Below, one piece after another: positions 1-64,000 of a stretch of 64,000 nucleotides of DNA. The number at the start of each line of letters is the position of its first letter. Within the stretch, counting starts at the first letter, position 1. The notes beneath the pieces are model-generated. The model did not search any database and had not been told where the DNA came from. It saw only the letters and a program-made list of their open reading frames with translations. A program made the position numbers and the translations under genes. The DNA is from Enchytraeus crypticus. Taxonomy: Eukaryota > Annelida > Clitellata > Enchytraeida > Enchytraeidae. The DNA is taken from assembly GCA_905160935.1 (NCBI GenBank), contig CAJHZI010000564.1:678501-742500 (forward strand). Reading direction: 5' to 3'.

Positions 1-805
1 GATTTGATGCTCAAGATGCTCAAGAGGTCTTTTTCTATTCCTAAAAATGAACATTTCATGCAATGTTCGGATTATAGAAAAATAGGACTATGTTTTATTA
101 GCGGCGCACTCGTCAAATATGCTACTAAAGATAATACTGTAGATCAAAATGCTGTTAAATAAATCACAATTTGGATCTATGAAATGATGTGGTAGACGAG
201 AGGCTATCGGGGTAGTGCGAGTCATATATGAACGCATCTTAGAGTTAAGAAATGAGGTATTAATATGTACTGCCGAATTCGAGAAAGTTTTTGACAGGGT
301 AAACTTGGTGCCGACGTTAGAAATTTGAGAACTGTTGTATTGGACTGGAGAGATAGAAGACTAATTCTGTCCCGTTACATCAAATAAAAGTAATTATCAA
401 AGTTCAATAGGAGTTATCGAAATAGAGATATGTAGTTTGACAATGTGAGTAAGACAGGGTTGGATGTCAGCATTTCTACTTAACATTTACTCAGAGGCAA
501 TGAAGATAGAAGCAAATGGAAAACACTGCAGAAGGAATACAAATAGAGTAGACTAGTGAAGGATGTAAGACTAGATTGGTTTACGGTATAATTGCTAAAA
601 GCGCAGCGGATTTACCGAAAATTTTGTTTGGCCTAAACAGTGCTTATTAAAATATGGAATGAAATTTAAAATGATGAACACGAAATTGATAAGAGTGTCT
701 TGAAAGGGTGAATGAGTCGTCAATATAGAAGTCGTCTCTACGAAGTTAGTACAGGTACAAAACTTCATATATTTAAGACACACGATAGCAGAAGATGGGA
801 GATGA
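1..805 (+). mobile_element. Decayed RTE-like LINE (LINE-R) reverse transcriptase remnant
   Basis: All frames are broken, but pieces of a non-LTR reverse transcriptase can be read on the plus strand: a block like REAIGV-RVI-ER at about 195-240, a FEKVFDRVN-like motif A at about 270-305, and a KSFKYLG-like block at about 740-800. A related remnant occupies the matching position in intron 4 of the paralogous gene (14,941-15,560). The insertion therefore predates the duplication. It lies antisense to the BRICHOS gene, in the intron downstream of exon 4. Confidence 0.75.
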
Positions 806-905
806 ACGACCTATACACCTGTAACCAGAAATAAATCAGAAGCTTTGATATTGTATATTCTTAACTTTCTATCAGAAAATCTTAATACACTATCATGTTT
901 CTTAC

Positions 906-3900
906 CATTGACGAAGAATCGACTATCTTGGACGGGTCTGTGGCTTCAGAGACATTCAGTGGAGTCACGAAACAGTTGGTCCCGACGCCTTCTGCTGATA
1001 TCTTTACGACTTGAAGTCCCTGTTATAGATTAAACGTATACAGGTAGAATAGATGCTCTAATTAGGCTACAAGTTCCTTGTTGATAAAATTAGACTCATG
1101 CATCATTAGGCCTACTAAATGAATTATTATTGACTATCCAGACTCAATTTAATGGTTGACAGGTAGCCTAGGCCTGCTAGTAAAAATCACAGTTTATGTA
1201 TCAAATCAAGTTAAAATTTAATTCTTGGAAGTAACTCTCTCTATTGAATTTTACTGCCGTTACTACCTGTTTTAGCAAAAACAAAAAACTAACTGGTCGT
1301 TGGAATAACTTAGGAGAACACACGATATGCAGTGTTCTGGCGTCCTGCATGTGACAGTCAAAAGTTAAAGTTCAAAGTATAAATTTCATTAAAATGGTAT
1401 ATCTGGAGTACAAGCAACCAATCCACTATAGATTACACATTGCAAATGGCTGCTTGCCTCCTTTAGCTAATGCACAAATTATTAATTCTTGATGTAATTT
1501 CTCAATACCTTTCAGAAAATTTCTCTTTGGAGTATAGAAAATCCTAAATAGGCAATAAAATCTTATCTAACTGCAAAACTATTACACCATTCTCGTCTTG
1601 TTAGCCAAAGGGAAAACCAATTCGGACCTAGAAGGAAGAGGGAGTTAAGTGGATCTAACTGAGACTTAAATTTCCCGAGTCTCTAGGGGTTATACTAGAG
1701 CGATATGCCCCTAGACGACCATATAATCCTAGCTAATATTATTCACAGGTATTCCATTCTCTAACTAGATCGACTCGTTATAATATGCGAAGAGGAAAGA
1801 TATTCAAAGATTGCATACCTTGTTGAAATCATTGATAACAACAGCATCATGACCTTGCTGACTTAAATGATACATGACGACATTGTCGTTAGGATCTGAC
1901 TCTACATCCTGGGTGATGTCATTATTCTTGCTTCCTTTAAACTGAAAGCTGAACTGTACATTTATAAAATCAACAGTATATTTTAAACTGGCTTCAAGTC
2001 AATAGTCTATCTAGACTATTTATGAGCTATAAGTAATTAATAAACATTTTTTCGTTTTTTTATAAATTATTGCAACTTGAAATTTCTTAAAACTTTTACA
2101 TTTTGCAATGAAAAATGACAAATTTTACAATTACGAAATACGAGTGCCTTGAGAACATCAAGATTTTGCAGCTTGGTATTAATTTGAGACTATATAGTTT
2201 TAAAGAAGAGTAAAGGTTAAATAGGGGCCTCCCTGCAGTCAATGAGATGAATGCCAAACATTAATATAACATCTAGATCTATATTCCGCATGCAGGCCTA
2301 CTTGTCGATTGTAAAATTCATTGTAGGCCTAATTTTAATTTGCTCTTTCAGTTATCATAATCACTACGTGGATATTTAAAATTTATACTAAGATAGGGAT
2401 GTCGGCCTTCAGACATATAGGCCTACTTAGTCATTCGATAAAAATCGTATACCTTGACGATCTCTTTCTGCGCCTGAGTGAAGAAGTACACTCCAAGAAT
2501 GATGCCCATGATGACCAGTCCAACGATCAGCACGGCTGCCACCGCATATGCGATGTACTTCTTGTGAGAGGACTTAGGTGCGGGCCTCGACTGAAATAAT
2601 TGATTAATTGTAAATGATTAGGCCTATCCATTGAGAATGTTCTTTATAAACTGTATGAAAAGGTAGCCTTATGACACTAAAGTGTAGGCAGGTAGCCCGA
2701 TGATACTGAATTACAGGCTACCATTACTGTTTGTTATGGTTTATTAAAATATTTAGGTCTATTAGAGTTTGATATAGAGTTATGTATTTTTATGGCTTGT
2801 TAATTAAAACTATCTATTAGGTCTGCAAAGGTATGTCAAAGATTTTCAGAAGCCATAAATTATCAATTGATACCAAAAAAAGACTTCTTCAAAGCTATAT
2901 TCAACCAATATTGTTATCTGGAAGTGAAGTTTGGGCAATCTCTTCTGTAATGGAATCGAAACTTGAGACAACAGAGATGTAATTCTATAGAAGAATGCTA
3001 CGTGCTACGTGTATCTTATAAAGACCACGTTAAAAATGAAGATGTTTTATAAAGAATGTCAACTTGTCGTGATCTATCGTAGCGAATACGACGACAACAG
3101 ATGAAGTTTTTCGAAACAAATTATGCGGAACAAAATAGTTGAAAATAACGTAGTGACAGGAATAATAGATGGCAAAAGATGCAAGGGTCGACAGCGGATG
3201 ACGTTTATAGGAGTCTTAGCAAATGGATACAGTTAACTGAAACAGAGATGATCAGAGCAACAATGAACCGAGACTTATGGAGGAATATGACCATGACCGC
3301 CCAGGCTTGGAGCAGGCACGGCACTTAGAGAAGAAGACTAGGTCTGTAGTTTGTTAAAACTATTAAAAATGATTTGCTAAAACTACTTAGTATAGGTTGT
3401 TAATTATGTACAGTGAGCGCTGGCTGGAACCAGTGGCGATGTCGGTAAGATACTCTACGGCGGATCAGTATATTCGAGGTTTAAATCCTGGGTTGGCCCG
3501 TCACTGACATCGCTTTCGAGTGAGGAAACTGACGTTAACATTAGTTTTTGCTTTTTTAAACTTTCTGGGCTTTTATGCTTTACTAGAACTGTTTAGTTTT
3601 TAGTTTATTAGATCTGTTTGATCTGCTTTTTTCTTAACTATTTACATGTACTACGATTTATGTTCCCATAGGCATATTCTAAACGTACGTGTATATACAT
3701 GCATACTGTATATTTGTTCATTTATCACGACATATAATAGTTTAACCTATAGGCCAATGCATAGGCTATATTCGATACACCCCGTAAAACACACTGTAAA
3801 ATTGCTCAACTGTAAAATTGCTCAACTGGCTGGAGCCATTGGCGAAGTCAGTAAGACACTCGACCGCGGATCAGTATGTGCTGGTTCAAATCCTGGGCTC

Positions 3901-4501
3901 GCCCGTCACTGACTTGCTTTCGAGTGAGGAAACTGCCGTTAACCTTAGCTTTTGTTAGCTTTGCTTTACATCTTGAACAGTAGCCAAATTAAGTTTTAGG
4001 TGGTGTAGGCTAAAAGGAAGAGATACGAAATTTTCTGAAACTATGCTCTATATACTAATATTAAAGTAGGTTAATATATCAATCCTGTAATATATGTAGT
4101 CCTATTAAGAAAATGACGAAGTTGTCATTTGATAACTAAAAAGTGTGAATGATTTTAACTATATTGACCGCTGGTTGACAACTACGCTTCTATATCTGAA
4201 TTGCTCACAAGCGTTTATAGCGTTCGTTCGCTGCATCTTGTTGATGCTGGACATCAAAAATTGATATCCTGCAAAAATTAATTTATATCAAAATTGTTAG
4301 TTTATTAACTCGTTAAGGTGTTAGTTTAGAGCGGTAGTATTTTTATAGTTGACTTACTAGTTACTGTTTAATGTCTGTGTTTATTTAGTAGCCTACTTTT
4401 AATCCAGAATAAAACAGAGATCTTACCTCGGTGGGACGTTCGGTCGACACGATGTAGGTCGGTGTATCGAAGGTCTCAGCGGGCTTTGTCTCACTCGTCA
4501 T
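906..4501 (-). CDS. BRICHOS-domain type II membrane protein, copy 1 (3'-truncated by window edge)
   Basis: Four minus-strand exons are visible: 4427-4501, 2453-2590, 1819-1953 and 906-1019 (75, 138, 135 and 114 nt, all phase 0, all GT-AG), giving the first 154 residues. Exon 1 encodes a short cytoplasmic tail starting MTSETKPAE. Exon 2 has a basic KK followed by one long hydrophobic helix (about residues 37-62) with no cleavable signal, so type II topology is expected. Exons 3 and 4 carry the first half of a BRICHOS-like domain: beta-rich QFKGS, the conserved Asp in VVINDFNKG, and the first Cys in VGTNCFVTPL. There is an N-glycosylation site NVS. By my alignment it differs from copy 2 at 15 of 154 residues. 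The exons for the second BRICHOS Cys and the Cys-rich tail must lie left of base 1. BRICHOS is a known intramolecular-chaperone domain of secretory precursors; the role here is inferred. Confidence 0.82.
2822..3345 (+). mobile_element. LINE C-terminal remnant, private to copy 1
   Basis: The plus strand reads as the C-terminal part of a non-LTR polymerase with several stops: a block resembling LLQSYIQPILLSGSEVWAI, then RRMLRAT, then a GKRCKGRQRMT-like basic block near 3170-3205. The related intron of copy 2 (around 18,360-18,420) runs through without it. The insertion is therefore younger than the duplication. Confidence 0.7.
3419..3565 (+). mobile_element. SINE-1 (tRNA-derived), shared by both gene copies
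   Basis: tRNA-like head: A-box-like TGGCGATGTCGG at about 3435 and B-box-like GGTTTAAATCC at about 3479. The tail reads CACTGACATCGC...GAGTGAGGAAACTGACGTTAAC, then T-rich. The copy at 18,487 sits in matching flanking sequence of the duplicated intron, so this insertion predates the duplication. Confidence 0.8.
3827..3965 (+). mobile_element. SINE-1 copy, private to copy 1
   Basis: Same family as 3419-3565, with A-box TGGCGAAGTCAG and B-box GGTTCAAATCC. A short direct repeat (AAATTGCTCAACTG) lies immediately 5'. I see no counterpart at the matching site of copy 2. Confidence 0.78.
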
Positions 4502-4663
4502 CTTTATTTTCATACTTCAGCTCAGTTTACCGACAAATGGCGCAACACCGCGAGATGCTACGAGGAAGAAGTGAACAGCGACAAAGTCTTCTGGCCGCAG
4601 AACTCTGAGAGATCAGTCGCAGAGACAACAAACCTCGAATATCCAAGTCGACTCGCTCGCTGA

Positions 4664-4670
4664 TTTTATA
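4664..4670 (-). promoter_or_regulatory. TATA box of BRICHOS copy 1
   Basis: TATAAAA on the minus strand, 163 bp upstream of the start codon. The same box sits at exactly the same distance in copy 2 within a well-conserved block, which supports a real core promoter. Transcription would start near 4635. Confidence 0.6.
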
Positions 4671-5229
4671 GTAAATTCTCGGATGTGATTAGAATGGATC
4701 CATTGTAAGACCTGACATAAGATTAGTGCTCCAGGGCCCACGTTAACGATTTTTTGTAAGCCTTGCAAGGTCCAGTTTTCGTACAACACAAGATTCTCGG
4801 GTCTTATCATTACTAAGTCGCATAGATCAAGGTTTTTTATATCGGCATAAATTATATATTACTCATGTTATACCCTGTTTGTGCCATGGGAATCCTTTCT
4901 GCTGAGAACATAAAACTCTTGAAAGATTTATGCACTTCATCTTTTATGACAGGATAACATTGACGACGAGTCTAGCAAAATTTCAAAGAAAAGTTATTCT
5001 CCAATGAATTTATATATTATATGTACTTATTGTTGCTTTAAGGTTTCCTCAAAATTGCATTTTTTATATCCAGTTCTGGTTGCCTGAACACTGCAAAGTC
5101 AACAACTTTATAACACTTTTTATTTCAACTACTTATTCGATTTCCCATTCAAGTTTTAGTGAGCATGTCGAGCCACAGTATATTTTTATGACTGTCAGAA
5201 TATAAGGATGATTTAATTTTTTATGGTTA

Positions 5230-5398
5230 AAAAAGTAAATACGCATTATAGTGAAATGATCAACTATGTTGATATCTATCACTTTTAATACCACATGTTT
5301 AAACCGTTAGGCAATTTAGACCATTTTCCGTGTAACCAGTCCACTGAATGTCCGAGATTTAATTCTCAGATCAGCGCAGCTGGGATTCGAACCCACTA
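5230..5398 (-). mobile_element. SINE-2 (tRNA-derived), truncated
   Basis: Read on minus, this is a tRNA-like family with B-box GGTTCGAATCC (here around 5385-5395) followed by a conserved body. The 5' head with the A box is missing in this copy. Full copies lie at 8751, 10,817, 34,525 and 35,946. Confidence 0.72.
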
Positions 5399-6129
5399 TA
5401 AACTGTTTATGCGAATGATATTTCGTTTAACATTTTCATTATAAGCCTATGCTTAAAGCATCGATCTGACAATATAACAAGATGACTCTGGATAGGACTG
5501 AATGTCTAAATGTACAGTCGCGAAGTACACGTGCATAGGAGTACAAGTCTTCCAGCGTGGCACTATAAGAGCAATTATTCCTTTTTTGTTCCGTATGGTT
5601 ACACACATGACATACTGCATGTGTTCACAATAATCTTAAGTTGCTGTTTTTGTAGTTTTCGTTATTTCCTCCTTTTCCGCTCCATGGTTATTAGTAATCG
5701 TTGCCTTTTGTTGGCGCTCCAAAAGCTGCGGGTGCGGATTTAAGAATAACCTCCAACACCCTGGGTATTATGTACTTTCGAAGTTGTCTACAGGCTGTCT
5801 TCCAAAGTGGTCGACCACAATTTACTAACCGCGTGCAACGTGTCTTTACTTAGTTCAATTGACGCTCAGCTTAATTGAGTGTGCTAAATCCCCTCCCCCC
5901 ATTGCAACTGGATATAACCTAAAGGCAGAAAAAACTGATATAGGACTATGGATGATTAAAAATGCTTTTAAATTTAAATTTAATTTCATCCGACATTTCG
6001 AGTATTGAATGTCGGCTTACATGTGTCACCGTAGATCTACATGTAGGCCTATACAATGTACATGCATATCAACTGAATCATTCAACGAAATGAATAAAAT
6101 TAAAAATTTGCGTCGTAGACATATGCATT

Positions 6130-6395
6130 CCCAGTGTTGTGTCGGAGTTTGATTCCTCATGTCGTAGAAGGCGACTAAAGCACTAAGATCCACACCAACT
6201 TCAGAAAGGGCATTCGGTTGGTGAGCGCCTAGACTCCAGATATTGCTACAAAATTTTTAAAGAATGGAAAATCTCAAATAGGGGATTGGCTGGTGATGTG
6301 GTGTAGGACAGAGAGGATTTGAGACAGTCTATTTTTTATCCCGACCCTGATTAAACTGTGATTCAAGGGAGGATAATGATGATGATGATGTCGTA
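6130..6395 (+). mobile_element. SINE-3 with (GAT)n tail
   Basis: Head has a B-box-like stretch (GGAGTTTGATTCC at about 6145), then the conserved body CGTAGAAGGCGACTAAAGCA and GGGCATTCGGTTGGTGAGCG, ending ATTCAAGGGAGGATAATGATGATGATG. The 3' end matches the end of the LINE at 45,826-46,124, suggesting LINE-dependent mobilisation. Confidence 0.72.
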
Positions 6396-6869
6396 GACAT
6401 AATTATGCATGTACATTGTACATGTATATGTAGGCCCATAGGCCTATGTCTACGACGCATATATGTAATTTCTTTAATTTCAATACATAAATATTATGTC
6501 ATGATCCGACTTTTCATTTAGAAATTTGCTTCGCAAGAGCTTAGCGACAAACTGAAATAAATACTAATATTAGTTAAAGTAATGAAGTTTTAACTTTATA
6601 ATTCTATAAGCAACTTTAATAATATAAATACTGTTATAACGTCTATATGAGTATTAAATATACTTGCATTATTAATATATATTAATTTATCTTAAAGTTA
6701 ATATTGCGATACAAATTATGCTTCTGTGACAAAGACTGACTATTTGCAGTTGCTAAAAAGCCCTATTTAATCACTGAATTTAGCATATACTAATCATTGA
6801 ATTTATCATATAATTGCATATACTGCTTATTCCGTATATTCAATAAACCAATCAATTTAATTGATGTAA

Positions 6870-8421
6870 TGTGGATATTTAAGCCTTCTCTACCTAAAGA
6901 TGATCTTTCCAGTTACCGTCCTATTTCCAATCTTAACTTCATCTCTAAACGTCTTGAAAAGGTAATTTATACCCGTTTATGCACTCATCTTGATTCTTTC
7001 CCTTCTCTCTATCATTATTATTCTGCCTATAGAAAACTCCATTCTACTAAAACCGCTCTTCTTCGTATACATAAAGATCTTAGCTTGGCCATGAGTAGTA
7101 AACAGGTTTCTGCCTTGGTTCTTCTTGATCTCTCTGCTGCCTTTGATACAATTGACCATGGCATCCTAATAAATAGGCTTAAATCTTGTATTGGCATATA
7201 TAATTCTGCTTTTTCCCTTCTCACATCATATCTCTCATGTCGCACACAATCGGTTGTTATTGGTCAAAATCGCTCTTATAAACTGCCCCTTCTAAGCGGT
7301 ATTCCTCAAGGTTCAGTGTTAGGTCCATTGCTCTTCTCTTTATATATCACTCCTCTTAGCTACCTGCTTGCTCAGTCCTCCATAAATTTTCATTTCTATG
7401 CAGACGACACACAACTATATATTTCCTTTTCTAATCATGATTCCGATAAGAAACTGGCTCGTCTCTCATCCATTCTAGACAAGGTTTATTCCTGGTTTTG
7501 CGCTAACCGTCTTGCTGTAATCCCTTCAAGACTGAATACCTTTTAATTGGCACTCCTTTGCAAAGAAGTAAAATTACCAATAACTCTGTTAATATTCAGA
7601 ATCTTGCTCTTTCACCTTCTCGATCTGTCAAAAACCTTGGAGTCATATTTGATGAAAACCTTGACTTTAAATCCCATATCTCTTCTGTTTGTCGCGCTTC
7701 TTTCTTTCAGATTCGTCAGATTAGGCAAATACGTCTATCCCTTACTAGAAATTCAGCCACTATCCTTGCTAATTCTATAGTTCATTCAAAGCTCGACTAC
7801 TGTAATTCATTATTACATGGGTTGCCTACTTCTTCTCTCAATCGTTTGCAGCACGTCCAAGATTCTCTTGCACGTGCTGTTTGTAAGTCCTCTCGACTTC
7901 AATTTCGCTCTCTTTCTCTACTTCGCAGGCTTCACTGGCTCCCTGTTAATCAACGCATAAAATATAAAATGGCTCTATTAAGTTTCAAAACTCTGCGATT
8001 TGGCAAGCCTTCTTACTTATCTGAAATTCTTCTTCCCTATCGCCCCTCACGTACACTTCGCTCCACCGATGCCAATCCTCTCTCAGTTCCAAATATTCTC
8101 ACGTCATTGGGCAGACGTTCATTTTCTTACGCAGCACCCACATTCTGGAACTCTTTACCTGCTAATCTCCGCTCTTGTTTTTCTCTTTCAACATGCTCTA
8201 GCAAGCTTAAAACGTACCTTTTCCAACCATAGACATAATCAATCTACCTTGACCATTTTTTGATCACCGGATTGGCTTTCGTTTAGGACCTTACTTCTCC
8301 TCAGCACATTTCTTTCGCCCATTTGGTCTGGGTGAATTGATCTGTAGTGATATGTGCTGTTGGGGACGTCCCTGACATCATCCCTGGATGAGGAAGCGGA
8401 CGTTAAACCTTTATTACTATT

Positions 8422-8452
<31 letters not shown>

Positions 8453-8458
8453 TTATTT
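6870..8458 (+). mobile_element. L2/Crack-like LINE, 5'-truncated, frameshifted
   Basis: Non-LTR reverse transcriptase in two frames. The first part (to 7546) has SSYRPISNL, the motif A-like block LDLSAAFDTIDH, GIPQGSVLGPLLFSLY and the catalytic YADDTQLY. A frameshift near 7517 moves the rest to the frame ending at 8232, with KNLGVIFD, LDYCNSLLHGLP and LHWLPV blocks typical of the CR1/L2/Crack group. The 3' UTR ends GACGTTAAACC and an (ATT)n tail. Endonuclease and 5' parts are absent. At the matching place copy 2 has only other repeats. A fossil, since frameshift and truncation abolish function. Confidence 0.88.
8411..8458. repeat. (ATT)n tail microsatellite
   Basis: About 15 ATT units with one interruption. 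It directly follows the LINE 3' end, so it is best read as the element's own tail. Confidence 0.85.
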
Positions 8459-8750
8459 AGGACTGAACATCACTTTGTCATCTAATGAACTTTGTCATCG
8501 AATAGGCTCTAATTTTTAAGATTTTCAGCCCTATTGCCCTTTTATCACCAGTTTGCATTGTCACATTTGATCATATTTTAAGTTTGATCATTCTTTGTCA
8601 TCTTCATGAAATCTATTGCCTCTCCCCTCACCCCGGCCACCACTCTCTCCCAATCTAGTACCCTGCCGAATGGCACGTCCAATTAAGGCAGGCATACGTA
8701 AGGGAACTCAACTAACCATCTCCTGTTTGCCGCTAGACTACTGATATATT

Positions 8751-9000
8751 TGAATGTCTCAATAGAACAATGGTTAAAGGTGTAGATAACGTCATGAAGT
8801 ATTAAATGACAGACCCTGAGGTGAATTTAACTCTCGTGGGTTAGAATCCCGGCTGCGCTGATCTGAAAGTAAAATCTCGGAAATTCACTGGACTGTCTAT
8901 ACGGAAAATGGACATCATTGCCTGACGGATTAACGTGTGGTATTGTAAGTGATAGATGTCAGCGTAGTTGATCATTTCACTATAATGTGTGTTAATATTT
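8751..9000 (+). mobile_element. SINE-2, near full length
   Basis: A-box-like start TCAATAGAACAATGGTTAA, B-box GGTTAGAATCCC at about 8840, then the conserved body ending CACTATAATG. Flanked by duplicated non-coding DNA. Confidence 0.78.
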
Positions 9001-9242
9001 GTAATAAAAATTATTGTTAATAAATAAAATTAAGGCAATATCACGAGTTTCCTCGAATCATTGCCCTGCGGAGCTCTCTATGCAGCCGTCATCCGTCGTT
9101 TCTAGCATAAAGAAGTTTGAATCAGTCTCAATTAGCCGCTTCCATATAATATTTATGGATAGTATTTTTATTTTCCAAATATAGACACATAGGTAGATAG
9201 GCTAGTTTTCTAAAGGAATAACGCCCCTGCCCGGTAAATGTT

Positions 9243-9440
9243 AGTCGAAGCTGAGGAAGATATAGAAGGAGAACCTCTTTTTAAGCAGAATCCCCCAAGA
9301 CTAATGGCACAGCATGTTTGATGATTTAAAGGTCCACTCGTATGTGGACATGAAGAGAAAACGGAAGACAGAGAAGAGTGGACGCGTTTTATACCATGGA
9401 CCTGCCAGCGGGCAGTGCACTAAGAGAAAGAATATAGATA
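9243..9440 (+). mobile_element. LINE-R 3' end
   Basis: Contains the LINE-R C-terminal signature (GATGATTTAAAGGTCCAC, then a basic KRK-like stretch) and the hallmark end ACCATGGACCTGCCAG...GGGCAGTGCACTAAGAGA. Confidence 0.78.
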
Positions 9441-9449
9441 AATTAGTAC

Positions 9450-10110
9450 TTGCCGATGTATTAGGTTTTCTTTGTTCATATTCAACTATCGCTAATTTTC
9501 AAATTTGGCTAGCTTTCACACAATACTTAACAACTTCTTTCATCACATTCCACATTTAAATGGTGCAATTTAATGCAATACCTTTCACAGAGCATATAGG
9601 TACCCCTGAATGTAAGTGAGCTTGGCCTACAATTGCACTTACACTTCTAAATAAGTTGTACAACTGTATGGTAGACCACTTGGTCTATAATTTTTTTAAA
9701 TTTTACTGCGTCATTGTCAACATCTACTGTATATTTTTATATAACCATTAATGTTAGCTATCATCATCATCATCATCCAGTGTCCTTTGGATTTGTCCTG
9801 TAAAACTTATTAAATTTCAATCGACATAGCACCATAGTAAAGTGCTTGAATAAGTGGACCATAAACATTTGAAGAAATGCAGTGTAGCCAGACTAGAAAA
9901 CACCGAATAGCAACAATTTCTGTCATTGACCTGGGAAACGCTCGTGCCAGTCTGCGCAATAACAGTAATTTTAAGCTAACCGTTTCTTTTGCGGAAATAA
10001 CACAGTTTTGCCAAACAAGAAGTGTTCTACGTACCACCCTGGGTTGCTGACGGTCTAAATCTATGTTATTGCCAACTTTTAAAAGATAGGGATAGGGCCT
10101 ATACATGTAC
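9450..10110. other. Conserved non-coding or unidentified block, pairs with 23,540-24,260
   Basis: Outside the BRICHOS genes this is among the better-conserved parts of the duplication. On the minus strand a short stretch keeps a similar reading in both copies (pattern VYxPxxQAxxYGA, near 9815-9870 and 23,975-24,030), although the frames around it break. It could be a shared repeat, an exon fragment or a regulatory block. I do not recognise it. Confidence 0.45.
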
Positions 10111-10119
10111 ATGTATATA

Positions 10120-10121
<2 letters not shown>

Positions 10122-10188
<67 letters not shown>
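10122..10188. repeat. (TA)n microsatellite
   Basis: About 33 TA units. A (TA)n tract sits at the equivalent place of the second copy (24,308-24,374). Confidence 0.95.
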
Positions 10189-10191
<3 letters not shown>

Positions 10192-10816
10192 GTGTATATA
10201 TAATCGAATTTTGAAAGGAATCATTCCAGAGATAAAGGCTATATTTGCAATAATTTTGTTGCGATCCTTTCATGAAATGTTTATATTATTTTTTACACTG
10301 CTTTTTTGTACAAAAATGCCATCTATTGTTTTAGCCATAAACTCGTAACGAGTTGACCAATGCTCTTGAAATTAAGCGGACTTGACCAGCATCCAATTCT
10401 CCCAAACATGGCATTATTTCAGGAATACATTTAAGATCAGCAAAATTATAAATCTGCGAATATAAATGGGATCAGATATGTAATTTTCAGGCTATGTACA
10501 GCCTATGCTACATGCAGCGTGCTGGTAACAACTCGAACATCTCACATTATCACAATCACAATTATCACAATCGACTAAATCTCACATTATGGTGACACCA
10601 CTTGACAGTCATATTTTATTGTCGACTCTGAAAAGAGCCTAACAGACAATTTTGAGGAAATATTGTTGACCTAGGTATCAAGATGCAGCCTCTGTGCTGC
10701 TAACCCTCGCGCTGAAGGCCTATCATTATGCATACTTGATATAGGCGAATCAGTTACTACAGTACTTGTGTGTAGTTAAAAATAAATAATTTATTTGTAA
10801 ATACTCTTTAAAAGTA

Positions 10817-11056
10817 AAACACGCATTATAGTGAAATCAGCAACTAAGTTGATAGGCCTATATATCACTTTTAATACCACATGTTTAAGCCGTTAGGCAA
10901 TTTATTCCATTTTCGGTATAACCAGTCCACTGAATGTCCGAAATTTTACTCTCAGATCAGCGCGGCTGGGATTTGAACCCACGAGAGCTCAATTCAACTC
11001 CGGATCAGTCATTTAGAACTTGATAAAGTTATCCCTACGCTATTGAGACATTCCTA
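10817..11056 (-). mobile_element. SINE-2
   Basis: Read on minus: head GAATGTCTCAATAGCG, B-box in GTGGGTTCAAATCCC at about 10,970-10,985, then the conserved body ending in ATAATGCGTG. Near full length. Confidence 0.8.
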
Positions 11057-11812
11057 TACTGTATGCACCACATACATTAAAAGTTCACAAACTTTGTCAA
11101 TTAAGAACAAATCAGCACATATTTGCCTCGTTTTGACAAAAATGTAAGGCATACACTTCAAGCTAGCTTTAACCTAATGTGCATAGGGCTATATAGAAAT
11201 AAGCCAAACAATCCGAGTCCTCACATTTTAGTTTCCAGTTCACTTAGAGTCTGTTTCAATATATTTTTGTATTTATTTTTTGTAAATTTTGTTTGTAAAA
11301 TTATGGCAACCAGTAAAATTTCATGATGACTAAATGTTTACGTTAAAAGCATGTGAGAATACCTCTTCTGAATGTTGGCTAATTCTAATAATTTCACTCG
11401 AAAACTCTCAAGTATCGGGACTACAAGTGAACTGACTTAGGCCTATACACGGATTCGAAATCCTGAGCTTTGAGTCCGCATCCTTAATCATTCCCATGGA
11501 AGGTGTGTTATACATCTAATCTGAGTCCTAATCTTTTCATTCTTTTTTCGTATGCTTTTTCTTTCTTCTTATTTTAGATTGTAGACCTAAAAATACTATC
11601 CAATCATCCTATGCCGCGCGATCAATACAGCAAATATATGTAGGGCTTCAATCTTCAAGCGTTGAATTGTTGTAGGCCTTCGGCTAGACTGCCATTCACT
11701 GTGTCCTTTAAACAGTCAGTTACTTTTTTAATTCTGGGTTTAAAGAAATGTCTGGGGTAAACAAACTGGGGTTAGATAAACACGATTAAAATAATGAGAT
11801 CGCTGACGGGCT

Positions 11813-12070
11813 TCAGCTATCATTATCATCATCAGCATCATCATCATCATCCATCATCATCATCATCTTATTCTTATTCTTCTTCTTCTTCCCTTGAATC
11901 CCTATTTAGCCAGGGTCGGGACACGAATGGACCTTGACTTTTCACATTCTTTTTAGCAAATGCTTGTGGCAAATTCTGGATTCTAGGCGCTCACCAACCG
12001 AATGCACTTTCTGACGTCGGATTGGATCTTAGTGCTTTGTCGCCATTTACGACAAGTGCAGTATACAATT
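11813..12070 (-). mobile_element. SINE-3 with (ATC)n tail
   Basis: Minus-strand copy: ATC-rich tail at 11,820-11,870, then the complement of the body (CGCTCACCAACCGAATGC) and of the head (GTCGCCATTTACGACA). Tail and body match 6130-6395 and 26,550-26,815. Confidence 0.75.
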
Positions 12071-12075
12071 GGTCT

Positions 12076-12890
12076 CTTGTTCAGCTACCCAGGCAAAACA
12101 CAGGTCTAATGTTAATTTTAACATGTAAAATGTTAAAAAATGAAGAAATTAAAAAAGATAAATCAAAAAATATTAGAAGTTCACGATATAATATAATAAT
12201 TGGTAGACAATAGACGATTTAGTAATTAACGGTAAATATGGCGGAGGCAATGAAAAAGATTGATGATAGAAATGTTTGATAAAATAAATATTTGAAGATA
12301 GAAATGTTTTTCAAAGCATTGTAATTCAATATATAATATTAACAAAGGGCTTGCAAATATTTACGATTTTAATAAATTAAGGCAATAATGAAGTGCGTAG
12401 TTAAATGCAAGTCACATCGACATTAGTATATGATATAGGCTTGTATTAAATACTAAAATGTATTAGTTAAGCGACATCTTATACTAATACATTACAATAG
12501 TCGACCTCATTATATTTATTTCACAAGCAAGCACTATGATCGCAGCAAAATGAGATATCTTCTAATGGAATGACAACTTTGGTTCAAAGTTGGTCTAAAT
12601 AGTTTATTTTAAACAGTGACGAAAAAATTATTAAATTTTTGATTATTAAATCCAATAATCAGAAGTAGTAGCTTAATATAAAAGTAATCATGCAGTTAAC
12701 TGAAGTATCCAATACGTTATTATAGTTCAATTCTAAGACCTTCTGAGCGATCGTAGTTTTAGTGATTTTACACTGCATAGCTCATACGTATCATCTTCCA
12801 CTCACGACACACTGTTAAATCAATGATACGATGAAGTCTGATAGCTCGGTATTGAAATTCGAGTCTCTGGCTGGTTATTCAGGTCATTTA
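12076..12890. other. AT-rich stretch downstream of BRICHOS copy 2
   Basis: I see no gene or known repeat. It probably contains the 3' UTR of the minus-strand BRICHOS gene; a candidate AATAAA on minus lies at 12,603-12,608, about 390 nt past the stop codon, and another at 12,515-12,520. Confidence 0.35.
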
Positions 12891-13005
12891 GCTAACTCCT
12901 CAGTGCTGAATCATCTAGCTGACACATCAGTGCTGAGTCATCGAGCTGACACATCAGTGCTGAGTCATCTAGCTGATCCATCAGTGCTGAGCCATTTAGC
13001 AGACC
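12880..13005. repeat. 27-bp minisatellite overlapping the BRICHOS copy 2 stop codon
   Basis: Four to five units of a 27-bp motif; on plus the core reads CAGTGCTGAGTCATCTAGCT. The unit nearest the gene includes the TAA stop codon, and the array then runs into the 3' UTR. The 27-bp period is a multiple of three, but every unit has its own in-frame stop on the coding strand (CAC TGA), so the array cannot extend the protein. Confidence 0.88.
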
Positions 13006-16000
13006 ATCCCTGGCGTGTACCAATACGAGTAGTACAGGTATGTGCAGTACGGATAGGCTATGGGAGGACTGTAGTAGTTGTTTTGATAGCAGCACCAGGT
13101 GGTCTGATAGTAGGTGTTGCAATAGTATCTGTAACCGTCGAAGTACTCGGTCATTTGAACATAGCAGGCCCAATATGCCCAGCAGCAACTTCCCAGTCCT
13201 CTCATACGATACTTGGTTCCCATGTCGTAAATAGCGCGCTTCATAACTCCTTCATATAATACATAATGGATCATGATGGGCGAAATACTTTAAAGTAAAT
13301 ATTTATTAAATACTTTATGTAAATATTTAAATATTACAGATATTTTAAATACTTCCTAGAAGCATTTTCAAAATAAAATAATTGTCTAAAGTAATTTTGA
13401 AAATGCATAGTGAAACAGTATTTTGAAAGCAGTTTTTAAATTTATTTTATTTTAGGCTGCCGATATGTCCAATTTAATTGGATCGTTAAGGTTCAAAAAT
13501 AACCTGATAAAATGTTAGCTTCTTCGAAGGTGTTTAAGGACGCCATTATCCTATCTAGTCCGTCAGAAATTAAATACTCCCTTTTGATAATTAGGGCTTA
13601 TTATAGCTCTATTACTAAATTGTATGATTAATTTAAAACCAAGCATTGAGCCAATATGCGACTGCAGACACTATCATAAATTTCATATTTTAGAGAGATA
13701 CAACCAACATCCATAAAAGAAACAGTACGGAGTATTACTTTTCATGATCCCATTATATTGGGTACTGCAATAAGCTTATAGGCCTATTCATGAATATTTC
13801 CTACATTGGAATTTGACTTCACATCTGAAATTATGTCCTATATTTCAGTTTGGAATTCAAATTTACATTCAAAATTAAGGTGTCTCTTCGAAACTTCAAA
13901 TTCAACACTAAAAAACTAGCATTCGAATTGCACCTATTTAATCGCACCTAAATGTATCATTATCAGGCTGCAAGCTGGTGCAATTGCACCAGATAGTACT
14001 GGAAAATGATACATTTATGTGTTATTAAATTGATGCACAGTTTCCATCTGCACTTATATTTATGCCCTTCGAAATGTTAAGTTTATGTTGAGAAATGTAT
14101 GAAAGTCTGGACTAGTTCCACTTTCATTGGAGATTATTCGGCCAGTTGTGCAGATATTTTGGTGCAATTGCACCAGATTGTAGCTGAATAATAAAACATT
14201 TATGTGCAAATAAATTGGTGCACTTCTGATGCGTAGATTTTGCTTAATTTAGTATTGAATTTGACATTTCGAAAAAACGCCTTCATTTCGAATGGGAAGG
14301 TCAAACTGGAATATAGGACATTCATCAATATGATTTTCATCAATGAATGGGCAATTATCTGAACACTTACGAAGAACTATTTGTACTATATTAATCAAGA
14401 CAGATTAATTCACTTTTATTAAGACTAGAGGGAGAGGGAGAGAGAAGGACATTAAGTCATTGTTATTTATTTTAAACTCTTTCACGTACTCCACAAATCT
14501 AATCTTTACCTGAATCTGAGGTTGTTTCGTTTGCGGGCAGCATCTTCTCTTTGTCCAAACATTTCTTCCTGGCCCAGTACAGCGACACACCCGAGCACGC
14601 GTCAGCAGCCTTTTTGGTGAGGAAGGAACGATCAGCGACGGGCGTGTGCTCAATTTCGAATGGTAGGGATCCTTCGTTTCCTCCATTATGATTTCCGCTT
14701 CCCATCTATAAGCACACATAAAAAATCTGTCATTACTATTAGAAGCGAAGATGAACTAGTAAAATCTAGTATAAACTAGATGAAAATGTACGACATAAAC
14801 TAGTAAAATTAATATAAACGATGTGGGAACAAGACTAAGTGAAAATCACTAAATAAATTATTTGTACAAATTTCATTTGATTAATTCGCTATACTATTAC
14901 GATATGACTATTACGATATACTATTGCGAAGTAATATAATTTAGTTTGGATTTAGAATGGGATGCAGTACAGCAGAAGCTATAGGGTTGATGCGAGTCAT
15001 ATGTAAACCCAGCTTAGAGCCGGAAAATGATACTTTCATATAGATCTTTCTTTGTAGATTTTGAGAAAACTCTAGACAAGGTAAGCTGGGTGAAGTTATT
15101 TGGAATTTTGAGAAAGATTTGAGCAAATTGGAGAGAAGATTATTTATGAATTTTTACGAATCAGAGCGTAATAATCAAAATTCAATAGAAGTTATTAAGG
15201 GAGGGAGGAATAGGACTGGAAAAAGTCTGTTGCATGTCACCACTTCTATTTAACGTTTACGCAGAGGCAATGATGATGGAAGCAATGGATAACACTGAAG
15301 AAGGAATAAATACTGGAGGTGTAAGATTTGCAGATAATCAAGGTTTGATTTCTAGTAGTGAAGCTGGTTTACCGAAAATTGTGAATTGCCTGAACATTAT
15401 TGCATTAATTAAAGTATGCAATAAATATTTATATACAGAAAACCAAATTGACGAGTGTGTCTAGAAGAAAAGGCAGATAAGTCAACTTAGAAATAGACGG
15501 TACGAAGTTGGAACAGGTTAAGAGTTTCAGAATTGAGTATACACGATGATAAGATATGAAGAAACTCCAAACCAGTCAGTAACCAATCAGAAGCTTTAAA
15601 ATAATTTATCGAATATTCTTAAATTTCTATCAGAAATCTGAACACACAATCATGTTTCTTACCAGTGACGAAGAATCGATTATCTTGGACGGGTCTGTGG
15701 CCTCAGAGACGTTCAGTGGAGTCACGAAACAGTTGGTCCCGACGTCTTCCACTGATATCTTTATGGTTTGAAGTCCCTGTATAGAATACACTCATACTGA
15801 TAGAATAAATACTATAAATAGGCTTTTCGATCGTTTATCCTGATTTTAAAGTCGTTGCAAAACAACTAAAGTACTATTGTCCATCATTACAAAGCTAAGG
15901 CTCTCACATAGCCTAGGCCAGCAAGTAAAAATAGCAGTTTTTGAGCAAAATCAAATTTTAAAGTTAAACTCAAATTTATGCATGTATTTCACTGGAATTT

Positions 16001-19000
16001 TACTACTATTAAAAGCTTGTTGTAGCGGAAATCTCACTGGTTGCAGAAGTAAAGCTGATAAAGTTAGTGTCCACATCAGTTTCCTCACTCAAAAGCGATG
16101 TCAGTGACGGGTAAGCCCAGGATTTGAACCCGCACATACTGATCCGCGGTCGAGTATCTTACCGACATCGCAACTGGCTGGAACCAGTGCAGATGTCGGT
16201 AATAGCGTTAAATGAATAGCATTAAATGGCAGAGAAAATATGACATGCAGCATTCTAACGTCCTAAATCTGACCGTCAAAAGGTAAAGGTCAAATCATAA
16301 ATGCAATAAATTTCATTCAAATATTAGGGCCAATATTTTAAGTACAATCAGCCGGTATTAAACTAGATTGTAGACTGAAAATTGCTACTTGCCTCCTTCA
16401 GGATGATTTATTCCTTATGTAATTTGTCATTTCCTTTTAAAAGATTTGTCTTCTTTGTGTACCGGTAGAAAAATCTTGAATAATATTATAATATTATCTA
16501 GTAAGATAAATATTACAAATGGACCTAATCTTGTTAGACGAGCATTTGGAGCGTAAAACGAGGAGGGAGTTAAATGAATCTGAGAGAAATTTCATAAATC
16601 CTTAGAGTGCAAGTTTATACCCATGTGTTATTCCCCAGGTACTTTCATGGAGGTAACATTATTAACAGGTAATTCATTTTTAAATAGGCCTACGCATTAT
16701 AATAATGAATGATATTGGAGGAATGATATTCGAGGAATGCTTACCTTGTTGAAATCATTTATCACAACAGCATCATGACCTTTCTGACTTAAACGAAACA
16801 TCACGACATTGTCGTTAGGATCTGATTCCACATCCTGTGTGACGTCATTATCTTTACTTCCTTTAAACTGAAAGCTGAACTGTATAATTAATCAATAATA
16901 ATCAATTTGTAAACTGTTTTCACGTAAATCGCTAGTTTAAACTGTTTTTACGGTATAATTAATTAACAGTGATGGGACGAGACCAAGACCTGTCTTGAGT
17001 CAAGACAGTCTCGAGACAGTATTTTACTGTCTTGATCTTGCGGGTCACTCTCTTGGTCCTGGTTTTGCAAAAACTGTCTTGGTCTTGCAAGACCAAGACT
17101 TGTCTTGCAATTAACTTGTGAGATGGAAATATTGTACTTGTTCATATCTTAACGTTGATGCACACAAAGAAGTGCTTTTTGCTTAAGTTGAATCCAGATT
17201 ACTTAAATCTCTTTTCATTCAGTTGATATTTGTTATATTTACTAATGCTGAAAACTCCTTCTAAACTTTCTCATATTGCTTCTTAATACTCAATTTGTTT
17301 GTACTCATATCGCAGTCAGCATTTGTATTTTTAAACAGATATTCCTGGTCTCATTATAGGCTTTCAGCATGATATAGACCCATTCTTCTATCTACATGTA
17401 AGCCTAATATTCATTTCCAAACATGAAACAAAAGTGTTTTCGTCGTTGACCTATACCAATATTCTGACATAATAACTATTTATTTCTTAAGCCGCTGAAT
17501 ATTTGAGACGATTTAGTTGATTGATGTTATGTTGTCATGCTTGCTTTGTACTTAAGTCTTGGTCTTGGTCCTGCGGGTCATTGTCTTGGTCTTGTAAAAC
17601 TGTCTTGGTCCCATCACTGTTAATTAATAAACAATTTTTCTTTTAGTATTAAAATTAACGTATAACAACTGAAAAAAAGTATAGCGTTTACATGTTACAA
17701 TTAAAAAATTAGGAATTTTTAATTTTTTTCTTTCCTTGAAAAAAGCAAGAAAGAGCTTGAGATTGACATGAGATTCTACAATTGTAAGAAGGGTACATAG
17801 GTACAGATATCTAACTAAAGTTAAACATCTATATCCCACAAATATAGACCATTGCAGGCTTCTAATAGTAGTCCGCTCTTTCTTTTAACAAAATCAAGAT
17901 ATGATTATTGGAAATTTCTATTAATATATGCTTATTTACTTTGTATCTGTTTATTATTGTAACTATACAAATACATGTATATTGCCATTCTGTAAAAATC
18001 AAGATATATCAGACCTTGACGATCTCTTTCTGTGCCTGAGTGAAGAAGTACACTCCGAGAATGATGCCCATGATGACCAGTCCAACGATCAGCACGGCTG
18101 CCACCGCATATGCGATGTACTTCTTCTGAGAGGCCTTGGATGCGGGCTTCGACTGAAATATTTGATTGATTTTAAATGATTAGCCAATCTGTAGAGAAAG
18201 TATTCGATTTTGTAAATAATAGGAAAAAGTCATCATTACCTACAGGCTACTGTATATTATGAAAACTGTATATTATGAAAACTGTATATTATGGTTTTGC
18301 TAAACATTTAATAATAATTATAGTGTATGTACTAAAACTACGTGTTGTTATGGCTTGTTAAAACTAGATATGCTTTTGGTATAGTTTGTTAAATTTATTC
18401 ATCATGATTTTTAAGACTATTTAGTATAATGTGTTAAAACTGTTTAGGCTATAATGCTTTCCTTTCCTAAAACTATTTATCATCTTCGCTGGAGCCAGTG
18501 GCGAAGTCGGTAAGATGCTCGACCGCGGATCAGTAGGTGCGGGGTTCAAATCCTGGGCTCGCCCGTCACTGACATCGCTTTCGAGTGAGGAAACTGACGT
18601 TAACTTTAGCTTTTTTTAGCTTTTTATCTTGACTTGTAAAATCTATTTGATATCATGATAGGGTTTTAAAAAATATTTATTATGATTTATATTCCCATCC
18701 ACCTACGATAAACCTACGACATATACATGTATTTATTTGTTAATTTATCACGACCTAATACCTTTATCTTTAGGCTGAATTCTTTATATTATTCGTTATA
18801 ATTATTTATGTATTAAGAAATAGGAAGAAGAGTTGGATAGGACACATTCTAAGGGCGGAAGGTCTATTAAAAGAGGTCATGGAAGGTAGAATGGAAGGAA
18901 AAAGAGGCAGGGGCAGGCCGAGATTAGGTATGTTTGATGATTTAAAGACCCACTGATATGTGGAAATGAAGAGGAAGGCGGGAGACAGAGAAGAGTGGAG

Positions 19001-20226
19001 GCGTTATGTACCATGGACCTGCCAGTAGGCAGTGCACTAAGAGAGAGAGAGAGAGATAACTATTTGTAATTTTTGACACCCCGTAGGCCTATACCGAACT
19101 ATAAAATTAGGCCAACCTGACACTTTGAACAGTAATTAAGTTTTAGTTGTGGTAATTGAAAGAGATATCTTTTCCAGAAATGTTGGCCTACTTTAGTCTA
19201 CTCATATTAAAGTAAGCTAATATTTCAATCGTGCGTTATTTGTTTTACGAAAACTGTGAAATAAATTTTGATATCTAAAAGTGTTAGCAGTTTTAACTAA
19301 ATTGACAGCTGATTGTAGATCAGGTATCTGAATTATTAAGGGGCGTGTTGTGATAAAGTTCTGATTCTCATTGATCTTTGTTTAGGCCTTAATGTGCAAT
19401 TAATTTTATTTACAGTTGCACTGTGAACTCACAATTTTCCTGCCAGAATTAAATTTAGAAATTAATCTTCAATTCATAATTAATTATTAGATTTATTTAA
19501 ACCACAATATAACTCATAAATCAGCAGAGCATATTTTGTTGGTCATCATCGCTTGCAAAGTTTCATCTTGATCTCCGAATGGTCGACTGCTGAACTCGAA
19601 TCACGGACCTAAATGTACCTCGCAGTTAAATTCATTGCTCTATTTTGAGTGCTAGCCAGTGGAACGGCAGAATAAAAAAAATAGATATTAATAAATAGAA
19701 TTTACATAGAAAATGTTAGCTAACACGTGTATTAATTCTTGCTGTTGTCGTGTTGATTCAAAAGGGTCTCTCTCTTAGTTCACTGCCTACTGGCAGGTCC
19801 ATGGTACACTAAACGCCTCCACTCTTCTCTGTCTCCCGCCTTCCTCTTCATTTCCACATATCAGTGGGTCTTTAAATCATCAAACATACCTAATCTCGGC
19901 CTGCCCCTGCCTCTTTTTCCTTCCATTCTACCTTCCATGACCTCTTTTAATAGACCTTCCCCCCTTAGAATATGTCCTATCCAACTCTTCTTCCTATTTC
20001 TTAATACATTTAGAAAGAAGAGATGGATAGGACATTCTAAGGGGGGGAAGGTCTATCAAAAGGGTATTTATTATAATTTAATTTTCAGCTGTTATTTAAT
20101 ATAATTAGTTATTTTTTAGCTTTTTAAATTGAACTAAGGCAGAGATCTTACCTCGGTGGGACGTTCGGTCGATACGATGTAGGTCGGTGTATCGAATGTC
20201 TCAGCGGGCTTTGTCTCACTCGTCAT
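12996..20226 (-). CDS. BRICHOS-domain type II membrane protein with Cys/Tyr-rich tail, copy 2 (complete)
   Basis: Six minus-strand exons: 20,152-20,226; 18,015-18,152; 16,745-16,879; 15,663-15,776; 14,510-14,705; 12,996-13,249. Together 912 nt, closing in frame to 303 aa. Order: cytoplasmic tail 1-34; KK then a single transmembrane helix about 37-62; a beta-rich linker and BRICHOS-like domain about 72-205, with conserved Asp in VVINDFNKG, Cys132 in VGTNCFVTPL and Cys191/Cys203 near ADACSGVSLYWARKKC; N-glycosylation sites NVS (138) and NET (213); then a last exon with 8 Cys (241, 242, 248, 263, 272, 273, 288, 303), 20 Tyr and 4 Trp in 83 residues. Type II helix, BRICHOS and an 8-Cys aromatic tail is the layout of vertebrate chondromodulin/tenomodulin, and the ~300 aa length fits. 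BRICHOS also fronts annelid antimicrobial precursors, so a released peptide is an alternative. The acceptor of the last exon (TATATGAAG) is the weakest junction. Function is inferred. Confidence 0.85.
13834..14321. mobile_element. Non-autonomous element with long terminal inverted repeats (intron 5 of BRICHOS copy 2)
   Basis: The ends are inverted copies: ATGTCCTATATTTCAGTTTG at the left and CAAACTGGAATATAGGACAT at the right. Imperfect pairing continues inward for roughly 90 bp (TTCGAAA and CAAATTCAA blocks). Two internal copies of the perfect palindrome GGTGCAATTGCACC lie at about 13,978 and 14,161. No coding capacity and no clear target-site duplication, so the superfamily is open. Confidence 0.7.
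14941..15560 (+). mobile_element. Decayed LINE-R reverse transcriptase remnant, intron 4 of copy 2
   Basis: Plus-strand LINE-R pieces with frameshifts: FGFRMGC-like block at the start, then SPLLFNVYAEAMMMEAMD at about 15,237-15,290 and VRFADNQG at about 15,320, where the catalytic FADD has become FADN. Same place and orientation as the remnant at 1-805. Confidence 0.8.
16068..16200 (-). mobile_element. SINE-1, private to copy 2
   Basis: Minus-strand copy: complement of the tail (TCAGTTTCCTCACTC), B-box as GGATTTGAACCC, and complement of the A-box region ending at the CTGGAACCAGT head. Flanks match 1250-1330 of copy 1, which lacks it. Confidence 0.8.
16967..17619. mobile_element. hAT-like MITE with perfect 8-bp target-site duplication
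   Basis: Ends are CAGTGATGGGAC and GTCCCATCACTG, flanked on both sides by TTAATTAA (16,959-16,966 and 17,620-17,627). Sub-terminal GTCTTGGTCTTG-type repeats occur in both orientations. 653 bp, no coding capacity. An 8-bp duplication and CAGTG ends are hallmarks of the hAT superfamily. In intron 2 of BRICHOS copy 2; the paralogous intron at about 2033-2048 shows the uninterrupted site. Confidence 0.9.
18487..18620 (+). mobile_element. SINE-1, shared with copy 1 (3419)
   Basis: Well-preserved copy: A-box-like TGGCGAAGTCGG, B-box GGTTCAAATCC, then the GAGTGAGGAAACTGACGTTAAC tail. Surrounding intron sequence is homologous to that around 3419-3565. Confidence 0.85.
18808..19062 (+). mobile_element. 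LINE-R 3' end
   Basis: C-terminal LINE-R block (GHILRAEG and GKRGRGRPRLG-like) followed by ACCATGGACCTGCCAG...GGCAGTGCACTAAG and a (GA)n tail. Private to copy 2. Confidence 0.85.
19762..20003 (-). mobile_element. LINE-R 3' end, inverted relative to 18,808-19,062
   Basis: Nearly the same sequence as 18,808-19,062 in opposite orientation about 700 bp away. It meets a short plus-strand LINE-R piece (20,004-20,066) head to head at a CTTCTTCC...GGAAGAAG-type junction. The pair could fold into a long hairpin in the intron 1 transcript. Confidence 0.85.
20004..20066 (+). mobile_element. LINE-R fragment (head-to-head with the previous element)
   Basis: Plus-strand piece reading AGAGATGGATAGGACATTC then GGTCTATCAAAAGG, the segment just upstream of the usual LINE-R end; it then stops. 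Confidence 0.7.
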
Positions 20227-20388
20227 CTTTATTTTCATACTTCAGCTCGGTTTATCGACAGATGGCGCAACACCGTGAGATGCTACGAGGAAGAAGTGAA
20301 CAGCGACAAAGTCTTCTGGCCGCAGAACTCTGAGAGATCAGTCGTAGAGACAACAAACCTCGAATATCCAAGTCGACTCGCTCGCTGA

Positions 20389-20395
20389 TTTTATA
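20389..20395 (-). promoter_or_regulatory. TATA box of BRICHOS copy 2
   Basis: TATAAAA on minus, 163 bp before the start codon, the same spacing as in copy 1. The block between TATA and ATG is almost unchanged between copies. Confidence 0.6.
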
Positions 20396-20874
20396 GTAAA
20401 TTCTCGGATCTGATTAGAATGGATCTATTGTGAAACCTGACAAAAGATTAGTGTTCCATGACCCTCTTTTATGAATTTGTAAAACCAGTGCAAGAACCGG
20501 TTTTCCTAAATTTCAAGAGTCTCTAGTCATAACTTTACTGTATCGCATTAATCATCGGTATACATCATAACTCTAATAATTAAAAATTGCCAGGTAATTT
20601 CATTCTTTGAGAACATGGAACTCATGAAAGATCAATGCACTTCATCTTTTGTCATGGGATAACACTGACGGCGATGCTAGGCAGTTTTTTAAAATGTTAT
20701 TCTCCCATAATTTAGATATTTTTATGTATTTGCTGTTGCGTAAAATTTTTCTCAAAATTGCATTTTATGTCACTTTGTGATTTCCTGAAAACTGAATAGT
20801 AAATAACTTTTTTGTACTAGTTTATCTGAACTAAAAATTCAATATTCTAACCAATTTTTTAATGCATTATATAG

Positions 20875-20994
<120 letters not shown>

Positions 20995-21199
20995 GTTTAT
21001 TGTCACAAAATTTTGATGATTAAAATTTGTATAATTTAAACTCTTTGCTGAATTGATATTTTGATGAACATTTTCCTTATATTGCCTCTGCTTTATTAAG
21101 GCAACGATAAGACATTTTAATCAAGAAACGTTTTCAAGTACGACTGAAGGCTTTGAATTCTGTAAAAGATAAAAGCAAGATAAGATAGTAAATAATACG

Positions 21200-21284
21200 A
21201 TAAGAAAATAATAGAAATGATAATAATAATATAATAGTAATAACAATAATTATTATTATAGTAATAAGTATTATAATAATAATC

Positions 21285-21316
<32 letters not shown>

Positions 21317-21575
21317 CATAAGCATCATCATCATAGTCATAATCCCAATAATGATAATGATAATAATAATAGCAATAAAAATAAATAATAATAATAACAA
21401 TAAAAAAGCCCCAAGTCTTCTCCCAAGCTGCTCAGACTGAGGGCCAGCTCGAAGAGTACGTCCCCTCGCCTCAAGAATATAGACCAGAAAAGTTCATCGC
21501 TTGAATAATAATAATGATAATAACAACAAATAATTATATTTTGAATAATAATTATTATTAATAGTAGTAGTAACA
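21200..21575. repeat. Composite (ATA/ATC)n microsatellite with a 95-bp unique island
   Basis: Degenerate trinucleotide repeats on both sides of a complex segment at about 21,405-21,500. The island is open in more than one frame but I recognise nothing in it. No gene is called. Confidence 0.7.
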
Positions 21576-22163
21576 TGTGCAGTTACTAAGTAGGCTAAAC
21601 GTGCCTAGAAGCAAAATCTTCCTGCTATGAATTTTAAGAGCAATTATTCTATCGTAATTTGATATAACGGCCCGAATAAGAAAAGTGATTTCTGAATTTC
21701 TAAAATCGCTCAATCTACATTTACATGTAGGCCTACATTGATCTGAAGTTGTAAATATTCAAAGTAGGCCTACATGTATGTGCAATAGATCGACATGTGT
21801 ATTGTGTATCCCGATTTACGACGCAATTTTTAATTTCATTCATCTCAGTACAAAAATGTTATGCTATATCATCCGACTTTTTATTTAGAAATTGGTTTCG
21901 CAAGAGCTAAATGATTAACTTAAATATATCAGCATGCGTTTATATTGTTTAAAACTAAGCCTAGCCTATTTGTGTAAGTTTTTAAAATTCAAAATCCAAT
22001 GCATAATAATATTAAATAATATTAGAATATATAAATGAATATTAATTATATCTGACTATTTGAAGTTTAAGGCTCAAATAAGAACTAAATGTTTGCCTAC
22101 ATTCACTTATTTACCATTGAAATAATCATAATACTATCTTTACTATTAATGTACTATAATATT

Positions 22164-22270
22164 GTCTCTCTCTCTCTCTTTCTCTTAGTGTACTGCTTAC
22201 TGGCAGGTCCATGCCATAAAACGCCTCCACCCATCTCTATCTTCCGTTGTCCTCTTCATGTACATACTGT
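22164..22270 (-). mobile_element. LINE-R 3' end with (CT)n tail
   Basis: Minus-strand LINE-R end: (CT)n, then the complement of the CTGCCAG...CAGTGCACTAAG signature (here TAGTGTACTGCTTACTGGCAGG) and part of the C-terminal coding block. Confidence 0.78.
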
Positions 22271-22281
22271 ATACACTATAT

Positions 22282-22287
<6 letters not shown>

Positions 22288-22318
<31 letters not shown>

Positions 22319-22366
22319 CATGTATGCAGTATATAATTACCTGTATGTATATAGTGTTTATATAAG

Positions 22367-22431
<65 letters not shown>

Positions 22432-22437
22432 GGGCCT

Positions 22438-22472
<35 letters not shown>
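22288..22472. repeat. Cluster of (TA)n tracts
   Basis: Three TA tracts (22,288-22,315, 22,372-22,427, 22,446-22,472) separated by short AT-rich spacers with CATGTATATA motifs. Confidence 0.9.
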
Positions 22473-22476
<4 letters not shown>

Positions 22477-22651
22477 TATATATACAGTAAATTCAATAAA
22501 TCAGTCTATTTATTTATTTAATCTTGATTGTTAGTGACTGAACAACTTTTTCATCCAGTAATTCAGGATTTTCTACCTGATTTTTGAACATTTGATAAAC
22601 AGTTTACATTTTAATATTTAATATATTTTAAGTTTAATCATTAGCTATTGC

Positions 22652-22684
22652 CTCTCTCTCTCTCTCTCTCGCTCTCTCTCTCTC
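22652..22684. repeat. (CT)n microsatellite
   Basis: About 16 CT units with one interruption, in a region homologous to 8600-8650, where only a short CTCTCCC stretch exists. Confidence 0.9.
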
Positions 22685-22984
22685 CCTTTCACGCGTTTTG
22701 CAAAGTGGAAAGTCGAAGTTAAGGTACATATTCCTACACTATACGAGTTATTATGAACTCAGTTACCTTAAGGTAAATCAGCTAGTCTTCTTCTGTTTGC
22801 TTTTTAGACTAAGAATTATTGTTTATTAATAAAAGTTACGGCATCCACGTTTTGTCTTCAAATCACTGGTCATCAGATGCCACAGTTTTCATCCATCGTT
22901 TCCGGCAGAGAGGATTGGATCAGAATAAACCGCTTCTAGACGAATGCGTCAATAGCGAATTCTTGAATTTATCAATAACACACA

Positions 22985-23115
22985 ACAACAACAACAACAA
23001 TTAGAGTGCTACAGTCATCAATGACAACATCGAGCACTATTGAGACAAAATAAAGCCGACGAGCAAAAGAAGGTCCAAAAACGGTGCAAATTCTAAAATC
23101 CAGATAATCAGTCCA
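22985..23115 (-). mobile_element. LINE 3'-end fragment with (GTT)n tail
   Basis: (CAA)n followed by a segment that recurs at 57,616-57,740 and 61,144-61,340 (shared blocks GTGCTACAGTCATC and ATCCAGATAATCAGTCC). At 61 kb the same segment is the 3' end of a longer L2/Crack-like LINE. Confidence 0.65.
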
Positions 23116-23117
23116 AA

Positions 23118-23357
23118 CTAACGCAGTGGTTAGATGAGTCATGTAAAGTCATGAGGTTTTAAATGACAGATCCTAAGGTAAATTAAACTCTCGTGGGTTC
23201 AAGGCCTAGCCGCTCTGTTCTGACTGTAAAATCTCAGGCATTCATAGGACTGCATGGTTACACGGAAATCAGGATAAATAGTCTAAAGGTTTAAACCTGT
23301 GATATTAAAAGTTATAGATGACAACATATGTCATCATTTCACTGTAATGCTTATAGT

Positions 23358-23397
<40 letters not shown>

Positions 23398-23436
23398 ATG
23401 TATATAAAGTATATATATACATATATATATATATAT

Positions 23437-23500
<64 letters not shown>
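23118..23500 (+). mobile_element. SINE-2 running into (TA)n tracts
   Basis: SINE-2 head GCAGTGGTTAG, degenerate B-box (GGTTCAAGGCC), body to about 23,358. Its end runs directly into TA tracts at 23,360-23,395 and 23,413-23,500. Confidence 0.72.
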
Positions 23501-23505
<5 letters not shown>

Positions 23506-24299
23506 TAAAGTGACGATGTGTTAGGTCTAACTTGTTGGCATTCGATTATTATTTATTTTTTACAATTTTCAGCTTTTCCACGACGCTCAATCCACTCAAA
23601 ATTTAAGTAGTGCAATTAATGCGAAGTTGACAGAGCATGGACGCCTATGCAGGTAGGTGTGGCTTGCAATTACAATTACATGTACATTTATAGGCCTATT
23701 CAAGTTGTATAACTGCATGATAGATAACTTGGGGCCACCATAGCCTGATTTGTCGTAATATTGTGAACACTTATATGCCAATACTAGGCAATTTAATTGG
23801 TCTGCTATTCTACGTTAGAATGATTGAAAATAGATTATATATATGTAGATTGACCTTCTTTTCTGGACAGTGTTGAATCTACATATCTGTAACTTTATAA
23901 ATGGTCATATAGGCCATTAATATTAGTAGCCTAATCAATAATCACGATCCCTCTGTGACCTTAACCTTTTCCCTGTATATAGCTCCATATGAGAAGGCCT
24001 GCATAATTGGAGCATAAACCTTGTGAAATGCAGTATAAGCAGAAGAGAAAAAGACATTTTTGTCAGACATTGACATATGGAAACACTCGCACCAGTCAGT
24101 ACCAGTTGTGCTACATTTAAGCGCAAGTATTGTAAGCATCCTGGGTTTTTACAGATATAGCTCGGCTTTGTCAAATCTGAACTGAAATGTACTGCCACCA
24201 TGTCTTATTGGCTGTCTAAAACTAGGTTATTGTCCACTTTTCAATTCAGGATGTACATGTATATCTATTTGCTTAGTTATTTGATAAAATTGTGACATA

Positions 24300-24328
24300 T
24301 ATTATATATTATGTATATATATATATAT

Positions 24329-24375
<47 letters not shown>
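24300..24375. repeat. (TA)n microsatellite
   Basis: TA tracts at the right end of the recognisable duplicated block, matching the tract at 10,122-10,188 in copy 1. Confidence 0.9.
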
Positions 24376-24379
24376 GTTA

Positions 24380-24839
24380 ATTAGATATTCAATAGACATT
24401 CATCACACAACGACACATTAGAAAAGTGAATTTTTGGACTTTCGTTAGCTACAGATGAATGGTTGATCACTTGAACTTTATCAAAGTTGTAAGTATAATT
24501 AAGAGTGATTCTGCTTTACGGTTGAATTTTAAAATTTAAAGTTTCAATATTAACTTTTTGTGTTGTTTTTTATTTTTTCAGTATTTTGTCTGGGGCACTC
24601 AAGAATAGACTAACTACTAACGGCATAATCGTTCGAAGCAACTAAACAAGAACTGAAGAAGGATGCCACTTCAGGATTCGTATTATTTTCGATCTATAGG
24701 CTGCATAAGAAGAGGGTGAAGCGTAACCTTTTGTGGGATTTTACCTTACTTGTTAAACTACGGATTGGTTTATTTAGCTTATAAGCATATTGTGAGCAGG
24801 AACGTGTATTTGGGTCTGCCACTTGATAAAACGCTAGCT

Positions 24840-24879
<40 letters not shown>

Positions 24880-25555
24880 AAAGAGAGATAGAGAGAAGTA
24901 TGAAAAATCTAAGCTGCACAAAAATGTAGTCTGCATATTGTGAAGTGTATTAATTTTTTTAATGTTTTAAATTATACTTTAGCTCACTATTTTCACAATC
25001 CTACTTTTAATGGTTTTTCTAAAAGGTAAAAAGTATTTTATGCAAAATAGCTTTAAAAGTATTTGGACCATCACGGTAGTGCCTAAAAGTTATTGGGCCA
25101 AGTGTTCCACTTGAGCTCTTGCTGACAGTGATTTGCTTAGCATATTTTATTGCTGCACACTTATTCTGCAGATTTATTGGCTGCCATTTTATTGAAATGC
25201 GCTTTAGTGGGTCAAATCTCAATCTAAATAAAATTGCAAATAGGAACAAATTGCAAAAGTAGGGCAAAATTTTCAAGAAAATTCAAATTCAAATAATAAT
25301 GAATGAGCTAGAATACAGACTTTATGAGTTGTATGAGTTGATGAGTTGTGTATAGGCTCTCAGTTTGTAAATAATAATGAGCTTAAATTTGACAGATACA
25401 ATAAATGGAGTGAAAAATTAAATATTGTTGTATTTGCTGCAGATTGGCGTATATGTATTTCGTCAGAATAAAGCCTCAGCTTAAGTACTACTACTCGAAA
25501 GCATATCATTGACGCATTAGACTAGGAACCTAACACAGACTAGGTTATATATATG
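24380..25555. other. No identified gene; (CT)n at 24,843-24,880
   Basis: AT-rich. 24,640-24,780 resembles the stretch at 48,915-48,990 (GCAACTAAACAAGAACTGA-like). A minus-strand open stretch at 25,019-25,276 (85 codons, including LGPITFRHYRDGP) looks protein-like and could be a transposon fragment, but I do not recognise it. Confidence 0.35.
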
Positions 25556-25558
25556 TGT

Positions 25559-25579
25559 GTATATATATATATATATATA

Positions 25580-25646
<67 letters not shown>
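25559..25646. repeat. (TA)n microsatellite
   Basis: About 40 TA units with one CTG interruption, abutting the truncated 5' edge of a LINE-R copy. Confidence 0.95.
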
Positions 25647-25649
<3 letters not shown>

Positions 25650-26221
25650 AATAATCGCATTCAGTCGAAAGCAGAGATGATACTGAGCAAGACACAATTT
25701 GGTTTTAGGAAAGGATGTGGCACAAGAGAAGCAATAGGGGTAATGCGGGTTCTTTGCGAAAGAAGCTTAGAATATGGAAATGACGTTTTTGAATGCTTTG
25801 TAGACTTCGAGAAGGCCTTTGACAGGATTGATTGGATAACGATGATGAATATCTTAAAAAGAATAGGAATTGACTGGAGAGATAGAAGACTAGTTTTGAA
25901 CTTGTACATGAATCAAAAAGCAGTAATCAAAATCCTACAAGACTACTCAGAAGAAGGTGAAATAGGACGTTGAGTAAGACAAGGTTGTAGCATTTCGCCG
26001 CTGCTGTTTAACATTTACGCTGAAGCAATGAAGGATGAAGCCATAGAAGACTTGGAAGAAGGAATAAAAGTAGGAGGGAATTTGTTACAAAATGTACGTT
26101 TTGCAGATGACCAAAGAATGGTAGCGGGCAGCGAGATTGGATTGCAGAAGATAATGGATAGGCTGAATGATACGGCTTTGAGATATGGCATGAAGATTAA
26201 TATAAAAAAGACCAAGGTTAT
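25640..26221 (+). mobile_element. LINE-R reverse transcriptase, 5'- and 3'-truncated
   Basis: The clearest LINE-R polymerase in the window. Blocks in order: TQFGFRKGCGTREAIGVMRV, VDFEKAFDRIDW (motif A), an in-frame TGA at 25,971 where RRGVRQGC-type sequence is expected, SPLLFNIYAEAM, VRFADDQR (catalytic FADD, here followed by Q), and MKINIKKTKVI. This domain order is typical of RTE-like non-LTR elements. It stops abruptly at 26,221, joined to part of a SINE-1. Inactive. Confidence 0.88.
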
Positions 26222-26315
26222 TAGACCGCGGATCAGTATGTGCGGGGTTCAAATCCTGGGCTCGCCCGTCACTGACATCGCTTTCGAGTGAGGAAACTGA
26301 CATTACATTAGCCTT
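26222..26315 (+). mobile_element. SINE-1 3' part fused directly to LINE-R
   Basis: Begins inside the SINE (ACCGCGGATCAGTATG), without the A box; B-box GGTTCAAATCC and the GAGTGAGGAAACTGAC tail are present. No spacer separates it from the LINE reading frame. Confidence 0.85.
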
Positions 26316-26549
26316 TTAGCTTTATCTATGCATACACTGAACAGCCTCTTTAAGCAAATTATCTGGATGCATAGGTGTAGAGTAAATGACCCTTATCTCA
26401 TATAGTAACCTCCGTTAGCCCCACTTCAGTGGTAGTTCATTGCGCGTTTCAACTAAGACGTTAGAACTTAACAAATTGAAATGGTCAGATATTCCCGAAA
26501 GAGATCGTAACATCCTTTTCACCGTCAAAATAGGAAAATAAGGAAAACA

Positions 26550-26815
26550 TCAGACATCATCATCATCATCATCATCATCATTATCATCATCTTCCCTTGA
26601 ATCCCAGTTTAACTAGGGTTGGGATACGAATAGACAGTCTCAAAATTCTCTCTGTCCAACATCATATCAACAGTCAATCCCATATTTGAGACTTTTCCAT
26701 TCGTTTAAATTTTTGAAGCAATTTCTGGAGCCAAGGCGCTCACCAACCGAATGCCCTTTCTAACGTTGGTGTGTATCTTAGTGCTTTAGTCGCTTTCTAC
26801 GACACGTGCATTAAC
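26550..26815 (-). mobile_element. SINE-3 with (ATC)n tail
   Basis: (ATC)n at 26,556-26,590, then TCTTCCCTTGAATCCCAGTT, the shared tail, followed by the complement of the SINE-3 body (GCGCTCACCAACCGAATGCC) and head. Confidence 0.8.
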
Positions 26816-27069
26816 CGGTTGTTCAATTCCTCAAAGAACCCGAACATAACACGGGGACGAACACAATACGGGGACACAACACAACGCCTTTTCACCGTCA
26901 AAATAGGAAAATAAGGAAAAAAGCAGACAAACCATCGAATATTGCGATATTGATTAAGACGATAGAAACTTGGAATGTATTGAAGAAAGAATAGTTACTG
27001 TGGGTAATTTGCCAAAAGTTGTGATTTGAAGATGTTCAGGGTATGCTTGCTAGTATTGAAATATGCATG

Positions 27070-27570
27070 GATGGTAAGAATGACACGGAATTGAGGCAAA
27101 TAGTTTGCAGATTAATACAAAAAGATGAAGTTAGGAGAGTGTCTAGGAGTTACTGTGAATAAATAGTATATTGATATTATAAAATAAATAAATAAATAAT
27201 TGGTATATTTTACTTGTTCTAATCCACGATTAGAACAGATAAAAGCTTTAAATATCTGGCCTAGACATATCATGCGTATGGCGAAAAGTACTGGACGGAA
27301 ATATAAATAAAAATTGAGCAAGCATAATAGCCTTTCGGAAAGAGAAAATAATTCCTAAAAAGGTATTGGCAAAAAACATAAATATAAAAAATGTGAAAAT
27401 ATTGTAGTGGTCGACGTTTCTGTATACGGATATGAAACATGGACAGTAAGGAAGGAGGGTATTTGCAAAATAGAGGCATTGAAAATGTGGCTTTGGTGAA
27501 AGAGGGAAAGATTAGTTGAACTCACAAAATTTACAAGTTTTTGAGTTGCCTATATACAGTAGATAGGCAG
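27070..27570 (+). mobile_element. LINE-R C-terminal remnant
   Basis: Broken frames, but blocks equivalent to INTKKTKV, KSFKYL, KIRIAQA, YGYETWT and WLWRRIE can be read in order between 27,110 and 27,540. The same part of the element appears at 35,430 and 58,800. Confidence 0.68.
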
Positions 27571-27574
27571 TTTA

Positions 27575-29255
27575 GAAATGTGATTCGAAATGGAAATAAA
27601 AGCTGACTAGGATATAGGCACATATACATATACAGTGTAAGCCTATTATAACGGACGATAATTTGCTGAAGGATGTAATAGAAGGAAAATGCATTGAAAA
27701 AATTTCTAGTACACGGGTTAGCATAAAAAATGTCGTTAGCATTTATAACGTGGGAGCTATAGTTCGAAACGTATTGCTGTGCTAAAAGAGGTCAACTGGT
27801 TCGAGAGATGGCGGTTGATAGTTTTTGAAAATGTGATGCAACATACGGCCTAGTTAACCTAGATACATGTAGTTTTTTTAACATATCGTACATGTTTACA
27901 GATTAAGCTTTGCTGAGATTTCCTTTTCTGTACTTTTCGATATTTTCATTTTTCGCTACGATTACTCAGAATATTTGCTGTTTACTACGCATCTATTGTG
28001 CATCAAGTGAGGAATAACCATGCAACAACATTGAGTTTAGTCATTGGACTTCATTGTTGACTGACCCTAGCAGCTAGGGCTTTATATACGTGTAGGAGCT
28101 CTCTTTACCAGAATCAATAAAAATCAGTACGAATTTAACGTCCGGTTCCTCGACATAAGGCAATCTCAGGGACGTCAATGTATCTAATATATAGGAAGGT
28201 ATCCTTCGCAGACTTCACGTAGAAATATGTCAACATAATCGACTTATCAAAATGTTATTTTCAAAACTATCGATCGTCGAAGAAAAAGGATATGTTGCAA
28301 TTACATTTATAATTATGTTTTAGGCAACTTAAAACGTCTTATTTATCTATGCTTTTGACGTTAACATTACACAATCTAATCCTCTTTAATTTTTACAAGT
28401 TGTTTTACCTCAACAGATTTTAAATGTTTAAGATACAAGCTTAAATCTTAAAACATTGAATTTCTTCAGTGAGATACGTACATGCGTCACAACGAAGTGC
28501 ATATCAGCTTGCCAACTACTGCAACTCGGCGACCGTCAAATCATAGCATCGTTATACGTTATGTTTATTGCGAGATGAAGACATTAGTTAACACATCCAA
28601 TTAACCCAAGAAAGGTAGAGACTACAATTATTAAATACAAACATACTTATACTGTCTTCTTCTTTAATCAAATCAATCAAATTAATCTATCGTAACCCAT
28701 TTATCAGTGTTACTTTTATTTTTACTAATATTTACAAATATGCATAATTAGATGTATGCATTGTGAACAATCTTATTTGCAATTATAATAATTAATAATA
28801 TCGTTGTTTAGATTATATACTAGTCTAAAATAAACGAACACTAGACGTAGGCCTATAGAGTTAAGGAAATATTGCAGGATTTATAAAGAGGCATTCATGG
28901 GCACAATATTGAATAATCCAGGGAACAATTTTAATGTTACAATAGCTTAACTGCACCAAATGTCTACTGCAGTGATAACTATAATTGATTCATTTAAATA
29001 ATTGCACATGTGATGAGTTAAATGTTATATGGCGGTTTTAATACGAAGCGACTATGGACGTTGTAAAAGAGGGTACGATTCTGAATGTGAAATAATGTGA
29101 ACAAGTAGAGGAAAGTACTAAGACTTACACTGTATACAAGTCGTTGAATGTAATGGCGACATTTGTGAGAAATTATTTTACCTTTATTCATTTTTATTGC
29201 AATTATTTTTTCCTTGAAAGTGAGACAGCAAACGAAGAATTGCTTGCCGGTCACG
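27575..29255. other. No gene seen; small L2-type LINE end at 28,110-28,200 (minus)
   Basis: AT-rich and unremarkable, apart from TTTAACGTCCGGTTCCTCG...GGGACGTC at 28,130-28,175. This is the complement of the 3' end of the L2/Crack-like LINE at 8370-8410. Confidence 0.5.
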
Positions 29256-29259
29256 ATCT

Positions 29260-29400
29260 ATCTCTTAGTGTACTGCCTACTGGCAGGTTCATGGTATATA
29301 AAGCCTCCACTCTTCTCTGTCTTCCGCCTTCCTCTTCATTTCCACATATGAGTGGGTCTTTAAATCATCTAAAGAAGGACCCACCCATATGTGGGTCCAT
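29260..29400 (-). mobile_element. LINE-R 3' end
   Basis: Minus-strand signature TTAGTGTACTGCCTACTGGC followed by the complement of the C-terminal block. A short inverted echo of CCCACATATG...TAAATCATCTAAA follows at 29,365-29,440. Confidence 0.8.
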
Positions 29401-29734
29401 TTTTAGATGATTTAAAAAAGGACACACATATGAAAGGACCCGGTCACGATAGAGTATGAACATTAATATTCTGAGGGGATAAAATCAAAAGAATAGCGAT
29501 TAAGCTAAATTAGCTATTGCCGAAAATAAAGTTAGTTAAAGAGAAATAAATTTAAAGATATTAGGTTTACTCCCTTGACCTGCTTAGAAGATAATATTTT
29601 AGTAGAATACATACATGCACAATGGAAATATGATGCATTCATTTCAACCGAATTTCTAATTATATTTCTCTGAAATGGAAGAATCAAAATAAAAATTGTA
29701 ACTGAAAGTCTCTGAAAAAGATTCATAATTTACA

Positions 29735-29815
29735 ATCAAATCCTGGGCTCTCCCGTCACTGCCATAGCTTTCGAGTGAGGAAACTGACGTTAACATTAGC
29801 TTTTTATGGATTAGG
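29735..29815 (+). mobile_element. SINE-1 3' part
   Basis: From CAAATCCTGGGCTC through GAGTGAGGAAACTGACGTTAAC; the head is missing, as in a 5'-truncated insertion. Confidence 0.75.
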
Positions 29816-29890
29816 ACTGGAAGCTAAATCTGAATTGCTTGATTCAGCATGCAGTTGATACACTGATATACATGTACACTAGTGAACTGG

Positions 29891-29896
29891 TTTATT
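29891..29896 (-). terminator. Candidate polyadenylation signal of the 30-34 kb gene
   Basis: AATAAA on minus, about 125 nt past the stop codon at 30,019. Confidence 0.45.
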
Positions 29897-30018
29897 CGGA
29901 CTGATATTAGTAGCCCACGAATGCAAACACCAAACAGTACTTGGTAGTAACTGTAGATGTTCTAAAGCACTACAACCGGACAATACATCAGATCGACGCA
30001 TCGGTGGTTCTTTTCAGC

Positions 30019-33000
30019 TTATGGAGCTCCGTTGCCAAGTTTCTGTTTGTTGAACTTTTCAAGCATGTCCACGAGATGGCAGTGACAGTTTGACGCGGCC
30101 ACAAAGCTCTTTGCGTGCTGTCGACCCTCGACCTGCTCGTGTGCCACTAGGGTCGTGTTAGTGACGACCAGGTCGATGTAGTCCTCGATCATCTCGACGT
30201 CAACCTTCTCGAACCATTTCTCGTCCTCTGTGTCGATGTCCTGTCTGATCAACCATATGATGTGGTCCACCAGCAGGGGCAGCAAGCACACTAAAGAGTA
30301 TCAATCAATCTATGCATTGATCACTAAATGAAAGAAAGAAAGAGAGATAGAAAGAAAGATAGGAGGAAAGACAGAAAGAAAGAAAGAGAGTGAGTGAGCG
30401 AGCGAGCGAGCGAGTGAACGAGTGAGTGAGTGAGTGAGCGAAAGAGCGAGCGAGTGTGTAAGTGAATGAGTTAAATAATTAACATGAAGCAATCAAACTA
30501 TCAACATAATATCATATCTTATAACAACATACTGTATTAACATATAATTAACATATCTATCAATAAATCAAAGAATTCCATATCGTAAGTGACTAAGTCA
30601 CCTAAAAATAGGCAAATCAGTCATTATGTAAAACAATCAATAAATCAATCAGTTAATATATCGTTTAGGCTTTCAAATAATAATTCGTTTAATCGTTAAG
30701 AATATCTGCATGTCACATGTGTCGAACATATACTTCAATCTATGCAATTCACGATTCAATTAATTAATTAATATTTCCTAGTAAAATGGCATAAATAAAA
30801 ATATATATAATTAGAGTAAATTCAATTTCAACGCTTCAAAAATTCTGTTGAATTTTCGTAACAGGCATAACGAAATATACTGTAAAAAGGAAAAGATTTT
30901 CAAAGAATCAACCTTGAATTTCTTCGTCGATTTTTTCCTTAATAAACATCATGCGCTGCTCTGGAATGGCCTTATCTTCGTTTAGATTCCGATCGGTTTT
31001 TTCTTTTATGGCCGCATACAACTGTTTCACCAGAATAGACGCAAACTCCCTGAGAGCCTTCTCAGAAATTAATTTACCAACATCTTGTTCTTGATCTTGA
31101 TAGCCAAATTGATCCTTGCTGTCGGTCTTCGTCGTGCCGATTGAATTCCTGGACTTGATGATCGAATCTGCGGATCCGCTCGACTGTCTTTCTGAAGACC
31201 TGCTCGATAGAGGAATTGAAGGCATGTCAATCAGTGCGGACGTGCGTTTGGATTGGGATTCTGTAGATGATGCCGGATTCCCTTCCATCGATGATATCGA
31301 AGACTTTACGCCGGAGTCTGATACTATCGCGGAGTTCAATGGAGATCCGGGAGTTTTGGGATTCGGCTCAACTTTGGTATCCTGAGTGGTAAAGATGGCC
31401 GTATCATGGGGAACTGAAATTCTAACGGATGGTTTGTGCACGGATGTTTCTGCTTTCTTCTTTTCAGGAACAGGTGAGTTGTATATTGATGATGGTTGTC
31501 TGGAGGAAGATTGCGAATCTCTATTTTCACGAGTTCCTCCAAATTCGCCGCCTAATGTCATTCGTTCTTTTGGAATCTCCGTATCCGTATCAGAATCATG
31601 ATCTTGATGATCGAAATCCGGAATGCTGGATCCGAAACTGAAACGGAAGCCGGTTTTTCTGGCGTCTTCCGTATCATTCTCATCCTCATCCGAGCTCTCA
31701 CCGTTATGACTGTTCTGAGATGTATTACGGGCTCTTTGAAAATCATCGACTTCGCCATCACTCGTTCGACTCAGTTCATTCGAACTAGACGGATTTACAT
31801 CATTAGCATTCCAGTTTCTGTTCATCAAATCCTTTAAATCGATCGATCCATGCGATGTAGTAGCTGACGTCGTATTGCCATTGTCATGCTGAGATAAGAT
31901 GGCGGGTTTATTCAAAACGTCCGGAAGGGTTTTAGGAGACCCGATCATCTCGATGTTCAAAGTTTGCCATACCGGTTTAACTGATTTCAGGTGACTATTG
32001 TACCACTCCGTGAACACAACATCACCAGTTGAACGTGACTCACTCTCTGATCCAGACGTCTTGCATTCTCTCGATGAATTGAAACCTCTACGATGTTTGC
32101 TACCATGGCGCTTTTCTCTGTCGACTATAAGATGGTTCACAGGGTCATCCGAGTGCTCAAAGGTTACCGAGCAGTCGAATATACACGGTGGATCCGAAGG
32201 ATGAACCCTCGCCTTTGTCGCTATGTCGATGTCGCTGGAGCTACTGCTACTGTTTGTTTCGTATTCTTTCTGACGGTCGCTATACGTCCGGCAGGAAGAG
32301 CGGGACTTCAGCTGACCTGCTTTTGATCTTCTTCGACGTCGGACGAAAACTATTTCTGGATAACGACAAGACGTGGTTCGCAGTGGCCTCGGCTGGACAG
32401 TCTGGTTGGGTCTAATTGTGATGTTGACTGGACTGAACTCCGGTGTAGTTGAGATGTCTGTCGTCTCGCTGAGATCTGATGCTTGGCTCTGATGGTCAGC
32501 CTTCGTCTTACTTGTCTGCTGCTCAACATCTTGGTTTGATCTATCTGCTGGCTGGACTGCCGGGGGTGGACTGAATTCGGGGATTATCTCTCCTTCGAGT
32601 TTTATGATAGGAAGAGCATTTGGGCCATCGTTGTTCTCAACAGGCTCTTGAAAGCCTCTCGAGAACATTTTGAAAAGAAATTCATCCATTTCTTCATGGT
32701 CTTTCTCTAGTATGCTGAGTTGACCGAGCAGTTCTTTCAGTGTAGGTTCTTGATAAGAGACTTCATTTGTGTCTCTAATTTTCGCCTCAGCATGCGAGTC
32801 AGAGTTGCAATTGGGTCTCTTGATACTTCCTTCGGCATGTCTGACAGAGATGGATCGAGGCAAGGTGGAAGCGTCAAAGTCCTTCAAATCAAACTCCGAG
32901 ATAACAGTGTAAAGATTTGAAGAAAAGTTTATGTTTCCCTCAGGATTCGCGGTTTCCCATAAGATGAGTGTCTTAGGATAACCGCACTTGTTGTCGTCCG

Positions 33001-33997
33001 ACTGTTCAGTGAGCACCAGAACTTTTGGTCGGCTCGTACAATCATCTGCAGCCTGACTCTTGTTCACAATCGGCAGACGTAACGGGGCATCTTCCGTGCA
33101 GTTTTCACTAGAAGAACATATCTTGCGAGGTGGCTTCTTTCCAAACCTCGAAACCGGTGTACAACAAGGTGTCTTAGCCTTCGACTGACAACATATATCC
33201 ACGACTGGATTGCCACAGATATCCTTCGGTACGGTGCAGCACGTGTCGTTGATGATATTGCAGAAGTTCTGATATCTACATCTGGGACTGAGCATAAATC
33301 GATCTTTTTCACCTCTCCATTGTTTCTTGGCGTCTCTCACTCGATTTTCATCGTGTCTGGAACTACCGGCGTCCAAGTCTGTTGAATCATATACCTGTGG
33401 GTAGCAGGTTCTGAAGCGAGGTCCCGGTGGAACGATCATCCAGTGAGTATTGCCTTTATCTCTGTAGTACTGTCTCCTTCCGTCGTGATCATACATGGCT
33501 GACGGCTGCACTGCCGGCGCATCCTCGCGACACTTTGGAGGGTGGTATTTCTTGAACTCAGCCGGACTTACGAATTCTTGAGATATTGGCAAGTCTGTTT
33601 CTCTCTCATACATCTCGTCATCGATGAAGCAGGAGGGCATGCATACAGGTTTCTCCGGACAATCCTGTCTCGTTGAATTGCCAGCACTGATGAGATCACA
33701 GACCTCCCGAACACTGTAGAGGCACCGTCGTGGTTTAAATTCGCACGTCTCACTGTCAACAACACCGTAACACATTTCATTATCGCTCAATGACTTCGCC
33801 GGAGCTCGGACGGGTCGATTGCAGGAGGAATAGTAGCTTTTCCTCGCGTGCTCTTCTGTCGCTATTCGATTAATCATCGACTCGCTGAATCTGGACTGTA
33901 TTCCTTCTGAGGCGCTGGACCTGGCCATTAGCTTGTCAATGGGTGAACACAAGGAGCCCAGGAGAAGACAGTTGTCAGGCGAGCAGTCTGAAGGCAT
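30019..33997 (-). CDS. Large uncharacterised, mostly disordered protein (about 1118 aa, two coding exons)
   Basis: Exon 1 30,913-33,997 is one uninterrupted frame of 1028 codons starting at ATG 33,997, with an in-frame stop some 66 nt upstream. Splicing ATTCAAG|GTTGAT to ACTCTTTAG|TGTGC at 30,290 keeps frame and adds 89 residues to the TGA/TAA-bounded end at 30,019. The protein is rich in Ser, Asp, Glu and Pro, with a Cys-rich first third (pairs such as DTCCTVPKD, DICCQSK, TPCCTP), a run of five Arg near residue 550, and acidic/Ser-rich low complexity in the middle. It ends with what looks like the only folded part: helical segments such as LREFASILVKQLYAAIKEK, continuing into exon 2 (LLVDHIIWLI, EMIEDYIDLVV). 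I recognise no family. Long exon and composition would suit a scaffold or ciliary/spermatogenic protein, but that is a guess. Further 5' exons cannot be excluded. Confidence 0.8.
30325..30460. repeat. (GAAA)n / (GAGT)n / (GAGC)n microsatellite
   Basis: Purine-rich tetranucleotide tract in the single intron of the uncharacterised gene. Confidence 0.9.
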
Positions 33998-34009
33998 CAG
34001 GACCCAGTG

Positions 34010-34520
34010 ATTGGAAACTACAGGAGATCTCGATAGTCTTCTTCTGGTCGGTCATCGATGGCTATTAGTGCAATGATCTAGATATCATTCAAGTGTTTTT
34101 GATTGTATGGATATGGCTTTACCGATAGGACTTGTAAAATTTTGCGAAGATTACATTATTAATTTTGAGAATAGCCTATACTTTTGTAACAGAAAATTTC
34201 ATTCCTCAGGAAAACATTAATTGATTGTATTTGTAACTGTTTAATTGGTTGAATTATTTATTTCATAGTTAATAAAATGTATATAACTTGATGATATCTA
34301 AAAATATTAATTTCTTATTGTAAAAAATTAATACTCAGAAGGATAAAAATCAAGATTCAATATTAGGCTATGTACATGTATAATAAAATAATAAACAATA
34401 ATTTTATTACCCTGTCCACTGTTTGCTCTTCAACCTTATCAGAGGAAAAATTAGAATATACATATAGCCCTAATTCTACTAGCATGTAAACTTGCAATAC
34501 TTTAATAATAATAATAATAA
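34010..34520. other. Upstream region of the uncharacterised gene; nothing identified
   Basis: AT-rich, no repeat family recognised. It should hold the 5' UTR and promoter, but I see no convincing core element. Confidence 0.3.
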
Positions 34521-34524
34521 TACT

Positions 34525-34772
34525 AACACACATTATAGTGAAATGATCAACTATGTTGATATCTATCACTTGTAACTATCACATGTTATATCCGTTAGGC
34601 AATTTAGTCCATTGTCCTTGTAGCCAGTCCAGTGAATGTGCGAGATTTTACTCTCCGATCAGCGCGGCTTGGATTCGAACCCGCGAGAGTTCGATTCACC
34701 TCAGGGTCTGCCATTTAAAACTTTATGACGTTATCTACACCCTTAATCATTGCGCTATTGAGACATTCATAC
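34525..34772 (-). mobile_element. SINE-2
   Basis: Near full length on minus: head at 34,772 (GAATGTCTCAATAGCGCAAT), B-box in GGGTTCGAATCC at about 34,672-34,684, body ending at CACTATAATGTGTG. Preceded by (ATA)n at 34,505. Confidence 0.85.
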
Positions 34773-35429
34773 TTTGAGACTGCGCTAAACATAGAGGCAC
34801 TCTCCTCAACTCAGCATAGATTTAATTAGCCTCTTTTTTACAGAGAATTCAGTTTTCTCAATTTTACTAAATGCTACTTAAATGTAGGCTAGTAGAAAGA
34901 AACTTGCATCGTACATCATTGGGTTCCATAATATTGTGAAGTATAAGCATTAAGTAAATCCATATTGTGTTCCAAAGTTATAATTGAGACTTTTCCTATA
35001 AAAAAACTATGTTTAATCCGAACTAATTTAACGATTTTGGCGTAAAGTGTTCATTTTTATACAGGGATAGGCTTAAGTCTTTACATTTTTTGAGGCATTA
35101 ATATCCAATTCTATACAGATAGAACTCCGGTAGTGAGTACGTAATAGTCTTTATCTAGTTCGACCTTCCAATTTGAAAGAACATTGAAAAACAGCATGGT
35201 CTAGTAAAGAGTTATCCAAAAAAGAATGATCTTCATTTATTTATTTATTTAAAATTTCGATTTTGCATAGCAAATAAACAACATAATGTAATTGAATAGC
35301 ACGTAATTGAAAAATTATGGTTAAGTTATATAAAGAAAACATGTCAGAATCATGAGTAGTGAACGCCATGGAGTTGTCATGGATAACAGTAGCACTTAAT
35401 TGTGCGATTGTTTTTATACTATGCTATGA

Positions 35430-35790
35430 CCAAATTTGAGGCATTGGAAATCTGGATTTGGAGAAGAGTGGAGAGGATTAGCTGGACTCAAAAGTTACAA
35501 ATGAGGAAGTCCAGGAGAGAGTTGGCACAGATTGACAGTTGATAAATGTATTAAGAAATAGGAAGAAGAGATGGATAGGACACATTCTAAGGGGAAGGTC
35601 GATTAAAAGAGGCCATAGAAGGTAGAATGGAAGGAAAAGGAGGCAGGGGCATGCCGAGATTAGGTACGTTAAATGATTTAAAGACCCACTCATATGTGGA
35701 AATGAAGAGGAAGGCGGAAGACAGAGAAGAGTGGAGGCGTTATGTACCATGAACCTGCCAGTAGGCAGTGCACTAAGAGAGAGATGTCCA
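35430..35790 (+). mobile_element. LINE-R C-terminal region and 3' end
   Basis: The best LINE-R end in the window. ALEIWIWRRVERISWTQK-like block, KKRWIGHILR-like block, KGGRGMPRLG-like basic block and MKRKAEDREEWRRYVP, then ...ATGAACCTGCCAGTAGGCAG and a (GA)n tail. Confidence 0.85.
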
Positions 35791-35945
35791 AATATAATCT
35801 TAAATTCATGTAATCTATTATACTGGGCCAATTAATATACTGTATGTATATATATATAAACAATTATAGTGTTGTTTTGACGTCACTATAAGTAAAAAGT
35901 TTTATTTTGCAAATGTGTTAATTATTGATCATAATAATAATAATA

Positions 35946-36176
35946 ACACACATTATAGTGAAATGATCAACTACGTTGATATCTATCACTTTTAATACCG
36001 CATGTTTAAACCGTTAGGCAATTTAGTCCATTGTCCGCGTAGCCAGTCCAGTGAATGTGCGAGATTTTACTCTCAGATAAGCGCGACTGGGATTCGAACC
36101 CACGAGGGCTCAATTCACCTCAGGAATTATCATTTAAAACCTCATGACGTTACCCCTACGCTATTGAGACATTCAA
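35946..36176 (-). mobile_element. SINE-2
   Basis: Near full length on minus, with B-box GGGTTCGAATCCC at about 36,090-36,102. Like the 34,525 copy it is next to an (ATA)n run (35,930-35,945), here its probable 3' tail. Confidence 0.85.
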
Positions 36177-36179
36177 ATG

Positions 36180-37170
36180 ATCCATCCGGTTGTTCAAAAT
36201 TACATGACATTTGGACAATTTAAATATGCACTTGAATAGACAATTGCATGGCCATCATCGATAACTACTCCATTAATCATTTGAGTGCATTTGCTGTACA
36301 TGATAACATTTATAAGTACTTGAAATAAAATCCAAAGTTCCAAACCAATATGCAGAGTGGTGTGTCCAATCCATGGAAGAAAGAATTACTCAAGATCCAT
36401 ATTTATTCTATGTATTTTGTCCAATCAGAGATATTCAATATACGATGACATGCTGTGAACCAAACTTTGGGAAACCAGTACAAAGAAGGGTATGATCGAA
36501 ATGGAGATTTACGAATTAGCCTCAGTCTATGTACATTATGCAGTTAGCCAGAATAAGGAGAGATCAATAGAAAAGTTATTAAACACCCGGAGAATGAAGC
36601 ACCAAAGAAGTAAAGAGAAAAAGGATGAAGGAGTGCGATTCTAACAAGTTCGTGTCTATGTTGTTTTTATTTACCTACTTGGATATTTAAATTTATGTTG
36701 CTACAATAAAATAAATAAAAATAAAGAAATTGTTATAGTTTTAGGTTTTATTTTGCTACAGTTGGGTAGGGAGGGAGGCAGGGTAGGGAGAAAACATCCC
36801 TCAAGACGTCATTTATGTAAAATTGTTATTAAGGAAAAAATATAAGTACTTAAATGTAAAAGTACGCAAATTGTTTAAAGTCAGCGCACGCCAATTTATC
36901 TTCATTCACACAAGTTTAATATTTCTTAATAGTGCATAAACCAATTTTAAATCTTGGCTACGCCACTGCTTTGCTATGACTATGTTATTTTGTTCACCTA
37001 TTTTGGAGATATTATAACGTTATTCCAATTTAACTTGAAATTTGATATAATTAAACTATTCATGTACCCAGTAATAAGAGACTTCTCTATAGGCCCTACT
37101 TCTCCATGTTATCAATTGGATTTTTTTGCAATATTGTTTTAACGTTAAAATTTGCACATGGTTAATACTG
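36180..37170. other. Intergenic, nothing identified
   Basis: AT-rich DNA between the uncharacterised gene and CHMP4. No repeat family or gene recognised. Confidence 0.3.
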
Positions 37171-37174
37171 CTCC

Positions 37175-37400
37175 TCTCTTATAGTGAGAGAGATTAATCT
37201 ATTGGCAGGTCCATCGCATATAACTTCACATATCTCTATTCTCAGCGTTTCTCTCCATATCACATGAATTATTGATCAAATCATCCATAATCCCAACTCT
37301 TAGTCTTCCTCTAACCTCTCTACTTCCATTCTTCCTTCAGTGACCTCTTTTCGATCCATCCTTGGACAGGGGACATGACCCACCCTGTACTTCCACAAAA
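37175..37400 (-). mobile_element. Diverged LINE-R 3' end
   Basis: Minus-strand pattern AGAGATTAATCTATTGGCAGG, then complements of the C-terminal blocks, clearly more diverged than other copies. It lies 140 bp upstream of the CHMP4 start codon. Confidence 0.6.
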
Positions 37401-37539
37401 TTCTAATCAATTATCTACTTATATCAACCTTATTTAGCTACTTCTTCATTCATAATTTTCTAATTATGTATGTATTATTTTAGAAGAATTCACTAAATTT
37501 TTCAAAATAGATCGACTCTTTTACAAACATTCCTCACAC

Positions 37540-40500
37540 ATGAGTGTGTTTGGAAAGATATTTAATTTTGGTGGTGGAAAAGATGGTGGCAGTAAGGCAC
37601 CTAAGCCTCAGGAGGCTATACAGAGGTTGAGAGAAACCGAAGATATGTTGCAGAAGAAGTCAGATTTTCTGGAAAAGAAGATTGAGCAGGAAATTTCTTT
37701 CGCTCGCAAGAATGCTTCTAAAAATAAACGAGGTTGTTAAGCAATATTTTATAAATGAATGTTAGAATTAGAAGATTTTTCAAGTATATACTGTCAATCC
37801 TACATGGCTATATTAGGCTGTGAAAACTCTTGTTTTTTAATAATTGTTCATAATTATAGGTTACTTGTGTTTTAATAAGCTCATTTCTTCCTCTCTGTCT
37901 CTCCTTCTCTCTATCTCCCTCTAATGTCCTGCCAAATGACATGGTCTAGGTATGCATTCATACTCAAAGTCTAATATGCACTGATCGTTGTTTTATGTTA
38001 CATTTAATAATGAAAAGTTTTACATAGTTGAGATTGAGCTATCTAACTTTAATCCCGCAAGCATTGATTATTGCGTTTTTCCGGTGTATTAAAATTTCTA
38101 AAACTTTATGTATTAGATTTTTATAAATTAGTGTATATAATATAATTCTGTAAAGTTGCATTGTTTCTTTGTTTTTTTGCTGCTGCACTGCCTGACTAAG
38201 CTATAGATATTTTAACTCTTACTAATTTTAGCTGTTGTATGACAATGGATACAATTCTGCGATGTTCCTGGCATATCTGTTGACATTATATACTGTGGAC
38301 CTGCCAGAAGGCAGTGCATTAAGCGAGAAAGAGATCTGTTGATTTTGCAGTTTATTTGGTATTCACTTATAGCTGCGCTTCAAGCTCTGAAACGCAAGCG
38401 ACGTTACGACAAACAGCTGCAACAGATCGATGGAACCCTGTCAACGATAGAATTCCAACGTGACGCTCTTGAGAATGCTACGACTAATACTGAAGTTCTG
38501 AGTGTAATGGGAGAGGCTGCTAAGGCACTCAAGGCTGCTCATAAAGACATGTAGGCTGATTTAAGTTTTCCTCTATTGAGTCTATTCTTCAGTTCAGTTC
38601 AATCAAAGTCTAGGTTAATAATATTAGCACTGAATCAGTATATCTGGTAGTATATGTAGTATATCAGATTTGGTAAGTTATAATATTTGTGATGACTAAC
38701 TTTTTTATATCTTCCTCATAGTGTGGACTGAAGAAAAACTGTATGTAGGATTATGTGCCTTGGACTTGCTACTGGCTGAACACTCTCTTAATGCACTGCC
38801 TACTGGCTGGTCCATGGTATATAATGCTCCCTCTCATGTTCACATATGCGTGGATCTTGAAATCACATAACATACCTAATCTCGGCCTGCCTCTGCCTCT
38901 TTTCCTTTCATTCTACCTTCTACGCCCTCATTTAAAAGACTTTCTCCCTTTAGGATATATCCTAAAAGGGGAAAGTATGTCTATGTCCTATCCAACTCTT
39001 CTCCCTGTTTCTTAATACATTTATCAACTGTCTATCTGTACCAACTCTCTTCAGAACTTCCTCATTTGTAACTTTTTGAGTCCAGCTAATCCTCTCCTTT
39101 CTTCTCCAAATCCTCATTTCCTTGCTTCCTTAAGGTCCATATTTCACGTCCATACAATAGCGTGGTCTAAACCAAGGTTTTTATTATATTTATCTTTGTG
39201 TCTTTCTTTAGACGTTTTGTTTAAAGTTCTTACCTATTACCAATTACCGAAGGCTACTTTTGCTTGTGCAATCCTACTTATCAGTTAAATTTGAAATGTT
39301 AATAATTCTATAGAAACGTTATAAAATTCTTGTTATAATTCCTGCTATTGTGGAAAAAAAGACGACAAAATTTTTTTGATTTGCTGTAGGAACGTTGACG
39401 ACGTGCACGCAATGATGGACGACATAGCTGAGCAGCAGGAACTTGCCAGTGAGATATCAGACGCCATCTCAGGTCCGGTAGGATTCGGTCAGGATGTCGA
39501 TGAAGTTAGTAGTCTTTAGATGTCATTTAGCCACAGTGAACAAATGAAATTCAGTTGAAAATATTTTTAATGGAATGCTTGATAATAATTAATCTGTTGT
39601 GATTTGTGTAACAGGAACTGAACAAGTACTAATTTCTACTGAAAATCTATTGAAGTTGAATGTTAGGTGTTAGTTAGGTGTTATACTAAATATGTTAAGC
39701 AAGGCTACATAAAAGTATAAACTAATATAAATTAAATGGAGCATTACTAGCCATAATAATAAAATAAAAAGTTCCATTGTAGAGCGCATTCACATAAATA
39801 ATCGTACCATTACTAACAAGCATGAAATCGCAAATGAGTTTAATAGCTGCTTTGTCAATATTGGTAATAATTTAGCCTCTGCAATTCCTAAAAGCGATAC
39901 TGACTTTAAAATATTTATCCGTGAAAATATCCCCCATTCTATTTTCCTTCCCCTACCTCAGCTAATGAAATCTGCACTGTGATTCAAGGTCTTAATTATA
40001 GCTCATCTACTGGTCATGATTCAATATCCACCAAATTTCTCAAATTGTCTGCCTATTATATCTTCAATCCTATCTCTTTCATCATAAACAAGTCTCTGGA
40101 ACAAGGTTACTTTCCTACTACTTTTAAAATTGCGAAAGTGATTCCTATTCATAAAAAAGGCAATGCGGATGATGTTGTTAATTATCGACCTATATCCTTA
40201 CTTAATAATATGAGTAAAATTTTTGAAAATATAATTTCTAAACGTATCATTGATTTTTTAAATACCTTTGATATTCTATATGAATATCAATTTTGGATTT
40301 AGGAAGGGGCACTCGACAATTGATGCGCTATTTAGTGGAATTAATATGCTCAAAACAGAAAATGCTAAAAATAATCGTGTTCTCGGAATCTTTTTGGACC
40401 TCAGTAAGGCCTTCGATACAGTTGACCACAATATTTTACTCTATAAGCTAAATAACTGCGGAATTAGAGGTAGAGCATTTTACCTATTTAAATCATATCT

Positions 40501-43500
40501 ATCAGATAGACATCAATACACTGTTATTGGCGATACTACCTCTAGTATTAAACATATCTCAATTGGCGTACCTCAAGGCTCAATTCTAGGTCCTCTTTTA
40601 TTTCTAATTTATGTAAATGATATTCAATATGGTTGTTCTAATGCGTCTTTGACCTTGTTTGCTGATGATTCCAATTTATTTGTATCTGGTAAAAATCTAA
40701 CTGATCTGTTTCAATCTGCCAATCTGGCCTGCTCCCAAATAAGCCTTTGGTTTAAGTGCAATCGCCTAACGGTAAATTGTTCTAAATCGGCATTTATGTT
40801 ATTTCTTCCTAAGAAAGATGATATTATTAAATCTAATGATCTTTCCATTAAACTAGATATGTGCTTATTTAATAGGATTCATGTCGTGAAATTTCTTGGC
40901 ATTCTACTTGACGACACTCTTTCGTTTAGAGAGCACATCAATTTCTTAGTCTCAAAAATTAATAGTCTCAATGGCATGCTTTTCAGACGAAGAGACTATA
41001 TCCCTGATATCTGTCGCAGAGATCTCTATTTTGCCCTTTTTCATTCAAGAATTCAGTATGGTATTGAAATTTATGGCAAATCATCTCTTAGGCTCCTACG
41101 TCCACTTCATGTCTCTTGCAATAGAGTTTTAAGAACATTGCAAGGTCAAAATAAATATTATAATGTGAATAAACTATATTTAAACTATAGAACTTTACCA
41201 AATCAACTACTCTATAAACTATCTATTTGTAAACTAGTTTGTAAGTGTCTGAATTATGATGGTTTAATGTCAACGGTTGTCAGAGATATATTCAATACTC
41301 TACAGTTATCCCACCCCTATAATACCAGGCTGTCAAATAAAAACTATATATCTTCTAATGCCAACTCTGCCTATTTTAAATCTTATATTTATGACTGTGT
41401 CTTCGAATGGAACAAAATTCCTATTGATATTCGTAACTCTCGCTCACTAAAATTGTTCATAACTAACTTCAAAAATTATCTTAGTTTATTGCTTGAGTAG
41501 AGTTTGTTAGACGTAATTTTGTTTTTCCATATCTTTGTTGGTACGTCTTATAATTTCATGCCTAAACGTTTAACTTTTGGCTATACGAAAATTTCTACTT
41601 AGTACTAGGTGCATATGAGATTATTTGAATATGTATTTCTGTTTATGTTTATGTACATATATTTATTTGCATGTATGTGCATTTTTATGCATTTATGTGC
41701 ACACTGCTTCTATTCTTTGAGTTGATTTGCTTTGTTCTTTTTTAGTTTAATATTCATTTTTGAATTGATTTGCTTTTTCATTTTTAATTTGCATATTCAT
41801 GTTTTAGTTTGTACTTTTGTGCATGCATGATGGGTGATCAACTAGATAAGTTTTTTTAGACCTCTTTGACGGCCTAGTGTGTGTGCATATTTGAGTGTAT
41901 TTTTGAAATAAAACGTAGTTCTCTCTCTCTCTCTCTCTCTCTCATTGTGTGCGATGGAAAGTTTTTCATTGTTATGGAATCAATTTATTTGCCATTATTT
42001 ATTTGAATTATTGATATTTATTTGATCATTAGAAGATATGTAATAGTCATACTGCGTAGAATTTATGGAACTGTCATTTGGCAGCTCCATAAGTTGGAAA
42101 GAGTAGATCAGAGTAAATGATAACATCATTTCATCTCTCGAGTAAGTTATCTTTATATATCAGACCACATATAAAGCATGTACTACAAAGGTATATCGTC
42201 ATATATTGTAGAGCTGCTTTTGATTTAAATTCAAGCGGGTTACCCATTCGACTGATGAACTACTAGTAAAAGTAGTGCATAATAATTGTAGTTTTTTCAG
42301 ACATTTTCTTCAATTGACAAGATTGATCGTAATTGTTTATTTTACTGACTAGGACGAAATACTCGCTGAATTGGAGAAGTTAGAACAAGAGTCGTTAGAT
42401 GAACAGCTGATGGGAATAGAGACGCCCGAGATTATTCCAATTCTTCCCTCTGTCCCAGATACTGAACCGCAAACCAACAGTAAAGGTTGTTGTAAATCTA
42501 AATTACCGTCGGAGTTCTGACATTGCACTTGTTTTTGAGATCATTGAAGCTTCTTGTGCAAGCTAAGATATCTATGTTAACTATTATCCAATCTCTAAAA
42601 TTTTTGCATATTTTCTCACGTTGTACTTTGTTATTGTCAAGAAATGTTTGGTAATTTCTGAATTCAGTTGGATAGTACTGTAGTATAGGGCTAGTCTCAA
42701 TGCACGGTATATCCTGTGTTCGCTGTCTTTTAGTCTTACCTTTCTTTCAAGTCTTATTCTGTTCTATTGTGAGCTGTGATGTTTAATAGCTAAGCTGTTT
42801 GCTATAAATTGTTATCTGTCTCAACTGAGCATTAAGCATGTAACTTGTGAAGGTTGTGGTGTTCAATTGAGGTATGATGTTGCCTATTTTGTCTATAGAG
42901 TGAGATATACTAGTAAATTGCACTAAACCTAGCTTGATAATTATGCATCTACAGGTCTTATTCGCCAGAGCATTAGACATGCTATGCAACTTTCTGTGTA
43001 TTACACTGTGTAACAATTTTTGTTCCCCTTGATTTAAACATTGTTTCTGATTGGAATTTCGATGCTGATTCCAAATATGTAATTGGTTTTGTTGTATCAT
43101 CGCCGGTTACAAAGATATTTGAGATTTACTATTATTGCAATTTTTCTATTGCTATATGTTCAATTTGTGTACATTTCGTTTCGAATTCCATATGATAAAT
43201 TTTAATGGTAACTATTTCAATTCTAATTTGAGCAGTAATGGCTAGTAGACAGTGCAAGAACCATCCTGATAGTTTCTGTTATGTCTGTGGATATTGCATT
43301 AGTTGTAAACAAGTTTCATAACGTATAGAATAGAGTCGAAAGTACTACATGCCATATCGTATCTGTTTTGGAATGCCAATTGGAGATCAGGACAAATTGC
43401 GGGCGCCACATGTGATCTGAGCAAGCTATCGCGCCTCACAGGAAGCATGGCTAAGGGGGAGTCGCAAGGCAATGCCCTTTACAATACCACAAATATGGAG

Positions 43501-45342
43501 AGAACCGCAAAATCACCACGATGATTTCTACTTTTGTTCGACCGATGTCAAGCTGTACCGTAAAGCTGAAGGAAGATCAGCCCTTAACTACCCGTCCATG
43601 CCTTCTTCAATAGCTCCTGTTGCTCACAGTGAAGAATATCCTGTGCCCTTCCCTCCCAACATGGATGATGATGATGAGAGTGACAAAGAGTCCCCAGAGT
43701 CAGCATCAGATGATATAGAAGATCCAAACGATGCAAGAGATGATCCTAGTCCGCACTTTGTTAACCAAAATGAACTGAATGACCTGATTATAGACTTAGA
43801 ACTGCCAGAGTCAGACGCAGAGCCTCTCACTTCAAGGCTTATGGAATGGAACTTGCTGAGAGAAGATTGTAAAGTTATCACGCAGCATAGCCGTCATAGA
43901 AAGTTCTCAATATATTTTGCAGTTAATGGAAGTCTGCTACTGTACAAATGTGGACAAACTATTTCATGCTATTGAGATCAAACATGTGAGTGCAGATTGT
44001 TCATCGACAGCTCAAGCTTAAAGGCAGTGCTTCTACATAACATCTATATCTATCCCTCAGTACCTGTAGCACATTCAACCCAAATGAAGGAAGATTATGA
44101 TAATGTCCGTCATCTCCTTGAAGAAATTAAATATAATCAGTACAGTTGGGATGTAAGCGGGGATTTAAAATGATTGGGTTCTTGTTAGGCTTGTAGGGGG
44201 TCTTACAAAGTATTTATGCTTTTTATGTCTCTGGGACAATAATTCTGCAGCAGAACAATATCATCGTGTTGAATGGCATGTTCGCGAAACTCTGAAGCCT
44301 GGTACTCAAAATGTATTACGAGAGGCCTTGGTTGACAGAAGTAAAGTGTTGCTTCCTCCTCTTCATATAAAACTGAGATTTGTTAAGCAGTTTGTGACAG
44401 CCTTGGATCGCGGAGGCTAGCCTTCCCAACACATTCAAATGATGTTCCCCAAACTCAAGCACGCAAAAATAACAGTAGGAACGTTTGTTTGTCCACAGAT
44501 TAGGAAAATGTTAGTCTCTGAAACATTGGAGAAATGTGGACTACAGAGACAAGCATGGAGATCATTTTGGGCAATAGTAACCGGATTCTTGGGAAACCAC
44601 AGAGCTTCTAACTACAAAGAACTTGTGACAAACATGATAACTGCCTATCATAGGATGGGTTGCCGAATGTCCCTAAAAATGCACTACCTGCATTCACATA
44701 TAGATTTCTTTCGCGATAGTTTGGGCAGCATGAGTGAAGAGCATAGAGAACGCTTCCACCAGGATATTATGAGATTGGAGATGAGGTACCACGGCTATTT
44801 GGAAAGATGATGGGCGCCTATAGCCTATCTGGTCGAATGTCAGACTAGATAGTTCTGGACACAAGCGAACATGTCGTTCTTTTCAACCTTTCTAAATGCC
44901 CATTGAATGCTCTTACTGCTTCACGATATCAACTATACACGATATAATTGTAGTGTTATGAAAAGAGACTCGTTTTGACTACTTATGTGAAGATAGCTTA
45001 AGTTTTGTGAATAAAATGAAATGAGTAAAAGAAATTTACTGCTACGCTTGCTATTACGAAATCTCATAATCATAAAATAATATATATCTCCCAAGAGGGC
45101 GATGCCAGATAAAAACCAAATACATATTTGAAATCAGCATAAAAAAATTCTATTAGAAACAATAAAAATATTCAGGGGAACACAACTTTTCAAAAATTTT
45201 GTTACCCAGTGTTATCAATGCTTTTCAGTGTTGCATTTAAGAATATGCTGTTCAGCAATTTGTTAATTGTTGATTGATTTTTACAGTTTCGTCAAAATCT
45301 GCTGATGATGAACTCAAAGAACTGGAAGCCTGGGCTGCTTAA
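37540..45342 (+). CDS. CHMP4: Charged multivesicular body protein 4 (ESCRT-III Snf7 subunit)
   Basis: Five exons: 37,540-37,732; 38,373-38,550; 39,390-39,504; 42,353-42,485; 45,287-45,342. All GT-AG, 675 nt closing in frame to 224 aa, the usual family length. The start MSVFGKIFNFGG is the membrane-inserting N-terminus; then come the basic core helices (QEAIQRLRETEDML, KNASKNKRAALQALKRKRRY), IDGTLSTIEFQRDALENA, the acidic DDIAEQQELASEIS region and GFGQDVDEDEILAELEKLE. The last exon encodes ELKELEAWAA, the C-terminal helix that in this family binds the Bro1 domain of ALIX. CHMP4 polymerises into filaments that constrict membranes in endosomal sorting, abscission and repair. Intron 3 carries a LINE, intron 4 a pseudogene. 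AATAAA follows at 45,379. Confidence 0.97.
38282..38338 (+). mobile_element. LINE-R terminal fragment in CHMP4 intron 1
   Basis: Only the end signature, GGACCTGCCAGAAGGCAGTG CATTAAG with a short GA-rich tail, about 35 bp before the exon 2 acceptor. Confidence 0.65.
38790..39200 (-). mobile_element. LINE-R 3' region in CHMP4 intron 2
   Basis: Minus strand: TTAATGCACTGCCTACTGGC, then the complement of the C-terminal coding part up to the WRRIE-like block near 39,100. A local duplication (CCTTTAGGATATATCC / CCTAAAAGGGGAAAG) interrupts it at about 38,945-38,975. Confidence 0.78.
39776..41945 (+). mobile_element. Non-LTR LINE, 5'-truncated but well preserved, in CHMP4 intron 3
   Basis: Reverse transcriptase readable almost throughout: ANEFNSCFVNIG at the start, SSSTGHDSIS, VIPIHKKG, YRPISLLNNMSKIFE, GFRKGHSTIDALF, FLDLSKAFDTVDH (motif A), GVPQGSILGPLLF and catalytic LFADDSNLF, followed by an intact 400-codon frame to the stop at 41,500. 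Two small frameshifts (about 39,960 and 40,298) separate the pieces; no internal stops in the long frame. The family resembles the CR1/Rex-1/Daphne assemblage, distinct from LINE-R and the 6.9-kb element. A 3' UTR of about 430 nt ends GAAATAAAACGTAGTT and a (CT)n tail. Same strand as CHMP4. The youngest-looking LINE here. Confidence 0.88.
41922..41944. repeat. (CT)n tract at LINE 3' end
   Basis: About 11 CT units directly after the LINE 3' UTR. Confidence 0.85.
43238..44810 (+). pseudogene. Decayed member of an unnamed repetitive gene family (CHMP4 intron 4)
   Basis: Starts at ATG 43,238 with a zinc-binding-like Cys pattern (SRQCKNHPDSFCYVCGYCIS), then GMPIGDQDK and APHV, MPFTIPQIWREPQNHH, an acidic Asp/Ser stretch, LREDCKV, KYLCFLCLWDN, EWHVRETLKPGTQNVLRE, PPLHIKLRFVKQFV and finally MSEEHRERFHQDIMRLEMRY before a stop at 44,810. 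These blocks recall a family I know only as multi-copy uncharacterised proteins in several invertebrate genomes, possibly of transposon origin; that recall is from memory. At least six frame breaks or stops, so it is dead. It could be a processed or transposed copy. I know of no assigned function. Confidence 0.72.
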
Positions 45343-45378
45343 GATTTAACGTTATAACAATCAAGAATAAGAATCGAG

Positions 45379-45384
45379 AATAAA
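45379..45384 (+). terminator. CHMP4 polyadenylation signal
   Basis: AATAAA, 37 nt after the CHMP4 stop codon, implying a very short 3' UTR. Confidence 0.65.
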
Positions 45385-45825
45385 GAATCTCGACAGTTGT
45401 ATTGTTTATGATCTCCTCAGTGTTTCTAGTCAGATAAGCTATGTTGTTGTTTTAATGTAATTGTATTTATTTTGTTAATATTCTACATTATCTGTTATTT
45501 TTATCATGTTCTGCTTCAGAGCTCTCTCAATCACTTATATGCTATCGAGTAGGAAACTGACGCTAAAACGTGGCTATAGATCACAGTTGTATAATATAGT
45601 TAGAGCCAGATAATATTCAAATTATTTTATTTAAATATTTCATCATACGAGGCATGTATGTTAACTACCGTATGTTAAAATGCCCATGTGTTCCTTATAA
45701 TATTGTTTTACAATGAATGTACTCTATATTATAGTCTTTTTTCGATTTTATTGTAATGTTTTTTCCTCATTAATGACTGAAGCTCTTCAAAACTTATACC
45801 TTATTGATGAATTATTTATTGATCT

Positions 45826-46124
45826 CTCATCATCATCATCATCTTCCCTTAAATCCCAGTTTAACTAGGGTCGAAATACGAATAGACCATCTCCAATCCT
45901 TTCTGACCCACACCATCAGTCAATCCTCTATTTTTCATGTCCTTTTTAATTACCGCATCCCACGTTAATTGTGGTCTACCTATCTCTAGCTTAACATCCA
46001 GCTCTTCCCTCCAAATTCTCTTTACTACATCCCTATCTGACTTTCTCACAATATGCCCATACCGTCTCAATCTCGACTGAGCCAATCTATCCCCGATCCC
46101 GTCAACACTCAAATTCATCCTCAC
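45826..46124 (-). mobile_element. LINE C-terminal fragment with (GAT)n tail, shares its end with SINE-3
   Basis: A single minus-strand frame of 87 codons reads as the C-terminal part of a non-LTR polymerase: RLRRYGHIVRKSDRDVVKRI, then IGRPQLTWDAVIKKDMKNRG. It ends with (GAT)n. Its last 60 bp (CCCTAGTTAAACTGGGATTT plus AAGGGAAGATGATGATG) match the SINE-3 ends. Confidence 0.8.
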
Positions 46125-46129
46125 TCATA

Positions 46130-47085
46130 TTTATTGATATCTCATATTATCATAAAATTCACCTGCTGCTGTACATTCCGATATTTACATAGCAAACTCG
46201 GGCATATATTTATAGAAATCAGTAACGATGTTTTAGTTACGTTAATAAACTATTTCTATTTTTCAAATGAACATAATACTCGGCTGTGTATATGCAAGAG
46301 TCAACTGCTGTTTTTTTTAGGCCAATGCAGGTCATGGGTACTTTGAATCCATAAACTATTGCTTGGAATTTCAAGATGTTGATCTTTTGATGAGAAAATG
46401 TATGTACCGTCATTGCTATCTTATAATTAGTAATAAAAAGCGAAGTAAGGCTTGCGTTATCTGTATGAAATTAAATACAGTACTGAATATCAGACGAATA
46501 CCGGAGTTGTTGTCGAATTGTTAGGGCTTTTCTATGAGGGAGATTGATTTGACCAGAGCAGCTGCTCAAGACTTGTTGAAGGTGTAACAAAACAATAACC
46601 TATCCGAACTGTTGATAGAGTAATATGCACTTGAAATGTTAATTGTTTGTCTAGGCAACAAGCTAAACCGTTATCTGCTTCAACTGCAAATCATGATCAT
46701 TAGGTGTAGGTTTAAAATCCATTGCAGTCATTGAAATGCTTTCAGGACTGGCAACTGACGTTAAACTAGGCTTGACTTTTTAGCCAACTGACGTGATATC
46801 TACTACAGTTGATATACTGCAAACATTTATGTATTTATATATATTATTTACAAATATTTTATATTATATTTATATTATATCTAATTATAGAATATATTAT
46901 GTATCTAATTTTAGAATGTAACAAAAACACACGATTACATTTTTAAATTTAAAAATTAAATTTGTAAAGAAATTTTATACGCATTAAAGTAGCCCTCTAA
47001 CAAAACTATCTCAAGTTAACAAAGTCAACCCATGTTTGCCATGTCAAAGTTCAATGAGGTGGCAGATTGTTTCATGTGCATGTTT
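46130..47085. other. AT-rich intergenic stretch between convergent CHMP4 and NLE1
   Basis: No gene or repeat family recognised. NLE1's 3' UTR should enter from the right. Confidence 0.3.
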
Positions 47086-47090
47086 TTAAT

Positions 47091-47199
47091 AAAACTGAAA
47101 AATATTCATCATACAAGCTATATAATGAAGTATTTAATGAGCATAAAAACTGAAAAATATTCATCATACAAGCTATATAATGAAGTATTTAATGAGCAT
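47091..47199. repeat. Exact 55-bp tandem duplication
   Basis: Two back-to-back 55-bp units starting AAAACTGAAAAATATTCATC, with no difference that I can see, so recent. It lies about 120 bp past the NLE1 stop, probably in its 3' UTR. Confidence 0.92.
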
Positions 47200-47319
47200 A
47201 TGAGTGGTACCTCTCAGCCTAGCTAAACATCTATAGTATGCACATTACATTTTCTTAAGTATTCCTATACTCAGTATGGATGATTAAATTGCAGTTGTAT
47301 TCGCACTATTCACATTGAA

Positions 47320-50300
47320 TTATCGCCTCCATCTGCAAATAGAAAACAAATAAATAACTACGTAATACGTTACATAATGGAACTATAAATTTCAGTTTCA
47401 TTTCAAACGTCTAGTGCTAAAAAGCTTTAATATGTATGCTGCTGGTACAGCGAACAAAAAGATAGCTGAACTGTTGAGTGACATGTATTGCAAAAAATTA
47501 ATGCATGAAAGTTAAACAGTATGCAAAACGTTTTCTATGACATCACACACAGTTACTCTCATCGCTACTGGCTGGAGCCAGTGGCGATGTCGATAAGATA
47601 TTCGACCGCGGATCAGTATGTGCAGGGTTCAAATCCTGGCTCGCCCGCCACAGACATCGCTTTCAAGTTAGTACTTTTTCCAATTGGCACCGGTGTTATA
47701 ATCTCAATGTCTCTCCCACGTTTCATAGGTAGGCGGTTCGAATACCAAAGCTAACCTATCGCTAAATATATTCATCCGCGTCTACTAAAAGGATCACAAA
47801 GTTCATCAAAGTTAATTTTTAAAATCATATCCAAGTTTGTCAGTTCGTCATCTACTACATAATAGCTCCAGTTATTATGTAAGTCTTGATCTTATTCTTT
47901 GCTTATGCGCATTAAATCAGGATTAAACCAACAGTTAATGAGCGAATTCATGAGCTCAGTCGCCAACATCTAAATAATTTCAGAAAACTGCTGCAGCTCG
48001 CTACTAAGTACATGACATGTTTAAGAAGTTAATTAATTAATTATTTAATGACTTTAGTTGCAAATTAGTGTTGCATGACGAGCAATAATTCATTAACTAA
48101 TTAATGAGAATCTCATGTACATCGCAAACATTGTGCCAAAGGACTAAATCTTACATCAAAGGAAGAGTCAAAGTTCACTTTTGGGCCAAGTGGAACCAAT
48201 ACAAGGTTGAATTCAAGACCAGCTTATTTAATTCTACACTCTCATTTAATTTTCTATAAGTTTATATATTTAATAGGTTCACATACATTTTCAGTACTTT
48301 ATCTTTTCCACCGCTGGCTACCCTTTGACCATCAGGGCTCCAATCTACTGCATAGACCTGCCACACGAAACAAGTGTAATACAAGCTCAATTTACAAAAT
48401 ATGTATAAAAAAAGATTTTTGAATATACTGGGTATTACATAGGATAACACTGATATGAATGCAAATCAATAACAAACTGAATTTAGAGTTTGCAGAAAAA
48501 TTACAATACATGCTGCTGCTTCTTCCAATAACATTTGAAGGCATAGACAAATACACATCAGTGACTAAATACTTGAAGAATACACAGAATGAGTCAGTTT
48601 TATTGTATTCGCACCTCGTCAGCATGCCCTGGTAAATCATTGAGTAGTTTCTTAGTTTTGATGTCCCAGACTTTCACAGTAGAATCTGCACTTGAACTAC
48701 ACAACAGTCTGCTGTCAGCCGACCACGCCACTTCATACACTCTCTGTATGTGACCTCTCAACGTCGCTATAAACCTACAGAAAATGTGATACATTTATCA
48801 ATATTTATCAGATAAACATTTATACCCCGCGTTGTGTCCGCGACAGCTGAATAAATAATATTCTAACATTAATTATAATATTCTAACTGAAGAATAGACC
48901 AACCAATAACTCTGTGTCGTAAGAGGCGACTAAGCAAGAACTGAGAAGGAAAAGAAACCACCTCAGAAGCCATACTATATCCTAGCTATAGTCTACATGT
49001 GTGGGTAAGGCACGGCCTTTGTTGAAGGAATTCACTAGATCGATGAAGTCCTCTATAAGAAAGTCAAAGCAGTATGCGACTAGAAATATAAACGTTGGAC
49101 CTGCCACTTTGTTTAACCTGGAATTTCACCCAGGTTTAACGAAGCATTATGCCAGTCACATATCGGAAAAGTGTATCAGACTGTTGATTGATAGGCGCAA
49201 GGTTCAAATTCAGAGCTTGCCACGACATCCACAAGCTTTCAAGATACTAAATTGACACAAACTTGATTTTAGCTTTTTTCATACACAAATAATTAAAATA
49301 AGCTAACGCGAATGTGCAAGATATGTCTTTTAATGCTACAAACTTTCCATCTAATGAGTTCCAGAGTTTGACGGATTTATCGAAGGAGGCACTGGCGATG
49401 AGCCGCCCATCAGGTGAGAACTGGACCTGAATGACTGTCTGCTGATGACCAGTCAGACGTGACACTGGCTTCTTGTCACGTGACGGGTCCCACAGGAACA
49501 TTGTGTGGTCATCTGAACAAGAGACCAGTCGCTCTGGTCTTACCGCCTGAAGCAATCAATCAGTCAATTAATCAAATAATTACTCAATCAACATCAATCA
49601 GTCAGCTAATTAATTAACGCCAGTCTAGCAAAAAAGCACGTAGACGCAAACCCCGCAACATAAAAGTTGCCTAATAATCAGAGTAAAGAGAAAGATTCTC
49701 TAAAACAATGGATGACTTTTAAATAAACAGACAAGATTAAGGTACAGCAGGTAATAGAAGGGATTTGAATTTCTTAAAACTTTAAAGTCTTGTTCATATC
49801 TGAGACATTTTAGAAAATATTTTCTCTTCTCAGTCAGCAAATAGACCTGATAATTTTTTAACTGAAACGAATAAAGCTGTTTTTGGTAAATGTATCATGA
49901 ATCATAATATAGTCCGGTTTGTGATGGCTATTTTACTGGTGCTTCTCGTAAATAAAATTTAAAATTCACAAAATATTTGTTCGCGAAATTTCAAATGAAA
50001 TACATACAACGACAGAATTGTATCTTTCTAGAGCAGCTTTAGCAACCTCTTCTTCTACAAAACAAAAATTAACACCAACAAAAATAATATACATAATATT
50101 TCATAGACCATTAAATTACATGTTGTGTGCAAGCATATACGAGTATATATATCTAATATAGTGAGCCAATTTTGTCTTTCTGAAGTAACTCGGAGCTTCA
50201 TAACGTCGTATTTATAATTCTTTAATTGTTACACTAATTACAGCTCTGTCATTTGTTCAGCATCAACTTAAATATTATGCATATATATTGAAATTTTACA

Positions 50301-53300
50301 GCATCGTCATAACGCTAAATACATCTCCCTCATTTATCGTCTCTATGTTTCTGGCGATAGACCCCCTATATTTTTCCCTTTTTTCTCAATATCATATTTT
50401 TCAGTTTTAAAAATTAAGCATTAAATAGAGAGTTTTTATTACTTATTAATATCCTATGACCGATTCTATTCAATTGTAAGCCTATATTGACAAATGGTAG
50501 GCCTTTATTGAAAACAACTTTTTGATATATAAAAAAATTTTTTACATTGATTTATTGGGTGGTATGCTACATTCGCAGAACGCTGCCTTATTATTGAGAA
50601 GTTAGAATTTAAATGCAGTTTAATTAACATTGACCATTTTTCCTATATGTGTGCATTTTTTCACACGAGGATATTCTAGGGATAATATAAAATATAAATA
50701 TGTCTTTACTACACTTTTTCAATAACATAGTATATACTCTAGTAAGTTTTCTTGCATGTTACTTAAATATTATTAACTGCATTCGTAAATCATGCAGTTA
50801 ATGGTAGGCCAAGAGATCCATTTCATAATTTTACAGGAATAATATTAAGATGAAGATACTTTTTTCACAATACCAAATATACAAATTACATGCACATTTT
50901 CAAAAAGGTATTCCTAAATTACAAATTCTAAAACTGATGAGCACTGTTAGTTTTTTCACTGTTAGTTTTCAGGTCATAAAAAATGGAAAATAATTTATTC
51001 AGAAAATTATAATATAGTAAAGAAATTAGAAATACGATAAATTAAGTAAGTAAATGCAGAATTAGAGTAACTAATTATAATTTGTGATTGCAACAATAAC
51101 TTGAACAACATATACCCGTTCATTACCGTGCAAAACAAATTTTGCAAAAATTAAATTGCAAAAAAAAGAAAGAAACTTTTGTAACATTTAAAAGTCAACT
51201 AACAAACAGAATGTCACATATAAAATTTCTGCCAGCGTTTTCAACATGACAAATTAGTATGAACTATGGAAGCATTGGAAAATATATCTGAAAGAAATAT
51301 CTGTCAGCTTATTTTTTTAACAAAAACCTGTTAATGCATCATAACTATAAACAATCAAAGCACTGGAAAATAAAATTTCATTAAGAAATATCTGCCAGCT
51401 TATTTAACAAAAACTTTCTAATGCAAAATAAGTAGCCTATCAATGATCGAAGCACTACAAAAAAATTTCAGAAAGAAATATCTGCCAGCTTATTTCAGAA
51501 AAACTTGCTAATACAAAATAAGTATCAATGATCGAAGCACTGAAAAATAAAATTTCAGAAAGAAATATCTGCCAGCTAAGACAATAAACCTGTTAAAGCA
51601 TGATCAGTATGAACGACTGAAGCATTGGCGGGATCATATGCTCCTGTCCTCATCACATAGTCTGTATTTAGAGCAAGATAGTTAGCCCAATGGCCGTGAC
51701 CTTCAAGAGTTCTGCATAGTACACCCTAAACATCAAATCAAAGTTACAAAAGCAATATATCAGAGTTATTAGAGGTACCAGAGTTAACTTTCAATGCAAG
51801 AGCTAGCAAGCAATACCGTACAACAAAACGAAAAATCGCACAGAAAATGATAAATATAAAGTTACGCATGAGGACTCCTCCAACAGTAACATATAGTATA
51901 ACAGTTCAGATCTAAGAAAGATTAAGTATACATACCATTTAATACATTCAGCTAAAGCAGTGCACAGTTAAGTGCAAACAAACCTTTATTATCTCTTTAA
52001 TTTTAAGTGGATTTTTAATACAATTCTAACCAAAGTTAGACCAACGTCAGAAAGGGCATTCGGCTGGTGAACGCCCAGGCTCCAGAAATTGCTACAAAAA
52101 TTTAAATGAATGAAATGGTATGGGCATATTGCGATTGGTGTGGGAATGAGAGGATTGAAGAAGGTATATTAGCATATCGACCCCGATTTAAACTGAGATT
52201 CTAGGGAAGATGACTAAATAAAGTTCTACCTCGGTCTGTCTAGAGAAGTTTCTATTTCCTTTCATTCTTCCTTCTACGATCTCTTAACTATCCCCCAATG
52301 TGTCCTACCCAGATCTTCTTCCTATTTCTTAATGCATTTATCAACTGTCTGCCTGCACCAACTTTCTCATACTTTTATATAAAAAAGTTAAAACCATAAA
52401 TATTACACTCGCTGACACTATGAGTCAAAATTCATCGTACTTTTTCATCAGATCACTCGCTTACAGGCTAACATCTCAAAAATTCATTTTCAGAAAATAC
52501 AAAATTAAATTATATCAAATTCATTTTCAGGCAAACAATACAAAGAATTTAATCAATTCACGCACATCATCTGGCCTCCAGACTTTGATGGTTCTATCCT
52601 GTGAGGAAGAATATACAAGATTCTCTCCGCTCCATCTCAAACACGTCACAGACTGCATGTGACTGGAGAGAGTTCGCACCGCCTGGCCAAGAACTGTGTC
52701 CCAGATCTTTATTGTTGTATCCTGTGGTAGTAACAATACGATAATTGATAAAATTGTAAATACTATACAGTATAGATCATTCATGAATTACTAAAGTTCA
52801 GATTAGTTTTATTTCCGAAGAAATAGTTAAATATGATCATAGCTTTAAAATCATTTAAAGAGATATCGTTAGTTAACTTTAGTTGTCTGAATATTAATAG
52901 AAAACTTTACAGTTAATGATGCGTTTATTAATAGTTTACTTTCAAACAATTAATTATACAATCATCATCATCATCATCATCATCGTCGTCATCATCATCT
53001 TCTCTTGAATTCCAGTCTAACTAGAGTAAAATATCGAAGAATAATACAATGTAATTGTATAATCTAAGCTGTTGTAACTTCTAATAACTTAGTAACTTAA
53101 TAATATAATCAGTACTTAACAACAACATTTCATGCAAATCCTCCTTTCAATCTACGATTTAATTAAATTTCACGTCATTCAATTGAACCATTAATTAAAA
53201 CCCTTCCAGCACATAAATAATAGATAATTTACATATGTAGCAAAAGCCTAAAACAGACCTTTGAGGCACTGGCCAATAGCCTATTTGATCCATCCCTGTT

Positions 53301-56300
53301 AAATAAATTATGCAATCAACATTATAGCATCTACAGCTATAATTTTTTAATGAATTACTAGTCAGCATATAACAGAAAAATATAAATGTAATATTAATCT
53401 TAAATTGTAAACCAAATATTTGTCATAGTTCAGCTTCACAAATACACAATAATTATATACCATCATCAAAACCACAGTAGTACATTTGCGTTTAAGAAAT
53501 TTAATACAGCAACAAAAGCTTAGATATCCTGACCTATATTTAATCAAGTAAGAATATAACAATAATTTCAAATGTAGTGTCATACGTACTCTAGGCTTGT
53601 TAATAAGCAATCCATATTTCGCTTTAAAAGTACTAAACCACCAGCATAATCATATATTATGATGACGCTCATATATACGATTATAATAAGCTGAGCAGGA
53701 GGCTTGTTGACAAGCTGTTTGACTGCAGATCAGTGGGTGAAGGGTTCAAATCCAGTGCTCTACCGTCACTGACAAGCTATCGAGCAGGATGACGTTAAAC
53801 TGACCATAGGTTTTTATTCTCTATTCATTATGCACTGTACTGAACCATGTCCCGCCTACCTCTCACAGTGCCTTCCTGAAACTATATTAAACATGAACCC
53901 GGCATAGGTCGTTTGTTCTTGTTTAAAGAATTAATACAAGACAAAGCTGTACGTACAAATGCAGTGGCTTCCAGCACAGTCCCATTATCCACTGCCTATG
54001 TCCTGTCAGAGTTTTCCCGATTTGCTTACCGGTTTTTGGATCCCAAATCTTGATCTGTTTTATAAAATAAATTAAGTATAACACTCGACATTTGATACTA
54101 AATAAATGAAATCAATTTCACAATTAATAAATAATTATTCAAATAAATTATAACAAATAAATTAAATAAATTACTAAACTTAATAGATCAATTCATTAAT
54201 AAAATAAAAATTATGAAATCTCTGGCAACAGCCTTTACTAAAATGTACTTTATAGATAAGCCAGTGGCATCATTAGTACGGTTTTTAACTGTATATCCAT
54301 AAGCACCAAGCAGTTCAAAAACATATTTTAACTTATAGATCAACAAGAATTCTAGGTAAGTAATTGTAATAACTAATTTATTAATAACAGAGCATTTAAA
54401 ACCTCTCAGCTCAAAATGTGCTTACAAAAATTCTTTTTAAAAGAGGTCGTGAGGTAAAATTTTCACGAAGGGTGAAGTTTGTTCATGCTGTGTGGAGTGA
54501 CCATCCATCATGTTTTCCACTATCTTCCAGATACACACATGTAGCTTTCAAGGAATAAAAAAAAGTATTTACTTAAGAATAATAAATCAATATGCTACTC
54601 AGAATGATAACTCCATTGCTAAAAAATTATACTAATTTTGGATTTATTTTGAAGCAATATTGCCCTAGATTGAATTATAATTAATGGTTAATCCTAGGTA
54701 AGAGAACACTTTTTAGTTCATTTTGGTTTAGTTAAAGGCTAATCTGTATTTTGAAAATACTGTTATTCTTTTCATAATTATTTCTCAATTCTTGTTCTGT
54801 TCTTACTGCCATGTATTTTGGTGAATAAAGATTATACATAATTATACATGATTATACATTATATATATAATTGTAATATTAGCTTACTGTTTATGTTCTA
54901 CAGAATTGCAAAAAAATGTTTCACTAACTTCGCCGGCCTTACAACCAGAAGCCAGTTTGTTGCCATTAGGTGACCATACAACACAGAGTACATGACCTTT
55001 ATGACCTAAATGAAAAACCAATCGCATACACAAAATATCTCATTCTGAAAGTCTTAACATTTCTAATACAAAATTTACTACAAAAGGAATTTAAATACGC
55101 TAGATACCATAGTTAGAATTCTTTCGATTAAATCTTTTTTTTCATTTCCAGATTTTCAAGAAATGTCTAATAGTCAATAATTTAATAGACAAACCAAGAG
55201 ACTAAACTGACTACTGATTTAAAGTTTAAAAGTTGACTGAGGCTGAGATCAGAGATACTCATAAAACCTACCTACATAAAGGTCTACCAGCATAAAGGTC
55301 TACCTTCATACAGGCCTACCTTCATAAAGGCCTATCTTCATAAAGGTCCACATTCGTAAAGGCCTACCTTCATAAGGTCTACCTTCATAAAGGCCTACCT
55401 TCACAAAGGCCTACCTTCATAAAGGCTTACCTTCACAAGTGTACTGAGGGGTCTCCGTGTTGATATCCCAGAACCTGACCGTCCTATCTCCCGACCCACT
55501 CGCGAGGTACCTACAACATATCAAGTCATACTAATTCAACGCAACAAGAAGCTTTATTGACCATACCATCCCCTGAACCATCCATTAGCTACAATGTATC
55601 AAGTCAAACTAATGCAACTACAGAAAAAGTGCTAACAAAAACAGAAAATTTAAAGATACAGAAAAGATTCCACACTAGAAGGTGATATCAGGGTCGTTTC
55701 AGGTGGCATATGAAACAACTGTAAGCAGTTGTACCAAAATGAACTTATATTGCATAAAGCAAAATACAAATTAATATAACATTCCACAAGCAATCCATTC
55801 ACTAATACCACACACACGTATATATAAAATAATAGAAAGCAATAAAAAAATAATAAAACAATAGCATTTAATAATATGCAGATAATAGCAGTAAGACTTA
55901 CACAGCCGTACATAAAATACCCCAGAAATTACTACTTAAATGTAATTAGCTAGGTAAATTAGCAATCCAATATTACATCAATCATGCAGTAAGGTGTAAT
56001 AAGGCAATATCTAAACAAACATACCACAATGGGCATATTTAACAAAACATGTTAAATAATTATAATAGTAAGCATTTGATTAAAACTCATTTTATTGTCA
56101 GAGAACAAAATAACAGAAAGCTACATGCACGAGTCTCAAAGTCAACCGCATCCTAACATTTTCGGGGAATCAAAACTACACGAAGTTAAATATAATTATT
56201 AGCATGCTAATTGGTCATTCAATTGAACATTCTTGAAATAAGAGTCAGTAAATACTGAAAATGACAATAAATTTATAAGACAAATGTAAATATGATATGG

Positions 56301-59300
56301 AAGATTAAAATTATTAAATCCAGAATTACTCATTTTGATTTGCATCATATGACAAATTCCTACATCTTAAACTAAATGAAATAAGTAACATACGATTTAC
56401 ATATTATACTTGTATATTGATAATTTTTTTAAATTTTAATCATAAATATAATTTTTATTTTAATCATAGAACACTCATAATCATAGCTACCAGGTTGATC
56501 ACCTCACATTTTATTACAGATTATACAAGAAGAAACCGTTTATATATGTTTTTAACTGTTTATAATTTATACTTTAATTAACTATTCCACACTGCGAAGA
56601 CTCTAGGCAATTACATTTCTATTATTACTACAGCAATCAAACCTTATATGATACATATTATGTTACAAATAATCATTTATAAATATATTAGAGAACAGTA
56701 TATGACATGACTACCAGGAACAGAATTATGAATTTTGGCAGAATTCTCATTCTTAAACTAATTGACGTAAGGAATGTAGTATCTGTAGATCATCCACTTG
56801 ATCACAAATATTATTTTAATCATCGAATACTGCCAACCTGACCAAGCTTCATATATTACATCATTAACCCAGGACAACAGCTGAGTTTTTAATACAATAC
56901 TAATAAATAAATTCATTTTATTCTTCTATATGCAATAATTATAATAAACATTGCCGATTAATTACAAGGTAGCTGTAATTAATCTTTACAGGGTAACCAC
57001 TCTCCAGACCACAACAAATTCCCTGACTTTTCCAGTGTACCTCGGCATTTCGTTACCATCGCAGTATCGATTTCTATGTTGGAAAACAGTGTCAGAAATG
57101 ATTTCTAAAAACATGCACTTTGCTACTTTATTTTACACAGATCTACAGTGTATAAAATTACGCTTGTTTAACATTTTTTAAGTGTTGCCATTACTTTCTG
57201 ATTACTTGTTACCCATTACAAACACATAGCCTATAATAGAGGTTTAATGACTGCTTCCTATGCAATTTTGCCAACAATTGGCGTCTTAGTGTTTGAACTT
57301 TTCATACTAAAAATGTTAACAATGCCAAAATTCTATTTTCCCTGACTTTTTCCATTTTCCCTGACATTTCACTGACCACTTTCAAATTCCCTGACTTTTC
57401 CAGGTTTTCCCTGTTTTCCAGAAGAGTGGTCGCCCTATCTTTAATAATGAATTGTAGCTGTTGTTTAATCACAGAATAAAGAAATGGCAATGTTGGGATC
57501 AACGCATACAACAACAGAAAGCTGCTTGTCAAACACATAACAGACTGTGAGTAGGAATACGGATCTGTCACTAGACAACAAAAGACAAAAGAGAAAGCTG
57601 ATCTTATTTTCGTAACATAACAGAACAACAATTAGAGTACTACTGTCATCCATAGCAACATCAAGCAGAGACACCAATCCATGCTTGTGAGCAAAATGAA
57701 AGTCCAAAACAGACCAAATGTCAAAATCCAAAATACCAAAATTTTTAGTACGTATCTCTGGAAATGCTGCAGGTAATCTAGGTCAGTACATAATGGGAAA
57801 TAGGTCACTTACCGTCCACTAGGACTGAACTGGATTGCTAGGATAGGCTCCGCGTGACCTGCAATGGAACTGGAGCAGCGAGTGACAGCTCTGACGCGGA
57901 ACACGGCCTGGGGCTGATAAACTATTTCCACCACTGACTCACAGCTCTCCAGCGTCTCCTTGTCCAAAGTCTCAGCCAAACCACTAATGATCTCCTTCTC
58001 GTTGATAAAGAATGAATACAGCTGACTCTCTTCCTGCAGAAAATTACATATATGCTTAAGTTACATATAGAATTTATCATATATGCACAGAATCTCCATA
58101 TCTCTCTCTTTGTGGTAGTGGCAGGTTCATGGTATATAACGCCTTCACCCTTCTCTGACTTCCGTTTTCCTCTTCATTTCTACATAAGAGTGGATCTTTA
58201 AATCATCTAACATGCCTAATCTCGGTGTGTCTCTGTTTCTCTTTTCTTCCATTATACTTTCTATGACCTCCTTTAGTAAACTGTCTCCCCTCAGAATGTA
58301 TCGTCTAAATTCACATAATATATTTTATAAAATTATATAATTTTGATAAGTGTCATCAATCTTCAAAGTTATTTGTAAAAAGTTAGGAGAAAAACTCATC
58401 ACAAATATTTCAGGATTATTAGAAACATGTTCAAGCATCATTTATAACAAAGAAAATTGAGAAATTTTTTTGTCCCACACGACCAAATTTCAGGTCAAAA
58501 ATTTGATTTCTTTGAAAATATTTAATAATATTCATGTAGCTTTCAGTTCGTTATACCGTTTAGAAAGCCCAGTGAATTTGCTAAAGAATGACATCACAAA
58601 CAAATTTCTAGGTAAAATAGTTTTCAAGTTAGACAAGTTTGAATATGATGGGTCTCTGCATTGAATGCCACACCACTACGAATAAAGGAATAACAAAAAT
58701 GAAATTGAAAAAGAATGAAAAAGTGAGATGGAACTAAAATGTAGAATTGCACAGAAATATGAGGCATCCGGAAATAGGAAAAATTCCTAATGTTCAAAAG
58801 ATATTAGGAGGAACACAAAGATATCGATTAAGAAAACAATGGTGACGATGACATTCCTGAATGGATGCGAAAGCTGGACATAAAGAAGATGTAAGAAATC
58901 GAGAATTAGTGGAATGTGGCTATGGAGAAACATAGAAAAGATTAGATGGACACACAAAATTACAAATTATGAAGTTCTTGAGATGATGAGTCTGTACAGA
59001 AAGACAGTTAGTAGATGTGATAAAATATAGAAAGTTGGATTGGACATATTATATAAGTAAGATGGGTTAGAGTCAATTTTTATCACCCGATAATATATTT
59101 GGTAATAGAAATTGATTGTAACCTTACTCTCCACAAAGCAAATCCAACGTTTTTAGTACTTCCAATAGTTTTTGGTTTACTGATACATTTACTGTTATAC
59201 GCTTATACAGATATCACTTTTGATAAATCTCCAAAGGTTTAGCATTTTCGAGAATATATTATAACTACCTTTCTTTTATCAATTAACACATTATAGCTGC

Positions 59301-60784
59301 TGATATATTCATTATTTCACATCCATATAGATATAACTCACTGATGTATTCATAAAAGTTAAGCAGTTTCGAGAACATGAGTTAGTACCTTCTGTAGCAA
59401 AGCATTACAGATGAGTTGTAACTTGTCAACGGTTATGCTTAATGGTAAATTGAAGGCAGACCCCAAAAGATCTCCATTCTCATTCTTCAACTGAGCTAGA
59501 ATCATCCTTGCTCCGTCACCAACATTATCTGCCTCTACTCCATAAAGGGTCTCGTTATCTGACATTCTAACAAACATCACACAGATAACAATATAAGGAT
59601 AATAAAAATTTAGTTATGGCACTCTTGTTGTCATAGATACTAAACCGATAATTAGAGTTTAAACCTCAACAACTTCAACCGTGGTAAAAGCTATGGAGTA
59701 AGTCTGAAAAATGGAATAATTGCTTTCACTACGATAAATTAGAGGTAAGCGAGTTACCCGGTCGCTCTTAAGAGGCTTGCTTCCGGAAGTTAATCACTTG
59801 CTTACGAATTAAAATGCTAGTTTTGTTTGAAAAGTAAGAAGATTGGTCAATCAGCCTGAAGGACAGAGCAATTTTTTCCTGGAGGCCTTGAAGTTAACAC
59901 AACATATTTTTTACTAAATATCTTCTTGAAATAAAGGCACATATATGTGTAATTGTCTGCGTGCCTGCATGGGGGAGGGTGTCTATAATATGTGCAAGTT
60001 TGTTTCGTGCAAGCAATGCAAGTGCATCAATTATAATACCAAAGAATGCATATAAGAGTTCTGTCAAAACTTTTATGATCAAGTTCTGACAGATATTTAC
60101 TTATTCTTTTCAAGGTTCACCTTGCAGAAACAGTAGCCAATCCATATTATTTAATAATAAAATTAGAAAACAATAAAGCAAAATTAAAGAGGACAATTGA
60201 TGAGCCTAGTTATGCTACAAAAAGTATCTTATAAAATTTAGAAAAGGCCACATGGGAGTATATTTATTCATACCACCTTTTTAGAACCTGTGATAGACAA
60301 ATCGATGGAAAGGGAATAAAGAAATTCACATAAATGGCAAGAGGAATAAAATAATTGGCACAAATGAGAGAATGAATTGGCAGAAATGGGCGAAACACTC
60401 AATCAATTGCTGAGCGCTACTGCCATTCATTAAAGTACAGCATTGCGGAAAAAAACTGAATCTAATAGAGTTTTTAATTTCATCTATGTAAAATTATTTT
60501 AGGTTTTGAAATGGCACACGGGTAATAAATGTAAGTAGTTTAGCTCGACAATCGCCAAGCATTTTCATACAGCATAATAATGTTCTAAGATATAATGGAT
60601 GGCAATATTATTTTAAAGAATTTTTTAATTTCTGCTAAATTCATATACATCAATGCTGATTTTCACATAGCTGCAGAATATTAACATATCATTGTGATTA
60701 GGAAACTTACGTTTTAGGAATTCTTTTTGCGACTGTTGCAGTATTATCCGATTCAATGATCCTATCTTCTGCCAGTCTCTTCAT
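47320..60784 (-). CDS. NLE1: Notchless homolog 1 (NLE1), WD40 ribosome-biogenesis factor
   Basis: Fourteen coding exons: 60,711-60,784; 59,389-59,566; 57,813-58,033; 55,431-55,510; 54,929-55,005; 53,957-54,054; 53,259-53,295; 52,566-52,721; 51,590-51,725; 50,011-50,054; 49,344-49,546; 48,615-48,774; 48,287-48,357; 47,320-47,332. They sum to 1548 nt and close in frame to 515 aa (human is about 485). Residues 40-105 form the NLE domain (GDLLGSAFNLPLSITVDKLQ), which in the family binds the MIDAS domain of Rea1/Mdn1 to release factors from pre-60S particles. About 140-515 is a WD40 propeller with clear GH...WD repeats (TVRFWD, IKIWDPKTGK, TIKVW, VKLWN, STVKVWD). The final 13-nt exon gives the conserved IWRR end; reading through its donor (AAAAT|GTATGT) gives the unrelated tail MYVNLLNI. 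The start could also be Met26 in exon 2. Housekeeping role in nucleolus and nucleus. Confidence 0.96.
47569..47675 (+). mobile_element. SINE-1 in last NLE1 intron
   Basis: A-box-like TGGCGATGTCGA and B-box GGTTCAAATCC; body cut off at ACAGACATCGCTTTC. Antisense to NLE1. Confidence 0.8.
48897..49255 (+). other. SINE-3-like head and an adjacent 84-codon open stretch in an NLE1 intron
   Basis: 48,900-48,990 resembles the SINE-3 head (GTCGTAAGAGGCGACTAAGC). The plus-strand frame 49,001-49,255 (starting MGKARPLLKEFTRSMKSSIR) has protein-like composition but no family I recognise and no splice partners. Probably part of an unidentified transposon; not called as a gene. Confidence 0.4.
49560..50010. 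other. NLE1 intron 10, nothing identified
   Basis: AT-rich, no known repeat. Confidence 0.3.
50060..51205. other. NLE1 intron 9, unremarkable part
   Basis: AT-rich, no gene or repeat family recognised before the tandem array at 51,211. Confidence 0.3.
51211..51628 (-). repeat. ~86-bp tandem array made from the end of NLE1 exon 9 and its splice donor
   Basis: Five units in coding orientation. The first contains exon 9 codons (from CCAATGCTTCAG) up to the donor TTAACAG|GTTTATTG. Each intronic unit repeats a diverged version (CAGTGCTTCGATCATTGATA, then GCTGGCAGATATTTCTTTCTGAAATTT). The fourth unit keeps an identical donor context, GCATTAACAG|GTTTTTG. Confidence 0.88.
52035..52215 (+). mobile_element. 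SINE-3, 5'-truncated
   Basis: GAAAGGGCATTCGGCTGGTG through AACTGAGATTCTAGGGAAGATGA; the GAT tail is reduced. In NLE1 intron 8. Confidence 0.72.
52230..52375 (-). mobile_element. LINE-R fragment
   Basis: Complement of the LINE-R GHILR to KKR region (CTTCTTCCTATTTCTTAATG, then CATTTATCAACTGTC). No end signature. In NLE1 intron 8. Confidence 0.65.
52963..53035 (-). repeat. SINE-3/LINE (ATC)n tail fragment
   Basis: (ATC)n followed by TTCTCTTGAATTCCAGTCTA, the start of the shared 3' end, then unrelated DNA. In NLE1 intron 7. Confidence 0.65.
53688..53805 (+). mobile_element. Diverged SINE-1
   Basis: A-box region degenerate, B-box GGGTTCAAATCC kept, tail GTCACTGACAAGCTATCGAGCAG then GACGTTAAACTGACC. 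In NLE1 intron 6; the oldest-looking SINE-1 copy here. Confidence 0.65.
55266..55431 (-). repeat. 16-bp tandem array repeating the NLE1 exon 4 splice donor
   Basis: In coding orientation exon 4 ends ACTTGTGAAG|GTAAGCC. Immediately after it come about ten units of TTTATGAAG|GTAGGCC with small changes. About six intronic units keep AAG|GTAG, a usable 5' splice site. Units also contain the TAGGCCT motif common across the window. Confidence 0.92.
55520..56980. other. NLE1 intron 3, distal part; nothing identified
   Basis: Long AT-rich intron sequence without recognised repeats. Confidence 0.3.
56989..57436. mobile_element. hAT-like MITE in NLE1 intron 3
   Basis: Inverted ends CAGGGTAACCACTCT and AGAGTGGTCGCCCT, flanked by direct repeats ATCTTTA (56,982-56,988 and 57,437-57,443). 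Sub-terminal repeats of CCCTGACTTTTCCA occur near both ends. 448 bp, non-coding. Confidence 0.82.
57616..57740 (-). mobile_element. LINE 3'-end fragment (same as 22,985 and 61,144)
   Basis: AACAACAATTAGAGTACTAC, then the shared block to CAAAATCCAAAATACC. It makes a spurious open frame on minus in NLE1 intron 3. Confidence 0.62.
58095..58320 (-). mobile_element. LINE-R 3' end in NLE1 intron 2
   Basis: TCTCTCTTTGTGGTAGTGGC AGG, then complements of the REEWRRYVP, KRK and GRGRPRLG-like blocks. Confidence 0.75.
58800..59060 (+). mobile_element. LINE-R C-terminal remnant in NLE1 intron 2
   Basis: NGCESWT, WLWRNIEKIRWTHKITNYEV and a degraded KVGLDILY block, in the order seen at 35,430. Confidence 0.7.
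59600..60700. other. NLE1 intron 1; nothing identified
   Basis: No repeat family recognised between exons 2 and 1. Confidence 0.3.
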
Positions 60785-60799
60785 AATGTTAGGTAAAAT

Positions 60800-61140
60800 T
60801 TACGTTCAACGACACCTACTAAAAGTTACAAATATAAAACTAAAATATTAATTCAGTCTCTAAAACGCTTGTTTACAAACATATAGCAACACGTGCAGAT
60901 TGCTACCAATTAATTAGCGAACATATTTTAAACCTTCACTATATTTAAATCAAAACATTCTCTGGCACTAACCGGAACCATAAGCCTAATAGAATCGCTT
61001 ATGCTTGCCTGTACTATATTCATATGTTATACCTATGTGCATTCATTTAAGTGAAAGAAAAATTGTAATATGTCGATTTAAGAGAACGTTGTTTAATGAC
61101 TATGTTATGGGGGTGAATCTAAATTAGTGTTGCCAGATTT
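60800..61140. other. Region upstream of NLE1
   Basis: Should contain the NLE1 promoter; no TATA box at a convincing distance. Confidence 0.3.
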
Positions 61141-61143
61141 CAC

Positions 61144-63650
61144 AACAACAACAGCAACAACAACAATAATACGCTTAAAGTGCTACTATTGTCCATTACA
61201 TCATTGAGCAGTGTGAGACCAAATCAAAGCCGATGAGCAGAATGAGGGATCCATAAACGGTGCGAGCCAAAATCCGGGTAGTCAGTCCAAGGAAGGGTAC
61301 TAGCGGAATGGAGGTTTACGTGTTGGCTTCCGGTAGTGGACATTAGGTAGATAGGCAAAATCGAAGAGAAAAGCTTTCAACCGCCTATGAAACTGTTCGT
61401 AAAGTAGGAAAGGCTGATTAGGAATAGAAGAGGGGGTGCGCAGAGTGGACGGAAAATAATACCAGATCCATGGGGCAGCAAGCTGGAAGGAGCGCCTATA
61501 GACAGCTTAATTGCTACGTGATGGAATGCTCGATCGGACCCTCTATAGAGTAACTTACCTAGAATACCTGGTAACCGACTGCCGGCAGTAGGGTGGCCCA
61601 CTTGTAGTAAGTGGGACATGTAACTATTGCCGGGAGTGGTGATCGATTGACTTGTATGTTAGAGAAATTTTCTTGTATAAAATAGGCTACGTTCTCTAAT
61701 TAACTTAATTTGAGCCAGTACAAGGACTTGAGGATAGGAGTAACATGAGAATATTTGGAGCTAAAAAAGACTGCACGTGCAAGGGAATTCTGGATGAACT
61801 GCAGCCTATCAATATCGATCGCAATTGGGAAGATTTAGAATTATGGAGTTGCAATAGTAGCCTACAGTTTGGATTGCACGAGAGCCGCACCAATTGCAGT
61901 GGCAGTCTCGAGGGAAAGATGTGGTCTTATTCGACGAAGATTGCGAATATGGAAGAAACATGCCTGTGATATTTTGGTGATATGTTCGTGGAATGAAAGA
62001 TGTAGCAAGGACAACACCAAGATTCTTCACAGAAGAAACTGGTGTGACTGTGACATCGGAAGAGAGAGCCAGCGACACTGCGTTCAGTTTTGAAAGTTGC
62101 TGCGGTGTTCCAAATAGCACGAAACTCAGTCTTAGATGGATTGAGTGCCAACAAATTGGCAGACTTACAGGATGAGATCAACTGAAAGGATTGCTGCAGA
62201 CAAGCCCTCGCATCAGGATAGGAGTGGGGGGTAAAGCATGTGGACAGCTGATTGTCGTCAGCGAAAAGTTGATGGTCTAATGAATGTGAAGAGATCAGGG
62301 GCGGATTCAGGAATTTTGTAAGGGGGGGCGAATTTTTTGATATAGAGTGTACACATTTTTTGCTTCACATGTCTCTTTCGGGACATGTGACGCAACCAGA
62401 CAAAATGCTGGAAGGAGGGGCTCAAAATGTGTTAACTACTGCGTTGGGATCACAGAGTGATTATCCCCGCATCTTACCCCCCCCCCCCCCCCATCCATAC
62501 CCGTACTAAAGTCAGGGGAAAACCTAAAATGCCTAAAATCCTACATTTTTGGAAATAAGCAGGTTAAATTCTTCACATTTTTCACCTCTTAAGAAAGAAC
62601 TTCAGCGGATCTGGAAGAATTGCACAAGTGACATAATTCTGGGGGGGGGGGATAAGCCCATCCCAGCATAGGTTGTTTGCATCACTGCTCCAGGACAGAG
62701 TTCAAATTTTTTACTTGCACTCCTTTTTTCTCTTTTGCAGTGGTTAAAGTGAAAATTGAGAGCTAGTGAAACAGTCAACATTTTTCGAGCCCCCTTCTAT
62801 TTTACAGGGCTCATAGTATATAAAATATGGGACCCTAGTGGGGCTCATATTTGAAACAAAGCGAGCTAGTGGAACTGAGTTCCCTCTTGTACCTCCCCCC
62901 TCCCTTAACCCCTGCCCTTACAAACATAGAGAATATTTACACATAGATATTGCCTAGCAACAATGAAAATATAGTTGTAAAATGTTTATCGGCGGGCCTA
63001 AGGAGGGGGGACCCGGGCCCCCCTGGATCCGCCACTGCCTAATACAGTGCCTAATACTGGTCGATCTTTTTTCAAATATCAAATTTGAAAAAAGATCGAC
63101 CTAATGGATGCTGAGTTCCCTCTCTTACCCCCCCCCCCCTCCCCAAACCATTGCCCTTACAAACATAGGCCTACTTAGGGCCTACGCATCGAAATTGCAA
63201 TAGAAACAATGAAAATATCGTTTTAAAAAATTTATCGGCTGACCTAAGGGGGGGGCCCTGCCCCCCTGAATCAGCCACTGGAGGAGATCAATGAGCTTAG
63301 TGCAGCTGTGTACAGGTTGAAGAGGATATGACCAAGAACAGAGCCTTGAGCACACCGTATTTCAGGATGGAAGGAGGAGAGAAATACTCTTGCACTTTGA
63401 CGCTAAGAGTACGATCAGTGAGGTATGAAGTAAACCTGGTCTGTGCATTGCCGTGGATACCAAACCAAGAGGGAAGATGTTGTAGTAGGATTGGGTGATC
63501 GATGGTGTCGAAAGCAGCAGAGAGATCGAGAGTATAAAGTCCAGTGACACGTTGAGTACACGTGGCCTTAGTAATGGTGCTACAGATAGAAAGAAGAACA
63601 ACTTCAGTAGAGCGATGATGGGTATATGATGCTGATTGGTCGTTACTATT
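61144..63650 (-). mobile_element. Decayed L2/Crack-like LINE, split by a hAT-like element
   Basis: Minus-strand order: DLSAAFDTIDHPILLQHLPS block at about 63,500-63,540, an interruption 62,296-63,280, then LFADDNQLS at about 62,255 (catalytic FADD kept), LLALNPSKTEF, SSVKNLGVVL, RLQFIQNSLARAV and the distal domain, ending in a (GTT)n tail at 61,144-61,170. Several frameshifts and stops. Same broad group as 6870-8458 but a different family (tail GTT instead of ATT). Confidence 0.82.
62296..63280. mobile_element. hAT-like non-autonomous element inserted into the LINE
   Basis: Ends CAGGGGCGGATTCAGG and CCTGAATCAGCCACTG, flanked by GAAGAGAT (62,288-62,295) and GAGGAGAT (63,281-63,288), an 8-bp duplication with one mismatch. 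Contains poly-C and poly-G runs (62,476-62,492; 62,641-62,650). An internal end-like sequence CCTGGATCCGCCACTG at about 63,022-63,037 starts a second, diverged copy of the right ~240 bp. No coding capacity seen. Confidence 0.85.
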
Positions 63651-63710
63651 TTACTTAAAGCTTGGATATAACTCTAGTTTTCGATTGAGGTTTCTAACAA
63701 ATATACTATT

Positions 63711-63714
<4 letters not shown>

Positions 63715-63751
<37 letters not shown>
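63715..63751. repeat. (CT)n microsatellite
   Basis: About 18 CT units with one interruption. DNA from here to the window end shows no recognised feature. Confidence 0.92.
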
Positions 63752-63760
<9 letters not shown>

Positions 63761-64000
63761 TTAAAGTTTTGCCAAGTTGCAGGACCATAGAGTATATTCA
63801 TTCTCCAAATCTGCTTTCATGACACGCTCGATGAAGAGCTTATCATTCATTAGATCAACAAGTTAGTATCCCTTCACAAAAGGCTAAGCCGTATTCATAC
63901 CATGCAGGGCTTATATTTGTAGCTAGAGAAAAAATAAGACTTCGAATGTAATTTCCCCTTGTCTTAGGCATGCTCAGTTTATGCTTTGTCTCCTCGTACA

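Follow-up and report, generated by a model that had tools for sequence, protein, structure and literature searches.

In the current analysis we have identified a gene that, on balance, appears to encode an annelid BRICHOS proprotein chaperoning and releasing a four-disulfide peptide, perhaps an effector of the host-defence type. The chaperoning and release of the peptide is judged likely from the sequence features described below; host defence as the role of the released peptide is proposed more tentatively. The gene lies in the window, that is the whole 64-kb stretch of DNA analysed here. The initial annotation had reported a single gene, and one copy (copy 1) does stand at that place, but it belongs to a cluster: five copies have been found in the genome, all on one contig, of which four are intact and one is degraded. 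Exons 1-4 of copy 2 (4513-906, minus strand) fall within the same window. The features are as follows.

20389..20395, minus strand: TATA-like box TATAAAA, 157 bases before the copy 1 ATG
20152..20238, minus strand: copy 1 exon 1, with the ATG at 20238; cytosolic N-terminus, residues 1-29
18015..18152, minus strand: copy 1 exon 2, residues 30-75, with the sole predicted transmembrane helix
16745..16879, minus strand: copy 1 exon 3, stem and beginning of BRICHOS; the Asp of NDFN is residue 117
15663..15776, minus strand: copy 1 exon 4, BRICHOS; the first Cys is residue 136
14510..14705, minus strand: copy 1 exon 5, last part of BRICHOS (Pfam match to 202), with the second and third Cys (195 and 207), and linker
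12996..13249, minus strand: copy 1 exon 6, Met-Lys-Arg (13244-13236), 79-residue tail with 8 Cys (13235-12999) and stop
12883..13008, no strand assigned: 27-bp minisatellite of 4.7 units, overlapping the copy 1 stop codon and extending into the 3' flank
4427..4513, minus strand: copy 2 exon 1
2453..2590, minus strand: copy 2 exon 2
1819..1953, minus strand: copy 2 exon 3
906..1019, minus strand: copy 2 exon 4
Past the left edge of the window: copy 2 exons 5 and 6, at L002:9033-8838 and 7918-7665

Copy 1 is encoded on the minus strand from 20238 to 12996 in six exons, with a product of 307 residues. The six exons closing in frame that had been noted earlier are borne out, as all the splice sites are GT-AG, the phases are 0, 0, 0, 0 and 1 and a single frame closes. 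Of the span first given, 12996 to 20226, the end at 12996 holds and the start is revised. The ATG at 20238 is probably the start and the one at 20226 (product of 303 residues) is judged less likely, because copies 2, 3 and 4 open with Met-Lys at the equivalent ATG and copy 1 has an in-frame TGA two codons upstream. A TATA-like box is found in all four intact copies; its distance to the ATG is 157 bases in copies 1, 2 and 4 and 155 bases in copy 3, whose box was not aligned by MAFFT with those of the other copies. The 27-bp minisatellite recurs with 2.3 units at copy 2 and with 6.5 units just after copy 4. Judged from its sequence, the gene is genuine and more than a product of chance, because four intact copies retain the entire architecture, and copies 1, 2 and 4 compared with each other give Ka/Ks of 0.28-0.31 for the part ahead of the tail.

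The protein has a single hydrophobic segment, as initially annotated, with the best 19-residue window at residues 45-63 (18107-18051, minus strand; Kyte-Doolittle 2.97) and all windows above 1.6 on the same scale beginning within 15 residues of it. The BRICHOS core, earlier recognised from short motifs, is matched by the Pfam profile over residues 110-202 of copy 1 (E 5.1e-9), and the four intact copies, with E-values of 5.1e-9 to 4.1e-11, score 36.7, 43.4, 37.9 and 41.4 bits respectively against the curated cut-off of 25. An Asp and two Cys are invariant across the BRICHOS superfamily (PMC10182729, PMC2751770). Candidates for these residues are present in all four intact copies, namely Asp117 (118 in copy 3), placed by eye through the NDFN motif, Cys136 and Cys195 (190 in copy 3). 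A sequence search of the full protein against PDB retrieved no solved BRICHOS structure, the best match being an antibody chain on tail residues 252-286 (E 0.37). The protein is a type II membrane protein with a BRICHOS domain, where the helix is assigned by hydropathy and the topology is the one we infer. The order of hydrophobic helix, BRICHOS, Lys-Arg and 8-Cys tail agrees with the chondromodulin-like layout proposed in the initial annotation.

A Pfam BRICHOS scan of the genome gave one match, which is copy 3, and a protein scan gave 22 matches, all positioned in the five copies; in both scans the best candidates were scored exon by exon, so that a divergent BRICHOS gene may escape. In the search for copies one of the six matches (C333, E 7.43) was discarded as noise. 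The presence of genes with the erythrocruorin linker domain Eryth_link_C indicates that the host is an annelid. Five matches have been identified, all five over the cut-off and four of them on one contig, with none in the 14 control genomes. This family is not known outside annelids. Mollusc haemocyanin has no match in the genome and none in the control genomes either, which makes this no evidence of absence.

The region following the linker is conserved in a particular manner. Xaa-Lys-Arg directly precedes the tail in all four intact copies. In copy 3 it is extended to Arg-Asn-Lys-Arg, and copies 1, 2 and 4 have Lys-Arg only and lack the upstream Arg that would complete a furin site. In each of the four the tail is exactly 79 residues long with the identical Cys spacing x16-CC-x5-C-x14-C-x8-CC-x14-C-x14-C, and 31 of the 79 positions are invariant, all 8 Cys among them. 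The earlier count of 8 Cys, 20 Tyr and 4 Trp for the last exon is correct and belongs wholly to the 79-residue tail of copy 1, since the four residues of exon 6 before it include no Cys, Tyr or Trp. The tails of copies 1-4 have 20, 16, 12 and 16 Tyr and 4, 4, 0 and 4 Trp, with net charges of +1, -4, +2 and +11, only that of copy 4 being clearly cationic. The conserved signature of the tail is the 8-Cys spacing and not the Tyr/Trp content; of the Tyr/Trp-rich 8-Cys tail initially described, the spacing stands in all four copies and the richness as a defining trait is ruled out by copy 3. The mean beta propensity is highest in the tail (1.12-1.14 versus 0.98-0.99 for stem and BRICHOS in copies 1-3, using Chou-Fasman values).

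The tails of copies 1-3 taken alone have no match in Pfam and none in NCBIfam, the latter being a prokaryote library and hence a weak test, and a profile search of the tail against PDB gave nothing better than E 2.5. The full copy 1 protein has three sub-threshold Pfam matches besides BRICHOS. One of these, NfrA_C (residues 208-278, E 0.018, 15 bits against a cut-off of 25), overlaps the tail and is taken as chance, being absent with the tail alone and, at E <=0.01, from copies 2-4. Scans of prokaryote genome contigs and viral contigs picked up 66 and 40 stretches fitting the pattern, of which none was confirmed as a relative, as is expected of an animal gene. These searches agree with the suggestion that the tail may be new, but its kind is already in print: annelid Cys-rich BRICHOS membrane proteins are described, in PMC10745061, as AmIMP1 and AmIMP2 of Arenicola and HfBRI-75 and HfBRI-91 of Heteromastus.

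The closest prior art is the group of annelid BRICHOS-AMP precursors, including these four proteins, compared by description. The group (arenicin, alvinellacin, capitellacin, nicomicin, UuBRI-21 and the HfBRI series) shares with the present gene the phylum indicated for the host, the hydrophobic segment, BRICHOS, the dibasic site and the C-terminal peptide. Annelid precursors in the literature are built in the same order, including the Xaa-Lys-Arg site and type II membrane forms, the latter known in echiurans and Heteromastus (PMC9410094, PMC10745061), and tandem duplication, to which the present cluster is comparable, has been reported for preproalvinellacin (PMC5431198). The annelid BRICHOS-AMPs have been described as short and cationic (PMC6780910), most being of about 18-38 residues and having no more than two disulfides, whereas the peptide here has 79 residues, 8 Cys and charges of -4 to +11. 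The charges of copy 1 (+1) and copy 2 (-4) are in this respect an observation against the host-defence reading. HfBRI-75 and HfBRI-91 are similar in length to the present tail, lack a pronounced cationic property and have no known function, and PMC10745061 files them with the annelid BRICHOS-AMP group. Compared by description, they differ in having 11 Cys and, in the wording of that paper, signal peptides. AmIMP1 and AmIMP2 are named as integral membrane proteins, and their likeness to the present protein is likewise one of description.

These features suggest the following mechanism. The N-terminal helix would anchor the precursor in the ER membrane in the type II orientation, and the luminal BRICHOS domain, as in other members of the family, would serve as an intramolecular chaperone of the disulfide-rich tail. 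A proprotein convertase may then cut after the Xaa-Lys-Arg observed at residues 226-228, and the 79-residue peptide thus freed would have its eight conserved Cys paired in four disulfides. The initial annotation had regarded the tail as the effector part, and the Lys-Arg in all four intact copies supports it as the part probably released. It is uncertain whether a Cys-rich tail that folds would be chaperoned in the BRICHOS groove, since AlphaFold models of tenomodulin and chondromodulin place their mature parts outside it (PMC9714404).

There is a lesser chance, perhaps one to be kept in mind before the others, that the small four-disulfide tail acts on the own cells of the animal or on its extracellular matrix rather than on microbes, as a regulator of matrix or growth like chondromodulin and tenomodulin. 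These are type II proteins with BRICHOS and a convertase site, and PMC11173128 gives for human CNMD a transmembrane segment at 45-65, BRICHOS at 104-201, the furin site RERR and a mature part with 8 Cys in four disulfides, an order of parts equal to the present one. The near-neutral tail of copy 1 and the Cys scaffold retained across strongly diverged copies are also consistent with such a role. On the other side, the same paper describes CNMD and TNMD as vertebrate-only, and the mature part of CNMD has 120 residues against 79 here. The genome carries annelid marker genes, which point away from a vertebrate host, and opposite charges among copies are not expected for a single matrix factor. 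The Cys spacing of human CNMD also seems to be different from that of the present tail.

It is rather improbable that the tail is never released and remains within the ectodomain of a membrane-bound chaperone like Bri3, which appears to stay in the membrane (PMC10182729). The lack of a full furin site in copies 1, 2 and 4 would fit this, but Xaa-Lys-Arg precedes the majority of BRICHOS peptides in PMC9410094, and Lys-Arg is kept in all the intact copies although the preceding linker diverges.

A structural, adhesive or cross-linking protein of cuticle, mucus or tube, which would be held by dityrosine or disulfide bonds from the Tyr and Cys of its tail, is improbable to a greater degree. The 20 Tyr and 8 Cys in the 79 residues of copy 1 are suggestive of it, but copy 3 drops to 12 Tyr and no Trp with the Cys spacing unchanged, and a small fixed disulfide scaffold differs from the low-complexity adhesives. 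An extracellular effector, most likely of host defence, is favoured over a structural protein of fixed composition because the scaffold is kept while surface residues and charge diverge. That exon 6 is an open frame arisen by chance and wrongly spliced on, for which the acceptor context ccattatgtattatatgaag without a clear polypyrimidine tract might speak, is ruled out as an extremely small likelihood, since the three other intact copies have a homologous exon 6 that agrees in phase, tail length and Cys spacing. Two of them (copies 2 and 4) have the identical AAG|GA acceptor and so support the 13,249 acceptor initially annotated.

The divergence of the tail bears on the proposed host-defence effector. 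Changes specific to copy 2 amount to a net -5 over 11 residues and those specific to copy 4 to a net +7 over 13 residues; a random-replacement simulation reaches these shifts in about 0.1% of cases each when all sites are used and in 0.45% and 0.04% respectively with variable sites, in a charge test picked after the data were seen. Replacements are significantly in excess in the tail for one pair out of three, copy 2 versus copy 4 (Fisher p 0.0075, uncorrected), the other two giving p 0.39 and 0.14 (Fisher, uncorrected). Synonymous sites in comparisons with copy 3 are saturated or nearly so. Preproalvinellacin has the opposite pattern, its peptide being strongly conserved by purifying selection while the precursor diversifies (PMC5431198). 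It is possible, and at present doubtful, that the cluster represents a class of annelid effectors not described before, in which a fixed disulfide scaffold is made via a BRICHOS precursor and its charge has been driven in opposite ways (-4 to +11) in neighbouring copies, and so towards different targets.

Most studies of BRICHOS chaperones use short clients, either amyloid-prone ones or hairpins. A client of 79 residues and 8 Cys, present in several diverged intact copies, would offer a natural series for the chaperoning range of BRICHOS, and the cluster provides candidate defence peptides with a single scaffold and very different charges.

The six-exon, single-frame gene for a BRICHOS protein claimed in the initial annotation is present in the window; it lies on the reverse strand, with GT-AG borders and phases 0, 0, 0, 0 and 1. 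This gene has been identified as one of five related genes on a single contig (C471), referred to here as copies 1 to 5. The members with distinctive coordinates are as follows, together with a 27-bp minisatellite that occurs in three copies at the stop codon or immediately beyond it; L002 and L029 are other stretches of the contig with their own numbering.

20238-12996 (-): copy 1, ATG at 20238 to stop at 12998-12996, 307 residues, intact
4513-906: copy 2, exons 1-4, the remainder being completed from the adjoining contig stretch, intact
near C471:987460-995568: copy 5, exon 2 reduced to its last 41 of 138 bases
12883-13008: minisatellite of copy 1, 4.7 units
L002:7603-7673: minisatellite of copy 2, 2.3 units
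L029:1765-1939: minisatellite of copy 4, 6.5 units

Copies 3 and 4 are also intact, and copy 3 has a single exon in place of exons 4 and 5 of the other intact copies. In copy 5 the exon 4 match is split across two frames and a TGA occurs within exon 6. A search of the genome (524 Mb, 802 contigs) with the C-terminal tail of copy 1 gave six matches, five of them on C471 with E-values of 2.3e-21 or better; the query of residues 1-224 gave at least 22 matches, every one of the 22 lying on C471 at positions that fall within the same five genes. Both counts are lower bounds. The sixth tail match, located off C471 (E 7.43), is regarded as noise. The genome also has five matches to Eryth_link_C, the family of annelid erythrocruorin linkers; all are over the cut-off, and none of 14 control genomes matches, so that the source of the DNA is very probably an annelid.

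The ATG at 20238 is favoured over the start at 20226 (303 residues) proposed earlier, since copies 2, 3 and 4 begin with MK at the equivalent ATG and copy 1 has an in-frame TGA two codons upstream. A TATA-like box precedes the start codon by 157 bases in copies 1, 2 and 4 and by 155 bases in copy 3, the box of the latter being unaligned with the others by MAFFT. The last-exon acceptor of copy 1 (13,249), which had been doubted, is without a clear pyrimidine tract; the doubt is answered as far as DNA allows by the AAG|GA junction common to copies 1, 2 and 4 and by the better acceptor of copy 3, which ends in TTCCAG.

Other features of the window include reverse-transcriptase-like frames, assigned by eye from open frames except where a Pfam RVT_1 match is indicated. 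Matches to Rfam at gathering score are absent from the window.

6794-8232 (+): reverse-transcriptase-like, RVT_1 confirmed at 6794-7546
25521-25973 (+): reverse-transcriptase-like, RVT_1 just under cut-off
39925-41500 (+): reverse-transcriptase-like, RVT_1 confirmed at 40262-41500
61809-63650 (-): reverse-transcriptase-like
30908-34051 (-): open frame of 1047 residues between stop codons, without a Pfam match at E 0.1; perhaps one large coding exon from a gene unrelated to the present ones
36078-36157 (-): tRNA-Leu (gag) called by ARAGORN, which may be a tRNA-derived repeat
43421-43975 (+): open frame, 184 residues, no Pfam match at E 0.1; by eye looks like a mobile-element piece
44421-44810 (+): open frame, 129 residues, no Pfam match at E 0.1; likewise

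The BRICHOS domain, earlier recognised by its motifs, has been assigned by Pfam profile search to residues 110-202 of copy 1 (36.7 bits, cut-off 25, E 5.1e-9) and to copies 2, 3 and 4 (43.4, 37.9 and 41.4 bits). The single hydrophobic helix is likewise supported, the strongest stretch being residues 43-63 in copies 1-3 with no other distant window above a hydropathy of 1.6. Conservation throughout the superfamily is described for just three residues, one Asp and two Cys (PMC10182729; PMC2751770). The candidates for these, Asp117 (assigned by eye), Cys136 and Cys195 (118, 136 and 190 in copy 3), occur in all four intact copies, which also share an additional Cys at 207 (202 in copy 3). A sequence search of the PDB with the copy 1 protein matched no solved BRICHOS structure. 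In copy 3, which lies at 910-6076 of another stretch of the contig, L006, residues 7-75, including the membrane helix, match the Pfam family of the surfactant protein C N-terminal propeptide below threshold (E 0.00055, 20.1 bits against a cut-off of 25).

The tail directly follows Lys-Arg in all the intact copies (Met-, Ser-, Asn- and Asn-Lys-Arg in copies 1-4) and comprises exactly 79 residues ending in the last Cys, with the identical spacing x16-CC-x5-C-x14-C-x8-CC-x14-C-x14-C. Among the literature matches listed, which covered few subscription papers, this eight-Cys spacing has no match in titles or abstract openings. Thirty-one of the 79 positions are invariant, and identity to copy 1 is 62/79, 39/79 and 60/79 for copies 2, 3 and 4. 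The description of the tail as rich in Tyr and Trp holds for copy 1 (20 Tyr, 4 Trp) but not for copy 3 (12 and 0); copies 2 and 4 each have 16 Tyr and 4 Trp. No Pfam match was found for the tail alone. With the full copy 1 protein, a sub-threshold NfrA_C match at residues 208-278 (E 0.018, 15 bits, cut-off 25) is read as chance.

Net charge of the tail is +1, -4, +2 and +11 in copies 1-4. Ka/Ks before and within the tail is 0.31 and 0.34 for copies 1 and 2, 0.30 and 0.47 for copies 1 and 4, and 0.28 and 0.79 for copies 2 and 4. The contrast is significant by Fisher test only for the last pair (p 0.0075, uncorrected for three tests; p 0.39 and 0.14 for the other pairs). In comparisons with copy 3, synonymous sites have reached saturation in the tail and nearly so in the rest of the sequence; tail Ka between copies 3 and 1 is 0.45. 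The changes specific to copy 2, at 11 residues, shift the charge by -5, and those specific to copy 4, at 13 residues, shift it by +7; a single change is specific to copy 1. In a simulation devised post hoc, with the charges already seen, and started from the codon most common among copies 1, 2 and 4 (the copy 1 codon where all differ), random single-base replacement sets at all sites reached each shift in about 0.1% of 20,000 draws; at variable sites the copy 2 shift was reached in 0.45% and the copy 4 shift in 0.04%. These shifts are a hint, not proof, that divergent pressure may act between the copies, in contrast to preproalvinellacin, the peptide of which is reported to be under strong purifying selection (PMC5431198).

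By description, the layout is strikingly similar to that of human chondromodulin. The mature part of that protein has eight Cys in four disulfides and it is reported as vertebrate-only (PMC11173128); AlphaFold models place the mature part outside the BRICHOS groove (PMC9714404). The plan of the present genes matches that of published annelid precursors: a signal peptide or transmembrane segment, BRICHOS, a dibasic site and a C-terminal peptide (PMC6780910; PMC6265681; PMC10745061; PMC9410094; PMC9756803). Type II membrane precursors are among those of echiurans and Heteromastus (PMC10745061; PMC9410094), and Xaa-Lys-Arg precedes most BRICHOS peptides found in PMC9410094. From this plan, the type II forms and the Xaa-Lys-Arg site, it is suggested that the precursor would be anchored in the membrane, that BRICHOS would assist folding of the tail and that convertase cleavage would then release a four-disulfide peptide.

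PMC10745061 describes the Cys-rich proteins AmIMP1 and AmIMP2 of the A. marina transcriptome, citing Stanovova et al., whose title points to work on coelomocytes, and also HfBRI-75 and HfBRI-91, which have 11 Cys, are not clearly cationic and are of unknown function. Likened by description, the genes of the window's family may be members of this group. A host-defence role has been reported for the characterised annelid relatives, and by analogy with them host defence is a candidate role for the present genes; the tails of copies 1 and 2 lack a cationic character.
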